Shown here: one piece after another, positions 1 to 64,000 of the stretch
Layout: the number at the start of each line of letters is the position of its first letter
Numbering within the stretch: the first letter of the stretch is position 1
Assembly: GCA_021805775.1 (NCBI GenBank)
Contig: JAJZED010000007.1
Coordinates: 1 to 64,000, forward strand
Direction of reading: 5' to 3'
Source of the DNA: a bacterium
GTDB lineage: Bacteria > Vulcanimicrobiota > Vulcanimicrobiia > Vulcanimicrobiales > Vulcanimicrobiaceae
DNA length: 64,000 bases
Notes under the pieces: generated by a model
Database searches by the model: none
Seen by the model: the letters and a program-made list of their open reading frames with translations, nothing else
Told to the model about the DNA's origin: nothing
Made by a program: the position numbers and the translations under genes

Positions 1-72
1 GGGTCTGCCCGACCGCACCAGGTCAACGATCTTCCGCCGAAACTCCGGCGGGTAGGAGGGATTCTTGGCCAT
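1..72 (-). CDS. IS3-family transposase OrfA, N-terminal part (partial)
   Basis: The ATG at 70-72 is preceded by a GGAG ribosome binding site about 7 nt away. The 24 visible residues begin MAKNPSYPPEFRRKIVDLV, the opening of the helix-turn-helix DNA-binding OrfA of IS3-family elements. OrfA binds the IS ends and is normally joined to the OrfB integrase domain by a -1 frameshift; that part lies outside the window. Confidence 0.75.
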   Translation of the reverse strand, partial: MAKNPSYPPEFRRKIVDLVRSGRP

Positions 73-126
73 ACGGGACTCCTTCGCCGCTAAGCGGCAA
101 GTGTCCACGGAAGCGAGCCAGCTTCA
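1..126 (-). mobile_element. IS3-family element, one end (continues past left edge)
   Basis: Only the orfA-proximal end is inside the window. Read inward from 126 the terminus starts TGAAGCTGGCTCGCTTCCGT. The same terminal sequence, with a few mismatches, recurs at 33913-33938 next to an IS3 OrfB remnant, so 126 is very likely the exact outer edge. A GCCGC-TTA-GCGGC hairpin precedes the orfA ribosome binding site, as is common in IS leaders. The insertion abuts the last codon of the adjacent YXWGXW gene. Confidence 0.75.
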
Positions 127-687
127 CATTGATTGCGTCGCGTGGCCGCGATTCGCGGAATGCATTTGGCCGACAAAACTCGCATGGTTCGTTTGCGGCG
201 AACGCCGATAGACGTTTCGGTCGAAATAGACCGCGTGGACGGTGCGCCGATCGACGTGGGTTACGTAGGTGTTGTACAGGAATTTGTTTCCGCGCCATTT
301 GCCGCCATCGTAACCGTTGCCGAAATACCCATGACCGTAGTTGAGATTGCCATAGTAGCCGACGCTATGTCCCCAATATCCGGAGTGATAGACGTATCCG
401 GCGGGCGTTGCTTGCCAGTACGAGGGCGTCCAGAGGAGGCCGGGGCTAGGAGCGTAGGTCCATCGCCCGGCGACCCAGCGATAGGCGTTGCCGTTCCAAT
501 TCCAGTATCCGGGGATCCACATCGAGTTTTGCGCGGGCGGAGCGGGTTGCTGGTAGGAGTAGGCCGGAATCGGCGGCGGTGCGACGAGTGAGATAATTTG
601 GCTCAGAGTAATCGCCGATGCCGGCCGCGGCATAAAAAATGCGACGGCGGCGAGAATCGCGACCAAAAGAGCGCGTGAGGATTTCAT
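124..687 (-). CDS. Exported YXWGXW-repeat protein, C-terminus cut by IS
   Basis: The start is placed at MKSSRALL rather than at an earlier in-frame Met because it begins a clean signal peptide ending PRPASA at about residue 25. The mature part has repeated aromatic motifs of the YXWGXW/WXPGYW type (WIPGYWNW, WVAGRWTY, WTPSYW, YHSGYWG), typical of small exported proteins of unknown role. It is a paralogue of the next gene but lacks its Gln/Gly-rich tail. The TGA stop at 124-126 is formed by the first three bases of the IS terminus, so the tail was probably lost to the insertion. Product is likely periplasmic or surface-exposed; function unknown. Confidence 0.75.
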   Translation of the reverse strand: MKSSRALLVAILAAVAFFMPRPASAITLSQIISLVAPPPIPAYSYQQPAPPAQNSMWIPGYWNWNGNAYRWVAGRWTYAPSPGLLWTPSYWQATPAGYVYHSGYWGHSVGYYGNLNYGHGYFGNGYDGGKWRGNKFLYNTYVTHVDRRTVHAVYFDRNVYRRSPQTNHASFVGQMHSANRGHATQSM

Positions 688-813
688 AGGAGTGCCTTCA
701 ATCTGGGTTAACCCGTCTGAGTATTCCCCACGTCGACGATCTTCAAGCATAAATAAATAGAAGCACGGCCGCCTCTGCGGGCGACCGTGCTTCGGGTCTG
801 GGTCGAGTCGTTC

Positions 814-1752
814 TTAGGCGGGTGGCCGACCGTGGCCGTGCCCGCCGTTATTGTGGCCGCGCCCTTGGTTGCCGCCCCCCTGGTTGCCGCCCCCCTGGTT
901 GCCGCGCCCTTGGTTGCCGCCCCCCTGGTTGCCGCGCCCTTGGTTGCCGCCCCGCTGGTTGCCGCCCCGCTGGTTGCCGCCCCCTTGGTTGCCGCCCCGC
1001 TGGTTGCCGCCCCCTTGGTTGCCGCGGCCCTGATTGCCGCGCCCTTGGTTGCCGCCTCCCTGATTGCCGCGGGGTTGCTGACGTTGCGGCGGCTGGTAGC
1101 GCGGCTGCGGTTGCTGCCGAAGCTGCGGTTGGTAGCGCGGCTGGGGTTGCTGCCGATGCTGCGGTTGGTAGCGCGGCTGCTGCCGCTGGAACCGGGCGTT
1201 TCGCGGTGCGCTGCCGTGCGTTACCTGCACGTAGCTCCGGCGCCCCTCCTGCGGGGCACGACGCACGACGTGCGGATCGTAGTAGACCGCGTTGCCAATG
1301 GTATTGCGATCGACGTGCGTCACGTAGCTGTTATAGCGGAAGCGGTCACCCTCCCACTCGCCGCCGTCATAGCCCCGTCCATAGTAGCCGCAACCATAGT
1401 TCACGTCGCCGTAGTAGCCCACGGTGCGCCCCCAATAGCCGCCGTTCCAATAGTAACCGCTGCCGTCCCAGGCCCAGTAGCCGGGGGTCCAGTAGAGGCC
1501 GGGTTCCGGTGCGGGGGTCCAACGTCCGCGTACCCAATGGTAGCCGCCGCGATTCCAGCGCCAGTAGCCGGGGATCCAGATCCAGTTCGGAGCCGGCGGC
1601 GGCGGCTGTTCGTAGGCGTAATACGGGATCGGCGGCGGCGCGGTGCCGATCGAGATGCCGATGCCGATATTGATCCCGGCGACTGCGGGGCGCGCCCCGA
1701 TTAGGCCCAGGGCGAAGATCGCTGCGGTCAGGACGAATGCGAGGCGTTTCAT
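814..1752 (-). CDS. Exported YXWGXW-repeat protein with GNQxx repeat tail
   Basis: The start at MKRLAFVL gives a signal peptide ending ARPAVA near residue 25; an earlier in-frame Met gives no signal peptide. Residues about 35-190 carry YXWGXW-type repeats (WIPGYWRW, WTPGYWAW, WNGGYWG). They are followed by three copies of a 12-residue YQPQ-RQQPQPR unit and then fourteen 5-residue GNQ(G/R)(G/R) units ending in a His/Gly-rich tail. The low-complexity tail looks like a flexible surface or RNA/polymer-binding extension (inference). The paralogue downstream is IS-truncated before this tail. Function unknown. Confidence 0.75.
   Translation of the reverse strand: MKRLAFVLTAAIFALGLIGARPAVAGINIGIGISIGTAPPPIPYYAYEQPPPPAPNWIWIPGYWRWNRGGYHWVRGRWTPAPEPGLYWTPGYWAWDGSGYYWNGGYWGRTVGYYGDVNYGCGYYGRGYDGGEWEGDRFRYNSYVTHVDRNTIGNAVYYDPHVVRRAPQEGRRSYVQVTHGSAPRNARFQRQQPRYQPQHRQQPQPRYQPQLRQQPQPRYQPPQRQQPRGNQGGGNQGRGNQGRGNQGGGNQRGGNQGGGNQRGGNQRGGNQGRGNQGGGNQGRGNQGGGNQGGGNQGRGHNNGGHGHGRPPA
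859..1068. repeat. 15-bp tandem repeat, 14 units, in coding sequence
   Basis: Fourteen in-frame 15-bp units (plus strand TTGGTTGCCGCCCCC and variants) encode GNQGG, GNQGR or GNQRG. Variation is limited to the last two codons, as expected for unequal crossing-over or slippage, so copy number may vary between strains. A second, 36-bp repeat encoding YQPQxRQQPQPR lies just upstream in the gene, at about 1080-1190. Confidence 0.9.
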
Positions 1753-1868
1753 ACTACTGCTCCTTTGCCGACCGGTCGCTCGGCGTCGGCTACCGATAGA
1801 ACGTCCCACCCGGCTCCTCCGGTACGCTCCGGAGGGAGTTTAACCAAACTCTCATCCCATGAAACCGC

Positions 1869-1897
1869 TTGCACTCGCCGGGGGTCTCTGCTAATAT
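1869..1897 (+). promoter_or_regulatory. sigma70-type promoter of groES-groEL
   Basis: A -35-like TTGCAC (1869-1874) and a -10 TAATAT (1892-1897) are separated by 17 bp. The predicted transcription start at about 1904 lies directly before the CIRCE operator, the usual arrangement for HrcA-repressed groESL. Confidence 0.75.
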
Positions 1898-1905
1898 CCG
1901 AGGCG

Positions 1906-1932
1906 TTGGCACTCAAATGCTAGGAGTGCCAA
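1906..1932. promoter_or_regulatory. CIRCE operator (HrcA binding site)
   Basis: TTGGCACTC, nine bases, GAGTGCCAA: a perfect 9-9-9 inverted repeat that differs from the consensus arm TTAGCACTC by one base on each side. CIRCE is the operator of the heat-shock repressor HrcA. No hrcA gene is in the window. Confidence 0.95.
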
Positions 1933-1977
1933 ATCCATCTCGAAACTCATTTCGAAACACACTTTTGGAGGTTTTCC

Positions 1978-2283
1978 GTGAACCTGAAGCCTTTGGCCGA
2001 CCGCGTGGTCATCGAGCACGTCGAGCAAGAAGAGAAGAGCGTCGGCGGCATTTTCCTTCCCGACACCGCGAAAGAGAAGCCCCAAGAGGGGATCGTCCGC
2101 GCGATCGGGAGCGGCCGCGTGCTCGACAACGGCACGACGCTTGCGATGACCGTGAAGGTCGGCGACCGCGTTATTTTCTCGAAATACTCGGGCAGCGAAG
2201 TCAAGATCGACGGCATCGAGTACCTCATCGTTTCCGAAAAAGACGTCCTGGCTATCGTCGACAAAGTGCCGGCGCACGCGTAA
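1978..2283 (+). CDS. groES: Co-chaperonin GroES
   Basis: 101 residues, full GroES length. It begins [13 protein letters not shown] and has the mobile-loop region ([18 protein letters not shown]) that docks on GroEL, then the conserved [14 protein letters not shown] core and a GIEYLIV strand. The start codon is GTG, chosen by a GGAGG ribosome binding site 6-7 nt upstream. It forms the heptameric cytoplasmic lid of the chaperonin, is the first gene of the operon, lies 18 bp before groEL, and is controlled by the CIRCE operator. Confidence 0.97.
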
Positions 2284-3966
<1,683 letters not shown>

Positions 3967-3992
3967 TTCCGCCTCGCCGCGGAATGCATGTG

Positions 3993-4028
3993 AAGGAGTG
4001 CCCCGAGCAGTAGCTCGGGGCATTCCTT
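3993..4028 (+). terminator. Terminator after groESL
   Basis: A 16-bp stem (3993-4008 pairing with 4013-4028, one G-T wobble) closes a four-base loop AGTA. The arms carry AAGG/CCTT at the base, followed by TATCTC. The short T run makes it weaker by textbook rules, but the long GC-rich stem directly after groEL fits an intrinsic terminator. Confidence 0.8.
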
Positions 4029-4154
4029 TATCTCGACGCGGCTCCGGCGAAAGAACGGAGAACGAGACGAGTTGCAGCTAGGTGTAATTTGCCAGTTGCA
4101 GGGCAAGACGGGGGCTCCGGCGTAGGCTGCTCTTCACACGAGAGCGAGGGAGCG

Positions 4155-6335
4155 ATGGAGCGCAGGCCCAGGTTATCTCCGGTGCAGAGCATTGCCGTGG
4201 CGGCAATTTATCTCGCTGCGTGGGTGGGGAGCGATCTTCTCGGCGCGTTTTATAACGGGGCGCACGGCACGTTTTATCCTTGGTATCTCGGTGCGGCGCT
4301 CACTTTCTACCTCATCTTCACCTTCGGCTACATCTACGCGCCATTAGCGGTGATCGCCGAGATCGCGCGTCCGGTGCTCTTCCCAACGACGGCTCATCTT
4401 CCGTTCCCCGTCTATCTCGAATTCGGAGTGATCGCCGCGATCGGCTACTCGATCGTCGTGTTTATTCTCAAGCGGGTGCTCGCGGTTCGCCTACCTTTCG
4501 TAACCTTCCAAGACGCGGCAAATTTTTGCGGCGTCGCTATCGTGGCTCCGCTGATCCTCGCGCTCGTACCGGGCGCGATTGCGGTTTCGATCTTCGGCGG
4601 CGGCTGGCAGCATTATCTTCGCGAGGTCGTCAGCTTTTGGGTCGGCGACACGCTCGGATTGCTCGTGCTCGTTCCGATCTTGGCGACCTATCTCACTCCC
4701 CGCATCACTCGCGAATCGGAAGATTCTTCGCCGCCGGTTTTCGATATTCAACTTCGCGAGCGCGTCTTGCTCTATGCAACCGTTGTCGGGGCGACGCTCT
4801 TGGGATATGCCGCCGTACTCACCGGGGTAAGCGGCGATCCGCTGCGGTACTTCGTCTTTCTTCCGCTGATGTGGATGGCGGCGCGCGGCGGCTTACGCCT
4901 GGCGATTCCCGGCATCTTCGTGACCGATGCGCTAACCAGCGTATTGAATTATATATTTCCCACCACCTCGATCCACCCAATCGATCTGCAAACCTTCATT
5001 GTAATTTCGGCGATATCGTCGCTCTCGGTCGGGGCGTTGGTCGACCAACGTGCAAGAGCCGAGCGGCAGACGCGGGCGCTCGCATTTACGAACTCGCTGA
5101 GCGGTTTGCCGAACCGGCGCGGGCTGGAGCGGTGGCTCGGGCGCACCGAAGGCACGCTCTTGCTCGCGCTCATCGACATCGACCACATGAAGCTGACGAA
5201 CGAAGGGCTCACGCGAGCCGCCGGCGACGAACTGCTCAAGCGCATCGCCGAGCGCTGCGACGATTTTGTCGGCGCGGAATTTGTCGCCCATGTAAGTGCC
5301 GACGAATTTGCAATCGCGGCCCGGGGCACCGTCGAGAACGCCGAACAACTCGGGCGACGCATCGCGGAACTCTTCGAGGAGCCGATCGCCGTCGAAGAGC
5401 ATGAATTGTACGTCTCGGTTTCGGTCGGAATCGCCGTTGCGAGCTCCACCGCCGAGTACGAAGAGGTCTTGCGCCATGCAGACCTCGCGATGTACCGAGC
5501 GAAACAGGCCGGCCGCGGCCGTGCCGTGCTCTATACCGCCGATCTCGCCGACGAGAAACGCTCGCTCTCGCTGGCAACGGAATTGCATGCCGCCGTCCGC
5601 AACCGTGAATTCGTGCTCTTCTATCAGCCGATTTTCGAATTTATCGGCGAAAATTTGCGCTGCACGGGCGTCGAGGCGTTGTTGCGCTGGAATCATCCCC
5701 GGCAGGGATTTCTCGAACCCGCGGCATTTCTCGATTTTCTCGAAAATATGACGCTCGCCGAAAGAGTCGGCCTGTGGGTGCTCGGCGAGGCGGCGCGACA
5801 GGCACGCGAATGGCTCGACGCCGATATCGACCTCCAAGTGTGGATCAATCTTTTTCCGCGCCAAGCGCTCGATCCGCAGTTGCCCGAGCACCTCAAGACG
5901 TTGCTCGACGAGCACGGCCTCTCCCCCTCGCGCTTCGTGCTCGAGATCGTGGAGCGGGTCATCGCCGAGGATACGAACGACATCGAACGCGCGGTGCGCG
6001 CGCTCCGCAATCTTGGAACGATGACCGCGATCGACGATTTTGGCACCGGTCACTCGTCGCTCGCTCGCCTGCGCGAAGTGCCGGTTGACGTCATGAAGAT
6101 CGATCAGCAGTTCGTCGCGCGGTGCGAGATCGACGATAAAGCCAGCGGTGTCGTACAGGCGGTCTTAAAGATCGCGCAGGAGCTTCGTTTGCGCCCGCTT
6201 GCCGAAGGCATTGAAAACGAAGCACAACTGGAGCGTTTGCGCTTCTACGGATGTCGCTACGTCCAGGGGTATTTTCTCGCACGCCCGATGCGAGCCGATG
6301 ATCTCTTCCGCTGGTTGACCGCGGCGCGCGTCTAG
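4155..6335 (+). CDS. MASE1-like membrane sensor with degenerate GGDEF and intact EAL domains
   Basis: The start at MERRPRLS is preferred because GAGGGAG precedes it. Residues about 1-300 are a polytopic MASE1-like sensor region. The GGDEF domain keeps IDIDHMK but its signature is SADEF (about residues 379-383), with both glycines lost, so cyclase activity is doubtful. The EAL domain is complete: EALLRW (about 505), LEIVE, DDFGTGHSS, MKID, AEGIE and QGYFLARPM. The likely activity is a membrane-bound c-di-GMP phosphodiesterase with a GTP-binding or regulatory GGDEF. It is monocistronic. Confidence 0.85.
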   Translation: MERRPRLSPVQSIAVAAIYLAAWVGSDLLGAFYNGAHGTFYPWYLGAALTFYLIFTFGYIYAPLAVIAEIARPVLFPTTAHLPFPVYLEFGVIAAIGYSIVVFILKRVLAVRLPFVTFQDAANFCGVAIVAPLILALVPGAIAVSIFGGGWQHYLREVVSFWVGDTLGLLVLVPILATYLTPRITRESEDSSPPVFDIQLRERVLLYATVVGATLLGYAAVLTGVSGDPLRYFVFLPLMWMAARGGLRLAIPGIFVTDALTSVLNYIFPTTSIHPIDLQTFIVISAISSLSVGALVDQRARAERQTRALAFTNSLSGLPNRRGLERWLGRTEGTLLLALIDIDHMKLTNEGLTRAAGDELLKRIAERCDDFVGAEFVAHVSADEFAIAARGTVENAEQLGRRIAELFEEPIAVEEHELYVSVSVGIAVASSTAEYEEVLRHADLAMYRAKQAGRGRAVLYTADLADEKRSLSLATELHAAVRNREFVLFYQPIFEFIGENLRCTGVEALLRWNHPRQGFLEPAAFLDFLENMTLAERVGLWVLGEAARQAREWLDADIDLQVWINLFPRQALDPQLPEHLKTLLDEHGLSPSRFVLEIVERVIAEDTNDIERAVRALRNLGTMTAIDDFGTGHSSLARLREVPVDVMKIDQQFVARCEIDDKASGVVQAVLKIAQELRLRPLAEGIENEAQLERLRFYGCRYVQGYFLARPMRADDLFRWLTAARV

Positions 6336-6398
6336 CGAACGTTCCGTAACCTACGTTTCAGGTAGGAGTCGCGCCAAGGCACGCAAACATCATAGGCC

Positions 6399-8225
6399 AT
6401 GGGTAATGCGGCGGTCAACGATTTCACGATCCGGGTCGCTACGGTCAACGGCTCCGGGAGTCAGTCATCGAACTTGGTGCTGACGAATGCGATCTTTCGG
6501 CTCGGCGTTCCGGTAGCACCGAAGAACGTCTTCCCCTCGAATATCGAGGGGCTTCCAACGTGGTACGATATTCGCGCGACCTCACGCGGATATCGCTGTC
6601 GGGCTCGAACGATCGATGTGCTCGTAGCGCTCAATGCGGCAACCTGGGTGCAGGACGTAGCTAGCGTTAGCTCCGGGGGATCTATCGTCCACGAAAGTGC
6701 GTACCCCGTATCCGATTTAACGCAACGCGATGATATTACGTATTATCCCGTGCCGTTTAACGACCTGGCGAAAACGCACGTTAAAGACGGCGCGATGCGG
6801 AAATATTTAATGAATATGATTTACGTTGGCGTACTTGCCGAATTGTTACATATTCCCGAAGCGACGATCGAAGCCGCTATCGGCGCTCAATTCAAAAGCA
6901 AACCGAAGGCCGCTGCGGCGAACCTTGAAGCGGTTCGCGTCGGCTCTACCTATGCGCGCGAACATTTGCCGGCGCTGGAAAACATTGCCGTCGAACCGAT
7001 GACCGGAGCGACCGACGAGCTATTTTTCATCGATGGAAATCGCGCCGCCGCGATCGGCAGTCTCATGGGCGGTTGTACCGTTAGCGTGTGGTATCCCATT
7101 ACGCCCGCCTCGTCGCTCTGCGAATCGTTTATCTCGCTCTGCGAGAAATATCGGGTCGATCCCATCTCGGGCGAGCGAAAGTACGCGATCGTTCAAGCCG
7201 AGGACGAGCTCGCTGCGATCGGAATGATTATCGGGGCGGGTTGGGCCGGTGCGCGGTCGATGACCGCAACCTCCGGGCCGGGCATATCATTAATGGCGGA
7301 GTACGTCGGGTATGCTTCGTTTGCGGAGATTCCGGCGGTGATCTTTGACGTGCAGCGCGTTGGGCCGTCTACGGGCCTGCCGACACGAACGATGCAAGGC
7401 GACGTAAGTTTCGTCTATACGCTGGGGCATGGCGACACGAAGCATCCGGTGCTGCTGCCCGGAACCGTCGAAGAGCTCTACGAAGACGGCATGGCGGCAC
7501 TCGATCTCGCCGAACGCCTGCAGTGCCCGGTCTTCGTTCTCTCCGACCTCGATCTGGGGATGAATTCTTGGCTGACGAAGCCGTTTTCGTATCCTGAAAA
7601 ACCATTCGATCGCGGTAAGATTCTCGGCGTTGAAGAATTAACCGCGCAAGCCGATTGGGGACGCTATCGCGATGTCGACGGCGACGGCATCCCCTACCGT
7701 ACGCTTCCGGGAACCGAGCATCCGGCCGCGGGCTATTTCACGCGCGGGACGGGGCATGACGAAGAAGCGAAATACTCCGAAAACCCCGACGTGTGGTTGC
7801 GGAATCTGAACCGGCTCGCTCGCAAGCACGATACGGCGCGCACGCTGGTTCCTCAGCCCCAGTGCGACGATGCAGGGCATGCCGTCGGCATCGTTGCCTA
7901 CGGCTCGACCCACCACGCCGTCGTCGAAGCGCGAGATTTACTGCGTTTGGCGGGCCTCGAAACCGATTATCTCCGCGTTCGCGCGCTTCCACTCGCCGCC
8001 GAAGTGGCGGAATTCATCGATCGCCATGAAACCGTCTACGTGGTCGAACAGAACCGAGACGGCCAATTATTCGGGATCCTTCGCAACGAACTGCTGCCGG
8101 AGCAAATCGCTCGCTTGCGCTCGGTCAGGCATTACAACGGCGTTCCCATCGACGCGTCGGCGATCGTCGAACCGCTTTGGGAATCTAGAAACCAACTCGC
8201 TCACGCAGGAGGTGCGCGCTCATGA
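6399..8225 (+). CDS. korA: 2-oxoacid:ferredoxin oxidoreductase, fused gamma-alpha subunit
   Basis: 608 residues. Residues about 10-185 are the gamma (2-oxoacid:acceptor) domain with GSGSQSSN. From about 200 comes the pyrimidine-binding alpha domain (DGNRAAAIGSLMGG, YPITPASSL, ATSGPGISLMAE, PSTGLPTRTMQGD), and a C-terminal transketolase-like domain lies near 490-600 (VEQNRDGQL). With KorB it converts a 2-oxoacid plus CoA to acyl-CoA and reduced ferredoxin. 2-Oxoglutarate is the usual substrate of this subtype, but specificity cannot be read from sequence. The stop overlaps the korB start by 4 bp. Confidence 0.9.
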   Translation: MGNAAVNDFTIRVATVNGSGSQSSNLVLTNAIFRLGVPVAPKNVFPSNIEGLPTWYDIRATSRGYRCRARTIDVLVALNAATWVQDVASVSSGGSIVHESAYPVSDLTQRDDITYYPVPFNDLAKTHVKDGAMRKYLMNMIYVGVLAELLHIPEATIEAAIGAQFKSKPKAAAANLEAVRVGSTYAREHLPALENIAVEPMTGATDELFFIDGNRAAAIGSLMGGCTVSVWYPITPASSLCESFISLCEKYRVDPISGERKYAIVQAEDELAAIGMIIGAGWAGARSMTATSGPGISLMAEYVGYASFAEIPAVIFDVQRVGPSTGLPTRTMQGDVSFVYTLGHGDTKHPVLLPGTVEELYEDGMAALDLAERLQCPVFVLSDLDLGMNSWLTKPFSYPEKPFDRGKILGVEELTAQADWGRYRDVDGDGIPYRTLPGTEHPAAGYFTRGTGHDEEAKYSENPDVWLRNLNRLARKHDTARTLVPQPQCDDAGHAVGIVAYGSTHHAVVEARDLLRLAGLETDYLRVRALPLAAEVAEFIDRHETVYVVEQNRDGQLFGILRNELLPEQIARLRSVRHYNGVPIDASAIVEPLWESRNQLAHAGGARS

Positions 8226-9250
8226 CCGCTTCGGCTCAGACGCTCAATATTATCGGTCTCGCGCGCGACGTGTACAAGGGCTCGCCGACGACGCTCTGCG
8301 CCGGTTGCGGCCATAACTCCATTACCAACCACCTCATAAAAGCGCTCTACGAATACGGCGTTCCTCCGCACCGTTTAGCGAAGATGAGCGGTATCGGCTG
8401 CAGTTCGAAGACGCCGGCATATTTCGTCGACCGGGCGCATGGTTTCAACGGGCTGCACGGGCGCATGCCGTCGGCTGCGACCGGGGCGAAGTTGGCAAAT
8501 CGCGAATTGATGGTATTGGGGATAAGCGGCGACGGCGATACGGCCTCGATCGGCCTCGGCCAATACTGCCATATGATTCGCCGAAATGTCGACATCACAT
8601 ATATCGTTGAAAACAACGGCGTCTACGGTCTGACGAAGGGGCAATTCTCCGCGACCGCCGATGTCGGCTCGACGCTTAAACACGGCGGAACCAACGCCTA
8701 TACGACGATCGACGTTTGCGGGCTGGCGATCGAACTCGGTGCCACGTTCGTCGCGCGGTCGTTTTCAGGCGACGGCAAACAACTCGTACCCTTGCTTGAA
8801 GCGGCGTTCGCGCATCGTGGAACGGCGATCCTCGACGTTATTAGTCCATGCGTAACCTTTAACGACCACGAAGGTTCGACCAAAAGTTACGCCTACGTCA
8901 AGGAGCACGACGTACTTCTCAACGCACCGGATTTCATTCACGCCGGTGAAGAGATCGTCGTCGATTACGAACCCGGAACCGTGCAAGACGTCGCACTCGA
9001 CGACGGCTCGCACCTACTTCTGCGTAAACTCGACCGCGACTACGATGCAACCGACCGTCTCGGTGCATTGCGCACGATTCATGAAAGCCGCACCCGTGGC
9101 GAAGTGGTAACCGGGCTGCTCTTCGTGAGCGGGGACGAGCCCGATCTCTGCGAGCGCGAGCATATGCCTGCTCGGCCGCTGCACGAATTTGGAGAGGTGG
9201 AACTCCGCCTCGACCGCGCCACCTTCGCTAAAATCGCGGGCGGAGCCTAG
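8222..9250 (+). CDS. korB: 2-oxoacid:ferredoxin oxidoreductase, beta subunit
   Basis: 342 residues. The TPP-binding core has LCAGCGHNS (Cys26 and Cys29), GISGDGDTASIG and ENNGVYGLTKGQ. Two further cysteines (GIGCSSKTP, ISPCVTFNDHEG) complete the set expected to hold the [4Fe-4S] cluster. Translationally coupled to korA by an ATGA overlap. No ferredoxin gene is adjacent. Confidence 0.92.
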   Translation: MTASAQTLNIIGLARDVYKGSPTTLCAGCGHNSITNHLIKALYEYGVPPHRLAKMSGIGCSSKTPAYFVDRAHGFNGLHGRMPSAATGAKLANRELMVLGISGDGDTASIGLGQYCHMIRRNVDITYIVENNGVYGLTKGQFSATADVGSTLKHGGTNAYTTIDVCGLAIELGATFVARSFSGDGKQLVPLLEAAFAHRGTAILDVISPCVTFNDHEGSTKSYAYVKEHDVLLNAPDFIHAGEEIVVDYEPGTVQDVALDDGSHLLLRKLDRDYDATDRLGALRTIHESRTRGEVVTGLLFVSGDEPDLCEREHMPARPLHEFGEVELRLDRATFAKIAGGA

Positions 9251-9253
9251 CCG

Positions 9254-9586
9254 CTAAGGTTCCCGGCGCAGGCTCTCGGTGTTCTCGGCGATCCGAAAGA
9301 CGGCGACGATAAATTCGAGATAGATTCGCGCGCCGATCGATCCGATGACGAAGATGATCGGAGTGAGGATGATATGCAGGAGGATGCTGCCGAAGCTCGG
9401 CTCCTGCGGTGGCCCGAAGAACGAATACGCCGGAGCGAATGCGGAACCTAAATAGCCAAGCGAAGCGATTGCAACGCCCACGAGTGCGATAACGTAAACG
9501 ATTTGAACGATCTTAGGAGTGATGAATGCGTGAAACGAAAGATCGTAGAGTGAGGTCAGAAAGCCCTTTGCTGTAGTTTGATTCAC
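9254..9586 (-). CDS. DUF4282-type small membrane protein
   Basis: The start is placed at a GTG with GGGAGG 6 nt upstream, giving VNQTTAKGFLTSLYDLSF. The longer open frame upstream looks untranslated. The protein has the DUF4282 pattern: an amphipathic start (LYDLSFHAFITPKI), a first membrane helix, a Gly/Pro loop, a second helix, and a conserved basic/acidic end (RIYLEFIVAVFRIAENTESL). Inner membrane, function unknown. It converges with korB. Confidence 0.75.
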   Translation of the reverse strand: MNQTTAKGFLTSLYDLSFHAFITPKIVQIVYVIALVGVAIASLGYLGSAFAPAYSFFGPPQEPSFGSILLHIILTPIIFVIGSIGARIYLEFIVAVFRIAENTESLRREP

Positions 9587-9698
9587 GAAAGCCCTCCCAG
9601 GCGGCATAGAAAGTAGAAGGGGAAAAGGCTTCGTGCGCCATTTTTCTTGACCTGCCGGCGTGCATGCGGCCGCCGAACCTTTCCGAAAGGAGCGTGCC

Positions 9699-10178
9699 AT
9701 GCCGATCGCTCAAGCTGCCGTCAACCATCTCTTGCAGGCGACAACGCAGATACGGACGCTTCCGAAACCGGGAGGCTACGCAGCAGCGAAAGATGTTCCG
9801 TTCGTGAGGGTCCGCGGTGCGGCCGAGGGGAGTTCGGCGGGCTTCGCCGATGCGCGCTACGCCGTCTCCGGAACGATGGGGCCGGAGTCGAATAAAATCG
9901 TTGCGGTACCGTTGATGAGCGGCGGCAGCGGCGCCGATTTCACGGTCTTGCTTTTCGCCGCGGACGCTGCGGGAGCGCTTCGCTATGCCGGAAACATCGA
10001 TTGGGGCGGCGGGCATATCGGGGTCGCCATAACCTATGCAACGATCGTCGTAACCGAACCGATCTACGGCGCGAACGACGCAAATTGCTGCCCGAGCGCG
10101 TATCTCGTGGAGCTCTATCAGGTCCGCAACGGAAAGCTAAAGCGCGTCGGAAGTGCGAACGTGCCGAAACCGGGCTAG
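9699..10178 (+). CDS. Hypothetical protein
   Basis: 159 residues starting MPIAQAAVNHLL, with AAAGGAG upstream. No signal peptide and no membrane helix. The C-terminal half has a CCPSAYLVELYQV motif and beta-rich stretches (GHIGVAITYATIVVTEP). I do not recognise the family. It is transcribed divergently from the DUF4282 gene and its 3' end overlaps the APC permease gene by 4 bp in convergent orientation. Confidence 0.6.
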   Translation: MPIAQAAVNHLLQATTQIRTLPKPGGYAAAKDVPFVRVRGAAEGSSAGFADARYAVSGTMGPESNKIVAVPLMSGGSGADFTVLLFAADAAGALRYAGNIDWGGGHIGVAITYATIVVTEPIYGANDANCCPSAYLVELYQVRNGKLKRVGSANVPKPG

Positions 10179-11503
10179 CCGACGCTATCGCCGCGAGCGC
10201 GCTTGCGCGCGGAAAAAATCGCATAAACCGGAAGGCCGCTCGCGATGATTCCCCACCCGATGAGCGTGTCGGCTGGGGCCTTATAGAGCGCCCCGGCGAC
10301 GATAGAAAAAGCGATCGCCGTAAAAAGTGCAGTGGAATACGGGTGAAAAGGAATTTTCATATCGGGCGGTGGCGCGCCATCGCGAGCATCGCGCGCCCGA
10401 ATAATGAAAAGTGCGATGCCCGCGAGCATGAGAAAAAGAAAGTCGGCACTGGTGATATAGTTGAGCAGTTGATCGTAACTGCGCGACACGGTAAGCGTAA
10501 TGACAATAATCGCCTGTATGATAATGGCGACGATCGGCGCGCCGGTCCGGGGATGGAGCTTTGCAAAGGCGCGGAAGAAGAGGCCGTCGACGCCCATTTG
10601 GTAATAAACGCGCGGCGCGGTAAGGAGCTGATTGCTGACAAATCCGAGCAACGATAATGCGACAACCGCGCCGACGATGCGTTGGGCGATCGGCCCGAAC
10701 GCCACGCGCGCAACGTCGGCGATCGGCGTCGTGGTTGCCGAAAGGCCGGCAATGCCGAGGGCATGTATCAGCACGGCATTAATCGCAACGTAAATCGCGG
10801 TGACTCCGAGAACGCCGAGCGCAAGGCCGCGCGGAAGCGAGCGGACGGGATCGCGTATCTCGGCCGAAACGTACGTGCCCGGCCCCCAACCGAGGTATGA
10901 AAAAAGTACCGGAAGCATTGCGACGCCGAGCAATCCTAGCGATGGCTGAGGCGCGGCGACCATCGAAACGGAGGGCGCGTGCGGAGCGGCCAGCGCGATA
11001 ACGATAAAGAGCGCAAAGGCGAGAATTTTCGCGATCAGAAAACCGTTCTGCGTATTTGCGCCAGCCCGTACGCCCATTGCGTTAATGGCGGTGAAAAGCA
11101 GCACCGCTGCGATGGCAAGTGCGCCGAGGCTCGCGGGAGTCGAGGCGATCCCCAATACCGGCGCGGCATAACCGGCAAAGGCGATCGCCGCCGAGGCGGC
11201 GCCGCCGCTCATGGCAATGAAGAGCAGCATCCAACCGAAAACGAATGCCAGCGCCGGGTGGAACGCATCGCGCAGGTATGCGTAGAGGCCGCCATCGAGC
11301 GGGCGCCGGGCGGCGAGTTCGCCGAGAACGAGCGCGCCCAAGAGCGATACGATGCCTCCGAGCACCCACGCCCCGAGAATCGCCACCGGGGTTCCAAGGT
11401 CGCGCGCGACGACCGAGGGCGTGCGAAAAATTCCCGAACCGATGACACCGCCGATCGTAACGAGCGCTACATCGAGCGTCCCGAGGCGACGGCGTAGTTT
11501 CAC
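10175..11503 (-). CDS. APC-family amino acid permease
   Basis: 442 residues with about 12 membrane helices. The start is a GTG (11501-11503) overlapping the ispH stop as GTGA. The TM1 signature IGGVIGSGIFRTP is the amino-acid-polyamine-organocation unwound helix; later hallmarks include LGWGPGTYVSAEIRDP and PRVYYQMGVDGLFF. A LAT/APC-type permease in the inner membrane; substrate not predictable. Last gene of a four-gene operon with ispH. Confidence 0.88.
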   Translation of the reverse strand: MKLRRRLGTLDVALVTIGGVIGSGIFRTPSVVARDLGTPVAILGAWVLGGIVSLLGALVLGELAARRPLDGGLYAYLRDAFHPALAFVFGWMLLFIAMSGGAASAAIAFAGYAAPVLGIASTPASLGALAIAAVLLFTAINAMGVRAGANTQNGFLIAKILAFALFIVIALAAPHAPSVSMVAAPQPSLGLLGVAMLPVLFSYLGWGPGTYVSAEIRDPVRSLPRGLALGVLGVTAIYVAINAVLIHALGIAGLSATTTPIADVARVAFGPIAQRIVGAVVALSLLGFVSNQLLTAPRVYYQMGVDGLFFRAFAKLHPRTGAPIVAIIIQAIIVITLTVSRSYDQLLNYITSADFLFLMLAGIALFIIRARDARDGAPPPDMKIPFHPYSTALFTAIAFSIVAGALYKAPADTLIGWGIIASGLPVYAIFSARKRARGDSVG

Positions 11504-12450
11504 GCGCCGGCGGAAGTCTGTAAAAACGCGAGTTCTTTCGGCGGAGCAAAGATAATCGCCGGTTCGCGTTCGCCAAAATCGACGACGACGGCATCGCCGA
11601 CGAGTTCGCGGATGCGGTCGACGATACGCGCCACGAGCGTCTCGGGAGATGAGGCTCCGGCTGTGACGCCGATCCGTGCGTGCCCGGCAAACCACTCCGC
11701 CCGAAGTTGTTCGGTGCAATCGACGAGATAGGCGGCCGCGCCGAGTTGCTCCGCGCACTCACGGAGACGCTGGGAATTCGAACTGTTCTCCGAACCGACG
11801 ACGACGACGACCTCGACTTCGGCGGCGAGCGCTTTCACGGCAACCTGACGATTTTGGGTTGCGTAACATATATCGCTGCGGGCGGGTTCGCGCAGTGCGG
11901 GAAAGCGCTCTCGCAAGGCGGCAAGAATCGCGACCGTGTCGTCGAGCGAGAGAGTTGTCTGCGTGACGACGGCAACGCGTTGTGGATCGGGCACCGAGAT
12001 CGCGAGCGCCTGACCGACATCTTCAACTAAGGCGATTCCGCCGGGAACGTGTCCGAGCGTACCCTCCACTTCGTCATGGTTCCGATGGCCGACGAGCAAA
12101 ACGAAGTAGCCGTCTTTCGCAAAGCGTAAGGCTTCGAAATGCACCTTCGAAACGAGCGGGCAGGTGGCATCGACGATGCGAAGGTTTCGCTCGCGAGCTT
12201 CGTGCTGAACCGTCGGCGAGACGCCGTGCGCGCTGAAAACCGCGAGCGCGCCGTTTGGGATCTCGTCGAGCCCTTCGACAAAGACGACGCCGCGCGCGCG
12301 TAAGCCCTCCACGACCTCACGGTTGTGGACGATCTCGCGACGCACGTAGAGCGGAGCGCCGTGCGCTTCGATTAATTGCTCGACGATATCGATCGCGCGG
12401 TCGACGCCGGCACAGAAGCCACGCGGATTGGCCAGTAAAATCTCGGTCAT
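11500..12450 (-). CDS. ispH: 4-hydroxy-3-methylbut-2-enyl diphosphate reductase
   Basis: 316 residues. The three [4Fe-4S] cysteines are present: Cys13 (PRGFCAGVDRAI), Cys97 (DATCPLVSK) and Cys195 (DICYATQNRQ). Substrate residues include VHNREVV, SAHGVSP, TQTTLS, NSSNSQRL and GASSPE. It catalyses the last step of the MEP isoprenoid pathway (HMBPP to IPP and DMAPP), so this organism uses MEP. Coupled to the permease gene by GTGA and 17 nt from the dehydrogenase gene upstream. Confidence 0.97.
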   Translation of the reverse strand: MTEILLANPRGFCAGVDRAIDIVEQLIEAHGAPLYVRREIVHNREVVEGLRARGVVFVEGLDEIPNGALAVFSAHGVSPTVQHEARERNLRIVDATCPLVSKVHFEALRFAKDGYFVLLVGHRNHDEVEGTLGHVPGGIALVEDVGQALAISVPDPQRVAVVTQTTLSLDDTVAILAALRERFPALREPARSDICYATQNRQVAVKALAAEVEVVVVVGSENSSNSQRLRECAEQLGAAAYLVDCTEQLRAEWFAGHARIGVTAGASSPETLVARIVDRIRELVGDAVVVDFGEREPAIIFAPPKELAFLQTSAGA

Positions 12451-12466
12451 AGGCGGATGGTACAGC

Positions 12467-13510
12467 CTACGCCCCCGGGTTCAGTAAGACCTTGATGGCG
12501 CGGCGCTGGTCCATGGCGGCGTAGCCTTCGGCGACGCGGTCGAGCGAAATTCGGCTATCGAAGACGCGTCCCGGGTGGATCTGCCCGGCGACGCAGGCCG
12601 CCGTCAACGACTCGATATAGGCGCGCGCCGGTGCGAGCCCGCCCCGCAGGCTGAGGTTCTTGAAGAAAATGGAGCGAAGATCGGGGAGCTTCACGTTATG
12701 CGGAACGCCGACGAACGTGACCGTTCCGCCGGGGCGCGCGGCGGCAATCGCGAGGTTGAAACTCTCCTCGTTACCGACCGCCTCGACAATCGAGGGGGCG
12801 CCGCCTTTGGTGATCTCGAGCAGGCGATCGAGCGTCTGCGGGTCGTGAGAGTCGAGGCAGTCGTCGGCGCCGAAATCGGCGGCGATCTTCAAACGTTCGG
12901 CATTATGTCCTACGGCGATTACGCGCGCGGCGCGATGGACGCGCGCTGCCGAGAGCACCGCGCAAAGACCGACGGCGCCGTCGCCGACGACGACGACCGT
13001 GCCGCCGTTGCCGGCACCCGCCGTCGTCGCACCATGATGGCCGGTCGCCATGACATCGCATAGCGTTGCCGCATCGGCGAGCGACTCGTCGTTATCGCGC
13101 ATCGCTTCATGCATTACTGCAAGCGTTCCGTCGGCATACGGAACGCGCACGAATTCCGCTTGCGCTCCGTTTGCGTCTGCGCCCCAGAAGCTCCCATGTT
13201 CGCACGATGTTTGCAAACCTTGCCGGCAATAGGCGCAGGTACCATCGCTAATTGCAAACGGAGCGATCACGGCGTCGCCCGGCTTGACGTTGCGCACGGC
13301 GGCTCCGACCTCTTCGACGATACCGACGAACTCGTGGCCGGTGCGCTCGCCGGGTTCGCGTTCGACTACCCCGCGATAAAACCAAAGGTCGCTGCCGCAG
13401 ATCGCCGCGCGCGTTACGCGAACGATCGCATCGGTCGATTCGCGGATCGACGGGTCGGGAACGCTCTCGAGGCGCACGTCGCGCGTACCATGATAGACGG
13501 TTGCTTTCAT
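12467..13510 (-). CDS. Zinc-dependent medium-chain alcohol dehydrogenase
   Basis: 347 residues. Catalytic zinc site: CGSDLW, GHE (GERTGHEFVGIV) and a later acidic residue. The structural zinc loop has only a partial set (CAYCRQGLQTSCEHG). The NAD(P) fold has GDGAVGLCAV. MDR family, similar to glutathione-independent formaldehyde- or threonine-dehydrogenase-like enzymes; substrate unknown. Four nt separate it from the hydrolase gene upstream. Confidence 0.88.
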   Translation of the reverse strand: MKATVYHGTRDVRLESVPDPSIRESTDAIVRVTRAAICGSDLWFYRGVVEREPGERTGHEFVGIVEEVGAAVRNVKPGDAVIAPFAISDGTCAYCRQGLQTSCEHGSFWGADANGAQAEFVRVPYADGTLAVMHEAMRDNDESLADAATLCDVMATGHHGATTAGAGNGGTVVVVGDGAVGLCAVLSAARVHRAARVIAVGHNAERLKIAADFGADDCLDSHDPQTLDRLLEITKGGAPSIVEAVGNEESFNLAIAAARPGGTVTFVGVPHNVKLPDLRSIFFKNLSLRGGLAPARAYIESLTAACVAGQIHPGRVFDSRISLDRVAEGYAAMDQRRAIKVLLNPGA

Positions 13511-13514
13511 CTCT

Positions 13515-14300
13515 TTACGAGACCCCCGGAGGCGCTCCGTGGTTGCACGGGCGGAAAATTTCGTCGGCGAATGCTCTCACGATTGCGGTGAAACGCGCGC
13601 TCTCACGTAAGGGTGCGGCGTGGTCGGATCCGGCGATTATTTCGCGGCGCGCGTTGGGAGCGTTGCGTAGATAACGCGATTCGTCGGAACGAAAGATCAG
13701 ATCGTATTCGCCGTTGACGACGAGCAGAGGGCGATCGTAGGCGGCGATGGTATCGCTTTGGCGCATCCCTCGTACGGCCATCTCGCTCGTCGAATCGAGA
13801 ACGCGAGGATCGAATGGAATGCGTTCGATCTCGCGCGCCCATTCGTCGCCGACGACGCCGCGCAAAGAGAGCGACGCAATCGACTGGTAGAGCGGCCCGG
13901 GAAGCGCGCCCATCGCTTGCGCCATCAGGCGAAACGGCAGCCGTTTCCATCCATCGAAATCATAGGTTGCACCGGCGAGAAGTAACGCGCGGCTTGCTTC
14001 GAGGTGCTGCGAAAAATACGGCACCGCTACGAATCCGCCGAGCGAATAGCCGACGACGAGCGGCGCTGCGGCGCAAACTTCCAGCGCGGCTTCCAACGCG
14101 GTGTCGACGTGCGCGCGGTCGAAGGGCTCGTTCACGCGTCCGCCGTGCCCCGGCAGATCGATTGCAACGACGTAATAACGGTCGGCGAGGGCGGCGGCGT
14201 GCCGTTCCCAGATCGCCTTCCCCAAGCGAAGCCCGTGAAGGAAGAGGATCGGGGGGCGGCCGCGCTCGCCATAAGCCGCGGTGGTGGAGACGTCGTTCAT
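13515..14300 (-). CDS. Alpha/beta-hydrolase
   Basis: About 261 residues; the start is placed at the ATG giving MNDVSTTA, two codons inside a possible TTG start. Oxyanion region LFLHGLRLG, nucleophile elbow GYSLGG, acid near NGEYDLIF, and catalytic histidine in GSDHAAPL. A soluble esterase/lipase-like enzyme of unknown substrate. First gene of the operon hydrolase-dehydrogenase-ispH-permease. Confidence 0.83.
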   Translation of the reverse strand: MNDVSTTAAYGERGRPPILFLHGLRLGKAIWERHAAALADRYYVVAIDLPGHGGRVNEPFDRAHVDTALEAALEVCAAAPLVVGYSLGGFVAVPYFSQHLEASRALLLAGATYDFDGWKRLPFRLMAQAMGALPGPLYQSIASLSLRGVVGDEWAREIERIPFDPRVLDSTSEMAVRGMRQSDTIAAYDRPLLVVNGEYDLIFRSDESRYLRNAPNARREIIAGSDHAAPLRESARFTAIVRAFADEIFRPCNHGAPPGVS

Positions 14301-14359
14301 CTGCAAACAACCTGCGCGCCCCGCCTAGGTTTCGCCTGCACGCGGCGAATGAGGCGGTC

Positions 14360-14905
14360 ATGCAACCGATTCAAGCGCTCGCTCTTCTCCTCGCGTTTGC
14401 GCCGCAGCAGACGCCGACCGCGATTCCGACGCAGCCGCCGGTGATGGCAGCGCCGCCGTTGGCGCCGCTACCCAGCGACACGCTGAACAACGGCCCTTGC
14501 CTCGATTCGCCGCGCTCCGTACCGCTGGTTCTGCATGCCCCGGTGACGATTGGGAATCAGATCGTGCGTATCGATAAAGTCGTCTCGACCGACTCGATGA
14601 TGCCCGGCGAGGTCATCGGCTTTCTCTATACGCTTCAGGACGGGACGACTTGGCTCGGTCAGCGTACCCCCGATTACATGTCGGCCGCCGACTCGCGGGC
14701 GATCAACCTCGTGCTCGCCGCTTCGCGGCTTCCGGCCGATACCGAGACGGCGTTTCCGCCGCAGATGCGCTATGGCGTGGCGACGCACTATCGGCAGTTC
14801 TTCCCAGTCCAGATCCAGGCCGGCGCTCTGACCGCACTTCGAGTGCGGATCGATCCATGCGTGGCCTGGCCCTCCGGCCTCCAACTGCCCGATCCGCGCT
14901 TCTAG
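14360..14905 (+). CDS. Exported protein of unknown function
   Basis: 181 residues starting MQPIQALALLLAFAPQQT, a short signal-peptide-like N-terminus, then a Pro-rich linker. Two cysteines (GPCLDSP and IDPCVAWP) may form a disulphide across the mature domain. No family recognised. It is divergent from the hydrolase operon, and its stop lies 5 bp before the CIRCE-like element of hsp20, so the hsp20 promoter may lie inside its 3' end. Confidence 0.6.
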   Translation: MQPIQALALLLAFAPQQTPTAIPTQPPVMAAPPLAPLPSDTLNNGPCLDSPRSVPLVLHAPVTIGNQIVRIDKVVSTDSMMPGEVIGFLYTLQDGTTWLGQRTPDYMSAADSRAINLVLAASRLPADTETAFPPQMRYGVATHYRQFFPVQIQAGALTALRVRIDPCVAWPSGLQLPDPRF

Positions 14906-14909
14906 CAAG

Positions 14910-14936
14910 TTAGCACTTAATGCATCCGACTGCTAA
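14910..14936. promoter_or_regulatory. CIRCE-like operator before hsp20-lon
   Basis: TTAGCACTT, nine bases, GACTGCTAA. Each arm matches the CIRCE consensus arm at 8 of 9 positions, and the 9-bp spacer is exact. It lies 20 bp upstream of the hsp20 start, where CIRCE is normally found. Inference: HrcA also represses hsp20-lon here, perhaps more weakly than groESL. Confidence 0.75.
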
Positions 14937-14956
14937 AGGTACGGGTTAAGGGTGCG

Positions 14957-15346
14957 ATGGAGTTTGTAATCCGCGGGCGATGCGGGCGATTCGAACCGAA
15001 CGCCGATGCCTTTCTCGACGAAGAGCGAGGGGCGCTCGTCGTAACGCTCGAGGTCGCCGGCGTCGCTCCGGAATCGCTGCGTTTGGCGGTCGAGGCGGAT
15101 CGCCTGATGATCGCGGGGCGCCGCTTCGATACGTTGCCGCAGCGTCGCGGCTCGTTCGTGCTCAAAGAGATCGCTTTCGGCGAATTCGGCCGAGAATTAA
15201 ACCTGCCCGTCCCGGTCGATCTCGAGCGAACCTCGGCGACCTACCTCGACGGACTGCTCTCCATCGTGCTGCCCGTCGCAGCGACTGCGTATATCCCGAC
15301 CGCGCGCAACGACGTGCGGATCATCGTGCAAAGGATCGTCATCTAA
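14957..15346 (+). CDS. Small heat-shock protein Hsp20
   Basis: 129 residues, almost entirely an alpha-crystallin domain: LVVTLEVAGVAPESLRLAVE, DRLMIAGRR, a GSFVLKEIAFGEFGRELNLP strand, and DGLLSIVLPVA. N- and C-terminal arms are short. An ATP-independent holdase in the cytoplasm. The ATG follows a TTAAGGG-like site. One base separates it from lon, indicating one transcript. Confidence 0.9.
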   Translation: MEFVIRGRCGRFEPNADAFLDEERGALVVTLEVAGVAPESLRLAVEADRLMIAGRRFDTLPQRRGSFVLKEIAFGEFGRELNLPVPVDLERTSATYLDGLLSIVLPVAATAYIPTARNDVRIIVQRIVI

Positions 15347-15347
15347 C

Positions 15348-17822
15348 ATGGCCGCGAAAGCGAAACCCACCGTCCCCGCCGGTTTGCTCGGTATTCTGCC
15401 GTTGCAGGAAGCCGTGCTGTTTCCCAACACCGTTATTCCGCTTGCGGTCGTAAAGAAACCGGGTATCCGGCTCGTTGAAGAGGCAATCCGCGAAGGCCGC
15501 CCGATCGGGCTGACCGTTTTGAAGGATCGCGATATCGAAAACCCGGGGCCCGACGATGTCGAACGCATCGGCACCGTCGGCGTCATTCAAAAAATGCTGA
15601 AGGTTCCCGACGGTACGCTTCGCTGTATCGTTGCCGGGCAGTCGGTGTTCCGTATCGAGCAGTTCACGCAGAGCGAACCATATATGGTTGCGGCATACAC
15701 CGAACTGCCCGATAAAACGGTCGAAAATGAAGCTCGCGTTGCAATGCATCGCAACCTTGCCGGGCTCTTCCAGAAGCTGCTCTCGTATTTGCCGCAGGCG
15801 CCGCGCGAGATGGAGATGGAAGTTCAAAATATCACCGATTCCAACGTCTTGACCTACTTCGTCGCATCGACCATGCGCCTGGAGACCGCGGAACGCCAGG
15901 CTTTACTCGAAGAACGCGATACGGCCAAGCGAATGCGTAAACTCACGATGTTGCTCACTAAAGAGCTGGAGGTCGTCGAGCTCGGGCATAAGATTCAGGG
16001 CGATATTCAACGCGAGATGGACAAGAATCAACGCGAGTTTTACCTGCGCCAGCAACTACGCGCGATTCAAGAAGAGCTTGGCGAGATCGATCCGCAACTT
16101 GCGGAATTGAACGAGTTAAAGAAAAAGCTCGATGAAGCGAAGTTGCCCGAGGAAGCGCAAAAAGCCGCCGAGCGAGAGCTCGATCGCCTCTCGAAGGTGC
16201 CGCAGGCGAGCCCGGAATATAGCGTCATTCGCACCTATCTCGATTGGCTCGTTCAGCTACCGTGGAATATCGAAACCACCGACGCAATCGATATTCGCAA
16301 GGCGCGGGAAATTCTCGATGAAGACCATTACGATCTTGAGAAAATTAAAGACCGCATCGTCGAATATCTTGCCGTCGGCAAATTGAAGAACCGCCTCAGC
16401 GGCCCGATTCTCTGTTTCGTCGGCCCTCCGGGCGTCGGCAAAACGTCGTTAGGGCAATCGATAGCCCGCGCTATGGGGCGCAAATTCGTGCGTCTCTCGG
16501 TCGGCGGCGTTCGCGACGAAGCCGAAATTCGCGGCCACCGACGCACCTATATCGGCGCGATGCCGGGAACGATCGTCCGTGCGATTCGCGATGCCGGAAC
16601 GCGCAACCCGGTTATGATGATCGACGAGATCGATAAGGTGGGTTCCGATTTTCGCGGCGACCCGCAATCCGCATTGCTCGAGGTGCTCGACCCGGAACAG
16701 AATAAGGGATATCGCGACCACTATCTCGATCTGCCGTTCGATTTAAGCCAAGTGCTGTTTGTCTGCACTGCAAACTCCCTCGATACCATCTCCCCGCCGT
16801 TGCGCGATCGCATGGAGATCATTCAGCTCTCGGGTTACACCGAATTCGAGAAGCTTCAAATTGCCAAGCGCTATTTGCTCAAAAAGCAGCGCCTCGCCAA
16901 CGGAGTGAAGGAGACGCAATCGCAGATTAACGATACCGCGTTGCGGGCGATCATCAACGACTATACGCGCGAGGCCGGCGTTCGCAATCTCGACCGCGAG
17001 ATCGGCACCGTCTTCCGCAAAATCGCGCGCAAGGTCGCCGAGAACTCACGTTATAAGACGCGGGTAAAACCGGAGAGCTTGGTCGAGTATTTGAAGAAGC
17101 CGCGCTTCTTCAACGAGGTAAAGAAGCGCGTGGCCTCGGTCGGCGTTGCGACGGGCATGGCGTGGACGCCGGTCGGCGGCGATATTCTCTTCATCGAGAC
17201 GCAGGTGATGCCCGGAAGCGGTAAGGTCGTTCTGACGGGGCAACTCGGCGACGTAATGAAGGAGAGCGCGCAGGCTGCGGTTTCCTTCCTGCGCTCGCGT
17301 TCGTCGGAAATCGGCCTCGCCGAAGACTTCTTCGCCAAGCACGACATTCATATCCACGTGCCGGCGGGTGCGACGCCGAAGGACGGTCCGTCGGCGGGCA
17401 TCGCGCTGGTTACTTCGATTGCTTCGATGCTCACCGGCAACAAGGTCGATCCAAACCTCGCGATGACCGGAGAGATCACCTTGACGGGTCAGGTGTTGCC
17501 GATCGGTGGTTTGAAAGAGAAGGTTCTCGGCGCACGTCGTGCCGGAATTTCGAAAGTGCTTCTGCCGAAACGGAACGAGGTCGATCTCGACGACATTCCC
17601 GATGAAGTGCGGACGCAAATGACCTTCGTATCGGTCGAGGAGCTCTCGGAAGTGCTCGCGCACGCTCTGGGGAAACGCATCATCGCTCCGGTACCGCTCG
17701 GCAACGAGAGCCTCAAACGCAACGGGATCGTCGTTCCGATGCCCAAGCGCGGGGTCGGCAAGCGCTCCGCTGCAACGCGCGGCCGCGCGAAAGTGTCGCC
17801 GCGTCCCGCATCGCGCGCTTAG
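15348..17822 (+). CDS. lon: ATP-dependent protease Lon
   Basis: 824 residues, LonA type. The N-terminal substrate domain begins [15 protein letters not shown], followed by a coiled region. The AAA+ module has Walker [10 protein letters not shown] (about 359-367) and Walker B MMIDEIDK, and the C-terminal protease has the Ser-Lys dyad (Ser in KDGPSAG near 681; Lys in IGGLKEK near 722). It degrades misfolded and regulatory proteins. Cotranscribed with hsp20 behind the CIRCE-like site. Its 3' end overlaps the convergent SARP gene by 4 bp. Confidence 0.97.
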
Positions 17823-18547
17823 CCCATCCGCTCCGCGTGGAAGTGCGGCGCGACGGCATCGCCGAGGAGATGCGCGAGCTCGTAGGCCGGCGCGGCCTGG
17901 AGTTCGCGCATAACGGCGCGTGAATACGTGCGATATTCGTGAAGCGCTCCAAGACGATCGTGAGCGACGAGGTGCGAACGGATGAGGATGCTCCACGCGC
18001 GCTCGTCGCATTCGTCGAAGGTGAGTGCGCGTCGTGCGAGGTGCATCGATCGCTCGATCTCTCCGCCTCGGAGAGCGCGGTCGGCGAGCGTCGTTATTAC
18101 CGCCTGTCGAAACTCCTCGAGTCGTCGATAGGTCGGCGCGAGCCACTCCGGGATTTCGTAGCCGGCGGCGGCATTCGTCGCGCTCTCGAGCCTCGCGGCG
18201 AGTTCGTCGCAGGCATGTAGCTCCGGCGCATCCCAGAGCTCGGTATAGACCCAGAGGTCGACGACGGCGCGCGATTCGCTGAGCCGATAGCAGTGTGCGC
18301 GTGCCGGGAGCAGATCGTCGGCCAAGCGCCTCCGGATGCGGTGGAGCGCTACATAGAGCCGATTCTTGGCAATTGCTTCGGCAACGTGGGGCCAGAGCAA
18401 CTCCGTCAAGCGCTCGGAACGGATGCCGCGGCGGTGAAGAGCGAGTGCGAGAAGCAACTCCCACTCACCGGGAGTGAGAACGAGGCGTTCGCCGCCGCGT
18501 AGAGCGAAGCCCGAGAGCAGTTGGAGATCGATCGAGGTGTCGCTCAT
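17819..18547 (-). CDS. SARP/BTAD-family transcriptional regulator
   Basis: 242 residues. N-terminal OmpR-type winged helix (LTPGEWELLLALALHRRG, LTELLWPHV, RLYVALHRIRRRL), then a bacterial transcriptional activation domain of TPR-like helices (about 95-240; DLWVYTELW, RRLEEFRQAVI, RRALTFDECDERAW). One-component cytoplasmic DNA-binding regulator with no visible ligand domain. It lies 36 bp downstream of the large membrane SARP fusion and is probably cotranscribed. Confidence 0.85.
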   Translation of the reverse strand: MSDTSIDLQLLSGFALRGGERLVLTPGEWELLLALALHRRGIRSERLTELLWPHVAEAIAKNRLYVALHRIRRRLADDLLPARAHCYRLSESRAVVDLWVYTELWDAPELHACDELAARLESATNAAAGYEIPEWLAPTYRRLEEFRQAVITTLADRALRGGEIERSMHLARRALTFDECDERAWSILIRSHLVAHDRLGALHEYRTYSRAVMRELQAAPAYELAHLLGDAVAPHFHAERMG

Positions 18548-18583
18548 CGCCCCCTAGCGTACGCGTGAGTTCTTACAAAACGG

Positions 18584-20716
18584 TCACAACCGCTCGGCTT
18601 CGCCGACCGAGCGGCAAAAATTTTCGAAATTCGGCGACGGCGCAAGGCCGAGGCCCCGTTGGAGCGCGTTACGGCAGTCGACATAGATGCGGCGCGCGCC
18701 GACCCGATCGTCGGATGCAAGAAGGGCGCGAACGGCGAGCAGGTAGCCGCTTTCGTCGCATGGATCGAGCCGGCGAAGATCGTCGGCGATGCTTAACGGA
18801 GTCGAAAAATTGCCGCGGGCGATGAGCGTCTCGCCGAGTTTCATCAGTGCTTCACGCCGGAGGCCATCTAACCAGAGGTCGAACTCGGTAAACCACTCTC
18901 GATGGCGCAACGTGGAGGGAATCGTGCCGACGACGAGCGGATGCAGCCGTTCGAGCTCCTCGATATTCTCCGCACGCAAGGCGGCTCTCAAATCGTTGAG
19001 ATCGGAGCGGACCGAGGCGCCGAGCGCGTAGTGTCGCCGGGTCGCGACGATGGAATTGGGCGGCAGTTTTTTTCGTAAGCGGGAGATCGTCGTCTGTAGC
19101 GCGCTCGCCGCAGCGCGCGTATCGCGATCGGGCCAGAGCGCGCCGGCAATTTGCTCGCTTGGGACCGGTGTGGAGTGCAGCACGAGGTAAACCAGCACTT
19201 CGATTTCGCGACCGGTGACCGCTATCGTCGAGGCATCGACGAAGAGAAGCCCGCGGTAAAGGTTGAGAAACACCGCCGCTTTTGGTGACGTAGAACCGGA
19301 AGCTCGCTCGTTTCCGACGCGCGTCGGAGCCGTTGGTTGGAGCGCAACTTGAATCTCCGTAATCGCTCTCGATGCGTCGCGTTCGATATAAAGGTTTGCC
19401 GCGAACGTTTGTTTCTCGCCGCATCGGTCGCGCAGTACGATTTCGCACGTTGCACGATCGGGCGATTCTGCACCGATTGCCGCGCGGGCTAATTTCGTTG
19501 CTATGGCACCCTCGCGGATCGAAGCGATTTCGTCGATATGCCTTCCAACCATCTCCTGGTTCGATATTCCCAGCACCGGTTCGACGTTCGGCGTGGCGTA
19601 GAGGATGCTTCCATCGCGCGCTACGCGAATAACGATCGCGTCGATCGCTGAAAGCACTCGTCCCAACGTACGCTCGATGCGCAATCGGTCGCCGATTGCA
19701 AATGCAAGCAAAATGCATTCACTTCCGGTTCCGATCTCGGCTCCGTAGCGTCCGATTCCGCTATGATCGCCGACAACATATTGCCACACGGCGATGCACA
19801 CAAAAATAGAGAGAATCGGATAACTCAGTAAGAAATATCGCGCCGGTCGGTAGCCGCCGCGCGCCCTGCCGATCGTTGCCGCGAGGACCAGCACCGATAC
19901 CAAGAACATCAAGGCAACGGGAATAACGCTGTGCGGATTGAGATCTATTGTCGTAAGTCGGCGCAGTAATACGACAAAGGGAAGATAACCCAGCAATGCG
20001 ACGATGGAAAAAATGAGAAAGCGGTCGATTCGCGGAGCGTAACGCGACGTTTGGAGAAACGAACGCGCAAACTGTGCGTAAAAAGCAATGTTCGGTCCCC
20101 ACAGCACGTACTCGATTTCGCCGTTATCCCACGGGCCGAGAGGCCACCCAAGCCGCCACAAAATATTATTCCGAAATAATTGATAGAGTACGAGCGAACA
20201 AAGATAGGCGAGATACCAGCCGATGAATGGCTCGCCCGACATCGCAAAGAGGACAAACATCGTCAGCGTGGTTCCGCCGAGCAGCCCAAAATAGAGATAG
20301 AGCGGAACGTGCCCGGGCTCGTTGTGAAGCACGAACGAGAGAGGAGCTGCGCGAATGCACCCCGGCTTCGTCGAATTGGAAAATACGCGCACGAAGAGGG
20401 GATGCCGGGCCCACGAGTTGGGGATGGTCAGCGCCGGCGGCCCCCCATAGAGGACGTGGCCGTCGTCGGGGATCTCGTCGTCGAAGAGTGCGCTCCTCCG
20501 GCCGGAGGAGCGATATCGATAGGCGAGTGCGGCGCGGCTTCCGAGCGGCGCAAAGATCTCCCAGGGGCCGCTGGCTTGAGGGGCCGCGAGAGCGACGCGC
20601 TCGAGCGAGCTCCCTCGGTGAGCGCTCGATTCTTGCTGCACGAATCGCACGCACGGGGCGAAGGCCGGGTGAGCCCAGGTCGTGGCGAGGACGAGTGCGA
20701 GCATTGCAGCCGACAT
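18584..20716 (-). CDS. 7TM-DISM-like receptor fused to PAS and SARP/BTAD domains
   Basis: 710 residues. A signal peptide (MSAAMLALVLATTWAHPAFA) leads into an exported domain (about 40-130) and seven hydrophobic helices (about 135-340), the plan of 7TM receptors with diverse intracellular modules. A PAS domain follows (about 350-460; AIVIRVARDGSILYATP, EPVLGISNQEMVG). Next come a winged helix (about 500-580; TGREIEVLVYLVL, LWPDRDTRAAAS, TISRLRKKLP) and a BTAD tail to 705. Such receptors usually end in kinases or cyclases; here the output is a DNA-binding activator, so it may act on DNA from the membrane or after cleavage (inference). Confidence 0.82.
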   Translation of the reverse strand: MSAAMLALVLATTWAHPAFAPCVRFVQQESSAHRGSSLERVALAAPQASGPWEIFAPLGSRAALAYRYRSSGRRSALFDDEIPDDGHVLYGGPPALTIPNSWARHPLFVRVFSNSTKPGCIRAAPLSFVLHNEPGHVPLYLYFGLLGGTTLTMFVLFAMSGEPFIGWYLAYLCSLVLYQLFRNNILWRLGWPLGPWDNGEIEYVLWGPNIAFYAQFARSFLQTSRYAPRIDRFLIFSIVALLGYLPFVVLLRRLTTIDLNPHSVIPVALMFLVSVLVLAATIGRARGGYRPARYFLLSYPILSIFVCIAVWQYVVGDHSGIGRYGAEIGTGSECILLAFAIGDRLRIERTLGRVLSAIDAIVIRVARDGSILYATPNVEPVLGISNQEMVGRHIDEIASIREGAIATKLARAAIGAESPDRATCEIVLRDRCGEKQTFAANLYIERDASRAITEIQVALQPTAPTRVGNERASGSTSPKAAVFLNLYRGLLFVDASTIAVTGREIEVLVYLVLHSTPVPSEQIAGALWPDRDTRAAASALQTTISRLRKKLPPNSIVATRRHYALGASVRSDLNDLRAALRAENIEELERLHPLVVGTIPSTLRHREWFTEFDLWLDGLRREALMKLGETLIARGNFSTPLSIADDLRRLDPCDESGYLLAVRALLASDDRVGARRIYVDCRNALQRGLGLAPSPNFENFCRSVGEAERL

Positions 20717-20830
20717 AGGCTTGCTTACTCTTCTTTTCGCCGCGCCCCGCCTCCGTTCGGGAGCTAAGGGAAATGTAAGATCGTCGCTCTACGCTGCGGG
20801 GAAAGCTCGCCGACTGGAGATCATCGACCG

Positions 20831-22405
20831 ATGCAACGCAGCAATCTCTTCTTATCTCTCGCCTTTTACGTGGCGATCGCCCTCCTTGGGGGATGCGGCG
20901 GCGGGGGGGCACAGGCGACTCCGCCGTTGCCGGCGCCGACAGGCCCGACGCCCTTGAAGGTGACGATGGCCGGGGGAACGCTCGCCCTCCCTGCCTCGGG
21001 CGGGTATTCCGGAACGCTCCAGCTACCGACGAGTAACGCGCCGACCGGAACGACGATGACGATCGCAGCTGCAAATGCGGTGCCGACCGGCGCGCCGACT
21101 CCGCAAACGCTGCCTCGTCCGCACGACCTGCGTTCGCCTCGGGCCATCGCGCTTCCGAACGTTCTCTACGTGTTGACGATTCAAGTTTCGCAGAACGTCA
21201 CATTCGGAAGCATTCCGAGTTTCTCGATTCAATTGCCGGCGGGGATATCGACGGTAAACGAAGCCTTCTTCATCGCGGTATTCTCGGGTGAGAGCGCCCA
21301 ATCGCCGCTACTGGCAAGCCTCGGGCCGGCAACGATCTCCGGATCCACGCTCGGCTTCGCCGGCAGCAGCACGCCGCTGACGCTCGATGCCGGGGTAACC
21401 TACCTGGTCGAGCTCTACGACGTCGCGACCGGAGCCACGGCGACGCCGTCGCCGGTTCCGTCGAGTTCGCCGACGGCGGCTCCGACCGCGGCGCCCTCGC
21501 CGACGGCGGCTCCGACCGCGGCGCCCTCGCCGTCGTCTCCGGCTGCCGGGACGCTCTATGCGTTAAGTGACGGCTCTGCATATACGTTCGGCGCATTCGC
21601 TCCGGGAGCGAATGGAAACGTCGCTCCGCTCGCGAGTTTTAACGCCTCGATTCAATCGCCGACGGGCATCGCCGTCGATGCAACGGGGCGCGCCTACGTG
21701 GTCGGGTACTCAGTGACCGGAACGCAAATACTCTCCTACGCCTATGGAGCGAGTGGGAATGCCGTTCCGTCGACGACGCTCACGACCGACATAAACGCCT
21801 GGGCATTGGGGATCGATCCCGTAACCGACGATCTCGTCGCGACCGATGCAAATAATAATATCGTCGAGTATTTCGCGCCGGGCGCCAACGGTTCGGCAAC
21901 CCCGGTCAAGACGATTTCGGGAGCGAACACGGGGCTCAATCTGCCATACCAAGTCGCGTTTGACGGCAGCGACAATATCTACGTCGTCAACGGCAACGGA
22001 TTCGGATCGGTCGTTGAATATGCAGCGGGAGCGACCGGAAATGCAACGCCGATTGCAACGATCGGCGGAAACCTAACGGGGCTTGACGGCCCCGAAGCGC
22101 TCGCGGTCGATTCGACGGGACGAATCTACGTCGGAAACTCCGTCAACGATACGATTACGGTCTATCCTCCGGGTTCGAACGGAAACGTCGCTCCCTCGGC
22201 GATTCTCCAGGGTGGAAGCTACGATTTTCTCATCGATCAAGCACTCATCGCCGTCGATGCGTCGAACGATCTCTACGTGTACGGTCGTACGAATGAGATC
22301 GAGGTTTTTGCCCCGGTGACCGGTAGCCCGCAGGCACCGATTCGCACGATAACGGGCAGCTCGACGGGCCTAGCATACGCAGAAGGAGTCGCAATCGTTC
22401 CGTGA
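20831..22405 (+). CDS. Lipoprotein with six-bladed NHL-like beta-propeller
   Basis: 524 residues. The lipobox LLGGC near residue 22 marks a lipid-anchored protein. An N-terminal beta domain (about 40-200) is joined by a Pro/Ala/Thr linker (PTAAPSP repeats) to six propeller repeats of the form G(A/S)(N/T)GN-(A/V)(A/T)P followed by (A/I)(V/I)D--(G/D)--YV (about 235-524). The Pro-rich linker suggests display away from the membrane. Function unknown; the 3' end overlaps the next gene by 4 bp. Confidence 0.78.
   Translation: MQRSNLFLSLAFYVAIALLGGCGGGGAQATPPLPAPTGPTPLKVTMAGGTLALPASGGYSGTLQLPTSNAPTGTTMTIAAANAVPTGAPTPQTLPRPHDLRSPRAIALPNVLYVLTIQVSQNVTFGSIPSFSIQLPAGISTVNEAFFIAVFSGESAQSPLLASLGPATISGSTLGFAGSSTPLTLDAGVTYLVELYDVATGATATPSPVPSSSPTAAPTAAPSPTAAPTAAPSPSSPAAGTLYALSDGSAYTFGAFAPGANGNVAPLASFNASIQSPTGIAVDATGRAYVVGYSVTGTQILSYAYGASGNAVPSTTLTTDINAWALGIDPVTDDLVATDANNNIVEYFAPGANGSATPVKTISGANTGLNLPYQVAFDGSDNIYVVNGNGFGSVVEYAAGATGNATPIATIGGNLTGLDGPEALAVDSTGRIYVGNSVNDTITVYPPGSNGNVAPSAILQGGSYDFLIDQALIAVDASNDLYVYGRTNEIEVFAPVTGSPQAPIRTITGSSTGLAYAEGVAIVP
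21467..21526. repeat. 30-bp direct repeat, two units, in linker
   Basis: Two identical adjacent 30-bp units (21467-21496 and 21497-21526) encode the PTAAPTAAPS linker of the propeller lipoprotein. A partial third unit follows. Linker length may vary by slippage. Confidence 0.9.
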
Positions 22406-23397
22406 TGCATCGTGTCGTTGCCGCAATCTCAGCCCTGACACTCGTGCTGTCATCGTCCGCGATCTTCCACGCCTCCGCTGGAGCGGCCGGAGTGCCGAGC
22501 TGCCGCGCTCTTATCGCCGCTCCCGGCAGCGCGACGGGTGGGAGTTCGGTGGCGATCGCAGATAAAAGCACCGGGCCGTCGGGAGCGCGAGTCACGTCGC
22601 GCGCGTGGTTTTTCGGCGACGGCTCTTCAGCCGCGGGGCGAGGCGCCGGCACGCTCGTCCACCATCGCTATCCGATGCCGAAGGCGACGATGACGAAGCG
22701 CTATACCATCCGATTGCTTCTCGCTTACTCCGACGGCGCGCGCTGTTCGGCAACGGCGAGCATTCTCATCTATAATGGCAACCACCGCAAGGGATACACG
22801 AAACTCGATCTCCGCGGCAGCACGATTACGATTCGCGATATCGAACCGGTTCCGGACTGCGGAAGCTTCGACGCGACGATGCAGTGGCAGCCGCAGTTCG
22901 GTGTGGAAAAAACCGATGTGAATGGGCTTCCGATCTTCATGCTCTTCGGCATCGCGCATATAATCTCGAAGGGGAGCCGGGATAGCACTCCATTGCCGGT
23001 CACGGTGTTTTTAGACGGCCCGATTGCCGTCACCGGGGCGGCGGCAGTGTACGGCATGGAGAAAATGCATGAAAGCGATCTCACCCGCGCGTGTTCGAAG
23101 AAAATCGAACTGTTCGGATTCGCGCAAACTTCGATGCTCATGCTTCCGCCGCCCGTAGTGACGATCAAAAGTGGGGCGACGAAGCTCAAGTGTACGCCGC
23201 CGAAGGCCGGAAAGCCGGCATCTTGTAAAATCGATCCGAGTAAAACGCTCACCGTCGTCGGTTCGGAGACGATCGACAACGATGTGTTTTATCACGTAAA
23301 TCTAAAAATACGCTTCCCGAAAAAAACTTGCACCTATGTCGGCCCGGCGAAAGCTTCGCCGATGGCCATACAGCAGGCGGCTTGGTATAAATGCTAA
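22402..23397 (+). CDS. Exported protein with PKD-like domain
   Basis: 331 residues, starting at GTG 22402 or the adjacent ATG 22405, with a signal peptide ending near GAAGVPS. Residues about 35-125 fit a PKD-type beta fold (RAWFFGDGSS and HHRYP around the usual FGDG and H-Y signatures). The rest is Cys-containing (DCGSF, RACSKK, KLKCTPP, CKIDPSK, KTCTYVG, WYKC) and probably disulphide-bonded. Overlaps the upstream lipoprotein gene, so likely cotranscribed. Function unknown. Confidence 0.7.
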   Translation: MMHRVVAAISALTLVLSSSAIFHASAGAAGVPSCRALIAAPGSATGGSSVAIADKSTGPSGARVTSRAWFFGDGSSAAGRGAGTLVHHRYPMPKATMTKRYTIRLLLAYSDGARCSATASILIYNGNHRKGYTKLDLRGSTITIRDIEPVPDCGSFDATMQWQPQFGVEKTDVNGLPIFMLFGIAHIISKGSRDSTPLPVTVFLDGPIAVTGAAAVYGMEKMHESDLTRACSKKIELFGFAQTSMLMLPPPVVTIKSGATKLKCTPPKAGKPASCKIDPSKTLTVVGSETIDNDVFYHVNLKIRFPKKTCTYVGPAKASPMAIQQAAWYKC

Positions 23398-23413
23398 AGG
23401 TGCGGCGCGCCGG

Positions 23414-24796
23414 TCATTCGCGCACGTAGGAAAGAATCGCGACGCCGATCATGGCGAAGGTGAGAAGAGCGAAATAGCCGCTTGCCGGAGCGAACGTATC
23501 GGCGAAGGCCCCGCTGCTGTGAGCGAAATAATAAGCGCCCGCCGTCGCTACGCCGAGTAATTGCCCGGTCGTACGTGCGGTCGCGAGAGTGCCGGCTGCA
23601 ATTCCGCGCCGTTCGTGCGGAGCCGAGGACATGATGGCATTGTTATTCGGCTGCGAAAAAATAGTGGTGCCGATCCCCGTCGCGATGAGAGCGAGAACGA
23701 TCTCCAACGTCGTCGGAAGAGCGGGCAGGTGTGCGAGCAACAACGTTCCGACCGCAACGAGCACCGCGCCGGCAGTGGAGAGGTAACGGGCGGGGAGTCG
23801 GTCGGAGAGCGCTCCGGCGGTCGGAGCGAGCGCGACGTTGAGTGCGGTTAACGGCACCAACAGGAGGCCGGCTTGAAGCGGCGTTGCGTGCAGAGCGAGC
23901 TGGGCGGTGAGGGGCACCAAGAAAACGATTCCGGATTGCGCGATGAAATAGCAAAAAGCGGCGACGGTTGAAAACGCGAAGATGCGCGAACGGAATAGCG
24001 TTAGATCGAACGTTGGGGCCGAGACCCGTCGTTCGATGAAGATGAAGAGCGAGAGCGCAAAAAACGAAAGCGCTATCCAACCAAGGGTAGTGGCCGATGC
24101 CCATCCCCATCGATGTGCGCGCGAGAGCGCGAGCGAGAGCGCGAAGAGCCCGACGATCGAAAGCAGCGCTCCGAGAGGATCGAAACCCTCGCGGCGCGGT
24201 ACGGTCGGCTTCAAGACAATGCTTGCGGCGAGCAACGCGAGCAGTGAGATCGGCACGTTGATTGCAAAGATCCAGCGCCAATCTCCGAGCGCGATGATCG
24301 CGCCGCCGAGAATAGGGCCGGCGGTCAGGCCGACCGCGACGGCGGCCCCGTTGAGCCCGATCGCGCGCCCTCGGCGTTCGGGCGCGACCGATTCGACGAT
24401 CAGCGCTTGCGTGCACGCAACGAGCATCGCCGCACCGATCGCTTGAAAAACGCGCATGACGATGAGGACTTCCAACGATGGGGAGAGCGCGCAGAGGAGC
24501 GAGCCGAGCCCGAAAATGCCGAAGCCGACCTGATAAACGCGCTTGTGGCCGTAGATATCGCCGATCCGTCCGAATAGCACCAACGTCGATGCCGTCACCA
24601 ACATATACGCGAGCAGAACCCATTCGGCTTCGTCGACGCTGCGATGATAAAAATGGGCGATCGTCGGCATCGCGACGTTGGCGATCGAGCCGTCGAGCGG
24701 CCCCATGATCGTACCGAGCATGATCGTTCCGATGGCGTACCGCGAATAGCGCTTACTGCCGCGAACGGCGGTTGCAAGCGTCCGAAACGAACTCAT
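23414..24796 (-). CDS. MFS drug/proton antiporter, DHA2-like
   Basis: 460 residues with about 14 hydrophobic helices. Motif C-like GPLDGSIANVAMPTI in TM1, motif A in the first loop (GRIGDIYGHKRVYQ), and PAGLTAGPILGG-type motif (VGLTAGPILGGAI) in TM5. Inner-membrane efflux pump of the EmrB/QacA type; substrate unknown. It lies 7 nt after the cvpA-like gene, so it is probably the distal gene of the pheST transcript. Confidence 0.87.
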   Translation of the reverse strand: MSSFRTLATAVRGSKRYSRYAIGTIMLGTIMGPLDGSIANVAMPTIAHFYHRSVDEAEWVLLAYMLVTASTLVLFGRIGDIYGHKRVYQVGFGIFGLGSLLCALSPSLEVLIVMRVFQAIGAAMLVACTQALIVESVAPERRGRAIGLNGAAVAVGLTAGPILGGAIIALGDWRWIFAINVPISLLALLAASIVLKPTVPRREGFDPLGALLSIVGLFALSLALSRAHRWGWASATTLGWIALSFFALSLFIFIERRVSAPTFDLTLFRSRIFAFSTVAAFCYFIAQSGIVFLVPLTAQLALHATPLQAGLLLVPLTALNVALAPTAGALSDRLPARYLSTAGAVLVAVGTLLLAHLPALPTTLEIVLALIATGIGTTIFSQPNNNAIMSSAPHERRGIAAGTLATARTTGQLLGVATAGAYYFAHSSGAFADTFAPASGYFALLTFAMIGVAILSYVRE

Positions 24797-24803
24797 GGAT
24801 CGG

Positions 24804-25340
24804 CTACAGTCGATGCCGATTGAAGAGCGATTTGGTGAAGGGTCGCGCGAACCAGGGTTCGTGTGCCTGCAACGCCGCGTCGATGCGCGCGTCGGGCTGC
24901 ACGAGCATGGCCGCTAACGTCGAGCGCCCGAGATCGCGGCGTAGATCCGGCGAGAGCGGAAAGAAGAGCGCGACGTAGAGCAGCAGCCAGAGAAAGACGA
25001 TCCCTTTTGCTAGTGCGATGAGCGCACCGATGCTGCTGTTGAGCAATCCGAGCCCGGGAAGTTTTGCGACGCGGTCGAGCGCCCACGCCAGCGCCATCAC
25101 GATGGCGTAGGCGGCGACGCCGGTGAGAAACATACCGATGACGTGCGCGGAGCCCGGGCCGACGTGCGCGAGGCTCGCAATCGTCGAATCGGCGGAGCCG
25201 TTGTAATACCACGGTGCGAGCAAGCCGGCAAAGAGCGCTATCGCGCCGGCAAGTTCGCCGATGAGCCCCCGGCGCCAACCGCGAAATACGGCGATGATGA
25301 GAATCGCTCCGATGACGATGTCGGGCCAGGCGAAACTCAC
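24804..25340 (-). CDS. CvpA-family membrane protein
   Basis: About 178 residues, starting at a GTG (25338-25340) that overlaps the pheT stop as GTGA; the longer frame upstream is Arg-rich and is pheT in another frame. Four hydrophobic helices with the CvpA hallmark near the start (WPDIVIGAILIIAVFRGWRRGLIGE) and a middle GLGLLNSSIGALIALAKG. Inner membrane. Placement after pheST matches the pheST-(zapA)-cvpA order of Firmicutes, but zapA is absent. Confidence 0.85.
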   Translation of the reverse strand: MSFAWPDIVIGAILIIAVFRGWRRGLIGELAGAIALFAGLLAPWYYNGSADSTIASLAHVGPGSAHVIGMFLTGVAAYAIVMALAWALDRVAKLPGLGLLNSSIGALIALAKGIVFLWLLLYVALFFPLSPDLRRDLGRSTLAAMLVQPDARIDAALQAHEPWFARPFTKSLFNRHRL

Positions 25341-27700
25341 CGGCGAACGGTCGCCCCGAGTTCGTCGTGGAGCCGAGCGATCGCCGCCCCGATCCGTTCG
25401 TCGACGACGGCGTCGGTCAGCGTTTCGTTCGGGCTCTGGAGGGTGATTCGCACCGCAAGGCTCTTTTTGTCGGCGCCGACCTGCGCTCCGCGATATTCGT
25501 CGAAGACCCGAACGCCGACGCAATCCGCACCGACCGCTTCCCGCGCGATGCGTTCGACCGCTGCGGCCTCGATATCGGGTGCGAGAACGAGGGCGAGGTC
25601 GCGATAAGTCGCCGGAAATTTCGAGGGCGGCGTGTAGGTCGGCGCGAGATATTCAGGCAGCGCATCGGCATCGAGTGCGGCGAGATAGATCGGGCGCGCG
25701 AGCTCGAAACTCTGCGCGAGATACGGGTGCAATCTGCCGACGACGCCGACCGGGCGGCCGTCGATGGAGAGGATCGCGCAGATACCGGGGTGCAAAAAAC
25801 GATGCTCGCCGCTCGCAACCGTTATCGAGCGCCCGGTGAGGCGTGCAAGAAGCGCGAGCGTATCGCGTTTTATCTGCATGAATCCGCGGTCTTGCCAGGT
25901 GGGTTCCTCGAGCGACTCGGTTGCGAGGGCGAGCGCTATCGTCGGGGTTTCAAGCACGGTGCTCTCGCCGCGCGAAAAAGCGTGCCCGATTTCAAAGATC
26001 GCGGCGCGCTCGTCGCGTCGGGCGAGATAGGCGAGAAGGCCGGCTTCGAGCGAGGCGCGCAGGTAGCGCTGCTCCTCGGAGAGCGGGTTTGCGACTTCAA
26101 CGCTCCGCGCGCGCTCGTCGAGCCCACCCTTTGCAAGCGCGCCAAGTAGCGATTCGCCGACTAACGAGTAGGTGAGTACCTCGCGATATCCGAGCGCCTC
26201 GAGCAGGTGTGCGGCGTCGCGTTCGCGCCGATAGCGCGCGCTCGAAACCTCCGTTGCCGGAACGCAGGGCAACGATTCGGGAATACGTTCGTAGCCCTCG
26301 AGGCGTGCGTACTCTTCGATGAGATCGACGCTCTGGGTAAGATCGCGGCGCCACCAAGGCGGCCGTACCGCGAGTTGCTCGCCTTCGACGGTTACCTCGC
26401 ATCCAAGCGCGCGCAGATGGAACGCGATGGAATCCGGCGAGGCTTCGATGCCGAGGAGTCGCTTCACCGAGAGCGCGTTCAGAGCGATCGCCGTCGCTTG
26501 CGGGATCGCATCGCCGACGACGACCGGTGCGAAGGCTCTCGCGCCCAACGTCGCGAGAAGCGATGCGGCACGCGCGACGCCGGCATCGGCGAGCGCGGGC
26601 GGCAAGGTGCGTTCGTGGCGTGCCGAGGCCTCGGTGCGTAACGCGAAGCGCGCGCTCGTGCGCCGAATGCGTGCGCCGACGAAGGTCGCGCCTTCGATAA
26701 GAAGCGCCGTCGTGCTCGCGCGGATCTCGCCGATGGCGCCGCCTTTGATACCGGCGAGACCTTGAACGCCGTTTTCGTCGGCGATCACGAGCGCGCGTGC
26801 GTCGAGTTCGAGTTCGCGCTCGTCGATCGTCGTTAACCGTTCGCCGGGTGCCGCGTCGCGCACGATAAGGTGCGCGTGCGGAATCGCATCGGCGTCGTAG
26901 AAGTGGAGCGGCTGTCCGATCTCCAGCATCACGAAATTCGAGATATCGACCAACGCGTCGATCGGGCGCTGGCCAGCCTGTGCGAGCCGAATGCGAATCG
27001 CGCTCGGGGCGGGGGCGACGCGAACGCCCTCGATGCGCTGTGCGACGAAACGCGTACAATCGGAGGATCGCAACTCGATCCGCGGAGCGTGCTCGGTGGG
27101 GGCGGCTTCGCCACCCGGGTTTTCAAGCGACGGCGCGCGCAGCGTCGTGCCGTATGCGGCGGCGAGTTCGCGCGCGATGCCCAGGACCGACATCGCGTCG
27201 GCGCGATTCGAGGTAATCTCGACTTCGAGAATCGGTTCGCAGAGCCCGAATGCGGCGACGACGTCGGTGCCGAGCGGCAACGTTTCATCGAGCTGCATGA
27301 TGCCGTCTTCGAACCACTCCGCCGGCAATGCGAGCTCCTCGGCGGAGCAGAGCATTCCCTCGGATTCCACGCCGCGCATCTTTCGCGGCGCGATGGTGAT
27401 ATGCGGGAGCACCGCCCCGATCTGCGCGACCGGGATCGTTTGCCCGACGGCGACGTTCGTCGCCGCGGTCGCGATGGTCAACGGTTTGCTCGCGCCGATC
27501 TCGATCGTGCAGACCTGGAGTCGGTCGGCATTCGGGTGCTTCTCCAACGCCGTAATTCGGCCGACGACAACGCCGGAGATGGTGGGTTTGCGTTCGATGC
27601 TCTCGACGGGAAAGCCAAGCATCGAGAGTTTTTCGGCGATCGCATCGACGTCGTCGGGAAGATCGATGTAGGTGCGGAGCCAGGCGAGTGGAAGGCGCAT
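25337..27700 (-). CDS. pheT: Phenylalanyl-tRNA synthetase beta subunit
   Basis: 787 residues, full length. N-terminal PLAWLRTYIDLP, tRNA-binding OB fold (about 40-150; EKHPNADRLQVC), B3/B4 editing domain, B5 DNA-binding-like domain (PPWWRRDLTQSVDLIEEYARL), catalytic-like core, and a C-terminal ferredoxin-fold anticodon-binding domain (FPATYRDLALVL to about 787). Forms the alpha2-beta2 enzyme with PheS. It starts 15 nt after the pheS stop. Confidence 0.97.
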   Translation of the reverse strand: MRLPLAWLRTYIDLPDDVDAIAEKLSMLGFPVESIERKPTISGVVVGRITALEKHPNADRLQVCTIEIGASKPLTIATAATNVAVGQTIPVAQIGAVLPHITIAPRKMRGVESEGMLCSAEELALPAEWFEDGIMQLDETLPLGTDVVAAFGLCEPILEVEITSNRADAMSVLGIARELAAAYGTTLRAPSLENPGGEAAPTEHAPRIELRSSDCTRFVAQRIEGVRVAPAPSAIRIRLAQAGQRPIDALVDISNFVMLEIGQPLHFYDADAIPHAHLIVRDAAPGERLTTIDERELELDARALVIADENGVQGLAGIKGGAIGEIRASTTALLIEGATFVGARIRRTSARFALRTEASARHERTLPPALADAGVARAASLLATLGARAFAPVVVGDAIPQATAIALNALSVKRLLGIEASPDSIAFHLRALGCEVTVEGEQLAVRPPWWRRDLTQSVDLIEEYARLEGYERIPESLPCVPATEVSSARYRRERDAAHLLEALGYREVLTYSLVGESLLGALAKGGLDERARSVEVANPLSEEQRYLRASLEAGLLAYLARRDERAAIFEIGHAFSRGESTVLETPTIALALATESLEEPTWQDRGFMQIKRDTLALLARLTGRSITVASGEHRFLHPGICAILSIDGRPVGVVGRLHPYLAQSFELARPIYLAALDADALPEYLAPTYTPPSKFPATYRDLALVLAPDIEAAAVERIAREAVGADCVGVRVFDEYRGAQVGADKKSLAVRITLQSPNETLTDAVVDERIGAAIARLHDELGATVRR

Positions 27701-27715
27701 GCTTGTTTGGATTTC

Positions 27716-28750
27716 CTATTGGAGTTGACGCAAGAAATCGGGTTCGCTCTCGATAAGGCGACGAATATCGTCGATCTCGTAGCGAGCGAGGGCGATGCGT
27801 TCGACGCCGACGCCGAACGCCCAACCGCTTACCTCCGCCGGGTCGTACCCGACTTCACGTAACACGTTGGGATGAACCATACCGGCGCCGCCGATCTCGA
27901 TCCACCCCGAGCCGCCGCACATGGAGCAGCTCTCGCCGCTGCCTTTGCATTTCGGACAGGTCGTGTCGACCTCGGCGCTCGGTTCGGTGAACGGAAAGAA
28001 CGACGGCCGGAAGCGGACGCGTTGGTCGGGGCCGAAGAGCGTGCGCGAGAGATGCGCGAGCGCTCCCTTGAGGTGCCCGAAGTTGATGCCTTCGGCGACG
28101 AGCAATCCCTCGACCTGATGGAATTGAAAGAGGTGGCGCGCGTCGACTGCATCGCGACGGTAGCAGCGCCCCGGCGCAAGAATCGCAACCGGCGGACGAT
28201 GCTGTTGCATCGTGCGGATCTGCATGGGCGAGGTGTGCGGGCGCAGCAACAGCTCGGGGGTGATGAAGAACGAGTCGAAGCCTTCGCGCGCCGGGTGATC
28301 GGCGGGGATATTGAGCGCATCGAAGGTGTAGTAACTCGGTTCGACCTCGGCGCCGAGTACGGTCGCAAAGCCGAGTCGTTCGAACGTCTCGGCGATCTCT
28401 TCGATTATGCGGCGCACCGGATGGATCGAGCCCAATGCGGCATCGGGTGCGGGGAAAGTGACGTCGACGCGGCGCTGGAGTTCTTCGTCGAGTGCGCCGC
28501 GCGCGATGCGCGCGCTCGCCGCATCGAGCACCATCTCCATCCGTGCGACGGCATCGTTGATGAGTTTCCCGGCATCGGGGCGCTCCGTCGGCGGAAGCGC
28601 GCCGATGCCGCGCCGCACGAGCGTTACTTCGCCGCTGCGTCCCAGAAAACGGACGCGGAGCTCTTCGAGCGCGGCGCTATCGTTCACCGCGTCGGCTGCA
28701 TCGCGTAGCCGCCGTGCTATCTCGTCGAGTTGTGGTTGGAGTGCGCTCAT
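27716..28750 (-). CDS. pheS: Phenylalanyl-tRNA synthetase alpha subunit
   Basis: 344 residues. N-terminal coiled-coil tRNA arm, then the class II core: HTSPMQIRTM (motif 1 region), GRCYRRDAVDARHLFQFHQ (motif 2), and motif 3 GWAFGVGVERIALARY. A Cys-rich knuckle CPKCKGSGESCSMCGGSGW precedes the GAGMVHPNVL strand. It charges tRNA-Phe. A terminator-like hairpin ends only about 30 nt before the start codon, suggesting attenuation. Confidence 0.97.
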   Translation of the reverse strand: MSALQPQLDEIARRLRDAADAVNDSAALEELRVRFLGRSGEVTLVRRGIGALPPTERPDAGKLINDAVARMEMVLDAASARIARGALDEELQRRVDVTFPAPDAALGSIHPVRRIIEEIAETFERLGFATVLGAEVEPSYYTFDALNIPADHPAREGFDSFFITPELLLRPHTSPMQIRTMQQHRPPVAILAPGRCYRRDAVDARHLFQFHQVEGLLVAEGINFGHLKGALAHLSRTLFGPDQRVRFRPSFFPFTEPSAEVDTTCPKCKGSGESCSMCGGSGWIEIGGAGMVHPNVLREVGYDPAEVSGWAFGVGVERIALARYEIDDIRRLIESEPDFLRQLQ

Positions 28751-28780
28751 CGCTCCCTATCGTTCACGGTATCGTCGGGC

Positions 28781-28819
28781 AAAAAAAAGGCACCCGGTCG
28801 TTTCATCATACCGGGCGCC
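28781..28819 (-). terminator. Terminator/attenuator before pheS
   Basis: On the minus strand a 10-bp GC-rich stem (GGCGCCCGGT pairing with ACCGGGTGCC, one wobble) closes an 11-nt loop and is followed by eight Ts. It separates the yqzL-like gene from pheS with no room for a normal promoter after it. Expression of pheST therefore needs read-through or a promoter overlapping the hairpin. No T-box core sequence is visible, and no antiterminator pairing was identified. Confidence 0.85.
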
Positions 28820-28848
28820 AAACGTTCTTTTCTAATGCTTTTCTGTCG

Positions 28849-28950
28849 TCAGCCGTGACTCGGAGTCGGATGTGTCTTTCGGTATGCGAGGTAGGCGCCA
28901 ATCGATCCGGTGTTGGCAAAGAGCTTCCAGAACAATTCGGAGGTAGCCAT
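28849..28950 (-). CDS. YqzL-like 33-residue protein
   Basis: A 33-codon frame, MATSELFWKLFANTGSIGAY then LAYRKTHPTPSHG. The F-W-K-L-F-x-x-T-G-x-(I)-x-x-Y-L pattern is that of the tiny YqzL family known from Firmicutes; function unknown. AAAGGAG lies about 12 nt upstream, a slightly long spacing. Its mRNA ends in the terminator before pheS. It could also act as a pheST leader ORF, although it is not a Phe-run peptide (two Phe). The 28951-29064 stretch upstream shows no other gene. Confidence 0.7.
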   Translation of the reverse strand: MATSELFWKLFANTGSIGAYLAYRKTHPTPSHG

Positions 28951-29064
28951 GAGGCGGTGAGTCTCCTTTACACGAAGCATTCCGACAAAAGACCCGTTAA
29001 ATGGGGCTCCCAGAGCATACCATGCGACTTTTCTCTGGGGAAGTCTTGACTTTTTGCTCCGAAA

Positions 29065-29871
29065 CTACTCTCTTGACAAGCCTCCCGGGAACCCCCGCCC
29101 TTCTCCTGCCGCCCCAAGTTCGTAGAGGGCGATCGCCCCAGCGACCCCGGCGTTGAGGCTCTCCGCCCGGCCCGGCATGGGGATCGCGGCGAGCTCGCGG
29201 CAGAGCGGGGCCCAGCGCCCCAGGCCATGTCGTTCGTTCCCGACGACGAGCAAGCGCGCTCCGTGGTGCGGAAGGCTCGCGATCGGCGCGCCTTCCGCGC
29301 TCAAGCCGATCGTGCGAGCCGGAAATTCGGCGAGCCGGGCCGCGAGCTCCGGGGGCGAGAGAGGCGCGATCGGGAGGCGGAAATGCGCCCCCATCGCCGC
29401 GCGCACGAGCTTGGGATGGTAGGGGTCGACGCCGAGATCGCCGAGGAGCGCTCCGGTAGCGCCGAAGGCCTCGGCGGCCCGGAGAAGCGTGCCCGCGTTC
29501 CCAGGGTCGTTGAGGTCGGCGAGCAGCAGCGCGAGGCCGTTGCGGGCGAGAATCGAGGCGGGTTCGCATTGCAGCATCGGCACGAGCGAGAAGATCCCCG
29601 GAGGGGTTTCGAGATCGGAGAGGCGTTGGGCGGAGCGCTCGTCGAGGAGCTTCAGCGGGATGCCCTCGGCGCGGGCTGTCGCGAGCTGCGGCTCGCGCGA
29701 AAAGGCCTCCTCGGTCGCGTAGATCGCCGCGATGGCGACCCCGCTGCGGCGCGCCTCCTCCAGGAGCGTCGGCCCTTCGACGAGATAGAGCCCGCGTTCG
29801 GCGCGCCCCTCGGGACGCGCGAGCGCTACCAGCGAGCGAAGCTCGGCGCTGTGGCGCCCGAGGATCTCCAC
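29065..29871 (-). CDS. SpoU/TrmH-family RNA 2'-O-methyltransferase
   Basis: 268 residues. An N-terminal substrate-binding domain (RGLYLVEGPTLLEEA) precedes a SPOUT knot with the three SpoU motifs: LNDPGNAGTLLRAAEAFGA, LLVVGNERHGL and IPMPGRAESLNAGVAGAIALYE. It methylates ribose 2'-OH in rRNA or tRNA; the exact target is unknown. A trmH-like gene next to pheST is the standard Firmicutes-like order. It overlaps nothing and follows the small membrane protein by 2 nt. Confidence 0.9.
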   Translation of the reverse strand: MEILGRHSAELRSLVALARPEGRAERGLYLVEGPTLLEEARRSGVAIAAIYATEEAFSREPQLATARAEGIPLKLLDERSAQRLSDLETPPGIFSLVPMLQCEPASILARNGLALLLADLNDPGNAGTLLRAAEAFGATGALLGDLGVDPYHPKLVRAAMGAHFRLPIAPLSPPELAARLAEFPARTIGLSAEGAPIASLPHHGARLLVVGNERHGLGRWAPLCRELAAIPMPGRAESLNAGVAGAIALYELGAAGEGRGFPGGLSRE

Positions 29872-29873
29872 GC

Positions 29874-30089
29874 CTAGCGTTTCGTCCGCAGCATTGCCCA
29901 GCGACGCGCCCCGACATAAGCGACTGCGGCGATCACGCCCGCGGCCGTATCGGCGACTTTATCGTTGAAGTGATGGGGAACGAGATAGATATTCAACAGC
30001 AGCAGCGCGATTGCGAAGACGACGAGGAAGCCGAGGAGCCAAGCGATCTCGACGCCGATCGAGGAGTTGTTCGGAGCATTCTTTTTCAC
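29874..30089 (-). CDS. Small membrane protein, unknown
   Basis: 71 residues with one strong hydrophobic helix (IAWLLGFLVVFAIALLLLNI) and a weaker second one (TAAGVIAAVAYVGA), ending in RRWAMLRTKR, so both ends are likely cytoplasmic. No family recognised. It is first in the trmH-yqzL-pheST direction and diverges from the NUDIX gene. Confidence 0.6.
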   Translation of the reverse strand: MKKNAPNNSSIGVEIAWLLGFLVVFAIALLLLNIYLVPHHFNDKVADTAAGVIAAVAYVGARRWAMLRTKR

Positions 30090-30131
30090 GATACTATCGA
30101 GAGTACGAGGCCCGCGCCGCCGATTCCGTTA

Positions 30132-30704
30132 ATGCTTGCCGATACGATGGGAAATGCTGGTGACGAAGGCGCGGGAGCGGCGCCGGTGGTTGAATCGAGC
30201 GCGGAGCGCTATCGCGGCCCGGTCTTTCGCGTGCGCACCGATCTGCTGCGTTATGCCGACGGGCATCGTTTCGCATGCGACGTCGTGGAGCACCCGGGCT
30301 CGGTCGCGGTTGCGGCGATGCTCGGCGAGCGCGCGTTGCTGCTGGTGCGGCAATATCGCCATCCGTTGCGCGCGACGATGTGGGAGATTCCGGCGGGAAA
30401 ATGCGAGGCGGGAGAGCTTCCGCTCGAAGGAGCAGCGCGCGAACTTGCAGAGGAGACGGGCTATCGTGCCGCCCGCTTCGAACTGCTCGCGAGCGTTGCG
30501 ATGACGCCGGGTTTCTGCGACGAGGTGCTGCACCTCGCGCTCGCGCGCGATCTCACGGCGGGCCTGCAGTCGCTTGACGAGGACGAACGCATCGACGTCC
30601 GTGCCGTGACGCTCGATGAGGGGATAGCGATGATCGCGCGCGGCGAGATCGCCGATGCGAAGACGGTACTCGCTTTCCTGTGGTTACAAAACGACGCTCG
30701 CTAA
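30132..30704 (+). CDS. NUDIX hydrolase, ADP-ribose pyrophosphatase-like
   Basis: About 190 residues from MLADTMGN; MGNAGDEG five codons later is an alternative start, and the longer upstream frame is antisense to the small membrane gene. The Nudix box is complete (G-x5-E-x7-REL-x-EE-x-GY; REL and EETGY visible, around residues 95-117). The N-terminal LLRYADGHRFACDVVEHPGSV resembles ADP-ribose pyrophosphatases. Cleaves nucleoside-diphosphate-linked substrates with Mg2+. Confidence 0.85.
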   Translation: MLADTMGNAGDEGAGAAPVVESSAERYRGPVFRVRTDLLRYADGHRFACDVVEHPGSVAVAAMLGERALLLVRQYRHPLRATMWEIPAGKCEAGELPLEGAARELAEETGYRAARFELLASVAMTPGFCDEVLHLALARDLTAGLQSLDEDERIDVRAVTLDEGIAMIARGEIADAKTVLAFLWLQNDAR

Positions 30705-30817
30705 TAAGCGAACGACTCAATATTTGCGGTGGTCCGTTAAACTGCGCGCCCGATATCTCGTTCGCGTCTAGTGTTGGTGGAACGATCGACAGATTTGGCC
30801 AATGATCTGAGCTCGTC

Positions 30818-31096
30818 ATGAATGATGTCGCTACGGAGGCATACGGAACCTCACTCGCAAAGCCGATCTTCGCTGCGGATCGAGAAGAGATAGACCGCCG
30901 TATAGGAACTCGAAAAGGAAACGTTGTCGGAACCCTCTACGCACTCTTTCGAACGTACGGGTACGGATCGTTCCCAGGCTATGGGAGCATCTTGCACGAC
31001 GTCGCGCAAGGAAATAACGGATTCCCTGCTGGTTCCGGCTACGATTGGGCTTCAGGTCTCGGCTCGGTAGACTTATGGGCACTGAGTGCCGTTTGA
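30818..31096 (+). pseudogene. C-terminal remnant of a sedolisin-like (S53) peptidase
   Basis: An in-frame TGA lies just upstream of the ATG. The frame holds GTSLAKPIFAA, matching the catalytic-serine GTS-x-x-x-P block of S53 peptidases, and later ILHDVAQGNNG...GSGYDWASGLGS, matching the calcium-binding C-terminal D-x-x-x-G-x-N and GYD-x-x-(T/S)GLG blocks. The N-terminal two thirds, with the Glu and Asp of the catalytic triad, are missing. Best read as a decayed fragment. Confidence 0.7.
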
Positions 31097-31106
31097 ATAG
31101 TAGGGA

Positions 31107-31328
31107 ATGACGATGAAAACAAATCTACTTCGCGCAGTTGCTGCTGCCTATTTCCTTGTCGCATCTGTTGTAGCGTGCGGTCGGCAGGGCGGTGTTGGAT
31201 ATACGCTTCCCCATATTGTACCGCCGACCCCGACGCCTTCTCCAACTCCGGTTGCTTCACCAATTGTAGGTCGCGGCAGACAGGCAGGCTTACCGACAAA
31301 GAGAGGTAGCCCCGGGAAACCGGGTTGA
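31107..31328 (+). CDS. Small predicted lipoprotein
   Basis: 73 residues. The signal segment (LLRAVAAAYFLVASVVAC) ends in a lipobox-like VVAC, followed by a Pro/Thr-rich stretch (PPTPTPSPTP) and a basic Gly-rich tail. MKTNLL at 31113 is an alternative start. Function unknown. It sits directly after the peptidase remnant in an accessory stretch. Confidence 0.55.
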   Translation: MTMKTNLLRAVAAAYFLVASVVACGRQGGVGYTLPHIVPPTPTPSPTPVASPIVGRGRQAGLPTKRGSPGKPG

Positions 31329-31494
31329 GCGATAAGTGGAGTCTTTGCTAACGGCGGGACGAATGCGCTTTGCGATCGGAGCAAGGAAACCGCCTATTCA
31401 AATGAACGCCGTTGCGCCACAGGTTGCAGGTCGGGGTAATGCGCAACAACAATGTCCGAGAAATGATCGCGCCTTGCGCAATGAGCATTCGCAA

Positions 31495-33042
31495 ATGCAA
31501 GTAAACAGGCTGGCGAATAGCAATCGTTACCTAATGGCGGTCGCGCTTGGCGTAACCGTCTGCCTTGCAGCATGCAGTGGGGCGGGGTTGCCGCAGGTGG
31601 CGCCGCCCCCTCCGTCGATTCCGGGAATCGGAGTGTTTGACGAAAGCGCGAAAGCGTGCACGGTTTCGTATGACGGCTTTGTTTGGTATAAAGTTCCATC
31701 GGGAAGCTTTTCTCCCATCGACGTTCGTCAGTCGACCTGCGGGGCGGGCGGCCTCGGCGATACTCCTAACGCCGTAATCCCGACCTGGGCGATACCGAGC
31801 GGACCGACAAAAGCGATTTTCGTCGCGACATCACTGCAGCAGGCGTATTCTTTGACCGGAATGCAGATGCTCGAGCATGATGCGTCGACGGCGCACGTGC
31901 CGATGACGTGGATGATCGGAAACAGCAGATATCTATCCAGCTCGGCGCTGTACAATGAGTACCACGCGCAAAACGGCGACGACGTGGAAACGGGTGAAAT
32001 CGGGGTGCCCATCTCCGCGATGCAATCCGCCTTTTCGTGGTACTCGCCGCACGTTTCTGTCGATGGAGCAGGGCACGAGCGAGATCCAGCTGTGGATATC
32101 GCCTCGGGATTCGGGGGCTTCTGGGGCATCACGTGGGACAGCCGCAACGTCGACGGAACGACTGACGAGGGTGCGCCGTGGGGTGAGTACTGCGCGGATC
32201 CATCGTCGTACAAGCGCCCAGATCCATCGGGCAACTGCTCGTTCATCGCTTACGAGTGGACGGCGCGCGATCTTACGCGCGCCTATCTCTCCGGCTTGGA
32301 CGCCTGGTTCTCAACGGATCCCGATGACATTTTACAACGAGCGGGCTTCGGCGTCGCCGCCGGCGCGCAGTACGAGCGCGAAATCATCGACGCATATGCC
32401 GCCGCGGGCGAAACGGCACCGTTCGTTGTCATGTCGCAGCAAGAGAGTGCGGACGAGGCGGCGGATCCGCATGACGACCAGTTGATGTCCGCGCTCTATG
32501 AAGAGGCGGTGAAGGATGGGATGAAGCTCGACACATTCGCAACGGTCAACGCAGACGCGCGTACCTTCGCTGCCGCGCCGCGGGCCATTGCCTTTCCGTA
32601 TATTCCGGGCGGCACGCTGGTGCCCTCGCCGGTGCTCGATGGAGGAACGCTCTATCCCGCCACGATCGACTACCACGACAGCACGGTTGGGATGACTTTT
32701 CTTGCCGGTCATACGACGCCGACCCGCGTCTTCGAGTATGCCGCGGATCCACAGTCGTTCTACAACGTTCCGCTAGTTGCGCTGCCCGCCTCGCAAACGC
32801 CTGTGCTCGTGAACGTCAGTATCACGAATGGTTCGATCGCGTTCGTCTTTCAGTCACCTGGTGCACTTCGCTACGGCGTCGCAATTTGGAGCGATCCCGC
32901 TGCGCTTGGAATTGCGGGGCCAAATGTCACGCCCGCAGGACGCGCGGGCACGGTTCTCACATTTGCCCTGCAACCGGGCCGTAACACGATTACCTTCGCG
33001 TGTCCCGGCTGTGTCGGCACGACCTTTCCGTACTCGAAATAA
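31495..33042 (+). CDS. Large predicted lipoprotein, unknown (weakly deacetylase-like)
   Basis: About 515 residues from MQVNRLAN, with MAVALGV at 31534 as an alternative start. The lipobox is in VCLAAC. The mature part is Trp/Tyr/Asp-rich, with MLEHDASTAHVPMTWMIGN and later GFWGITWDSRNVDG. The first stretch weakly recalls NodB-type polysaccharide deacetylases, but no metal triad can be assigned. C-terminal beta-rich stretch ending FACPGCVGTTFPYSK. It is followed after 13 bp by the barrel-like gene. Confidence 0.55.
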   Translation: MQVNRLANSNRYLMAVALGVTVCLAACSGAGLPQVAPPPPSIPGIGVFDESAKACTVSYDGFVWYKVPSGSFSPIDVRQSTCGAGGLGDTPNAVIPTWAIPSGPTKAIFVATSLQQAYSLTGMQMLEHDASTAHVPMTWMIGNSRYLSSSALYNEYHAQNGDDVETGEIGVPISAMQSAFSWYSPHVSVDGAGHERDPAVDIASGFGGFWGITWDSRNVDGTTDEGAPWGEYCADPSSYKRPDPSGNCSFIAYEWTARDLTRAYLSGLDAWFSTDPDDILQRAGFGVAAGAQYEREIIDAYAAAGETAPFVVMSQQESADEAADPHDDQLMSALYEEAVKDGMKLDTFATVNADARTFAAAPRAIAFPYIPGGTLVPSPVLDGGTLYPATIDYHDSTVGMTFLAGHTTPTRVFEYAADPQSFYNVPLVALPASQTPVLVNVSITNGSIAFVFQSPGALRYGVAIWSDPAALGIAGPNVTPAGRAGTVLTFALQPGRNTITFACPGCVGTTFPYSK

Positions 33043-33055
33043 GGAATCAGCGATC

Positions 33056-33832
33056 GTGAGAAGTTTCCTCGTTACCCTGGCCGTGCTCCTGGCATTCGCG
33101 CTGCAACCGGCGATCGCGCTGGCGACGCGAACGAGCACGATTTGCACGATCAATACTGGCCTCGACCCGGCGTGCCCGCTTACCGCCGCCGGAATATCGG
33201 CGTCCACGATCGTCCTTAACGGCAGCGCAACGCGTCATGAGAACGACGTCTTTGGATCGTTTGCGTGGCACGGAAATCAGCAGCTCACGCTCTCGTTACC
33301 AATTCACGACCATCTCGGCATCGCCGGTGTCGGAAACGCTTATGGTCTCGGTGATGCGATCGTCCGGTACACTAAAGCATTTGGGAAAGTCGGGCGTCTC
33401 ACACAGGTTGCCGGCGCATCGGTCGGCTTCGCTACCGGAGCTGCCGCTTTCTCCACGGGACGAACCCAACTCGCCCCAATGTATGCTCTTTCCTACGCAC
33501 TCGGCGACCGCATCGCACTGCTTGCGATCGCGAAATATCGCTTCGATGTCGGTGGAACGAAACTGCAGTTTGCGCCGCGCACGCAGGCGCTTACCTTCAC
33601 TCCGCGCGCAATTGTCGACCTTTCAAAAAGCGGACTCTACTTCGCGGCGGACATTTCGGGCGCAAGTGTCACCGGAGACGAGCGGTACCAGGCGTACCAG
33701 TCGGATGGAACGATTGGGATCGCTCGAAGACATTACGGCATCGCGCTGACGTACGGTGTTCCAATCGCTTACTTCACACGCCAAAACCTCTTCTACCATA
33801 CGCTGATCCTGCAGGCGACGTGGCGGCCCTAA
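33056..33832 (+). CDS. Predicted outer-membrane beta-barrel protein
   Basis: 258 residues. GTG start with AAGGA upstream gives a signal peptide (VRSFLVTLAVLLAFALQPAIALA). The remainder is alternating-hydrophobicity strands rich in Gly, Ala and Tyr (LSYALGDRIALLAIAKYRFDV, GIALTYGVPIAYF) and ends in an aromatic-rich ILQATWRP, as porin-like barrels do. Resembles the transporter type found with phenol-degradation-like OM proteins. Likely cotranscribed with the lipoprotein gene upstream. Confidence 0.6.
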   Translation: MRSFLVTLAVLLAFALQPAIALATRTSTICTINTGLDPACPLTAAGISASTIVLNGSATRHENDVFGSFAWHGNQQLTLSLPIHDHLGIAGVGNAYGLGDAIVRYTKAFGKVGRLTQVAGASVGFATGAAAFSTGRTQLAPMYALSYALGDRIALLAIAKYRFDVGGTKLQFAPRTQALTFTPRAIVDLSKSGLYFAADISGASVTGDERYQAYQSDGTIGIARRHYGIALTYGVPIAYFTRQNLFYHTLILQATWRP

Positions 33833-33912
33833 TGAGGAAGAGGAACGCTTGCGTGACGGATAAGGGGTAAGGACATGGCGCGCTTCAGAAAGCACGTCAC
33901 GACTCGCGGCTA

Positions 33913-34410
33913 TGAAGCCGGCTCGCTTTCGTGGAGAGTTTCTGTTGCATATTATGCGGCCCGAGCCTTTCGCCGCGCGAACTCTATAGGCGAGATATTT
34001 CGAAACGTCGTATGTCGGCGCCGCGAGTTGAACCATCCCTCGATGAAATCGAAGATTGCAAGCTCCGCCTCACGGTGGCTTTTGAATCGAATCGCGACGC
34101 GTCATTTGCATTCCAGCGTCGCGTTAAAACTCTCGCACATCGCATAATTGTTGCAATCGCCTAGCGATTCAATCGACGGCCGCACGTCGGCGCTCTCGCC
34201 GCGATTGGTGAACGTACGCGAGGTGTACCGCGATCTTTGGTTTGAGTGATGAAGGGCACCCGATGGCTTGCCTCGGTAGAGCGCCATGTCGAGCGCGTCG
34301 ACGAGCAGGTCAGCGCGCAGGTGCATCGCCATCGCCCAGCCGACTGCGCGCCGGTAGAACACGTTGAGAACGACCGCGAGAAACGCGAAGCCCGCCATCG
34401 CCGGCACGTT
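33913..34410 (-). mobile_element. Remnant of an IS3-family element
   Basis: The orfB-side terminus survives: from 33913 inward it reads TGAAGCCGGCTCGCTTTCGT, nearly identical to the terminus at 126-100 at the left edge of the window, so both belong to the same IS type. About 460 bp of orfB remain. The orfA end is missing, and the neighbouring oxidoreductase gene begins about 75 bp beyond. Confidence 0.8.
33952..34410 (-). pseudogene. IS3 transposase OrfB, C-terminal part with internal stop
   Basis: Reads FAFLAVVLNVFYRRAVGWAM, then HHSNQRSRYTS and GDCNNYAMCESFNATLECK, an in-frame TGA at 34102-34104, and continues in the same frame to EAELAIFDFIEGWFNSRRRH...SPIEF and a TAA at 33952. These are the rve-domain blocks around the second Asp (mutated, H-S-N instead of H-S-D) and the catalytic Glu of IS3 transposases. 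The N-terminal half is gone. Not functional. Confidence 0.85.
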
Positions 34411-34483
34411 GCCGGTGACGGCGCTGACGGCGGGGCATTTGCGCGGCAGGCAAAAAAGTCTAGGCATCAGAACTACGCGGCCC

Positions 34484-35800
34484 GTGCGTACCAAATCCGT
34501 CGCCGTAATCGGCGCGGGAATTGCGGGCCTTACCGCCGCCTACGAACTCGCGAAGAGCGGCGCCGATGTTACGGTGTTCGAGGCATCGGAGCGGGTCGGC
34601 GGAAGAATGAGTACGGATCGTTGCGACGGCTACCTCATCGATCGCGGGGCGCAGTTTCTCTCCGACGGATATGAGGTCATCGGGCGCTTGATCGCCGAGA
34701 CGGGGTTACAGCGCGAACTGCACGCGACGTCGTTGCTAGGCGGAACCGTTCGCGATGGCCGCATACGGCGCGTCAACCAACGAATGCCGACAAGCATCGT
34801 CGGCAGTGGACTGCTCGGCCCAATTGCGGCCCTACGCCTGGCAGCGGAGAGCCTCAAACTGCGTGCGCGCAGTGCCGGACTCTCGCTGAGCGACTATTCC
34901 GCGTGGCGCGCATTCGACGATTGCCCTGCGGAGGACTGGCTAAGAGCGCGCTTCGGTTCCGAGGTGCTCGAGTACGTGTTCGAACCGATGATCGCCGGCT
35001 TCTACTTCCAGGAACCGGAGCACGTCTCGGCTGCACTCGCGGCTTGGGTCTGGAACTACGCAATGCGCGGACACGGCAGTCTCGCGCTGAAAAACGGCAT
35101 CGGCAGCCTACCTGATGCCCTTGCATCGAAATTGAACGTGCGGCTTTCCTCACCGGTTCGCTCCGTCAGAGCCTCGGGCGAGGAGGGGGTGGAGATTTCG
35201 ATAGACGGCGGAACGATCGTAGCCGACGACGCGATTCTTGCAGTTCCAGCGCCGGCGGCGCGCTCCGCGTACGCCGCTCGAACGGACGCCGAGCGAAGGC
35301 TGCTTCAGACGCGTTACAGCTCGACGATCAACGCAGCGCTGATCTTTGACGACCGCCTTCCCGATCTGCCGGCGGCGCGCTCTATCTACGGCCTACTCGT
35401 TCCGCGGAGCGAACGACGCGCGATCGCGGGCATCGGCATAGAATCGCGCAAATGCGCTTCGTACGTTCCGCGCGGCGAACTTTTGAACGTGATGTTCGAC
35501 GGAATATCCGGAGAGCGTCTCATCGGGTCTTCGGACGAACAAATTATCGCTGAACTTTTCAGCGAGATCGAAATATATTTTCCCGGAATCGGAGGTGTTT
35601 CGCGCACCTATCTTCACCGCTGGCAGAACGCAGAGCCGTATTCGTATGTCGGCCGAAGTCGCGACGTTCGGGAGTATCGGCTGAGTGGATGCGCTTCGTC
35701 ACACGTACTACTGTGCGGTGATTACATGAGTACGCCGACAACCGAAGGCGCTGCGGAAAGCGGTGCCTGGGCTGCCGATGTAATTCGATCTCGCAACTAG
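34484..35800 (+). CDS. FAD-dependent amine-oxidase/protoporphyrinogen-oxidase-like protein
   Basis: About 438 residues from a GTG giving VRTKSVAVIGAG; the longer frame upstream overlaps the IS remnant. Rossmann FAD site VIGAGIAGLTAAYELAKSG with the ADP-ribose Glu in VFEAS, followed by RVGGRM. Other conserved parts: FEPMIAGFYF, a GGGSL-like GIGSLPDALA segment, and a C-terminal FAD site LCGDYMSTPTTEGAAESG. A HemY/UbiH-like or phytoene-desaturase-like oxidase; substrate uncertain. Confidence 0.75.
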   Translation: MRTKSVAVIGAGIAGLTAAYELAKSGADVTVFEASERVGGRMSTDRCDGYLIDRGAQFLSDGYEVIGRLIAETGLQRELHATSLLGGTVRDGRIRRVNQRMPTSIVGSGLLGPIAALRLAAESLKLRARSAGLSLSDYSAWRAFDDCPAEDWLRARFGSEVLEYVFEPMIAGFYFQEPEHVSAALAAWVWNYAMRGHGSLALKNGIGSLPDALASKLNVRLSSPVRSVRASGEEGVEISIDGGTIVADDAILAVPAPAARSAYAARTDAERRLLQTRYSSTINAALIFDDRLPDLPAARSIYGLLVPRSERRAIAGIGIESRKCASYVPRGELLNVMFDGISGERLIGSSDEQIIAELFSEIEIYFPGIGGVSRTYLHRWQNAEPYSYVGRSRDVREYRLSGCASSHVLLCGDYMSTPTTEGAAESGAWAADVIRSRN

Positions 35801-36050
35801 AAGCCTTTCGGTTAACGGCGCAGCGTGCGTTCGGGAAGATATTGAGACGAGCGAGAAGGACGTCAAGGCGGAGAGCCATCTCGACAAACGTGCCGATCGC
35901 TATAAGTAACTGTCGATCGAGAGCTCGTCATACCACGACATGAACGATCTCATCACTGAATGACATCGAAGGCAAAATGACCGGTGATGAAAAGTAGCTC
36001 GTTTTACGAACATTCAAAACCGAACGACAGCAAGTGGAGGATTGTATTGC

Positions 36051-36728
36051 ATGGCGACTAACCCGGCCGACGTTTTTTCGATTTCGTCGAAGGCATACGA
36101 TCGACAGGCATGGTTCGATGCAGGGTTGCTCTACGCGCTGTATGTCGGAGTAAACGTGGCCGGGAACATGGCGTACCGATTCCTCTCGGGGCACCCTTGG
36201 CTCGCGGTCGCGCAAAGCGTCGGGATTTTGCTATTTCTACTAGTGGTCGTTCTGATGCGGAGAGGTTACGGACACCCCGACTTTGCAGTCGGTGGTCTTG
36301 GCGATGCCTTGCATCGATTCCGGTGGCTGTGGGTGTTTGCGCTCTTAATCGCGCTCGTGGCGCCCCGCTTTCAGGGGCTCTTCCAGAACCATTCATTTCT
36401 GTGGTACCTGTGGCTCTTCGCGGGAGTCGTTTTGGCGCCGATAACCGAAGAGTTCGCGTTCCGGGGGGCGATTCAAACGTCACTCAACCGAACGTCGATT
36501 GGGAACAAGACGTTCATCGGCTTTCGGTTGGGTACGCTTATTTCCGCGATCTCGTTCTCGTGCGCGCATTTCGCCCTGCTCGCCGGAAATGTGGCGATGC
36601 CGCGCGTACTGTTCGAAGTACTGTCGGCACTTCCGCTCGCTCTTTTTGCCGGCTACGTTTACCAGCGTACAACGAACATTTGGTACGGTGTTCTAGTGCA
36701 TGCGTTGGGCAACCTAGGGGGAGCGTAA
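36051..36728 (+). CDS. CPBP-family intramembrane metalloprotease
   Basis: 225 residues, mostly membrane helices. The start is the ATG 10 nt after GGAGG; an in-frame TTG is too close to it. The three motifs of the Abi/CAAX family are present: EEFAFRG (E-E-x-x-x-R), FSCAHF (F-x-x-x-H) and HALGN near the end. These glutamic intramembrane proteases process prenylated or leader-bearing peptides, or serve in self-immunity. A 160-bp gap with no recognised gene follows, then a family lipoprotein. Confidence 0.85.
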   Translation: MATNPADVFSISSKAYDRQAWFDAGLLYALYVGVNVAGNMAYRFLSGHPWLAVAQSVGILLFLLVVVLMRRGYGHPDFAVGGLGDALHRFRWLWVFALLIALVAPRFQGLFQNHSFLWYLWLFAGVVLAPITEEFAFRGAIQTSLNRTSIGNKTFIGFRLGTLISAISFSCAHFALLAGNVAMPRVLFEVLSALPLALFAGYVYQRTTNIWYGVLVHALGNLGGA

Positions 36729-36888
36729 TGGGGTGCCCGCGTATCTGCATTAAACGTGCGGTGTTCCTCGTAATCGGCCACCGCCTCGTCCTTTCGATCG
36801 TAGATTGGTTGTACAAATTCAATCTTTCGAATCGACTCAGCGACCACCTCGGCCGCCGCTCGTTCAAAGTTGCAGGGAGTTTATCCTA

Positions 36889-37482
36889 ATGAAAAAAACT
36901 CGTGTTGGGGCAGCGAAACATTTGTGTATGTTTTTCGTTACACTCATGTGCATTACTTCGTGCGCGAACGCGTCGCAAGGAAAACGACCGGCACAACGAT
37001 CGGTTCTCGAAAACGATGTTACCCCCAACGGCGTTCATTGCACGACGTATGTTAACGTAACTCCCGGCTTTAGCTGCTACGAACGCGACCCTGGCTGGCC
37101 GGGCGTACGGTGCAGCGGCTACTTCGGTCCTAATGCGGAGAAAATGAAGAGACGGCTGTTTGGCCAATACGCTTTGCCGCCGAAAAATTATAGTATTCGT
37201 GAAATCGGTAAGCGCCACGTTCCGATTTTAACGCCCGCGCAGGAAGCAATTGTTCATATCTTGCTTAAGAGAACCGGCAGCAAAAACTTACGGTTTGTGT
37301 TTTTATCATTGAAAAGATCGCGAACGAAGCGATTTATCGTTTTTGACGCAATAAATGGACCATGCAGTGCCAGCGTCGGCCTATATGGCGTCTTAAACAT
37401 GGTATACAAGTCACGATATGCATATTACGAAAACGGGGAAGATCCGTACGGACTTCATTACGCATCAAACAAAATGCCGTAA
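36889..37482 (+). CDS. Predicted lipoprotein, member 1 of a local paralogous family
   Basis: 197 residues. Signal segment with lipobox CITSC near residue 25. The core matches the proteins at 41975-42580 and 43435-44058: (D/E)IG(K/R)xx(V/I)P, then a spacer, (I/L)(V/L)H-I, LRFVFLS, FIVFDA--GPC and a YGVLN block. This copy has an extra basic insert (KRSRTK) and lacks the PRPW(M/I)PH end of the others. Base composition is visibly more AT-rich than core genes here. Function unknown; I know of no named family. Confidence 0.65.
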   Translation: MKKTRVGAAKHLCMFFVTLMCITSCANASQGKRPAQRSVLENDVTPNGVHCTTYVNVTPGFSCYERDPGWPGVRCSGYFGPNAEKMKRRLFGQYALPPKNYSIREIGKRHVPILTPAQEAIVHILLKRTGSKNLRFVFLSLKRSRTKRFIVFDAINGPCSASVGLYGVLNMVYKSRYAYYENGEDPYGLHYASNKMP

Positions 37483-37727
37483 AGTTTCCACTACGTTGTA
37501 ATCGTACGTTGAAGACCGCCTCGACATCGAACGGGCAAGGTTTTTGCGACAAGCCGATCGATTTCTCCTCGACGCTTGGGGCGCGACGTCGACAGGCACG
37601 ATCGTGCGATAATGTAGAGTTCTTGCCGTGGTGTCCGGCTCGGTTCCGCGGGCAACCTACCGCGACCACAGATACCTACCCGCGCGATTCTTGACGGGAA
37701 GACCTTCTTGATATCGGCCTGAGTTTC

Positions 37728-38675
37728 TTAGCGATAGGGAGTAAAGTCGGACGCCGGAAGTCTTTTTGGAAACCCAATGTAGGTAATAACGAATGTATAC
37801 GCCCCACCTTCATGAAGCACCAAGAAATGTCCACTCGCGGTGACTGTGCCGCCAGTTAGCAGCCAGTATGGGCCAACCGGTCCGAAGGTAAAAGTCGCCG
37901 ACCCTCCACCACCCTCAATCAATCCGCGTTGCCCACCACCAAAGGTAATTGCATGTATACGATGATTTCGAACGCCAACGTAGATATCCGTAATAGGGTA
38001 TTTCGAGGGGTCCCCCAACGCGGTCAGTTTGAGATGATATACAGGAATGCCGCGGCGATCGTTAATTCCGATATCTTGGATGCGATAGTGAACGTTTACG
38101 TAGGCAGTTACGGTGGCTATTGTAGTAAAGGGTGAACGCTTGGGTATGGCTCCAACTCGGGCTTCGTCTGCTGGAGAGGAAGAAATTCTTGGCGTTATTC
38201 GAGGCGATCGTTGCGCCACGTTGTTATTAGCTTTTCGGACGGCGGCCCACGTTGCCCCATACGGGAATGGTCGACAACTGAATCCGTCGCGAGAGGCGGG
38301 GGCGACCGTTCCTGTATTGAGTTTCACTGCCTTGACGAGCGCGGCCCCATCCGACGAGCGAAACATAACAGGGTATATGAAGGATACGTTCTGATTCGGC
38401 TCGAGAGTTGGTGTAACGACGGTCGGTTCGATGCCAGGGTTTTCGCACGATATTTGCAACCACAGACCGTGAATATCGAATCGAATATCGTAATTTGCAA
38501 AAGCGGGCTGTGGGACTTGTTTCATCGTCGAAATCAACCAAGAATAGACCGCTTGCCCGCGAGGACGTATTTTCCCCTGCGCGTACACGATGTTTACGTT
38601 CGAAAAAACGAAAATTAGGGAGAACGAAACGATCAAATAAAATGATTTGGTTTTATTAATCAAGAGAAGTTCCAA
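37728..38675 (-). CDS. Exported protein of unknown function
   Basis: About 315 residues; the start is uncertain (TTG at 38675, or TTG four codons later) because no ATG precedes the signal peptide LIVSFSLIFVFSNVNIVYAQ. The mature part is beta-rich, with a Gly-rich loop (GLIEGGGGSATFTFGP). It contains a VHYRIQDIG-like strand, but I cannot link it to the lipoprotein family nearby. AT-rich compared with core genes, suggesting recent transfer. The flanking stretch 37483-37727 shows nothing recognisable. Confidence 0.55.
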   Translation of the reverse strand: MELLLINKTKSFYLIVSFSLIFVFSNVNIVYAQGKIRPRGQAVYSWLISTMKQVPQPAFANYDIRFDIHGLWLQISCENPGIEPTVVTPTLEPNQNVSFIYPVMFRSSDGAALVKAVKLNTGTVAPASRDGFSCRPFPYGATWAAVRKANNNVAQRSPRITPRISSSPADEARVGAIPKRSPFTTIATVTAYVNVHYRIQDIGINDRRGIPVYHLKLTALGDPSKYPITDIYVGVRNHRIHAITFGGGQRGLIEGGGGSATFTFGPVGPYWLLTGGTVTASGHFLVLHEGGAYTFVITYIGFPKRLPASDFTPYR

Positions 38676-38914
38676 TTCTATTGCGAGACCGAGCGGACTT
38701 TATTAGGCCAATCCGATGCTTATGCGATCTTTTTTTGGGTCCGGCGCATGGCACACAAACTTAGACCTTCCACTTCAGTCGCTCAAAAGACATTTCCCTC
38801 TCGCATAATTACAAAGTGTAGGCGCGCCTTCGGTAGTTCGTGGCTCCGGGCGGAGCGACGCGGAACGCTACGGTTCAATTCACGGCCGCAATATCTGGAG
38901 CATGCACGATTTGG

Positions 38915-38949
38915 CTGGGGACGAGTTCGGTATAGGCCTTCGTCCCCAG
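38915..38949 (-). other. 10-bp hairpin in a 335-bp gene-free stretch
   Basis: CTGGGGACGA pairs perfectly with TCGTCCCCAG across a 15-nt loop. It lies about 60 bp after the stop of the carbonic anhydrase gene on the minus strand and could end that transcript, though no T run follows. The rest of 38676-39010 shows no convincing gene. Confidence 0.55.
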
Positions 38950-39010
38950 GAACACTCATGCATATTCTAGCAGCGCTTCGATTCGTCGATCGTAAAGTGC
39001 GTTGGCTTCA

Positions 39011-39730
39011 TTACAACAACGTAACTTTTCCGCTCGCGAGATCGTAGAGCGCGCCGACGACGCGAAGTTTTCCGCTACGCACCGCATCGGCGACGATCGC
39101 CGAACGGTGCGGTAGGGCGGCGACGTTCTCGCGCACGTTCTGTACGATTGCATCGTGCAGCCAGTCTCCGGCGTGCCCTTTGCTCGCTCTAGCAGCGGGT
39201 TCGATCGCGCGCACGAGACCGGCGATATGTCCCGGCGGCATCGCGCCGCTCTTCACGTTGTCGACCGCCGCTTTGACTGCGCCGCACTCCGAATGCCCCA
39301 TCACCAAGACGAGCGTCGATTTGAGAACGGCGACCGAGTATTCAATCGAGCCGATGCCGTTGTCGTCGAGAAAATTTCCCGCAATGCGCACGCCGAAAAT
39401 ATTACCCGGTTCTTCATCGAAGATCGTTTCGACCGGAACCCTCGAATCCGAGCACGAGAGCACGATTGCGTACGGGCTCTGACCGTCGGCGAGCGCTGCG
39501 CGCCGCTGGGTGAGCGGCGGACAGGTGGGGTGACCGGCGATGAAGCGCGCGTTCCCCGCCATCAACCGTGCGAGCCCGGCCTTCGCATCGGCGGCCATCG
39601 GGGGCGGCGCGGTGCCGGCGGCCTCGGCGATTCCGGTGATGCTCGGTAGCGCGAGCGCACCGGCGGCGATTCCGAGCCCGGCGCGTGCGAGAAACGAGTG
39701 GCGGTCGCAACGATGGGATTCGCAGTCCAC
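39011..39730 (-). CDS. Exported beta-class carbonic anhydrase
   Basis: 239 residues. The N-terminus (DRHSFLARAGLGIAAGALALP) looks like a Tat-type signal with a weakened twin-arginine motif. The catalytic domain has the zinc ligands of the beta class: Cys in VLSCSDSRVP, and His and Cys in GHSECGAVKAA, with the Asp-Arg dyad in CSDSR. Interconverts CO2 and bicarbonate, probably in the periplasm. It follows rplT on the same strand but is separated from it by a terminator. Confidence 0.9.
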   Translation of the reverse strand: MDCESHRCDRHSFLARAGLGIAAGALALPSITGIAEAAGTAPPPMAADAKAGLARLMAGNARFIAGHPTCPPLTQRRAALADGQSPYAIVLSCSDSRVPVETIFDEEPGNIFGVRIAGNFLDDNGIGSIEYSVAVLKSTLVLVMGHSECGAVKAAVDNVKSGAMPPGHIAGLVRAIEPAARASKGHAGDWLHDAIVQNVRENVAALPHRSAIVADAVRSGKLRVVGALYDLASGKVTLL

Positions 39731-39774
39731 AGTGACCCCCTTTGGGAAGCGGCGTTCTGCGGCTGATTAGTGAA

Positions 39775-39812
39775 AGAAAAAGCCCCACCTGCAGGACGTG
39801 CGGGCGGGGCTT
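39775..39812 (-). terminator. Terminator after rplT
   Basis: On the minus strand a 10-bp stem (AAGCCCCGCC with GGTGGGGCTT, one wobble) closes a 13-nt loop and is followed by TTTCTTTC. It ends the infC-rpmI-rplT transcript just before the carbonic anhydrase gene. Confidence 0.85.
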
Positions 39813-39832
39813 GGAGAGCCGTCGATCGAGGC

Positions 39833-40192
39833 TTAAGCGCGAACCGCTTTTTTGGCGACCGCGAGCAGCGAGCCGAATGCCGCGCTGTCGTTGACGGCGA
39901 GATCGGCCAGCGCCTTGCGATTGAGCGCGACGCCCGACTTCTTCAAGCCGTTCATCAGCATCGAATAGCTCATGCCTTCGCGGCGAGCCGCCGCATTGAT
40001 GCGGCTGATCCACAGCGAGCGAAAATCGCGTTTGCGGACGCGACGGTCGCGGAAGGCGTAGGCAAGGGAGTGGAGCAGCGCTTCGTTCGCAACGCGATAG
40101 TTGCGACGACGCGCGGCGCGGAAGCCCTTGACGAGCTTCATAACCTTGCGGCGATGTTTGAGGCCGTGAACGCCGCGTTTGATGCGTGCCAT
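39833..40192 (-). CDS. rplT: Ribosomal protein bL20
   Basis: 119 residues, full length. Starts MARIKRGVHGLKHRRKVMKL and has the conserved GFRAARRRNYRVANEALLHS and RRVRKRDFRSLWISRINAAAR segments. Needed for early 50S assembly; in several bacteria it also represses its own operon. Third gene of infC-rpmI-rplT, 15 nt after rpmI. Confidence 0.98.
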   Translation of the reverse strand: MARIKRGVHGLKHRRKVMKLVKGFRAARRRNYRVANEALLHSLAYAFRDRRVRKRDFRSLWISRINAAARREGMSYSMLMNGLKKSGVALNRKALADLAVNDSAAFGSLLAVAKKAVRA

Positions 40193-40207
40193 GTGTGAAG
40201 AGCCTCC

Positions 40208-40414
40208 TTACACCAAATAGGGGATCGTCGGCGCTAGGCGTTTGAGATCGCCCTTAAACGTCGGTTGATCCTTGCGGAAGTTACGTTTGCGCTTACGCGT
40301 CTTTTTCGAAAGGATGTGCCCGCAACCGCTAAACTGGTGTCGGTGCATCACTTTCCCGGTCCCGGTTATCTTTACTCGTTTCGCCGTTCCGCGGTGGGTT
40401 CGAATCTTTGGCAT
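40208..40414 (-). CDS. rpmI: Ribosomal protein bL35
   Basis: 68 residues: MPKIRTHRGTAKRVKITGTG, then RKRNFRKDQP and the C-terminal RLAPTIPYL. It carries a His/Cys patch (HRHQFSGCGHIL). A 50S subunit protein. Its first 86 bases overlap the 3' end of infC in another frame, so translation of the two is probably coupled. Confidence 0.97.
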   Translation of the reverse strand: MPKIRTHRGTAKRVKITGTGKVMHRHQFSGCGHILSKKTRKRKRNFRKDQPTFKGDLKRLAPTIPYLV

Positions 40415-41024
40415 GATCGGTAGACTCCTTGGGTTGCTCAGCGTCTGCAGTCGGTGCCGGGGGTTGGGCGCGTTCGTGCTCCTTCATCGAGGAGTACTTG
40501 GGCGGTCCCGTCGGCGTCGCGCGCGGCGCTAAAATCATAAACATATTTCGGCCTTCGAGTTTTGGTTCGCGTTCGAGGAGCGCGAGAGGCATCATATCCT
40601 CCACCATGCGATCGAGCAAACGTTTTCCAAAGCCCTGATACGTAATTTCCCGGCCACGGAACATGATCGTTACTTTTATTTTGCTTCCATCGAGCAAGAG
40701 GCGTTCGGCCATACGGGCCTTGGTCTCGTAATCGTGCTGCTCGATCTTCGGGCGCAGCTTCACTTCGCGTAGATCGACGTGGCGCTGCTTCTTGCGGGCA
40801 TCTTTGTCTTTTTTCGCTTGTTCGTATTTGAGCCGCCCGAAATCGCCGATCTTGCAGACCGGAGGCTGCGCGTTTGGCGAAATCTCGATAAGATCGAGCC
40901 CAGCGGTCCGCGCTCGCGAGAGCGCTTCCTCCGTCGGCATGACGCCGAGCTGCTCGCCGTTGTCATCGATGACGCGGACGGATCGAATGCGGATTTGTTC
41001 GTTGACGCGTAGCGGTCGTGCTAT
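40329..41024 (-). CDS. infC: Translation initiation factor IF-3, probable AUA start
   Basis: 231 residues if started at ATA 41022-41024. From there the conserved IF-3 N-terminus follows (RPLRVNEQIRIRSVRVIDDN, GEQLGVMPTEEALSRA), and AGGAG lies 7 nt upstream. No ATG, GTG or TTG exists in frame before residue 29, which would delete conserved sequence. A non-AUG start is the known basis of IF-3 autoregulation. The C-terminal domain is complete (VKLRPKIEQHDYETK, VTIMFRGREITY). It ends in an unusual about 50-residue hydrophilic tail (KEHERAQPPAPTADAEQPK onward) that overlaps rpmI. Confidence 0.93.
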   Translation of the reverse strand: MARPLRVNEQIRIRSVRVIDDNGEQLGVMPTEEALSRARTAGLDLIEISPNAQPPVCKIGDFGRLKYEQAKKDKDARKKQRHVDLREVKLRPKIEQHDYETKARMAERLLLDGSKIKVTIMFRGREITYQGFGKRLLDRMVEDMMPLALLEREPKLEGRNMFMILAPRATPTGPPKYSSMKEHERAQPPAPTADAEQPKESTDHAKDSNPPRNGETSKDNRDRESDAPTPV

Positions 41025-41041
41025 GGCGATACTCCTAGTCG

Positions 41042-41101
41042 AAAAAAACGAAGAAAGGCCGCCGCAGCGACCTCACATCAATGGAACCTACCGTCGGTTC
41101 C
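41042..41101 (-). promoter_or_regulatory. infC leader with two hairpins, one terminator-like
   Basis: Reading the minus strand, GGAACC-7 nt-GGTTCC (41101-41083) is followed by GGTCGC-TGCG-GCGGCC (41072-41057) and a T-rich run with seven Ts (41048-41042). The T run ends 18 nt before the AUA start. The second hairpin resembles an intrinsic terminator. Leaders before infC-rpmI-rplT are often controlled by L20 attenuation or by IF-3; inference only here. Confidence 0.7.
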
Positions 41102-41229
41102 TTTACGTGAAGACCGGATCGCCCGCAGGCATCCGGTGAGCGCCCCCTTCCGAGGGTGCTGCTTCGGCTCGGAGAGGATAGCACGGCGGGGGGGCGCCAT
41201 GCAAGCGGGCGGGGCCGGAGCCCGATCCG

Positions 41230-41481
41230 CTAGCGGTAATAGGCCTGCTCCAGGCGGTCGAGCCGGCCGTCGACGGTGAGGCGCCAACGCTGGAGCCCCG
41301 CGACCTCCCCGGAGACCGAGGTGAGCTGGGTTTCGACGCGATCGAGCCGACCTTCGACGCGATCGAGCCGGCTTTCGACGCGATCGAGCCGGCTTTCGAC
41401 CATGGCGAAGCCATTGGTGACCGCCCCGTGCAGATCGAGCACGGCGGTCATGATCTCGCGGGGGCTCGGTTCGGCGTCCAT
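41230..41481 (-). CDS. Small coiled-coil protein with heptad repeats
   Basis: 83 residues starting MDAEPSPREIMTAVLDLHGA. The middle is three tandem copies of (E)SRLDRV or GRLDRV, a 7-residue, 21-bp repeat, in a continuous heptad pattern, then VETQLTSVSGEVAGLQRW and a DGRLDRLEQ end. Likely an oligomerising coiled coil; no catalytic domain. Such DUF-like repeats occur widely, and this one may be a real gene or a repeat-driven frame. Confidence 0.55.
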   Translation of the reverse strand: MDAEPSPREIMTAVLDLHGAVTNGFAMVESRLDRVESRLDRVEGRLDRVETQLTSVSGEVAGLQRWRLTVDGRLDRLEQAYYR

Positions 41482-41671
41482 GGTGGAAGAGTAGCGTACG
41501 GCGATTGCCGGAGGTTTTCCTCGGCGTTGCCGGAGGATCTCGGGAACGGAGCTCACCCCGATCCTCACACGATGGATGCGCTCGACGCGGGGATCGGCGG
41601 TCGCTTCGGCGACGCGCGCGTGGTGCGAGAAACGTCCGCCGCATCGTCAACGTCGCGGGAAGGACGGTCGT

Positions 41672-42001
41672 ACTTTCGTTTATTCGGCCAACGACGTGGC
41701 CATCGTGTTGCCGGGAAATATCGGCGCGGAACTCTCCGATGCAGGGGATTTCTTTCGCGATGCCCTGCGCGAATTGAAGCGCTCGCTCGCGACCTTCTTC
41801 GTCCTCAATCGCTCCGTCGATTCAGTCAATCTGCTACGCGTCTTCATCGAAGAGTTTCCCGAGGCCGGGAAGCTGATCGCGGTGCGAAACCGCTTCTTCG
41901 GCGATGCGGATCGCTTCACACGATGGAACGAATCGAAAACCCGGCAAGCATTCCTCAACGGCGGACGTAGGATCTCATTGTGGAGAATTGTTGTCTTGTG
42001 A
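41672..42001 (+). pseudogene. Fragment of a ParA/MinD-like ATPase
   Basis: The frame reads DVAIVLPGNIGAELSDAGDF, then FFVLNRSVDSVNLLRVFIEEFP, IAVRNRFFGDADRFTRWNES and KTRQAFLNGGRRISL. This pattern recalls the C-terminal half of plasmid-type ParA-like proteins, where the target-RNRFFG-x-x-x-x-F-x-W-x-x-S block is common. The Walker A half is missing and the frame runs into the convergent lipoprotein gene. Probably a degraded plasmid-derived fragment. Confidence 0.45.
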
Positions 42002-42580
42002 CCACGACGCGCCGTTCGGGTTTCCTCCGCCATGCGGCATCCATGGGCGAGGTTGATGGAAACACCCCCCTGGTCCGGCGAATATCTGGTTGCCCCGGGG
42101 CGTGTCTACATCGGTCGGCATGAAAACCTCGCCACACGAAGGTGCGTTAAGCACCGTATATGGTGTGCCGCCACATGGTCCGTAACCGGCATCGAAGACG
42201 ATGAACGTCGTGCCTCCTAAGTATGAAAAACGTAATGTACGTGAGCGGACATAGCGCATGATCTTGTGGAGTATCGATAGATTACGAGCATCGATGGTTG
42301 GGACGCCGGGTTTCCCGATGTCACTCGCTAAGTAACTTGGTTGACCAACGACGCCATTCCGGCTGCACGCAGCGCCTAATCCGGCGTGCACTATCAGGAT
42401 AGGGGCGTTGATGTTAGACTTTGTCGCGATCGCGGTTGGGGCAGCGGATATATGCGGCGCCGGCGCAGTGGACGCGGACGGCTTCGGCGACGCGGTTGAC
42501 GATCTCGCCTGACACCCAATGAGGCTAAACCCGAGCGCAAAAACCATAATCCGCCGTGCAGTTAAGTTAGCGAGAACCAA
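41975..42580 (-). CDS. Predicted lipoprotein, member 2 of the local family
   Basis: About 201 residues; the start is TTG 42580 with GGGGAG upstream, or ATG 42547. Lipobox FSLIGC. A Pro/Ala/Ser linker leads to the family core: GLGAACSRNG, SDIGKPGVP, ILHKIMRYVRSRTLRFSYL, FIVFDAGYGPCGG and YTVLNAPSC. A second conserved end, GGCFHQPRPWMPH, matches PGCWNVPRPWIPH of member 3. Four conserved Cys suggest disulphides. Its start overlaps the preceding gene by 14 bp. Function unknown. Confidence 0.7.
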   Translation of the reverse strand: MVLANLTARRIMVFALGFSLIGCQARSSTASPKPSASTAPAPHISAAPTAIATKSNINAPILIVHAGLGAACSRNGVVGQPSYLASDIGKPGVPTIDARNLSILHKIMRYVRSRTLRFSYLGGTTFIVFDAGYGPCGGTPYTVLNAPSCGEVFMPTDVDTPRGNQIFAGPGGCFHQPRPWMPHGGGNPNGASWSQDNNSPQ

Positions 42581-43136
42581 ATGTCGTTTCTCCCCAGGTT
42601 ACTTTCTTGCAAGAGGGTGGCCCGCATCTGAACCGGAGAAAGCCGACGCTTAACGTAATCCAGATTTCGCCGGCATGCGATCCCGCCAATCCTGCGAAAC
42701 GTTTCCCAATAACCTGCACGTCATATAATTTATAAAGCATTCCGTCGTTAGCATCATCGATGGTTGCTTCCCGCAATTTTCCCTGTTTATTTATGAGCAA
42801 AATAAGAGTACGAGCACTCGACATTGTCACCGGTCGAATGTAAAAACGAGTAACATATCCTATATCGGCCGTATTTTGGCCTATACCGCTTAGCAACACC
42901 AGCCCGGTATAATGCGATGAAAAAGAGAACGTTACTTGTTTTCCTGGATTAGGTTGCACCCTACGAGGCTGAATTGGTTGTACCGTTGATACTTCTCCAC
43001 GTGCGGGGTGAAGAATTGATGCGGTGATTCGTGAAATCGTGGAGCTGGGGGTAGGAACATGGCGGTTACAAGCGATTAACACCGTCACAATCAGTAACGA
43101 TAGGGTAAGTGGTTTCTCGGGAAACGTCATCTTCAC
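42567..43136 (-). CDS. Predicted lipoprotein, unrelated to the local family
   Basis: About 189 residues; GTG start (43134-43136) with AAGGA upstream. Signal segment and lipobox VLIAC. The mature part is beta-rich, including VTFSFSSHYTGLVLLSGIG and a Cys pair (RCGPPSCKK). No match to the family lipoproteins was found by eye. Visibly AT-rich. A perfect 19-bp hairpin lies just upstream of its ribosome binding site. Translation is likely coupled to member 2 downstream. Confidence 0.6.
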   Translation of the reverse strand: MKMTFPEKPLTLSLLIVTVLIACNRHVPTPSSTISRITASILHPARGEVSTVQPIQPRRVQPNPGKQVTFSFSSHYTGLVLLSGIGQNTADIGYVTRFYIRPVTMSSARTLILLINKQGKLREATIDDANDGMLYKLYDVQVIGKRFAGLAGSHAGEIWITLSVGFLRFRCGPPSCKKVTWGETTFGSR

Positions 43137-43151
43137 GGCAGGTCCTTTAGT

Positions 43152-43195
43152 AGCGTAATCTTGCGTTCACTGCTTGGTGAACGCAAGATTACGCT
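43152..43195. repeat. Perfect 19-bp inverted repeat
   Basis: AGCGTAATCTTGCGTTCAC (43152-43170) pairs without mismatch with 43177-43195 around a 6-nt loop TGCTTG. It lies between an IS3 OrfA fragment and the lipoprotein gene starting at 43136, about 5 nt before that gene's AAGGA. No T run follows. It may be a bidirectional hairpin, a transposon scar, or a 5' UTR control structure. Confidence 0.95.
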
Positions 43196-43223
43196 CAGCA
43201 TCGTTGTAAGACGGTTTGCCTGA

Positions 43224-43412
43224 CTATCGCTGCTTACGCCGGTTCGAGAGCAGCGATGAGTAAATGCGCTCGCGCCGACACTGCGCGGCCTTCTCGATGG
43301 CCGATGCGCCGTCGTAGGCATCGAGGATGCGCGCCTTTTCCGCGGCAGTAAAGCGGCGGCGAGTTGCCTTCGCCGACACCTTGGGGTTAGGGATTGTAGG
43401 ATTGGATTCCAT
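43224..43412 (-). pseudogene. IS3-type transposase OrfA, N-terminal fragment
   Basis: 62 codons: the start MESNPTIPNPKVSAK leads into RRRFTAAEKARILDAYDGAS and CRRERIYSSLLSNRRKQR, then a stop. This is the helix-turn-helix part of an IS3-family OrfA (IS407/ISL-like group) that normally continues for about 100 residues more. No OrfB follows. Inactive relic between two lipoprotein genes. Confidence 0.7.
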
Positions 43413-43434
43413 GACATAGAGGGTCGGGTCAGGG

Positions 43435-44058
43435 TCAAGCACTACCCGTAATTTGTCCCCCGGGGTTACCGGAAGGATAGTGTGACCAAGATCCCTTTCC
43501 ACGCCCACGATCATGCGGTATCCAGGGCCGAGGCACGTTCCAACAACCCGGAACGGCGTGAGGGGCCTTAAGGTCAAGCGGCGGTTGATAATACACATTA
43601 CATGACGCGGCATTCAAGACATAATAGCCAGATGGGCGTGGATTACACAAACCTGCCGATGCATCATAAACATAAAATTTTCCGCTGAGGAAAACAAACC
43701 GCAATGTTCGGGTATGCACATAGCGCATTATTCTATGCAACATGGATAGATCCGAAGGGCTTACCTTGGGGATGCCCGGCCTTCCAATATCGCTAACGGG
43801 AAAGCTTGCGGAGCTGGTGTGTCCGTTAAGATAACATGCGGTGCCTAACCCGATTTGCACCTCAACGGGCATTAGTGCCCCCTCGGGTTCGAAAATAGCC
43901 TCCGGCGGACGGAAAATCATCGTCTCGACTCGACCTACACGGTGCCCCGAGCCAGTAAGAGTACGAGTTATCTGCGTACGCGATCGTTGTCCGCTACATG
44001 CAAAAGTTATGATACACAACACGAGAAGAAAAAAAATCGGGGAGACTCGCCTAATCAC
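43435..44058 (-). CDS. Predicted lipoprotein, member 3 of the local family
   Basis: 207 residues. GTG start (44056-44058) chosen by GAGG 6 nt upstream and by a GTGA overlap with the upstream remnant; TTG two codons earlier is possible. Signal segment IFFLLVLCIITFAC. Core blocks: GLGTACYLNG, SDIGRPGIP, MLHRIMRYVHTRTLRFVFLSG, FYVYDASAGLC, YYVLNAASC and PGCWNVPRPWIPH. Nearest relative in the window is member 2. Function unknown. Confidence 0.7.
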   Translation of the reverse strand: MIRRVSPIFFLLVLCIITFACSGQRSRTQITRTLTGSGHRVGRVETMIFRPPEAIFEPEGALMPVEVQIGLGTACYLNGHTSSASFPVSDIGRPGIPKVSPSDLSMLHRIMRYVHTRTLRFVFLSGKFYVYDASAGLCNPRPSGYYVLNAASCNVYYQPPLDLKAPHAVPGCWNVPRPWIPHDRGRGKGSWSHYPSGNPGGQITGSA

Positions 44059-44133
44059 TTGCAACCTCGCCTTGGAGTGTGATCATAGACAATGAAATGC
44101 ATCGTTGGGGCGAGTGCCCACATGTATGAGAAC
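44055..44133 (-). pseudogene. 3' remnant of a fourth lipoprotein-family gene
   Basis: Immediately outside the left IS terminus the minus strand reads (Q)FSYMWALAPTMHFIVYDH and ends TPRRGCK. FSYM and HFIVYD line up with FSYL and TFIVFD of member 2. The TGA at 44055-44057 overlaps the GTG of member 3. The 5' part is absent; the IS interrupts it and its other half is not on the far side. Short, so the assignment is tentative. Confidence 0.5.
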
Positions 44134-44164
44134 TGGAGTGGCCTCGATTTCGTAGACACGAAGT

Positions 44165-45052
44165 TTAGGCAGCCTGAGTATTCTCGAACTGCTCGGGGCT
44201 GACGTATCCGAGCGTTGAGTGCCGACGTTGCCGATTGTACCAGATTTCGATGTACTCGAAAACGATCGCCCTCGCCGATTCTCGAGACTCGAAGGTCGGA
44301 TCGTCGAGTTCGCGCTTGAGCGTCGCGAAGAAGCTCTCGGTCACCGCGTTGTCCCAACAGTTGCCCTTGCGGCTCATGCTGCAGAGCATCCCGTTTCGGT
44401 CGTAAAAGCGCTGAACCGCATCGCTGGCATACTGCACCCCGCGATCGGAATGAACGAGCAGCGTCTGCTCAACGGCGCGACGATCTGCCGCCATTTGTAA
44501 CGCGTCGAGAACGAGTCGCGACTCGAGTCGATGACTCATCGACCAGCCAACGATCTTCCGCGAGAAAAGATCGAGGACCACGGCGAGATAGAGCCAGCCC
44601 TCGCGCGTACGCAGGTAGGTAATGTCGCTGGTCCACACGCGATTCGGCGCTTCGATTTCCGCTGGAGCGAAGTGTCGTTCGAGCAGATTTCCGGCGAGCG
44701 GCTTGCCGTGTTTGGAATCGGTGGTCACCTTGAATGCACGAGGCGTTTTGCCGCGAATGCCGGCTTCCCGCATCAGCTTGGCGACGCGACGGCGGGAAAC
44801 GCGTTTGCCGCCATCGCGGAGATCGCGTACGATCGGTCGACTGCCATATCGAGAGCGGCTCTTGCGGTGGAGAGTAACGACCTCAAAGCGAAGCACGCCG
44901 TCTCGTGTCGTTCGCGCGCTCGGCAGCCGATGCTGCCATGCATAAAATCCGGACGGCGAAACATTCAGTGCGCGGCACATCAAGCGCACTCGCCACACGC
45001 CGATATGTTCTTGAATACAGGCATATCTCACCGCGATTGCTTCGCGAACCAA
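44165..45052 (-). CDS. IS3 transposase OrfB (integrase domain)
   Basis: 295 residues as an open frame, produced mainly as an OrfAB fusion. N-terminal HTH_21 region (ALNVSPSGFYAWQHR, RYGSRPIVRDLRD) followed by the rve core with the DDE triad: Asp in WTSDITYL, Asp in HSDRGVQY and Glu in AVTESFFATLK. The C-terminus is YNRQRRHSTLGYVSPEQFE. The frame opens upstream through the A8 run at 45060-45067. Confidence 0.93.
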   Translation of the reverse strand: MVREAIAVRYACIQEHIGVWRVRLMCRALNVSPSGFYAWQHRLPSARTTRDGVLRFEVVTLHRKSRSRYGSRPIVRDLRDGGKRVSRRRVAKLMREAGIRGKTPRAFKVTTDSKHGKPLAGNLLERHFAPAEIEAPNRVWTSDITYLRTREGWLYLAVVLDLFSRKIVGWSMSHRLESRLVLDALQMAADRRAVEQTLLVHSDRGVQYASDAVQRFYDRNGMLCSMSRKGNCWDNAVTESFFATLKRELDDPTFESRESARAIVFEYIEIWYNRQRRHSTLGYVSPEQFENTQAA

Positions 45053-45324
45053 ATTGCCGTTTTTTTTAAAATATCCCGTTCCTCGGTTACATCGGCAAGC
45101 TGTCGCCGAAGGCGACGAATCTCTTCATCTTGAGCGGTGGGCTTGCCGTTGCCGCGAAACGCTTCTTTGTCCTCAGCCTTGAGCTGGCGCATCCACCCAT
45201 ATAAAAGGCTCGGGTCTATACCGATCGACCGCGCAACCTCCGTCGCGGTCTCACCACTGTCGATAACGCGGCGTACCGCCTCGATCTTCAACTCACGCGG
45301 GAATTTCCGCCGTTGGTCTGCCAT
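45028..45324 (-). CDS. IS3 transposase OrfA
   Basis: 98 residues. A helix-turn-helix domain (RKFPRELKIEAVRRVIDSG, EVARSIGIDPSLLYGWMRQL) and a leucine-zipper-like end (EIRRLRRQLADVTEERDIL). Near its 3' end is a run of eight As on the coding strand (plus 45060-45067), the typical slippery site for the -1 frameshift that makes OrfAB. OrfB lies in the -1 frame. Confidence 0.93.
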   Translation of the reverse strand: MADQRRKFPRELKIEAVRRVIDSGETATEVARSIGIDPSLLYGWMRQLKAEDKEAFRGNGKPTAQDEEIRRLRRQLADVTEERDILKKTAIWFAKQSR

Positions 45325-45649
45325 GGGGCACCATTCTTTCCGGCCTCCCCCTGAGGCCTATCATGGTGTCCACGAAACTGAGGCCAGGCCACCTCCTTGA
45401 CGCAGCAATATGCACGAGCATCTTCATTCCACCGAGGTGATGGGCGCGCCCCTCGATGCGACCCTGGAGAAGCCCCGAGGCTTCGAGCGCGCGGAGGTGC
45501 TTCGAAATTGCCGGCGCGGAGACGGGGCGGTCGGCGGTAATCTCGCCCACGGTGCGTTCGCCGCCAGCCAGCCGTTCGACGATCGCCCGACGCGTCGGGT
45601 CGGCGAGCGCCGAGAAAGCCCCGTCGAGGCGCGCGATGCCCGGCGTCAA
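45293..45649 (-). pseudogene. ArsR-type regulator truncated by the IS
   Basis: From a TTG start the frame reads DGAFSALADPTRRAIVERLA, ERTVGEITAD, PVSAPAISKHLRALEASGLL and RIEGRAHHL, a clear ArsR winged helix. After about residue 72 the sequence no longer fits, and at 45391 it enters the IS, whose sequence supplies the tail. The dimerisation helix is missing. It is divergent from degV, which it may once have flanked as a neighbour only. Confidence 0.75.
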
Positions 45650-45735
45650 GCGGCAGATCGGTGCTCCGAGTCGCCGGGCATGAGTGGCGCGGCGAGCGGG
45701 CGAAGCTGGCGAGCGCGGCGTCAGGAGCGCCCCCT

Positions 45736-46584
45736 ATGGCTACAGCAATTATCACCGACAGCGCGGCCGATATCTCGGCCGAACAAGCCCGCGAATTCGG
45801 CGTCGAGGTTGCGCCGCTCTGGATTCATATCGACGGCGAGCGTCTCCGCGACGGCGTCGATATCACCCGCGCGAGTTTTTACGCGCGCATGGCGGCGGCG
45901 AAGGACCTACCGAGCAGCGAACCGCTCGATGCGGCGGGCTTCACCGCGATCTTCGCCAAGCATGTGGACAAGGGCGATGAATGCGTCGTTCCGATCGTTT
46001 CCAGCAAGCTCTCGAAAACCTACGAAAATGCTTTGGCCGCGGCATCGCGCTTTGCGGGCAAAGTGCAGGTGATCGACAGCGAAACGCTCTCCGGCGGCCT
46101 CCTTTTGCTCGCTTATGTCGCCGGTGAGATGGCCAAGAAAGGCGCGAGCGCCAACGATATCGTCGCCGCGCTCGAACGCGGCAAGAGTACGCAGAACGGT
46201 TATCAGATCATGCCGACGCTGGAATTTCTCGGGCGCAGCGGGCGATTGAACAAGGCGATTGTCGCGTTGGGCACCGTTTTGAAGGTCAATCCCATTCTTC
46301 AAGTGCGCGACGGCATCGTTGAAACGGCCGGGCAGACGCGCACCTTCGATAAAGCGAAAGAGTTGATTATCGATATCGCAACGCGTCACGTGACCGACGC
46401 CGCCGCGACGCGTTTTGCAATCGGGCACACGCACGCCCCGGCGCTCGCCGACGAAATGGCGAAAGCGCTACACGACAAACTCTCGTTGCCGCCGAAAACC
46501 TTCATCGTTCACGAAGTCGGCCCGTCGGTCGCCGTCAACGTCGGTCCGGGCGCGATCGCTATATTTTCGGTGACGGGAATCTAA
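45736..46584 (+). CDS. DegV-family fatty-acid-binding protein
   Basis: 282 residues from MATAIITDSAADISAEQ with AGGAG 8 nt upstream; the longer frame is antisense to the ArsR gene. DegV hallmarks: TDSAADI, a region with SSEPLDAAGF, IVSSKLSKTYENA, VIDSETLSGG, EFLGRSGRLNKA and a C-terminal HEVGPSVAVNVGPGA. Such proteins (FakB-like) hold fatty acids for phosphorylation by FakA; no fakA is adjacent. Confidence 0.92.
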   Translation: MATAIITDSAADISAEQAREFGVEVAPLWIHIDGERLRDGVDITRASFYARMAAAKDLPSSEPLDAAGFTAIFAKHVDKGDECVVPIVSSKLSKTYENALAAASRFAGKVQVIDSETLSGGLLLLAYVAGEMAKKGASANDIVAALERGKSTQNGYQIMPTLEFLGRSGRLNKAIVALGTVLKVNPILQVRDGIVETAGQTRTFDKAKELIIDIATRHVTDAAATRFAIGHTHAPALADEMAKALHDKLSLPPKTFIVHEVGPSVAVNVGPGAIAIFSVTGI

Positions 46585-46815
46585 ACCCCAACTTATCAAT
46601 CCTCGCCCGCTATCGCAGGGCAAACCCGGCCGTTTCGGTCGGAATGCGGTCGGCAACGCTGCCGTACGGATCGCGCGGGGTCGCATGTGCTGTCGAGCAG
46701 TCACGCTGAAGGCGGCGCAGACGGGTGTTGCCGTGCGGCTTTCCTCGCGCTCCTCGCAGGGGGCGCGACACGCTGGTAAACGGAGCGCGAGCCTCGCGCG
46801 CCGAATCTGCCGACG

Positions 46816-47403
46816 ATGAGCGACATTCAAGATCGTACCGGAGCCCGGCAGCCCGAGCTTTTCTCCCCCGAACGCGCCGCGCGGCTCGACGACCCCGCTC
46901 GCGAGGAGTACATGCCTGCAGCGGCGATCGTCGAACGCCTTGAGGTCCCTCAAGAGGGCCGGGTCATCGATCTCGGCGCGGGGACGGGTCGCTACACCTT
47001 TGCGATTGCCAAGGCGCACCCCGATGCCTTCGTCGTCGCCGTCGACACGCAGCCCGGCTTCGTGCGGATCATCGCCGAGCGTTGCCTTGAGGGTCAATTC
47101 GATAATGTCGTCACCGGCGACACGCCTGCCGGCCCCCCGGCCGACCGCATCTTACTTCTGAATGTCCTACATGAGATGACCGATCTCGATCTCAATCCGG
47201 TGCGAGCTGCCCTCTCCCCCGAGGGTTGGATGCTCGTCATCGATTGGGAGGCCGGAATCGAACGGTCCGTCGGTCCGCCGCGCGAGCATTCACACACGCG
47301 CGACGAGGCGATCGCTCGCCTGCAATCGCGCGGCTTCGCGCGCGTCGAGCCGCTCGACGCACCGGAATTTCCCTACCACTTCGTACTCCGCGCGAGCGTA
47401 TAG
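46816..47403 (+). CDS. SAM-dependent methyltransferase
   Basis: 195 residues, class I fold. Motif I VIDLGAGTGRYTF (about 50-62), acidic post-I residue in VVAVDTQ, and post-motif LLNVLHEM. Resembles small Methyltransf_11/ubiE-like enzymes; substrate unknown. The 231-bp gap before it (46585-46815) shows nothing recognisable. It is followed by the M61 peptidase gene after 35 bp. Confidence 0.82.
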   Translation: MSDIQDRTGARQPELFSPERAARLDDPAREEYMPAAAIVERLEVPQEGRVIDLGAGTGRYTFAIAKAHPDAFVVAVDTQPGFVRIIAERCLEGQFDNVVTGDTPAGPPADRILLLNVLHEMTDLDLNPVRAALSPEGWMLVIDWEAGIERSVGPPREHSHTRDEAIARLQSRGFARVEPLDAPEFPYHFVLRASV

Positions 47404-47438
47404 CAGGGAGCCGCCTGCCGAGCGCGTACCGCGGATGC

Positions 47439-49298
47439 ATGCGCACTCATCTGATTCGAGGCTTCGCTCTCTCCTTGTTGCTGTGTTCGCTGGGGTTCGC
47501 CCCGTTACGGGCGGCAACTCTGCCGATTCAGCTGCAGCTCGATGCGCGGCAGGCGCCGACACAGAACATCGTCTTTACCCATGAAGTCATCCCGGTCGCT
47601 CCGGGCCCGATGACGCTTTACTATCCCAAGTGGATTCCCGGCGAACATCAGCCGGTCGGCCCGATCGCCAACGTTTCGTCGCTGGTGATCACCGCGGCCG
47701 GGAAACGCATTCCCTGGCGCCGCGATCCGCTCGATATGTTTGCGTTCGAGTTCGTCGTGCCGGCCGGTGCCACGGCGATCGACGTGCATTTCACCTATCT
47801 CGGTGCAACATTCGGTCACTATTCATCTTCGCGGCTAGCCACGCATAATTTGTTCGTCACGACGTGGAACCAGAATTTACTTTATCCGTCGACCGGGACG
47901 ATTCAAGACACGTTTTTTAAGCCGTCCATCATCTTACCGGGTTCCGCCTGGAAGTTTGCGACGGCGTTAACGGGAGCGAGTCGCTCCGGCGATACCGTCA
48001 CCTTCGACGAGGTTTCGCTCGAACACCTCATCGATTCGCCGCTCGACGCCGGCACGCACGTTTATCGGAAGCGCATTTGGCACCAAGGGAATGCAAGCGC
48101 ATACCTCAACGTGTTTGCCGACACTCAACATGAGGCGAACTCTGCAAAGATCGGCGAACCGCACTACGCGAAGCTCGTCCGCGAAATGATGGCGATGTAC
48201 GGCGCCCGTCACTGGCGCAACTACAATTTTTTGTTAACGCTCTCCGACCAAATGCCCGGCGAAGGAATCGAACATCACGAATCCAGCGACGACGGCGAGA
48301 CGGGTTCGTATTTCCTCAACCATAAAACGTTCGTTCGTGGAGGAGATTTGCTCTCGCACGAGTTCAACCATTCGTGGGATGGGAAATACCGTATGCCGGC
48401 AGGCCTATATCCGGATAACTTGCAGATCCCGTACGACGATTCGTTACTCTGGGTTTACGAAGGCATGACGCAATACTACGGCGACGTCATGTCGTTCCGC
48501 GACGGTATCCGCCCGGCGAAGCAGTGGCCCGATCAAGTAGCGGCGATGTATGCCTATTACGACAACGAACCCGGACGTATGTGGAGAACGCTGGGCGATA
48601 CCGCAACGTCGGCTCCTTTTCTTTACGCGGCGCCCTACGGCTACAATGCGGAGCGACGCAGCGTCGATTTCTATGTTGAAGGCGCGCTGATGTGGCTGCG
48701 CGCGGACAGCATTATCCGGGCGAAAACGCATGACAAAAAATCGCTCGACACTTTCGCGCGTGCTTTTTTTGGAAGAACGACGACGGGACCGATCGTCGTC
48801 ACGTACACGCGTAAAGACATTATCGCCGGGCTCGATAAGGTGCTGCCGTATAATTGGACGGGGTTTTTCCATAAGTGGATCGATAACATAGCGCCGCACC
48901 CGGCAAACGGATTCACCCCCGATGGCTGGAAACTCGTCTATACGACGAAGCCGACGCTCTGGGTGCCGAAGAATAATTTTTGGTACTCGGTCGGCCTTAC
49001 GGTAAACAACGATGAAATCGGCGACGTTCGCTTCGGCTCGGCCGCTGCGAATGCGACGTTGGGAATCGACACGCGGATCGTTGCCGTCAACGGACGCGGC
49101 TATACCGCGCCGGTCCTGGCACAAGCCATTACCGAAGCGGCGAAGAGCAAGCAGCCTATTTCGCTGTTGGTCGAGCATAGCGACGTCTATCGTACCGTTC
49201 AAATTCGCTATACCGGCGGTCTTCGATATCCGCATCTGGTACGTATCAAAGGCGTGCCCGACCGGCTCTCGCAGGTCGTCAAACCCTACACGAAGTAG
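47439..49298 (+). CDS. M61-family (glycyl) aminopeptidase
   Basis: 619 residues with a signal peptide (RGFALSLLLCSLGFAPLRA). The N-terminal beta domain has PKWIPGEHQPVGPI. The zinc site is SHEFNHSWDGK (HExxH near residue 306) with the third ligand in VYEGMTQYYGD. A C-terminal PDZ-like domain follows (GIDTRIVAVNGR). Periplasmic or secreted metallo-aminopeptidase of the thermolysin-like clan. Likely coupled to the PsiE-like gene 9 bp downstream. Confidence 0.92.
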   Translation: MRTHLIRGFALSLLLCSLGFAPLRAATLPIQLQLDARQAPTQNIVFTHEVIPVAPGPMTLYYPKWIPGEHQPVGPIANVSSLVITAAGKRIPWRRDPLDMFAFEFVVPAGATAIDVHFTYLGATFGHYSSSRLATHNLFVTTWNQNLLYPSTGTIQDTFFKPSIILPGSAWKFATALTGASRSGDTVTFDEVSLEHLIDSPLDAGTHVYRKRIWHQGNASAYLNVFADTQHEANSAKIGEPHYAKLVREMMAMYGARHWRNYNFLLTLSDQMPGEGIEHHESSDDGETGSYFLNHKTFVRGGDLLSHEFNHSWDGKYRMPAGLYPDNLQIPYDDSLLWVYEGMTQYYGDVMSFRDGIRPAKQWPDQVAAMYAYYDNEPGRMWRTLGDTATSAPFLYAAPYGYNAERRSVDFYVEGALMWLRADSIIRAKTHDKKSLDTFARAFFGRTTTGPIVVTYTRKDIIAGLDKVLPYNWTGFFHKWIDNIAPHPANGFTPDGWKLVYTTKPTLWVPKNNFWYSVGLTVNNDEIGDVRFGSAAANATLGIDTRIVAVNGRGYTAPVLAQAITEAAKSKQPISLLVEHSDVYRTVQIRYTGGLRYPHLVRIKGVPDRLSQVVKPYTK

Positions 49299-49307
49299 GT
49301 TCGAACG

Positions 49308-49829
49308 ATGGAGCAGCAACCCGAAGAACGCGAAGTGATCGAACATGGCGGCCGCATAGGCACGTTCGATCGGTTCGCAAGCGTCCTCGCGCTCGGCGAA
49401 CGAATCATGTTCGTATTCGTGGGGTTGTTGCTCTTTGTCGCCGCCGTAGCGCTGGCGATTCACGGCGTGCGCGAAGCGATAGCGCTTTTTAGCGTTAGCG
49501 GAGACTCGCTGGTCGGAACGACCGCGCACTTCATCGATCTCGTTCTCTTGATCTTGATGATTTCGGAAATAACCTATACGGTCGTCATCTCTATTCGCGG
49601 GAAGGGACTTTCGGCGATACCGTTTCTACTTATCGCAGTTATCGCTACCGTACGCCGCGTTTTGGTCATCACGATTCAAGAAATTCATCCTGCCGCGCCG
49701 AAGGGTTTGACGTGGATATCGAAGAGCAGCGTCGATCTCCTCGTGCTTTCGCTCGTGTCGGTTATTTTTGTTGCGGCGATCGTCTTGCTGCAACGTCGGC
49801 GTCCTTCATCGAAACATCCGGCGGAGTAG
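49308..49829 (+). CDS. PsiE-like membrane protein
   Basis: 173 residues with four hydrophobic helices (IMFVFVGLLLFVAAVALAI; FIDLVLLILMISEITYTVV; IPFLLIAVIATVRRVLVI; LLVLSLVSVIFVAAIVLL) and the conserved polar positions of the PsiE family (LLLILMISE, FLLIAVIATVRRVL). PsiE is a phosphate-starvation protein in E. coli, but regulation here is unknown. It converges on the acyl-CoA ligase gene, 7 bp apart. Confidence 0.75.
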   Translation: MEQQPEEREVIEHGGRIGTFDRFASVLALGERIMFVFVGLLLFVAAVALAIHGVREAIALFSVSGDSLVGTTAHFIDLVLLILMISEITYTVVISIRGKGLSAIPFLLIAVIATVRRVLVITIQEIHPAAPKGLTWISKSSVDLLVLSLVSVIFVAAIVLLQRRRPSSKHPAE

Positions 49830-49836
49830 GTCGCCT

Positions 49837-51453
49837 CTAGACCTGGCCGCTGGCCGCGCTGCGCCCCTTGCGGTCGAGTTCGCGCTGACGCAATTCGACG
49901 CGCCGAATTTTTCCCGAACGCGTTTTCGGCAAATCGGCGACGAATTCAATTTCGCGTGGATATTTGTAAGGAGCGGTAACGCGCTTGCAGTGCTCTTGCA
50001 ACTCGCGAACGAGTGCGTCGCCGGCGGAGAAACCGCTGCGTAGAACGACGAAGGCCTTTACGACATTTCCGCGGTCGGCGTCGGGGCTTCCGACAACTGC
50101 AGATTCGGCGACTGCCGGGTGTTCGAGCAGTGCGCTCTCCACTTCAAACGGACCGATCCGATATGCACCGGAGGAAATGACGTCGTCCGCTCGCCCGACG
50201 AACCAAAAATAACCATCGGCATCGATCCGCGCGCGGTCGCCGGTGAGATACCACTCGCCGCGCCGCGTTTCCGACGTTTGTTCGTCGTCGCGAAGATAGC
50301 CCTTAAAGAGCGTCGGCGGAGCGCCGCGCAAACCGATATCTCCGACGACATCGGTCGCGCATGGTCGACCGTCTTCGTCGACGACGGCGATCTCGTGTCC
50401 GGGCGTCGGGCGGCCCATCGCGCCGATGCGAACCTCCTCGCCCGGGAGGTTGGCGATCAATAGCGAGTTCTCGGTCTGTCCGTATCCGTCATAAATCGTC
50501 AGACCGAACGCAGCTTTCCATCGTTCGATGACCTCGGGGTTTAACGGCTCGCCCGCGCTGACGCAATGGCGCAACAGCGGTAATTTCCATCGCGTTCCGA
50601 GATCGTCGCGTTTCGCTTCGAGCCGATATTCCGTCGGGGCTTGGCAGAGCACGGTAACGCCTAAATCGCGAAGCAGATCGAGCCGCTCGACAGGGTCGAA
50701 ACCGCCGTCGTGCATGACGATCGCGCTGCCGCACGACCAGGGCCCAAGCAATACGTTCCAGAGCGATTTTGCCCAACCGGTAGCGGCGGTGCTCCACACT
50801 AAGTCATCGGGGGTGCAATCGAGCCAAAAACGCGCTTGCATGCGCTTGGCAAACGTGTAGGCGCGGTCGTGAATGACCCCTTTGGGATCTTTCGTCGTCC
50901 CGCTCGTATAGATGATATAGCTCCAATCCTTGCTCTCGGCATCGATTCCGCGATGCGGCGTCGCCGCTTGTGCGCGCGTATCGAGCCGTTCCCAACCGGG
51001 AGCCTCTGCCTCGCTGAGGTAGTAATGGGTGCAAGTGACGGCATCGGCGCGAATGTCATCGAACTCGACGAGATTGCTCGCGCATGCGACGACCGCGCTA
51101 ACGGCAGCGTGATTGGCGCGGTAGAGCAGATCTTTCGCGCGAAGTTGCTCGGCGCATGGAATGGCGACCGCGCCGATACGGTCGAGCGCAAGCATCGTAA
51201 ATATCCATGCGGGTCGTTTAGGAAGTGCAACGAGAACGCGGTCGCCGCGGCCGATTCCATCGTCGGCGAAAACGCGAGCGTAGCGTTGAGAGGCGAGAGC
51301 TATCTCGGCGAACGTATAAGTACGCCGACTTCGGTCGTTATCGAGAAAAACGAGTGCCCGACGATCGTTTCGTGCGAGTTCGTCGATAACGTCGCGCGAG
51401 AAAGAGAACCGCTGCGGTACCTCCCAACGGAATCCCTCGCGCCCGGCGTTCAC
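49837..51453 (-). CDS. AMP-forming acyl-CoA ligase
   Basis: 538 residues. AMP-binding core IIYTSGTTKDPKGVIHDRAY (about 180-199), DGYGQTENSLL, YLTGDRARIDADGYFWFVGR and the C-terminal PKTRSGKIRRVELRQRE with the catalytic lysine. Belongs to the acetyl-CoA/medium-chain acyl-CoA synthetase group; substrate not deducible. Overlaps the aminotransferase gene as ATGA, so the two are coupled. Confidence 0.9.
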   Translation of the reverse strand: MNAGREGFRWEVPQRFSFSRDVIDELARNDRRALVFLDNDRSRRTYTFAEIALASQRYARVFADDGIGRGDRVLVALPKRPAWIFTMLALDRIGAVAIPCAEQLRAKDLLYRANHAAVSAVVACASNLVEFDDIRADAVTCTHYYLSEAEAPGWERLDTRAQAATPHRGIDAESKDWSYIIYTSGTTKDPKGVIHDRAYTFAKRMQARFWLDCTPDDLVWSTAATGWAKSLWNVLLGPWSCGSAIVMHDGGFDPVERLDLLRDLGVTVLCQAPTEYRLEAKRDDLGTRWKLPLLRHCVSAGEPLNPEVIERWKAAFGLTIYDGYGQTENSLLIANLPGEEVRIGAMGRPTPGHEIAVVDEDGRPCATDVVGDIGLRGAPPTLFKGYLRDDEQTSETRRGEWYLTGDRARIDADGYFWFVGRADDVISSGAYRIGPFEVESALLEHPAVAESAVVGSPDADRGNVVKAFVVLRSGFSAGDALVRELQEHCKRVTAPYKYPREIEFVADLPKTRSGKIRRVELRQRELDRKGRSAASGQV

Positions 51454-52670
51454 GGCGCGGCGTCGAAGGCGACGAGTGCGTCTTCGAGTCGTTCGAGTAA
51501 GAGATCGATCTCGCCATCGGTAATGACGAGCGGAGGTGCGATGCGCAAAACGCGTTCGTGCGTATCTTTTGCAGCGATGCCGCGTTCGAGCAGAGCATAA
51601 GCGAGTTGTCGCGCGGGGCGGTCGAGTTCGACGCCCACGAGGAGGCCGCGCCCGCGCACGTCGCGGATCGAAGGCGATTGCAACGCCCGTAGGCCCTGCA
51701 TCAATTTTGCGCCGGCATAGCGCGCGCGTTCGGAAAGCCGCTCTTCAACGAGTACGTCCATTGCAGCTATTGCAACGGCGCTACCCAGAGGGTTCCCGCC
51801 GAAGGTGCTGCCGTGGTCGCCGGGTTGGAAGAGCGACATCAAGGATCGATCGGCGAGAATCGCCGAGACGGGGTAGAGGCCGCCGCCTAAGGCTTTCCCA
51901 ACGATGAGGATATCGGGTTTGATGCCGTCGTGGTCGAGACACATGAGCGCACCGGTACGCCCGAAACCCGTCTGAATTTCGTCACCGAGGAAGAGCACGT
52001 CGTGCTCTTTGCAGACCGCCCACGCGCGTTTGAGATAACCCTCGGGCGGGACGATCACGCCGCCCTCGCCCTGAATGGGTTCGATCAACATCGCGCAGGT
52101 GTTCGGGCCGATCGAGCGTTCGAGTGCGTCGGCATCGCCGTACGGCACGAGAACGAACCCCGGGGTATAAGGGCCGAACGAACGGCGGTACGCCGGTTCG
52201 CTCGAAGCGCTGATGACCGTCGTCGTGCGCCCGTGGAAATTATTGGTAAAAACGATGATCTCGGCGCGGTCGGGAGCGATCCCCTTAACGTCGTATCCCC
52301 AGCGCCGCGCGAGTTTAATCGCCGTTTCGACTGCCTCGACGCCCGTGTTCATCGGCAGCGCCATCTCGAAGCCGCAGAGGCGGGTGAGTCGCTCGAGAAA
52401 CTCCGGTAAGCGATTGTTGCGCATCGCGCGCGAGGTAAGCGTGACGCGCCCCGCTTGTTCGACCAGCGCGGCGACGATACGTGGGTGACAGTGCCCCTGG
52501 TTTACCGCCGAGTAGGCGCTGATGCAGTCGAGATAACGTTTCCCTTCGACGTCGGTTAACCAGCAGCCGCGAGCTTCGTCGACGACGAGGTCGAGCGGGT
52601 GGTAATTATGGGCTCCGAAATGCTCTTCGGCATCGATCAGGGAGCGGGAACTTCGGTCGCTCGCGTTCAT
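51450..52670 (-). CDS. rocD: Ornithine-type class III aminotransferase
   Basis: 406 residues from MNASDRSS; an in-frame Met 25 codons upstream has no homology. PLP fold type I: AYSAVNQGHCHPRIVAAL, MNTGVEAVETAIKLAR, NNFHGRTTTVISAS, EPIQGEGGVIVPPEGYL, DEIQTGFGRTG and the Schiff-base lysine in VGKALGGGLYPVSA. Closest pattern is ornithine-oxo-acid transaminase, making glutamate 5-semialdehyde. First gene of a two-gene operon with the ligase. Confidence 0.88.
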   Translation of the reverse strand: MNASDRSSRSLIDAEEHFGAHNYHPLDLVVDEARGCWLTDVEGKRYLDCISAYSAVNQGHCHPRIVAALVEQAGRVTLTSRAMRNNRLPEFLERLTRLCGFEMALPMNTGVEAVETAIKLARRWGYDVKGIAPDRAEIIVFTNNFHGRTTTVISASSEPAYRRSFGPYTPGFVLVPYGDADALERSIGPNTCAMLIEPIQGEGGVIVPPEGYLKRAWAVCKEHDVLFLGDEIQTGFGRTGALMCLDHDGIKPDILIVGKALGGGLYPVSAILADRSLMSLFQPGDHGSTFGGNPLGSAVAIAAMDVLVEERLSERARYAGAKLMQGLRALQSPSIRDVRGRGLLVGVELDRPARQLAYALLERGIAAKDTHERVLRIAPPLVITDGEIDLLLERLEDALVAFDAAP

Positions 52671-52775
52671 AGTCTCGAACTCTTTAACGCCACGTGTGTT
52701 TACCGCTGCGAACGGGAATGCCGGGGCGCGTCTCTCATCCGACATTCGAGGAACACTTGCCCGTAGGAGTTAAGG

Positions 52776-53675
52776 ATGTCCGCTGTGCCGCCCTCCTCGC
52801 TCGACGACTCTCTAGCCCGAGAAAATGCCCTCGCCACGGCCCCGGCGTTGCGACGTTTACTGCAACGCGATACTCCGGAGATCGCAGATCGCAGCCGGAG
52901 CTTCTTCGCGTTACCCTCACAATCGAACGGCCGTGCGGCGCTGCTGCTCCACGGGCTAACGGCGAGCCCGGGGCAGATGGAGCGGTTCGCCCGCAGCCTC
53001 ACGGAGCGCGGCTATGCGGTCGTGGTACCGCGACTCCCTCGCCACGGTCGCAGCGATCGGTTGACCGACGAACTCGCCAAACTCGGTGTCGCCGAACTTG
53101 TCGATCGTTCGAGCCTTGCCCTTGAGGCAGCGCGCGAGCTCGCGACGCGCATTACCGTCGTCGGCTTCTCGCTCGGAGGGACGCTCGCTCTTCGGCTCGC
53201 CCACGACGAGCCGTTGGAACGTGCGGTTGCGATCGCGCCATTTCTCGGCTTCGCTTGGCTTCCTAATCGGGCGGCACCGGCGCTGGCGCGCGCGGCATTA
53301 CGACTTCCCAATGCATTTGCCTGGTGGGATCCTATCGCGCGCGAATCGCAGATGCCCGCACACGGATATCCGCGCTATAGCACGCACGCAGTCGCCCGCG
53401 CATACGAACTGGCGCATGCGCTGCTCGCCGACGCGCGTCTATCGCCGCCGCGCACGCGCGACATCATCGCGGTAACGAACGATCGTGAAGCGGCCGTTAA
53501 CAACCGCGCGGTGCGCCGCTTGGTGGCGGCATGGAACGCTTCGGGAGCGGTCGGCATTCGCGAGGAACGCTTGCGAGGGCTGCGGATCTCGCACGATATT
53601 ATCGAACCGGAGCGCCACCCGGATCTCGCCGATCGGGTCTTGCCGCACCTATTGCAGATCGTCACCGAAAAGTGA
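52776..53675 (+). CDS. Alpha/beta-hydrolase, tandem copy 1
   Basis: 299 residues. LLLHGLTASPGQMERFARSL, PRLPRHGRSDRLTD, nucleophile GFSLGG, and C-terminal ISHDIIEPE with the likely catalytic His. The fold is of the carboxylesterase/monoacylglycerol-lipase kind. The next gene is a clear paralogue (same FHGLTNNPAQF and HHGESNRLTNN blocks) and overlaps it as GTGA, so this is a tandem duplication in one operon with tag. Confidence 0.83.
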   Translation: MSAVPPSSLDDSLARENALATAPALRRLLQRDTPEIADRSRSFFALPSQSNGRAALLLHGLTASPGQMERFARSLTERGYAVVVPRLPRHGRSDRLTDELAKLGVAELVDRSSLALEAARELATRITVVGFSLGGTLALRLAHDEPLERAVAIAPFLGFAWLPNRAAPALARAALRLPNAFAWWDPIARESQMPAHGYPRYSTHAVARAYELAHALLADARLSPPRTRDIIAVTNDREAAVNNRAVRRLVAAWNASGAVGIREERLRGLRISHDIIEPERHPDLADRVLPHLLQIVTEK

Positions 53676-54553
53676 GCGATCGTTTTCAGGAAGGGCTCGT
53701 TGCGCTCGCACGCATGCAAGCACTCGATGGTCCCGATATCTTACCGTCGGCGCTTACGAAGGCGTGGTTACACGGAGAGCGTCGCCCGCTCTGCGTACTC
53801 CTATTTCATGGGCTAACCAATAACCCGGCACAATTTGCAGCGTTCGGGCCGGCGCTGTGCGAGCGAGGAGCGAACGTTCTCGCCGTTCGGCTGCCGCATC
53901 ACGGTGAAAGCAACCGGCTGACGAACAACCTGGCGTCGTTAAAAAGCACGGAGCTCGTCAAGACGCTCGACGATGCGCTCGATATCGCTGCAATGTTGGG
54001 CGAACGCGTCGCGGTGATGGGGCATTCAACCGGCGGTACGTTGGCTGCATACGCGGCGCAATTTCGCAACGGCATTTCGCTTGCGATTCCGGTCTGTCCG
54101 GGTTTTGCGGTGCTCCGCTTTTCTCGCCCGGTGAGCCGCGCCATCATGCTCGGGGCGCGGATCGTCCCCAACGTTCATATCTGGTGGGACCCGGATTTGC
54201 GCGAGCGCTTCCGCCCTTCTGCAGCATATCCGCGCTTCCCGACGCGCGCGGTCGCTGCGGTAATGCGCGTTGCCGACGCGACTTTTCGGGCCGCGCGGCG
54301 GAGCGCCCCGCTCGCAAAAAAAATTCGCGCCGTTGTCGTCGCGCGCGACCCGGCGGTGAACAATCTCGCGACGCGCAGGCTCGTCGAACGCTGGCGGGCT
54401 CACGGTGCGGCTGCGACCTATGAAGAGTTGGTAACCGAGCCGCTCAATCACGATCCGTTCGATCCGGATTCGCCGCGCGCGCGCACGGAAAGGAGCTATC
54501 CGATGCTGCTTTCGCTCTTCGATGAGCTGCTTAGCGGTAAATCGTCACGATGA
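53672..54553 (+). CDS. Alpha/beta-hydrolase, tandem copy 2
   Basis: 293 residues; GTG start overlapping the upstream stop. LLFHGLTNNPAQFAAFGPAL, LPHHGESNRLTNNLA, nucleophile GHSTGG, and NHDPFDPDSPRA as the probable His region. Paralogous to copy 1 along its length, differing around the nucleophile. The 3' end overlaps tag by 4 bp (ATGA). Cytoplasmic; substrate unknown. Confidence 0.83.
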   Translation: MSDRFQEGLVALARMQALDGPDILPSALTKAWLHGERRPLCVLLFHGLTNNPAQFAAFGPALCERGANVLAVRLPHHGESNRLTNNLASLKSTELVKTLDDALDIAAMLGERVAVMGHSTGGTLAAYAAQFRNGISLAIPVCPGFAVLRFSRPVSRAIMLGARIVPNVHIWWDPDLRERFRPSAAYPRFPTRAVAAVMRVADATFRAARRSAPLAKKIRAVVVARDPAVNNLATRRLVERWRAHGAAATYEELVTEPLNHDPFDPDSPRARTERSYPMLLSLFDELLSGKSSR

Positions 54554-55104
54554 AGTCCATCGTACGATGTGCGTGGGCGAGCGGCGACCTCTCGATTCCG
54601 TATCACGATGAAGAATGGGGCGTTGCCTCGTACGACGATCGACATCTCTTTGAGATGTTGGTTTTAGAGGGAGCTCAAGCGGGCTTGAGCTGGGCGACGA
54701 TATTACGTAAGCGCGACGGCTATCGACGCCGCTATAAAAATTTCGAACCGGAACTCGTCGCGCGCTTCGGTTCGCGGCAGGTCGAAGCGATGATGGCCGA
54801 CGCGGGCCTGGTACGTAACCGACTGAAGATCGAATCGAGCATTGAAAACGCGCGTGCGTTTCTCGATATTGCGCGCGAGTACGGATCGTTTTCAAAGTGG
54901 CTCTGGGCCTATGTCGATGGGCGCCCCATCGTCACGCATCGACCCCGCGGCGAAGCGTTGCCGGCACGTACCGAGCTTTCGTCCCGAATCGGCAAGGATC
55001 TCCACGCGCGCGGCTTCCGTTTTGTCGGCCCCACGATCGTCTATTCGTATCTCCAGGCGGTCGGCATCGTCGACGACCACAGCGCCGACTGTTTCCGGGT
55101 TTAA
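54550..55104 (+). CDS. tag: DNA-3-methyladenine glycosylase I
   Basis: 184 residues. Tag signature MKSIVRCAWASGDLSIPYHDEEWG, FEMLVLEGAQAGLSWATILRKR and the C-terminal FVGPTIVYSYLQAVGIVDDH, with zinc ligands expected at the N-terminal Cys and His and C-terminal His and Cys (VDDHSADCF). Excises 3-methyladenine from alkylated DNA (base excision repair). Coupled to the hydrolase pair; the context does not hint at a shared function. Confidence 0.93.
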   Translation: MKSIVRCAWASGDLSIPYHDEEWGVASYDDRHLFEMLVLEGAQAGLSWATILRKRDGYRRRYKNFEPELVARFGSRQVEAMMADAGLVRNRLKIESSIENARAFLDIAREYGSFSKWLWAYVDGRPIVTHRPRGEALPARTELSSRIGKDLHARGFRFVGPTIVYSYLQAVGIVDDHSADCFRV

Positions 55105-55185
55105 AGGGAGCGCCGGGTAGAGGAGCCGCATAGCGGGCGTTTAATGTCGCGCCATCTATCGCACTTCTTCATGAAAGGTTTCACA

Positions 55186-55944
55186 GTGAAGACGCTCCTA
55201 CGATGCGGCGCGCTATTTCTTGTTGTTTTTGGGCTCGCACACCCCGCCGATGCCGCGACCACGCGTATCGAACTGCGTGCGCTCGTCGTGAGCGGAAGCC
55301 ACATCGAGAGCGGCGGTACCTCGACGGTTTCCCTGCAGCCGGCTCCGACGCTCCGTATCACGACCTCCGAGAAGCGCTGGAGCCTCTTCGCCGAGATCGC
55401 CAGCTCGCTTGGGCCCGTGCCGGTGACTTCGACGGGGGGGATGAATAGCGGTCTTGCCAGCGTGCAGGCGTCGTATATCAACACCGCGGTGCGTTATCGC
55501 ATCAACGCGATTACCTCCTTAGGGATCGGGGAAACGATCTACAATCAAAATTCGATATACCAAACCAATCAACTTTTCGGCGAGAATTCCGCGGATTCGT
55601 CGCGTATCGTTGGAATGCGTTACGAAATTCGGAGCAAGATTTACTCAACATTGCACTCGCAGTGGCACGCCGAACTCGCCGTGAATCCGCACCTTTCGGC
55701 GAGTCTCGTTCAGTACGAACCGACGAACGATGCCGATGGCGACGAAGGCGTTAGGTTTGCCTTCCCCGAGGTAGGTTCGCAGGTCGATGCGTCGCTCTCT
55801 AATCGCGTGAGCAACCGCCGTTATTCGTTCACCTACGGAGTTCGGTATATCAATCTTTCGATGTTCTTTCCCTATCACGAGCTCGCCGATCGCGACGCTT
55901 TCGTGATACCGTTCGTCGGCATCGCGCGTTCGTTCGGTCACTAG
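55186..55944 (+). CDS. Exported barrel-like protein
   Basis: 252 residues. GTG start with AAAGG 7 nt upstream gives a good signal peptide (VKTLLRCGALFLVVFGLAHPADA); an ATG at 55144 or 55171 is possible. The mature part alternates polar and hydrophobic residues with many Tyr/Arg strands (VRYRINAITSLGIGETIYNQ; RRYSFTYGVRYINLS) and ends GIARSFGH. Consistent with an outer-membrane barrel; no family recognised. Confidence 0.6.
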   Translation: MKTLLRCGALFLVVFGLAHPADAATTRIELRALVVSGSHIESGGTSTVSLQPAPTLRITTSEKRWSLFAEIASSLGPVPVTSTGGMNSGLASVQASYINTAVRYRINAITSLGIGETIYNQNSIYQTNQLFGENSADSSRIVGMRYEIRSKIYSTLHSQWHAELAVNPHLSASLVQYEPTNDADGDEGVRFAFPEVGSQVDASLSNRVSNRRYSFTYGVRYINLSMFFPYHELADRDAFVIPFVGIARSFGH

Positions 55945-55976
55945 GAGCCTTGCCGGGCGGAGCGAACGGCTGACGG

Positions 55977-56453
55977 ATGCTCGCATCGCTTGCGCTGGTA
56001 GCGGCGGTCGCCGCCCCGGCAAAATCCTCGAACGCATTTCTGAACGATTTTGGCGGCACCTGGAGTTGTAGTGCGAAGGGCGAAGCGCCCTCGCTCTGGC
56101 GGATCGGCAGGGTTCCCGATAGTCGCTGGGTGCGCGTCGATTGGGGCATCCGCGCCGACGGTAGGCCGAGCGGAAGCGCGTTCGTCGGGTATATTCCGGC
56201 GCGCGGGATCTGGATCTATCGTGATTTTCACGGCGGTGGTAGTTACGCCAACATGCATGGCACGCGGGCAAGTGACGGCACCTGGACGTGGAGCGGGCCT
56301 TATTATCCCTATGCGGCTCCGCGCGGAAGCGCGCCGTTAGCCGGGCAGATCACCTGGAAACGAAGCGATGCGAGGCACGTCGTGCGTACCTTCGCATCGC
56401 TGGAACGCGGCACGCTCGTGCCGCACGGCGGTGACACCTGTACCGCGCGGTAG
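55977..56453 (+). CDS. Small exported protein of unknown function
   Basis: 158 residues. Signal peptide MLASLALVAAVAAPAKSS; mature part is Trp/Gly-rich beta (GGTWSCSAKGEAPSLWRI, RGIWIYRDFHGGGSYANM, TWTWSGPYY) with Cys residues at both ends (WSCS, DTCTAR) that could pair. The layout recalls lipocalin- or calycin-like folds, unproven. It converges with the cytochrome c gene, 4 bp apart. Confidence 0.6.
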   Translation: MLASLALVAAVAAPAKSSNAFLNDFGGTWSCSAKGEAPSLWRIGRVPDSRWVRVDWGIRADGRPSGSAFVGYIPARGIWIYRDFHGGGSYANMHGTRASDGTWTWSGPYYPYAAPRGSAPLAGQITWKRSDARHVVRTFASLERGTLVPHGGDTCTAR

Positions 56454-56457
56454 GTTC

Positions 56458-56952
56458 TTACTTCGCGACTGCCTTCACGTCGGCGACGGTAACCGGACTC
56501 GCAGCATTACCCCACGACGAACGAACGTAGGAAATAACGGCGGCGATATCCGCATTCGATAACGTCGTTCCCCATGGCGGCATCATACCGTTGTAGCTCT
56601 TGCCTTTCACGGTAATCGCGCCCTTGAGGCCGTATTTGACGATATGAATGACTTTCGCCGCGCTACCGGTCACCGTTGGGTTGCCGGCGAGCGGGGGAAA
56701 GGCTCCGGCGACGCCTTCGCCGGTCGCTTGGTGACAGCTCGCGCAGTTGGTGTTGAAGACCGAGGCTCCGGCGGTGTTTGCCGCCGCTGCCGGACTCGTC
56801 GCGGCCGCTGGGCTGCCGACCGGCGATGCCGCAGTCGAACTTTGCGGCGCACTGCTAGCAGAGGTTGAAGAGCTCGTCGTGCTCTTCGAGCATGCGGAGA
56901 GGGCGAACAGCAAGCCCGCCGCAACGAAACCGATTTTTCGGAGTGAACTCAT
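56458..56952 (-). CDS. Lipid-anchored class I cytochrome c
   Basis: 164 residues. Signal with lipobox LSAC at about residue 21, a Ser/Ala/Pro linker, then a single haem site CASCH (CxxCH) and the distal Met in GMMPPWG. A soluble-type electron-transfer domain tethered outside the cytoplasmic membrane. AAAGGAG lies about 12 nt before the start. Partner unknown. Confidence 0.92.
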   Translation of the reverse strand: MSSLRKIGFVAAGLLFALSACSKSTTSSSTSASSAPQSSTAASPVGSPAAATSPAAAANTAGASVFNTNCASCHQATGEGVAGAFPPLAGNPTVTGSAAKVIHIVKYGLKGAITVKGKSYNGMMPPWGTTLSNADIAAVISYVRSSWGNAASPVTVADVKAVAK

Positions 56953-57034
56953 ATTCTATCGGCGCTCCTTTACGCTTTGTACCCCCTACGCGCAGAGGCG
57001 CCGATTCGCCTGCTTCACGCGGGGCGCCCTCGTT

Positions 57035-57503
57035 CTAATTATAGTGGCGCAGCGCGGGCCAAATCGCGGCAAGTGGAGAGCGCGGATCTCGACAGATACG
57101 AATGGGAAGGTCGTCTTCGTACGGCATTCCCAACGGGTTGTGAAAGCGTGTAACGATGCGTTGACGGCCGTAGAAACGCGCGCCGCCGAGTTGCGTGACG
57201 ATCCGCGCGGTGACCAATACAGAACCGGCTGCGCAGAGGGCGGCGGTGGCGCGCAAGGCCGCCAACGAGATGCCGAAGAGTTGCGAGCCGGCGGCGATCG
57301 GCGGCACGAGCGGCGGTCGATCGACATATCCCCAACTCGGGCGACGGCCACAGACGATGAAATAGCGTTCGTCTCGGAAGAACCCGTAGTGCGGATTCGC
57401 CGCGAGATGGATAAGAAAGGTGACGCCCGCAGCGACTCAGGCACGTCGCAGGCTGCGATCGTACATGACGGTCGTCACCCCGCACGGACGGAGGAGTTTT
57501 CAT
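57035..57503 (-). pseudogene. Decayed GT39/PMT-like glycosyltransferase
   Basis: A broken frame reads from ATG 57501-57503 through RSQPATCLSRCG, shifts frame after an internal TGA, then VTFLIHLAANPHYGFFRDER, YFIVCGR and WGYVDRPPLVPPIAAGSQLF, the N-terminal DD-less start of PMT-family glycosyltransferases. It then jumps to NPLGMPYEDDLPIRICRDPR and PLAAIWPALRHYN, which is the C-terminal end of the same family. About 350 central residues are missing. It lies just after aceB on the minus strand. Confidence 0.75.
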
Positions 57504-57526
57504 TCCCCCCGTGGTTGGCCTAAGCG

Positions 57527-59032
57527 CTAGCGTGGGTCGAAGGCGCCGGTGAGGATCATCTGTTCGGCGAGCAGCCGCGCGCGCCGATAGCGGGCGATCT
57601 CCTCGCGCGAGCTCTGCGGTGGAAGCGAGGCGAGAATCACATCGAGCTCCTCGTCGAATGTGTCGGCGAGCGAGTGCGGCGTATAGTCGCCCGGAAAGCG
57701 CAGGCGCTGCGCGATCATCAAGCGGTAGATGCGATCGGTTGCGAGATCTTCCATGTACCCGTCGATCAAACTCGCACCGCGTCCGTCGAGCACGCCTTTC
57801 CGATAGCGAATGACCGTGCGAATCGCCGCGCGCGTGCCATCGAGCGTCGTCGCCCCCACGCCGGTCGGCGCGGGGCGCAGATCGGGGTGTAGATCGGCAC
57901 CGGGGGTGAGAAACGCAAGTTGATTCGGCTCGGGAAATTGCGCGACGGCGATCGCGTTCTGGTCCGGGTGCCCCGTCCAAGCGCCGTCCATACCGCAACG
58001 CGCTTCGTTGCGTTTATCGCGTTCGAGAACGTCGAGCGCGCGAGCGTTGAGTTCGGCGTCTTCGCGGCTGGGGTAAAGTGCGGTCATTCCGCCGATCGCC
58101 AACACACCGTGCCGGTGGCAAATCTGCGGCAGCAGCGTACGGAGATTTTGAAAAAATGCAACGTCGAGCGGAATCGTGTTGCGATCGGGGAGCAACCACT
58201 GTGGATCGTTGAGATTGAAGTGAATCAACGACGCCATATAATCCCATCGTCCGAGGTTTAAGCCCAGGATCGATCCACGAAGGTTGTAGAGAAATTCTTC
58301 GATTTCGTAAGCGAGCGAATGCGCTTCGACCAACGCCATGCACGAGATCGCGCGCTCCGGCCAACCGCGTGCGGCCGAGACGGCGGCGAAGAGATCGCGC
58401 CAGAAGATCGCCTCTTCGGCGGATTCGCTCTTGGGAATGTAGAGCAGAAGGCCGTGCGGTAACTCGTCGAGTTCCAGCGAATACGCCAAGAGCGCAACGT
58501 CAAGAACCGAAGCGCTCGCCAATTCGTCATCGATAATGCCGGCCTGCGACACGTGGAGCGGGCGCACCCGCGTCCAGACGACGGCGTCGCGTCGCGCGAT
58601 TCCGACGCTCTTCCCGCGTTTGCGATCTTCGTAGGTGAGCGCTCCGCGCAGTGCCGCCACGACGTTGCGATGTCCGAGCAGAAGATGCTCCCACTCGTTG
58701 ACCATGGAATCCTCGAGATCGAGCATGATTCCGGGAGCGCCGGAGTTGATCATTTTCACGACGAGTTCGGCATCGTCGGCGGGGCCGGTCATTTGATTGC
58801 GTTGGTCGCTCGCCCAAACCGGAAGATCGATCTTCCAGTCCGTACTCGTTGCCGCCGAGGGCGGCAGATAATCGGGGAGATCCCCCGCATGGGCGCGCGC
58901 GAGCCGTTCGGCGCGAGCGCGAACCAGGCGCTGTTGCTCGGGAGTAAACCGCCGATGGAGCGGCAGGAAGAAATCGGCAAACCCCTCGGCGAGATCGTCT
59001 TTTAAATCGAACCCGGGTGCGGCGACGTTCAC
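57527..59032 (-). CDS. aceB: Malate synthase (isoform A type)
   Basis: 501 residues. [52 protein letters not shown] and the catalytic Asp region [16 protein letters not shown]. Condenses glyoxylate and acetyl-CoA to malate in the glyoxylate bypass. Its start overlaps the aceA stop by 4 bp (ATGA), so the two are one operon. Confidence 0.96.
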
Positions 59033-60336
59033 GCGCCGACGGCAATCTGTACGGCGGATTCGTAAAATTGTTCGCTCTCGGTCGAACCGTGGAGTGCGGT
59101 CGTCGACGATTGGCCTTCGCTGACGACCGAAGCAACTTCGTCGAAATATCCGGTTCCGACCTCGCGTTGATGTCGCGTCGCGGTGTACCCGAATGCTTCG
59201 GCCGCGAACTCCGCTTGCTGAAACTCCGCATACGCGCTCATGCCGCGCTCCTTGAAATCGTGCGCGAGCGTAAAGAAGCTGTGGTTGAGGGCGTGAAACC
59301 CGGCGAGCGTGATGAACTGGAATTTATAGCCCATCGCATTGAGACGGTCGCGAAATTCGGCGATCGTCGTGTCGTCGAGCTTACGCTTCCAGTTAAACGA
59401 CGGCGAGCAATTATACGCGAGCATCTTTCCGGGATAGCGCGCATGAATGGCGTCGGCGAACTGTTTCGCTTCCTCGAGATTCGGCTCGGAGGTTTCGACC
59501 CAGAGCAGATCGGCATGCGGTGCGTAGGCGAGCCCGCGTGCGATCGAGGCCTCGATACCGTTGCGAACGCGGAAGAAGCCCTCGCTGGTGCGCTCTCCGG
59601 TGCAGAAGGCCTTGTCGCGCGGATCGATATCGCTCGTCACCATCTGCGCGGCCATCGCGTCGGTTCGGGCGATGATAATCGTCGGTACGTCCAGGACGTC
59701 GGCGGCCAAGCGCGCCGAGATGAGGTGACGCACCGCTTGCTGCGTGGGGATGAGGACTTTGCCGCCGAGATGGCCGCATTTTTTCTCGCTGCTGAGTTGG
59801 TCCTCGAAATGGACGCCGGCCGCGCCGGCCTCGATCATCGCTTTCATGAGCTCGAACACGTTGAGCGCGCCGCCGAAACCGGCTTCGGCATCGGCGACGA
59901 TCGGTAGGTAGGATTCCGGGCCGCCCTTCCCCTCGAGCGATTCGATTTGATCGTAACGTGCGAGCGCGCTGTTGAGGCGCTTCACGAGGGTGGGAACGCT
60001 GTTGACGGGATAGAGCGATTGGTCGGGATAGATCTGTCCGCTAACGTTAGCGTCGGCGGCGACCTGCCAACCGCTGCAGTAGAGCGCCTTGAGCCCCGCC
60101 TTCGCGGCTTGGATCGCTTGCCCACCCGTCATGGTGCCGAGTGCCGCCACCGGCTCCGATTCGTGAAGGCTCGCCCAAAGGCGAGAGGCGCCGAGCCGCG
60201 CGAGGCTCTGTTCGACGACCACGCTGCCTTGCAGTCGGACGACCTCTTCGGGGCGGTAACGCCGCTCGACTCCCTTCCAACGAGGGGCGGTGGCCCAGTC
60301 GGCGGCGATGGCGGCGGCTCTACGATCGATGCTCAC
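59029..60336 (-). CDS. aceA: Isocitrate lyase
   Basis: About 435 residues from the GTG giving [20 protein letters not shown] lies 13 nt upstream, a long spacing, so TTG 60348 is an alternative. Active-site [11 protein letters not shown] (Cys near 200), [31 protein letters not shown] and [19 protein letters not shown]. Cleaves isocitrate to succinate and glyoxylate, allowing growth on acetate or fatty acids. First gene of aceA-aceB; promoter and operator-like repeats lie upstream. Confidence 0.95.
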
Positions 60337-60367
60337 GGTGCGGTTCAATCCTCCCTGGTTATCATCA

Positions 60368-60439
60368 TTGGATGAAAGCAAACATCCACTTGGACCGATC
60401 TATTGGATGACAGCAAATGAATCGTTGGATGTATGCCAA
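60368..60439. promoter_or_regulatory. Three 15-bp iterons, probable operator of aceA
   Basis: TTGGATGAAAGCAAA (60368), TTGGATGACAGCAAA (60403) and TTGGATGTATGCCAA (60425) share TTGGATG-N3-GC(A/C)AA. The third spans the predicted transcription start, and the others lie about 17-31 and 52-66 bases into the 5' UTR. All have the same orientation. Position fits a repressor of the glyoxylate bypass; the regulator is not in the window. Confidence 0.75.
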
Positions 60440-60440
60440 C

Positions 60441-60469
60441 GTTATACAAAAGTCGAGACGCTATGTCAA
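60441..60469 (-). promoter_or_regulatory. sigma70-type promoter of aceA-aceB
   Basis: On the minus strand TTGACA (60469-60464), 17 bp, TATAAC (60446-60441). The -35 is consensus and the spacing ideal. Transcription would start near 60434, about 98 nt before the aceA start. Confidence 0.85.
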
Positions 60470-60483
60470 TATAGCGCCTCGAC
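60452..60483 (-). terminator. Terminator of the S41 protease gene, overlapping the aceA -35
   Basis: A 13-bp stem (GTCGAGGCGCTAT with ATAGCGTCTCGAC, one wobble) around the 6-nt spacer ATTGAC, followed on the minus strand by TTTTGT. The spacer contributes most of the -35 TTGACA of aceA. It lies about 60 bp after the protease stop. Confidence 0.8.
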
Positions 60484-60540
60484 TATTTTCCAAGCAGTTC
60501 GATGGTGCGCTCGATTGCGCGCCGACGAGAGGGCGGTTTT

Positions 60541-63500
60541 TTAACTTTCGGGGAGGCGAAGCGAGGGCCGCGCGGTGAGATCGGGGCGAATTTCGACGTG
60601 AGCGGCGAGGCTGCGATCCATCAGGTCGAGCGCCCGATCGAGTTGCGGGTCGCGTTCGTTGTGGTAATCCTGCGGTGCGATATCGATATCGTAATCGGGA
60701 TCGGTGCCGTAGTTTTCGACGTTCCAGCCGACATCGACGAACCAGAAGGAGTACTCGGGTTGCGTCGTTACCGTTCCGTCGACGAGGTGATGGTAGGGAT
60801 TGATGCCGATCACGCCGCCCCACGTCCGTTTCCCGACGAGCGGCCCGAGCCCATAGAGTTTGAACGCATGGCTAAAGATATCGCCGTCGGAGCCGGCAAA
60901 CTGATTGGTGATGCCGACGATCGGCCCGCCGACCGATTCGGGCGGATACGGCTCTACCGGTCCGTAACGCGAGACGTCGAAGCCGATGCGTTTGCGATTG
61001 AGTTTCTCCAGCAATAACGGCGACACGTGCCCACCGCGATTGTAGCGAATATCGACGATCAGTCCGCGCTTGTCGAACTCGCTGAGATAACCGCGATGGA
61101 ATTCGGCAAAACCCCACGGCCCCATGTCGGGAACGTGCAGGTAGCCGACGGCTCCGTCGCTCTTCTCGGAGACGTAGCGGCGGTTGCGTTCGACCCACGC
61201 ACGATAGCGTAGCGGGGCTTCGCTTGCCAACGTCTTCACGACGATCGTGCGCTCGTCGCCGCGCTTATTCATTATCCCGAGTGCGATCTCACTTCCCGCG
61301 GTGTTGACCAACAGACGGTCGGGAGCGAGTTCGGGGCTGAGGCGCGTTCCCGCAATCGAGAGCAAGAGATCGCCTTCACGTACGTCGAGCCCCGGTTCTG
61401 CAAGCGGCGAATCGGCGTTGCGGTCCCAGGAATCGCCGCGATAGATGCGGTCGATGCGAAAGCCGTTTCGCTCGCCGTCCCAGCGGTAATCGGCGCCGAG
61501 GAACCCGCGGCGATACTGCGGTGGTATTCTCACGTCGCCGCCCATCTCATAGGCGTGCGAGGTGCCCAGTTCGCCGTGCATCTCCCAAATGAGGTCGGAG
61601 AGCTCGCTGCGCGTGCGAACGCGCGGAAGGACCGCTTTGTAGCGGTCGTAGACGCGGTCCCAGTCGACATCGCTGAGGTCGGCGACCCAAAATTGTTCGG
61701 TCTGCAGGCGCCATGCCTCGCGATACATCTGCGCCCATTCGTCCTGCGGTCGCACCTCGACACTCGCGCGGTCGCAGTCGATGAATCCGCTCTTTCGTCC
61801 GGTCTCCGGCGGAGCTTTGCCGTCGTCTTCTTCGTCGGGAAGATCTCCGAGTGCGTCGACTGCGCGCAAGCGCGTCCCGGCGGAATAGAGCAGCGTGCGG
61901 CCGTCGGGACCGAGACGAATCTCGTCGACGTCGCGAGCGAGGGTCGCGCAGCGTTGTTGTTCGAAATCGTAGGCGAGCAGCACCCCTCCGTTGCCGCGAT
62001 CGTCGTCATCCCCGCCTTGCGGTGCGATGCCGCGAACCGGATGGCGCGTGAAGAGCACGCGCCCTTTTACCGCGAGCAGTTCGCCGTAATTGCCTTCATC
62101 GACGGGGAACGCGAGCATGCGCCCGGCGATGCCGTCGAAGTCGATCTCGATATTTGGTTGTTTCTCTTCTTTCTTATCGTGCTCGTCGTCGTGATGTTCG
62201 TGCTGGTCGCGATGGACCGGTTTTGGTTTCGGAACGAACGGCGACGGAACGTCGCTGCGCAAGGCGATGGCATAGGGGCGCTCCGCTTGCGGAAATCCAA
62301 GATTGAATTGCAACGCATCGTAGAGCGGCCGAAAATCGCGCGACGCAATGCAGTACAGATACTTACCGTCGGGATCCCAGTGCGGCGACCTGTCCACGCG
62401 CAATGCCGTCGTCACGTCGTGAATTTTTCCGGATTTCACCTTTACGACGCGGACGATCGACGAATTGGAATTTGGCGACCACGAATACGCGATGTAGCGG
62501 CCATCGGGAGAGTACGCTAGGCCCGATATCGGGCGCCCGAGGCTACGGTCGAGCGTCCGAATCGTATTTTCCGAGAGATCGAGGACGCAGAGTTCGTGGC
62601 GATGATTTGAAAAGGCAAGCGTTTCACCGTTCGGCGAGAGCTCGAGTTCGATCGGACGTCCGATGTCGCCGACGGTGAGCAATCTCGGGTCGCCGTTCTC
62701 TCCGGCATCCCAGCGAGCGATCTGCTCGTATCCCTTGCGATCGGTAACGCCCACGAGATGTTTTCCGTCGCGCATCCATCGCACGAGCCGAATCCGCGAG
62801 CGGCTTCCCTCTCCGTAACGAACGACCGGCCCTTCGAAGAGCGGCATCGAGAAGGCTTGACCGCGCGAAACGAAGGCCACGTGCGTACCCGCCGGGGAGC
62901 TCTCGAAATCTTCGAGCATCTCCGAGGCCTCGTCGAAACGGCGGGCGCTTTGCGGCGCCGATGAATGGGTCGCGATTTCCACGACTCGCGTCGTGTGGTC
63001 GGTGCTATCGAAGATCGCGATATTGCCGCCGACGCCGTATGCGATGCGGCTGCCGTCGGTTGCGGGGAAGCGCGCGTAATACTCCGACTCGTTACTCTCC
63101 GTACGGAGATCGCTACCATCGGGCGAGCAGGAATAAATCTTACCGATCCCCTCGTGGTCGGTCAGAAAATAGATGCGCTCGCCGATCCACATCGGCCAGA
63201 CGGGGTTGCCGGCAGGGAGCGCAAGACGTTCGAAATCGCCGTTTCCCGCCGCGTCGATCCAAATCTCGCCGGCGGTGCCGCCGCGATAGCGTTTCCAGCG
63301 CGCCGGATCGTCGGCATTGCGCCCGATCGCGGTGCGACCTCGTGCATCGCGCGATAGCGCTCGTACGTGGCCGAGTCGCAGTTCCTGAGGCGTGCCTCCA
63401 TCGGCCGAAATGGAGAAGGCGCGCATCTCGCGCTCGTACCACGCCGACGGATTGGCGGAGAAAAAGATTTCGCTACCGTCGTGGCTCCAACCCGAGATCG

Positions 63501-63768
63501 ATGCCATCGTCGCACCGAGAAAGGTTCGTCTCGTCGGAACGCCGCCTTCGGCGGGCATCACGTAGAGCTCGGGGTTGCCGTCATCGTTGGAGATGAAGGC
63601 AATCGAGCGAGCGTCAGGAGAGAGCCGCGGAAAGGTTGCCGACCCGAAACCGGTGGTAAGACGACGGGCGGAGCCTCCCTCGAGCGAGACGCTCCAAAGA
63701 TCGTCTTCGCAGACGAAGACGAGAAGATTTCCCGCGATGGTGGGATAGCGATAGTAGCCTTGACTCAT
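60541..63768 (-). CDS. Tricorn-like S41 protease
   Basis: About 1,075 residues starting MSQGYYRYPTIAGNLL; an earlier Met is likely not used. Two WD40/tricorn beta-propellers fill about 1-650. A His/Asp/Glu/Lys-rich insert (HRDQHEHHDDEHDKKEEK, about 517-535) breaks the second. A PDZ domain and the S41 core follow, with His in HGELGTSHAYEM and the nucleophile in NQFAGSDGD. Trims peptides made by larger proteases; cytoplasmic in tricorn, location here uncertain. Confidence 0.9.
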   Translation of the reverse strand: MSQGYYRYPTIAGNLLVFVCEDDLWSVSLEGGSARRLTTGFGSATFPRLSPDARSIAFISNDDGNPELYVMPAEGGVPTRRTFLGATMASISGWSHDGSEIFFSANPSAWYEREMRAFSISADGGTPQELRLGHVRALSRDARGRTAIGRNADDPARWKRYRGGTAGEIWIDAAGNGDFERLALPAGNPVWPMWIGERIYFLTDHEGIGKIYSCSPDGSDLRTESNESEYYARFPATDGSRIAYGVGGNIAIFDSTDHTTRVVEIATHSSAPQSARRFDEASEMLEDFESSPAGTHVAFVSRGQAFSMPLFEGPVVRYGEGSRSRIRLVRWMRDGKHLVGVTDRKGYEQIARWDAGENGDPRLLTVGDIGRPIELELSPNGETLAFSNHRHELCVLDLSENTIRTLDRSLGRPISGLAYSPDGRYIAYSWSPNSNSSIVRVVKVKSGKIHDVTTALRVDRSPHWDPDGKYLYCIASRDFRPLYDALQFNLGFPQAERPYAIALRSDVPSPFVPKPKPVHRDQHEHHDDEHDKKEEKQPNIEIDFDGIAGRMLAFPVDEGNYGELLAVKGRVLFTRHPVRGIAPQGGDDDDRGNGGVLLAYDFEQQRCATLARDVDEIRLGPDGRTLLYSAGTRLRAVDALGDLPDEEDDGKAPPETGRKSGFIDCDRASVEVRPQDEWAQMYREAWRLQTEQFWVADLSDVDWDRVYDRYKAVLPRVRTRSELSDLIWEMHGELGTSHAYEMGGDVRIPPQYRRGFLGADYRWDGERNGFRIDRIYRGDSWDRNADSPLAEPGLDVREGDLLLSIAGTRLSPELAPDRLLVNTAGSEIALGIMNKRGDERTIVVKTLASEAPLRYRAWVERNRRYVSEKSDGAVGYLHVPDMGPWGFAEFHRGYLSEFDKRGLIVDIRYNRGGHVSPLLLEKLNRKRIGFDVSRYGPVEPYPPESVGGPIVGITNQFAGSDGDIFSHAFKLYGLGPLVGKRTWGGVIGINPYHHLVDGTVTTQPEYSFWFVDVGWNVENYGTDPDYDIDIAPQDYHNERDPQLDRALDLMDRSLAAHVEIRPDLTARPSLRLPES

Positions 63769-63845
63769 AGCCTTGAGGGTCTTGGCGATTGCGGTCGCCG
63801 GTTCCGCCTGCAACGCGGCGCGAGAGATCGTGGTTGTAGCGGCCG

Positions 63846-64000
63846 ATGAACGTCCGGGAGGAAGCGTTGCGGCGACTGGAATCGCTCGACTTTAGCGGCT
63901 ACGCAGAGCGCGGCGAGTACCTCGACGGAAACGTCACGCACCTTTCGGCATATATTCGTTTTGGTATTCTCTCGCTTGCCGAGGTGCGCGACCGCGCGTG
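63846..64000 (+). CDS. Photolyase/cryptochrome-like FAD-domain protein (partial)
   Basis: 51 codons visible from ATG 63846, running off the right edge. Residues EYLDGNVTHLSAYIRFGILS (after LRRLESLDF) match the FAD-binding domain of photolyases (the TTHLSPYI-x-x-G block). No antenna (MTHF/8-HDF) domain precedes it, so this may be a stand-alone FAD domain type. Divergent from the S41 gene. Confidence 0.75.
   Translation, partial: MNVREEALRRLESLDFSGYAERGEYLDGNVTHLSAYIRFGILSLAEVRDRA

What the first reader, a model, noticed from the sequence alone, without database searches (positions are those of the whole stretch)
41975..44133. Unnamed paralogous lipoprotein family, three full copies and one IS-cut copy
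Proteins at 36889-37482, 41975-42580 and 43435-44058 share (D/E)IG(K/R)-P, (I/M)LH-I, LRF-(Y/F)L, F-VFDA or VYDA, and Y-VLN blocks plus lipoboxes. A fourth fragment (44055-44133) keeps FSYM and HFIVYD next to the IS end and couples by GTGA to member 3. They cluster with a CPBP protease and AT-rich DNA, and I know no name for the family. Function cannot be inferred.
Basis: partly seen in the sequence, partly recalled or inferred. Interest (0 to 1): 0.7.

Follow-up and report, generated by a model that had tools for sequence, protein, structure and literature searches.

The report
Unnamed roaming lipoprotein family with partner
Three look-alike genes in this stretch belong to a previously unnamed family of small, mostly membrane-anchored exported proteins found in a little-studied bacterial phylum; the genes sit at different chromosomal sites in different species, and some sit beside a second unnamed large lipoprotein that is probably their binding partner.

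Summary
Copies A (36889-37482), B (41975-42580) and C (43435-44058) are homologous well beyond chance. The fourth piece (44055-44138) is a plausible but weakly supported remnant. The genome has a further copy on another contig. Within the held genomes of the phylum (Ca. Eremiobacterota), 29 of 149 carry matches. No Pfam, NCBIfam, PHROGs, PADLOC, PDB-sequence or fold match was found.

The family is an exported domain with an invariant cysteine pair; 20 of 25 members have a lipobox. A and C are under purifying selection. B and C are not a recent tandem duplication.

The genes are accessory cargo. Sister species lack both segments of the window, and same-genus orthologues of A and C lie at other sites, which are empty in this genome.

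The CPBP link is not general: 2 of about 31 loci, although that exceeds chance.

The new clue is a second unnamed family of roughly 500-residue lipoproteins. All five strong copies lie directly beside a family member, on the same strand and in both gene orders. A sixth, divergent pair exists.

Best reading: an exported binding partner (inhibitor, immunity protein or chaperone) of that lipoprotein, with orphan copies. The function is inferred, not shown.

The parts
36889..37482 (+). Copy A: small lipoprotein of the family (197 aa, lipobox ITSC, with a long insertion before the core)
   Evidence: orthologues in G035, G030 and G037 at another site (DNA 79.7%); dN/dS about 0.36
41975..42580 (-). 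Copy B: small lipoprotein (ORF from TTG 42580; likely start ATG 42547, lipobox LIGC)
43435..44058 (-). Copy C: small lipoprotein (likely GTG start at 44058; lipobox TFAC)
   Evidence: same-genus orthologue L066:8880-9515 next to the large partner lipoprotein
44055..44138 (-). Fragment D: 27-residue remnant LQFSYMWALAPTMHFIVYDHTPRRGCK, cut by the IS on one side and by an early stop on the other
   Evidence: weak: 3.2 bits, 35 of 20,000 shuffles reach it
44139..45386 (-). IS3-family insertion sequence (orfA 45028-45324, orfB 44165-45052), imperfect terminal inverted repeats, no target duplication
   Evidence: near copies in G037 (93%) and G034
42567..43136 (-). Gene E: unrelated small lipoprotein upstream of B; relatives in G037 and G035 stand alone at another site, so it is not a fixed partner of B
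43224..43400 (-). Remnant of a second transposase orfA-like gene between C and E (MESNPTIPNPKVSAKATRRRFTAAEKARILDAYDG...)
   Evidence: by eye, not tested by profile
36042..36728 (+). CPBP / Rce1-like membrane protease gene just upstream of A
   Evidence: PF02517, 8.7e-17
35794..39014 (.). Inserted segment 1 (CPBP, A and a 315-aa exported protein at 37728-38675): absent in sister species G033; a larger stretch 30692-39009 is absent in G038
41645..45436 (.). Inserted segment 2 (B, E, transposase remnant, C, D, IS): replaced by 67 bp in G038 and absent in G033, G035, G030, G034 and G031
45437..45649 (-). arsR-type regulator gene whose 3' part was lost at the edge of segment 2 (full length in G032)

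Best explanation
A, B and C belong to an unnamed family of small exported proteins in Ca. Eremiobacterota, most with a lipobox and so probably lipid-anchored on the outer side of a membrane. Each has one compact domain with an invariant cysteine pair (one probable disulfide). The genes are accessory cargo that is gained, lost and found at different sites between closely related species. I infer that the domain works by binding another exported protein. The best candidate is the unnamed ~500-aa lipoprotein encoded directly beside the family member in five independent loci, plus one divergent pair. In that role it would be a cognate inhibitor, immunity protein or chaperone. Copies without the large gene, such as those in this window, would be orphans that protect against, or modulate, partner proteins carried by relatives. 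Shown: family, conserved core, export signals, purifying selection on A and C, changed locations, partner adjacency. Inferred: disulfide, binding, direction of effect, orphan role.
For: Family and core. Lipobox in 20 of 25. dN/dS 0.21 for C and 0.36 for A against same-genus orthologues. Distribution: 29 of 149 genomes of the phylum, 43 matches including weak ones. Different locations: orthologues of A and C share no flanking DNA with the window. The ilvE-exonuclease site that holds A in G035/G030/G037, and the flagellar-gene site that holds C in G035, are empty in this genome. The window sites are empty in sister species. Partner: all five strong large-lipoprotein genes of the phylum lie 24-289 bp from a family member on the same strand, in both orders. 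A divergent large gene (E 1.6e-6) sits next to a divergent family member in G008. My rough estimate for 6 of 11 by chance is about 1e-19.
Against: Most family members (about 26 of 32 clear loci) have no large partner nearby, and this genome has none at all. At least five more distant large genes stand without a detectable family member. Neither family has a known fold or catalytic motif, so 'inhibitor', 'immunity' and 'chaperone' cannot be told apart. The small proteins do not clearly diverge faster than the large ones, except in one pair. The adjacency odds are rough and post hoc.
Confidence: 0.35

Rival explanations
1. Stand-alone surface lipoprotein: a cargo gene that alters the cell surface (for example shielding a phage receptor or blocking superinfection); adjacency to the large lipoprotein only reflects shared cargo sites.
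For: Most copies are solitary between unrelated core genes; patchy presence and changing sites within one genus; AT-rich composition.
Against: No match in PHROGs or PADLOC, in phage or plasmid records, or in viral contigs. Five of five strong large genes being adjacent, on the same strand and in both orders, is hard to explain by shared sites alone.
Confidence: 0.25
2. Part of a CPBP-linked module: the CPBP membrane protease upstream of A processes or protects against a toxin, with the lipoprotein as accessory or immunity factor.
For: CPBP genes are rare (about 3 per genome), yet two family members have one directly upstream on the same strand: A here and G034:C73. Expected about 0.02 for that exact layout, or 0.07 for either side. 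A CPBP gene with a small Gly/Ala-rich protein sits in G031 at the flagellar site where G035 carries the family member.
Against: Only 2 of about 31 loci. Close relatives carry A without CPBP, and CPBP relatives without the family member.
Confidence: 0.1
3. Structural or housekeeping envelope lipoproteins of the lineage, relocated by ordinary rearrangement.
For: C and A diverge from same-genus orthologues at the DNA level (82% and 80%) about as much as neighbouring core genes do (82-88%), which fits vertical descent within the genus plus relocation.
Against: Absent from about 80% of the phylum's held genomes and from half of the genus; not a housekeeping pattern. Family tree mixes genera.
Confidence: 0.15
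4. Non-functional or spurious ORFs drifting in AT-rich insertions.
For: Fragment D and the transposase remnant show decay in segment 2.
Against: Conserved cysteines and motifs across genera; dN/dS well below 1 for A and C.
Confidence: 0.03

Closest known systems
Bacterial lipoproteins in general (Lsp / Lol substrates)
   Same: Signal peptide with lipobox Cys in 20 of 25 members, then a low-complexity tether and a compact domain
   Different: Domain matches no named lipoprotein family; some members have a plain signal peptide or no clear lipobox
Orphan immunity proteins of secreted antibacterial toxins (e.g. type VI secretion immunity arrays)
   Same: Paralogous exported proteins in variable sites beside IS elements; some beside a larger co-encoded exported protein, others solitary
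   Different: The large partner has no recognised toxin domain and carries its own lipoprotein signal; no secretion-system association was tested
CPBP (Rce1-like, PF02517) bacteriocin-immunity / processing loci
   Same: A CPBP gene lies upstream of copy A and of one member in G034
   Different: Absent next to about 29 of 31 members; the family itself is not a CPBP or a bacteriocin

Membership tests
Bacterial lipoprotein | N-terminal signal peptide with lipobox and Cys | tested here: met
   20 of 25 aligned members including A, B and C (pattern match only)
Any named protein family (Pfam, NCBIfam, PHROGs, PADLOC) | Profile match at significance | tested here: not met
Any solved structure | Sequence-profile or fold match | tested here: inconclusive
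   No sequence-profile match; no fold match, but the model is low confidence (mean pLDDT 55, core about 75-84)
CPBP-linked immunity module | Consistent co-location with a CPBP gene | tested here: not met
   2 of about 31 loci
Orphan immunity protein | Homologue encoded beside its cognate toxin in some genomes | tested here: inconclusive
   Adjacent large lipoprotein in six loci, but no toxin domain recognised
Orphan immunity protein | Neutralises a toxin in cells | not testable with these tools
   Needs expression experiments
Integron gene cassette | attC-like repeats flanking each gene, integrase nearby | tested here: not met
   No shared repeats flank A, B or C; no integrase gene noticed between 33000 and 48000 (by eye). 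The rest of the genome was not searched for an integrase
tRNA-targeted genomic island | tRNA gene at the insertion edge | tested here: not met
   No tRNA in the window
Neprosin peptidase (for the large partner) | PF03080 match | tested here: not met
   No match in the phylum scan (controls silent too) and none in the hmmscan of the large partners

The most novel reading that the evidence does not exclude
The small and large lipoproteins form a new two-part exported system of Ca. Eremiobacterota, such as a surface-anchored toxin or peptidase with its cognate inhibitor, and the solitary small genes at variable sites form a dispersed set of orphan immunity genes.
Probability: 0.2. Interest if true: 0.7.

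Novelty: new variant of a known kind. Interest (0 to 1): 0.42.

Why it matters
It adds two linked, uncharacterised exported protein families to a phylum with very few cultured members, and gives a concrete pair of proteins to test. It also shows single genes occupying different sites between close species without an obvious mobile element of their own, and identifies recurrent cargo sites (next to flagellar genes and on both sides of the rplT-infC block) where exported competition or surface genes may be looked for.

Tried and rejected
Recent tandem duplication of B and C: rejected (saturated synonymous divergence; tree). Conserved operon of B with gene E: rejected (E relatives stand alone in G035 and G037). 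CPBP as a general partner: rejected. Phage or plasmid origin: no hit in viral contigs, phages or plasmids. Neprosin-like peptidase as the large partner: a guess from memory, not supported (the phylum scan had silent controls, so absence is not proven). Small family members beside the remaining large genes: none at E <= 0.1 with a broadened profile; one look-alike noticed by eye in L112 (803-1360) did not score. Two structure predictions from 3-4 sequences gave mean pLDDT 48 and 55 and no fold match. Genome-wide named search of 85,000 species found only one relative because the patterns were restrictive, so absence outside the phylum is not established.

Full report
Observation. Profiles built without the tested copy and its same-genus orthologue score 87-154 bits against at most 9.9 for 5000 shuffles. 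The fourth piece is 27 residues long, bounded by the end of an IS3-family element at 44139 and by a stop that overlaps the GTG start of copy C (GTGA). Its profile score is only 3.2 bits and it lacks the GPC and VLN blocks, so I call it a plausible remnant and no more. The same genome carries another copy on contig C6, between a biotin synthase-like gene and a methyltransferase-like gene (gene names by eye).

The family. Searching genomes related to the window gave matches in 23 of 99 genomes of its family with copy B alone, and in 29 of 149 genomes of its phylum with a 25-member profile (43 matches, about 32 of them strong). The shared core reads G..C ... GP.SY.v.DiGKpGvP.Lt..q...l..I..YvhS.tLRFafl...fIVFdA..GPC...Y.VLN..cN..Y.P. 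Two cysteines and the L of VLN are invariant. Twenty of 25 members have a lipobox by pattern. One protein in G067 has two such domains in a row. Nothing in Pfam, NCBIfam, PHROGs, PADLOC or PDB sequences matches. Low-confidence models suggest strand-helix-strands in the core and match no fold.

Selection and ancestry. Copy C against its G035 orthologue has dN/dS about 0.21, copy A about 0.36, so both are maintained coding genes. B against C is saturated at synonymous sites. In the tree, C joins a copy from another genus before B (96/88), and genera are mixed throughout.

Location. Same-genus orthologues of A and C share no flanking DNA with the window. Comparison with sister species shows that two segments of the window are missing there: 35794-39014 (G033; a larger 30692-39009 is missing in G038) and 41645-45436 (G038; also missing in G033, G035, G030, G034 and G031). 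Conversely, the ilvE-exonuclease site where G035, G030 and G037 carry A, and the flagellar-gene site where G035 carries C, are empty in this genome. G035, G030 and G037 are 99% identical there and count as one lineage. Divergence of A and C from their orthologues is close to that of core genes, so descent within the genus plus relocation fits at least as well as recent transfer. No attC-like repeats or tRNA mark the edges; the mechanism of relocation is unknown. The IS beside D lacks a target duplication and arsR is cut at that edge, so IS-associated rearrangement is likely for segment 2.

CPBP. With about 3 CPBP genes per genome, two of about 31 family members have one directly upstream on the same strand (window A; G034:C73). 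That is more than expected (about 0.02-0.07) but far from a rule, and relatives of the window's CPBP in G035, G037 and G030 have no family member in the stretches read beside them.

The partner. Clustering of neighbouring proteins revealed a second unnamed family of 490-560-aa lipoproteins with no family or PDB match. A phylum-wide search found five strong copies, and all five lie 24-289 bp from a small family member on the same strand; the small gene comes first in three and second in two. A sixth, divergent large gene (E 1.6e-6 with a profile that excludes it) lies 10 bp from a divergent small one in G008. Other, more distant large genes have no detectable small neighbour. Conserved adjacency with changing order is a usual sign of functional linkage (general knowledge).

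Mechanism. I therefore propose that the small protein is an exported, usually lipid-anchored binding partner of the large lipoprotein, most simply an inhibitor or immunity protein, or else a chaperone, and that solitary copies are orphans. Steps shown: homology, export signals by pattern, conserved cysteines, selection on A and C, changed locations, partner adjacency. Steps inferred: disulfide, binding, direction of effect, orphan role. Confidence in the family is above 0.95; in the binding mechanism about 0.35.

Novelty. The family is new in the sense that no library names it, but unnamed accessory lipoproteins are a familiar kind of gene; the conserved pair lifts it above routine.

Noticed in passing
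L170:437-1759, L171:554-1671, L169:1205-2122 (flagellar-gene site in G031, G037, G034): The site that holds the partner and the C orthologue in G035 holds different cargo in sister species: CPBP plus a small Gly/Ala-rich protein, a small helical protein plus a membrane protein, or a Gly-rich lipoprotein. They look like competition modules; apart from the CPBP none matches a family.
   Followed up: partly
L066, about 6999-7297: A sequence of roughly 300 bp just upstream of the large lipoprotein gene in G035 is repeated in several genomes of the genus at 70-85% identity, perhaps a small non-autonomous mobile element.
   Followed up: no
L018:1369-2427 (G067): A single protein with two copies of the domain in tandem.
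   Followed up: no
L068:7864-10092 (G052): Two nearly identical family members flank a two-gene unit that looks like a toxin-antitoxin pair by eye.
   Followed up: no
window 41230-41568: Coiled-coil protein with in-frame 21-bp repeats whose length differs between sister species.
   Followed up: no
L112:803-1360: Divergent small secreted ORF next to a large-partner fragment; resembles the family by eye but does not score.
   Followed up: partly
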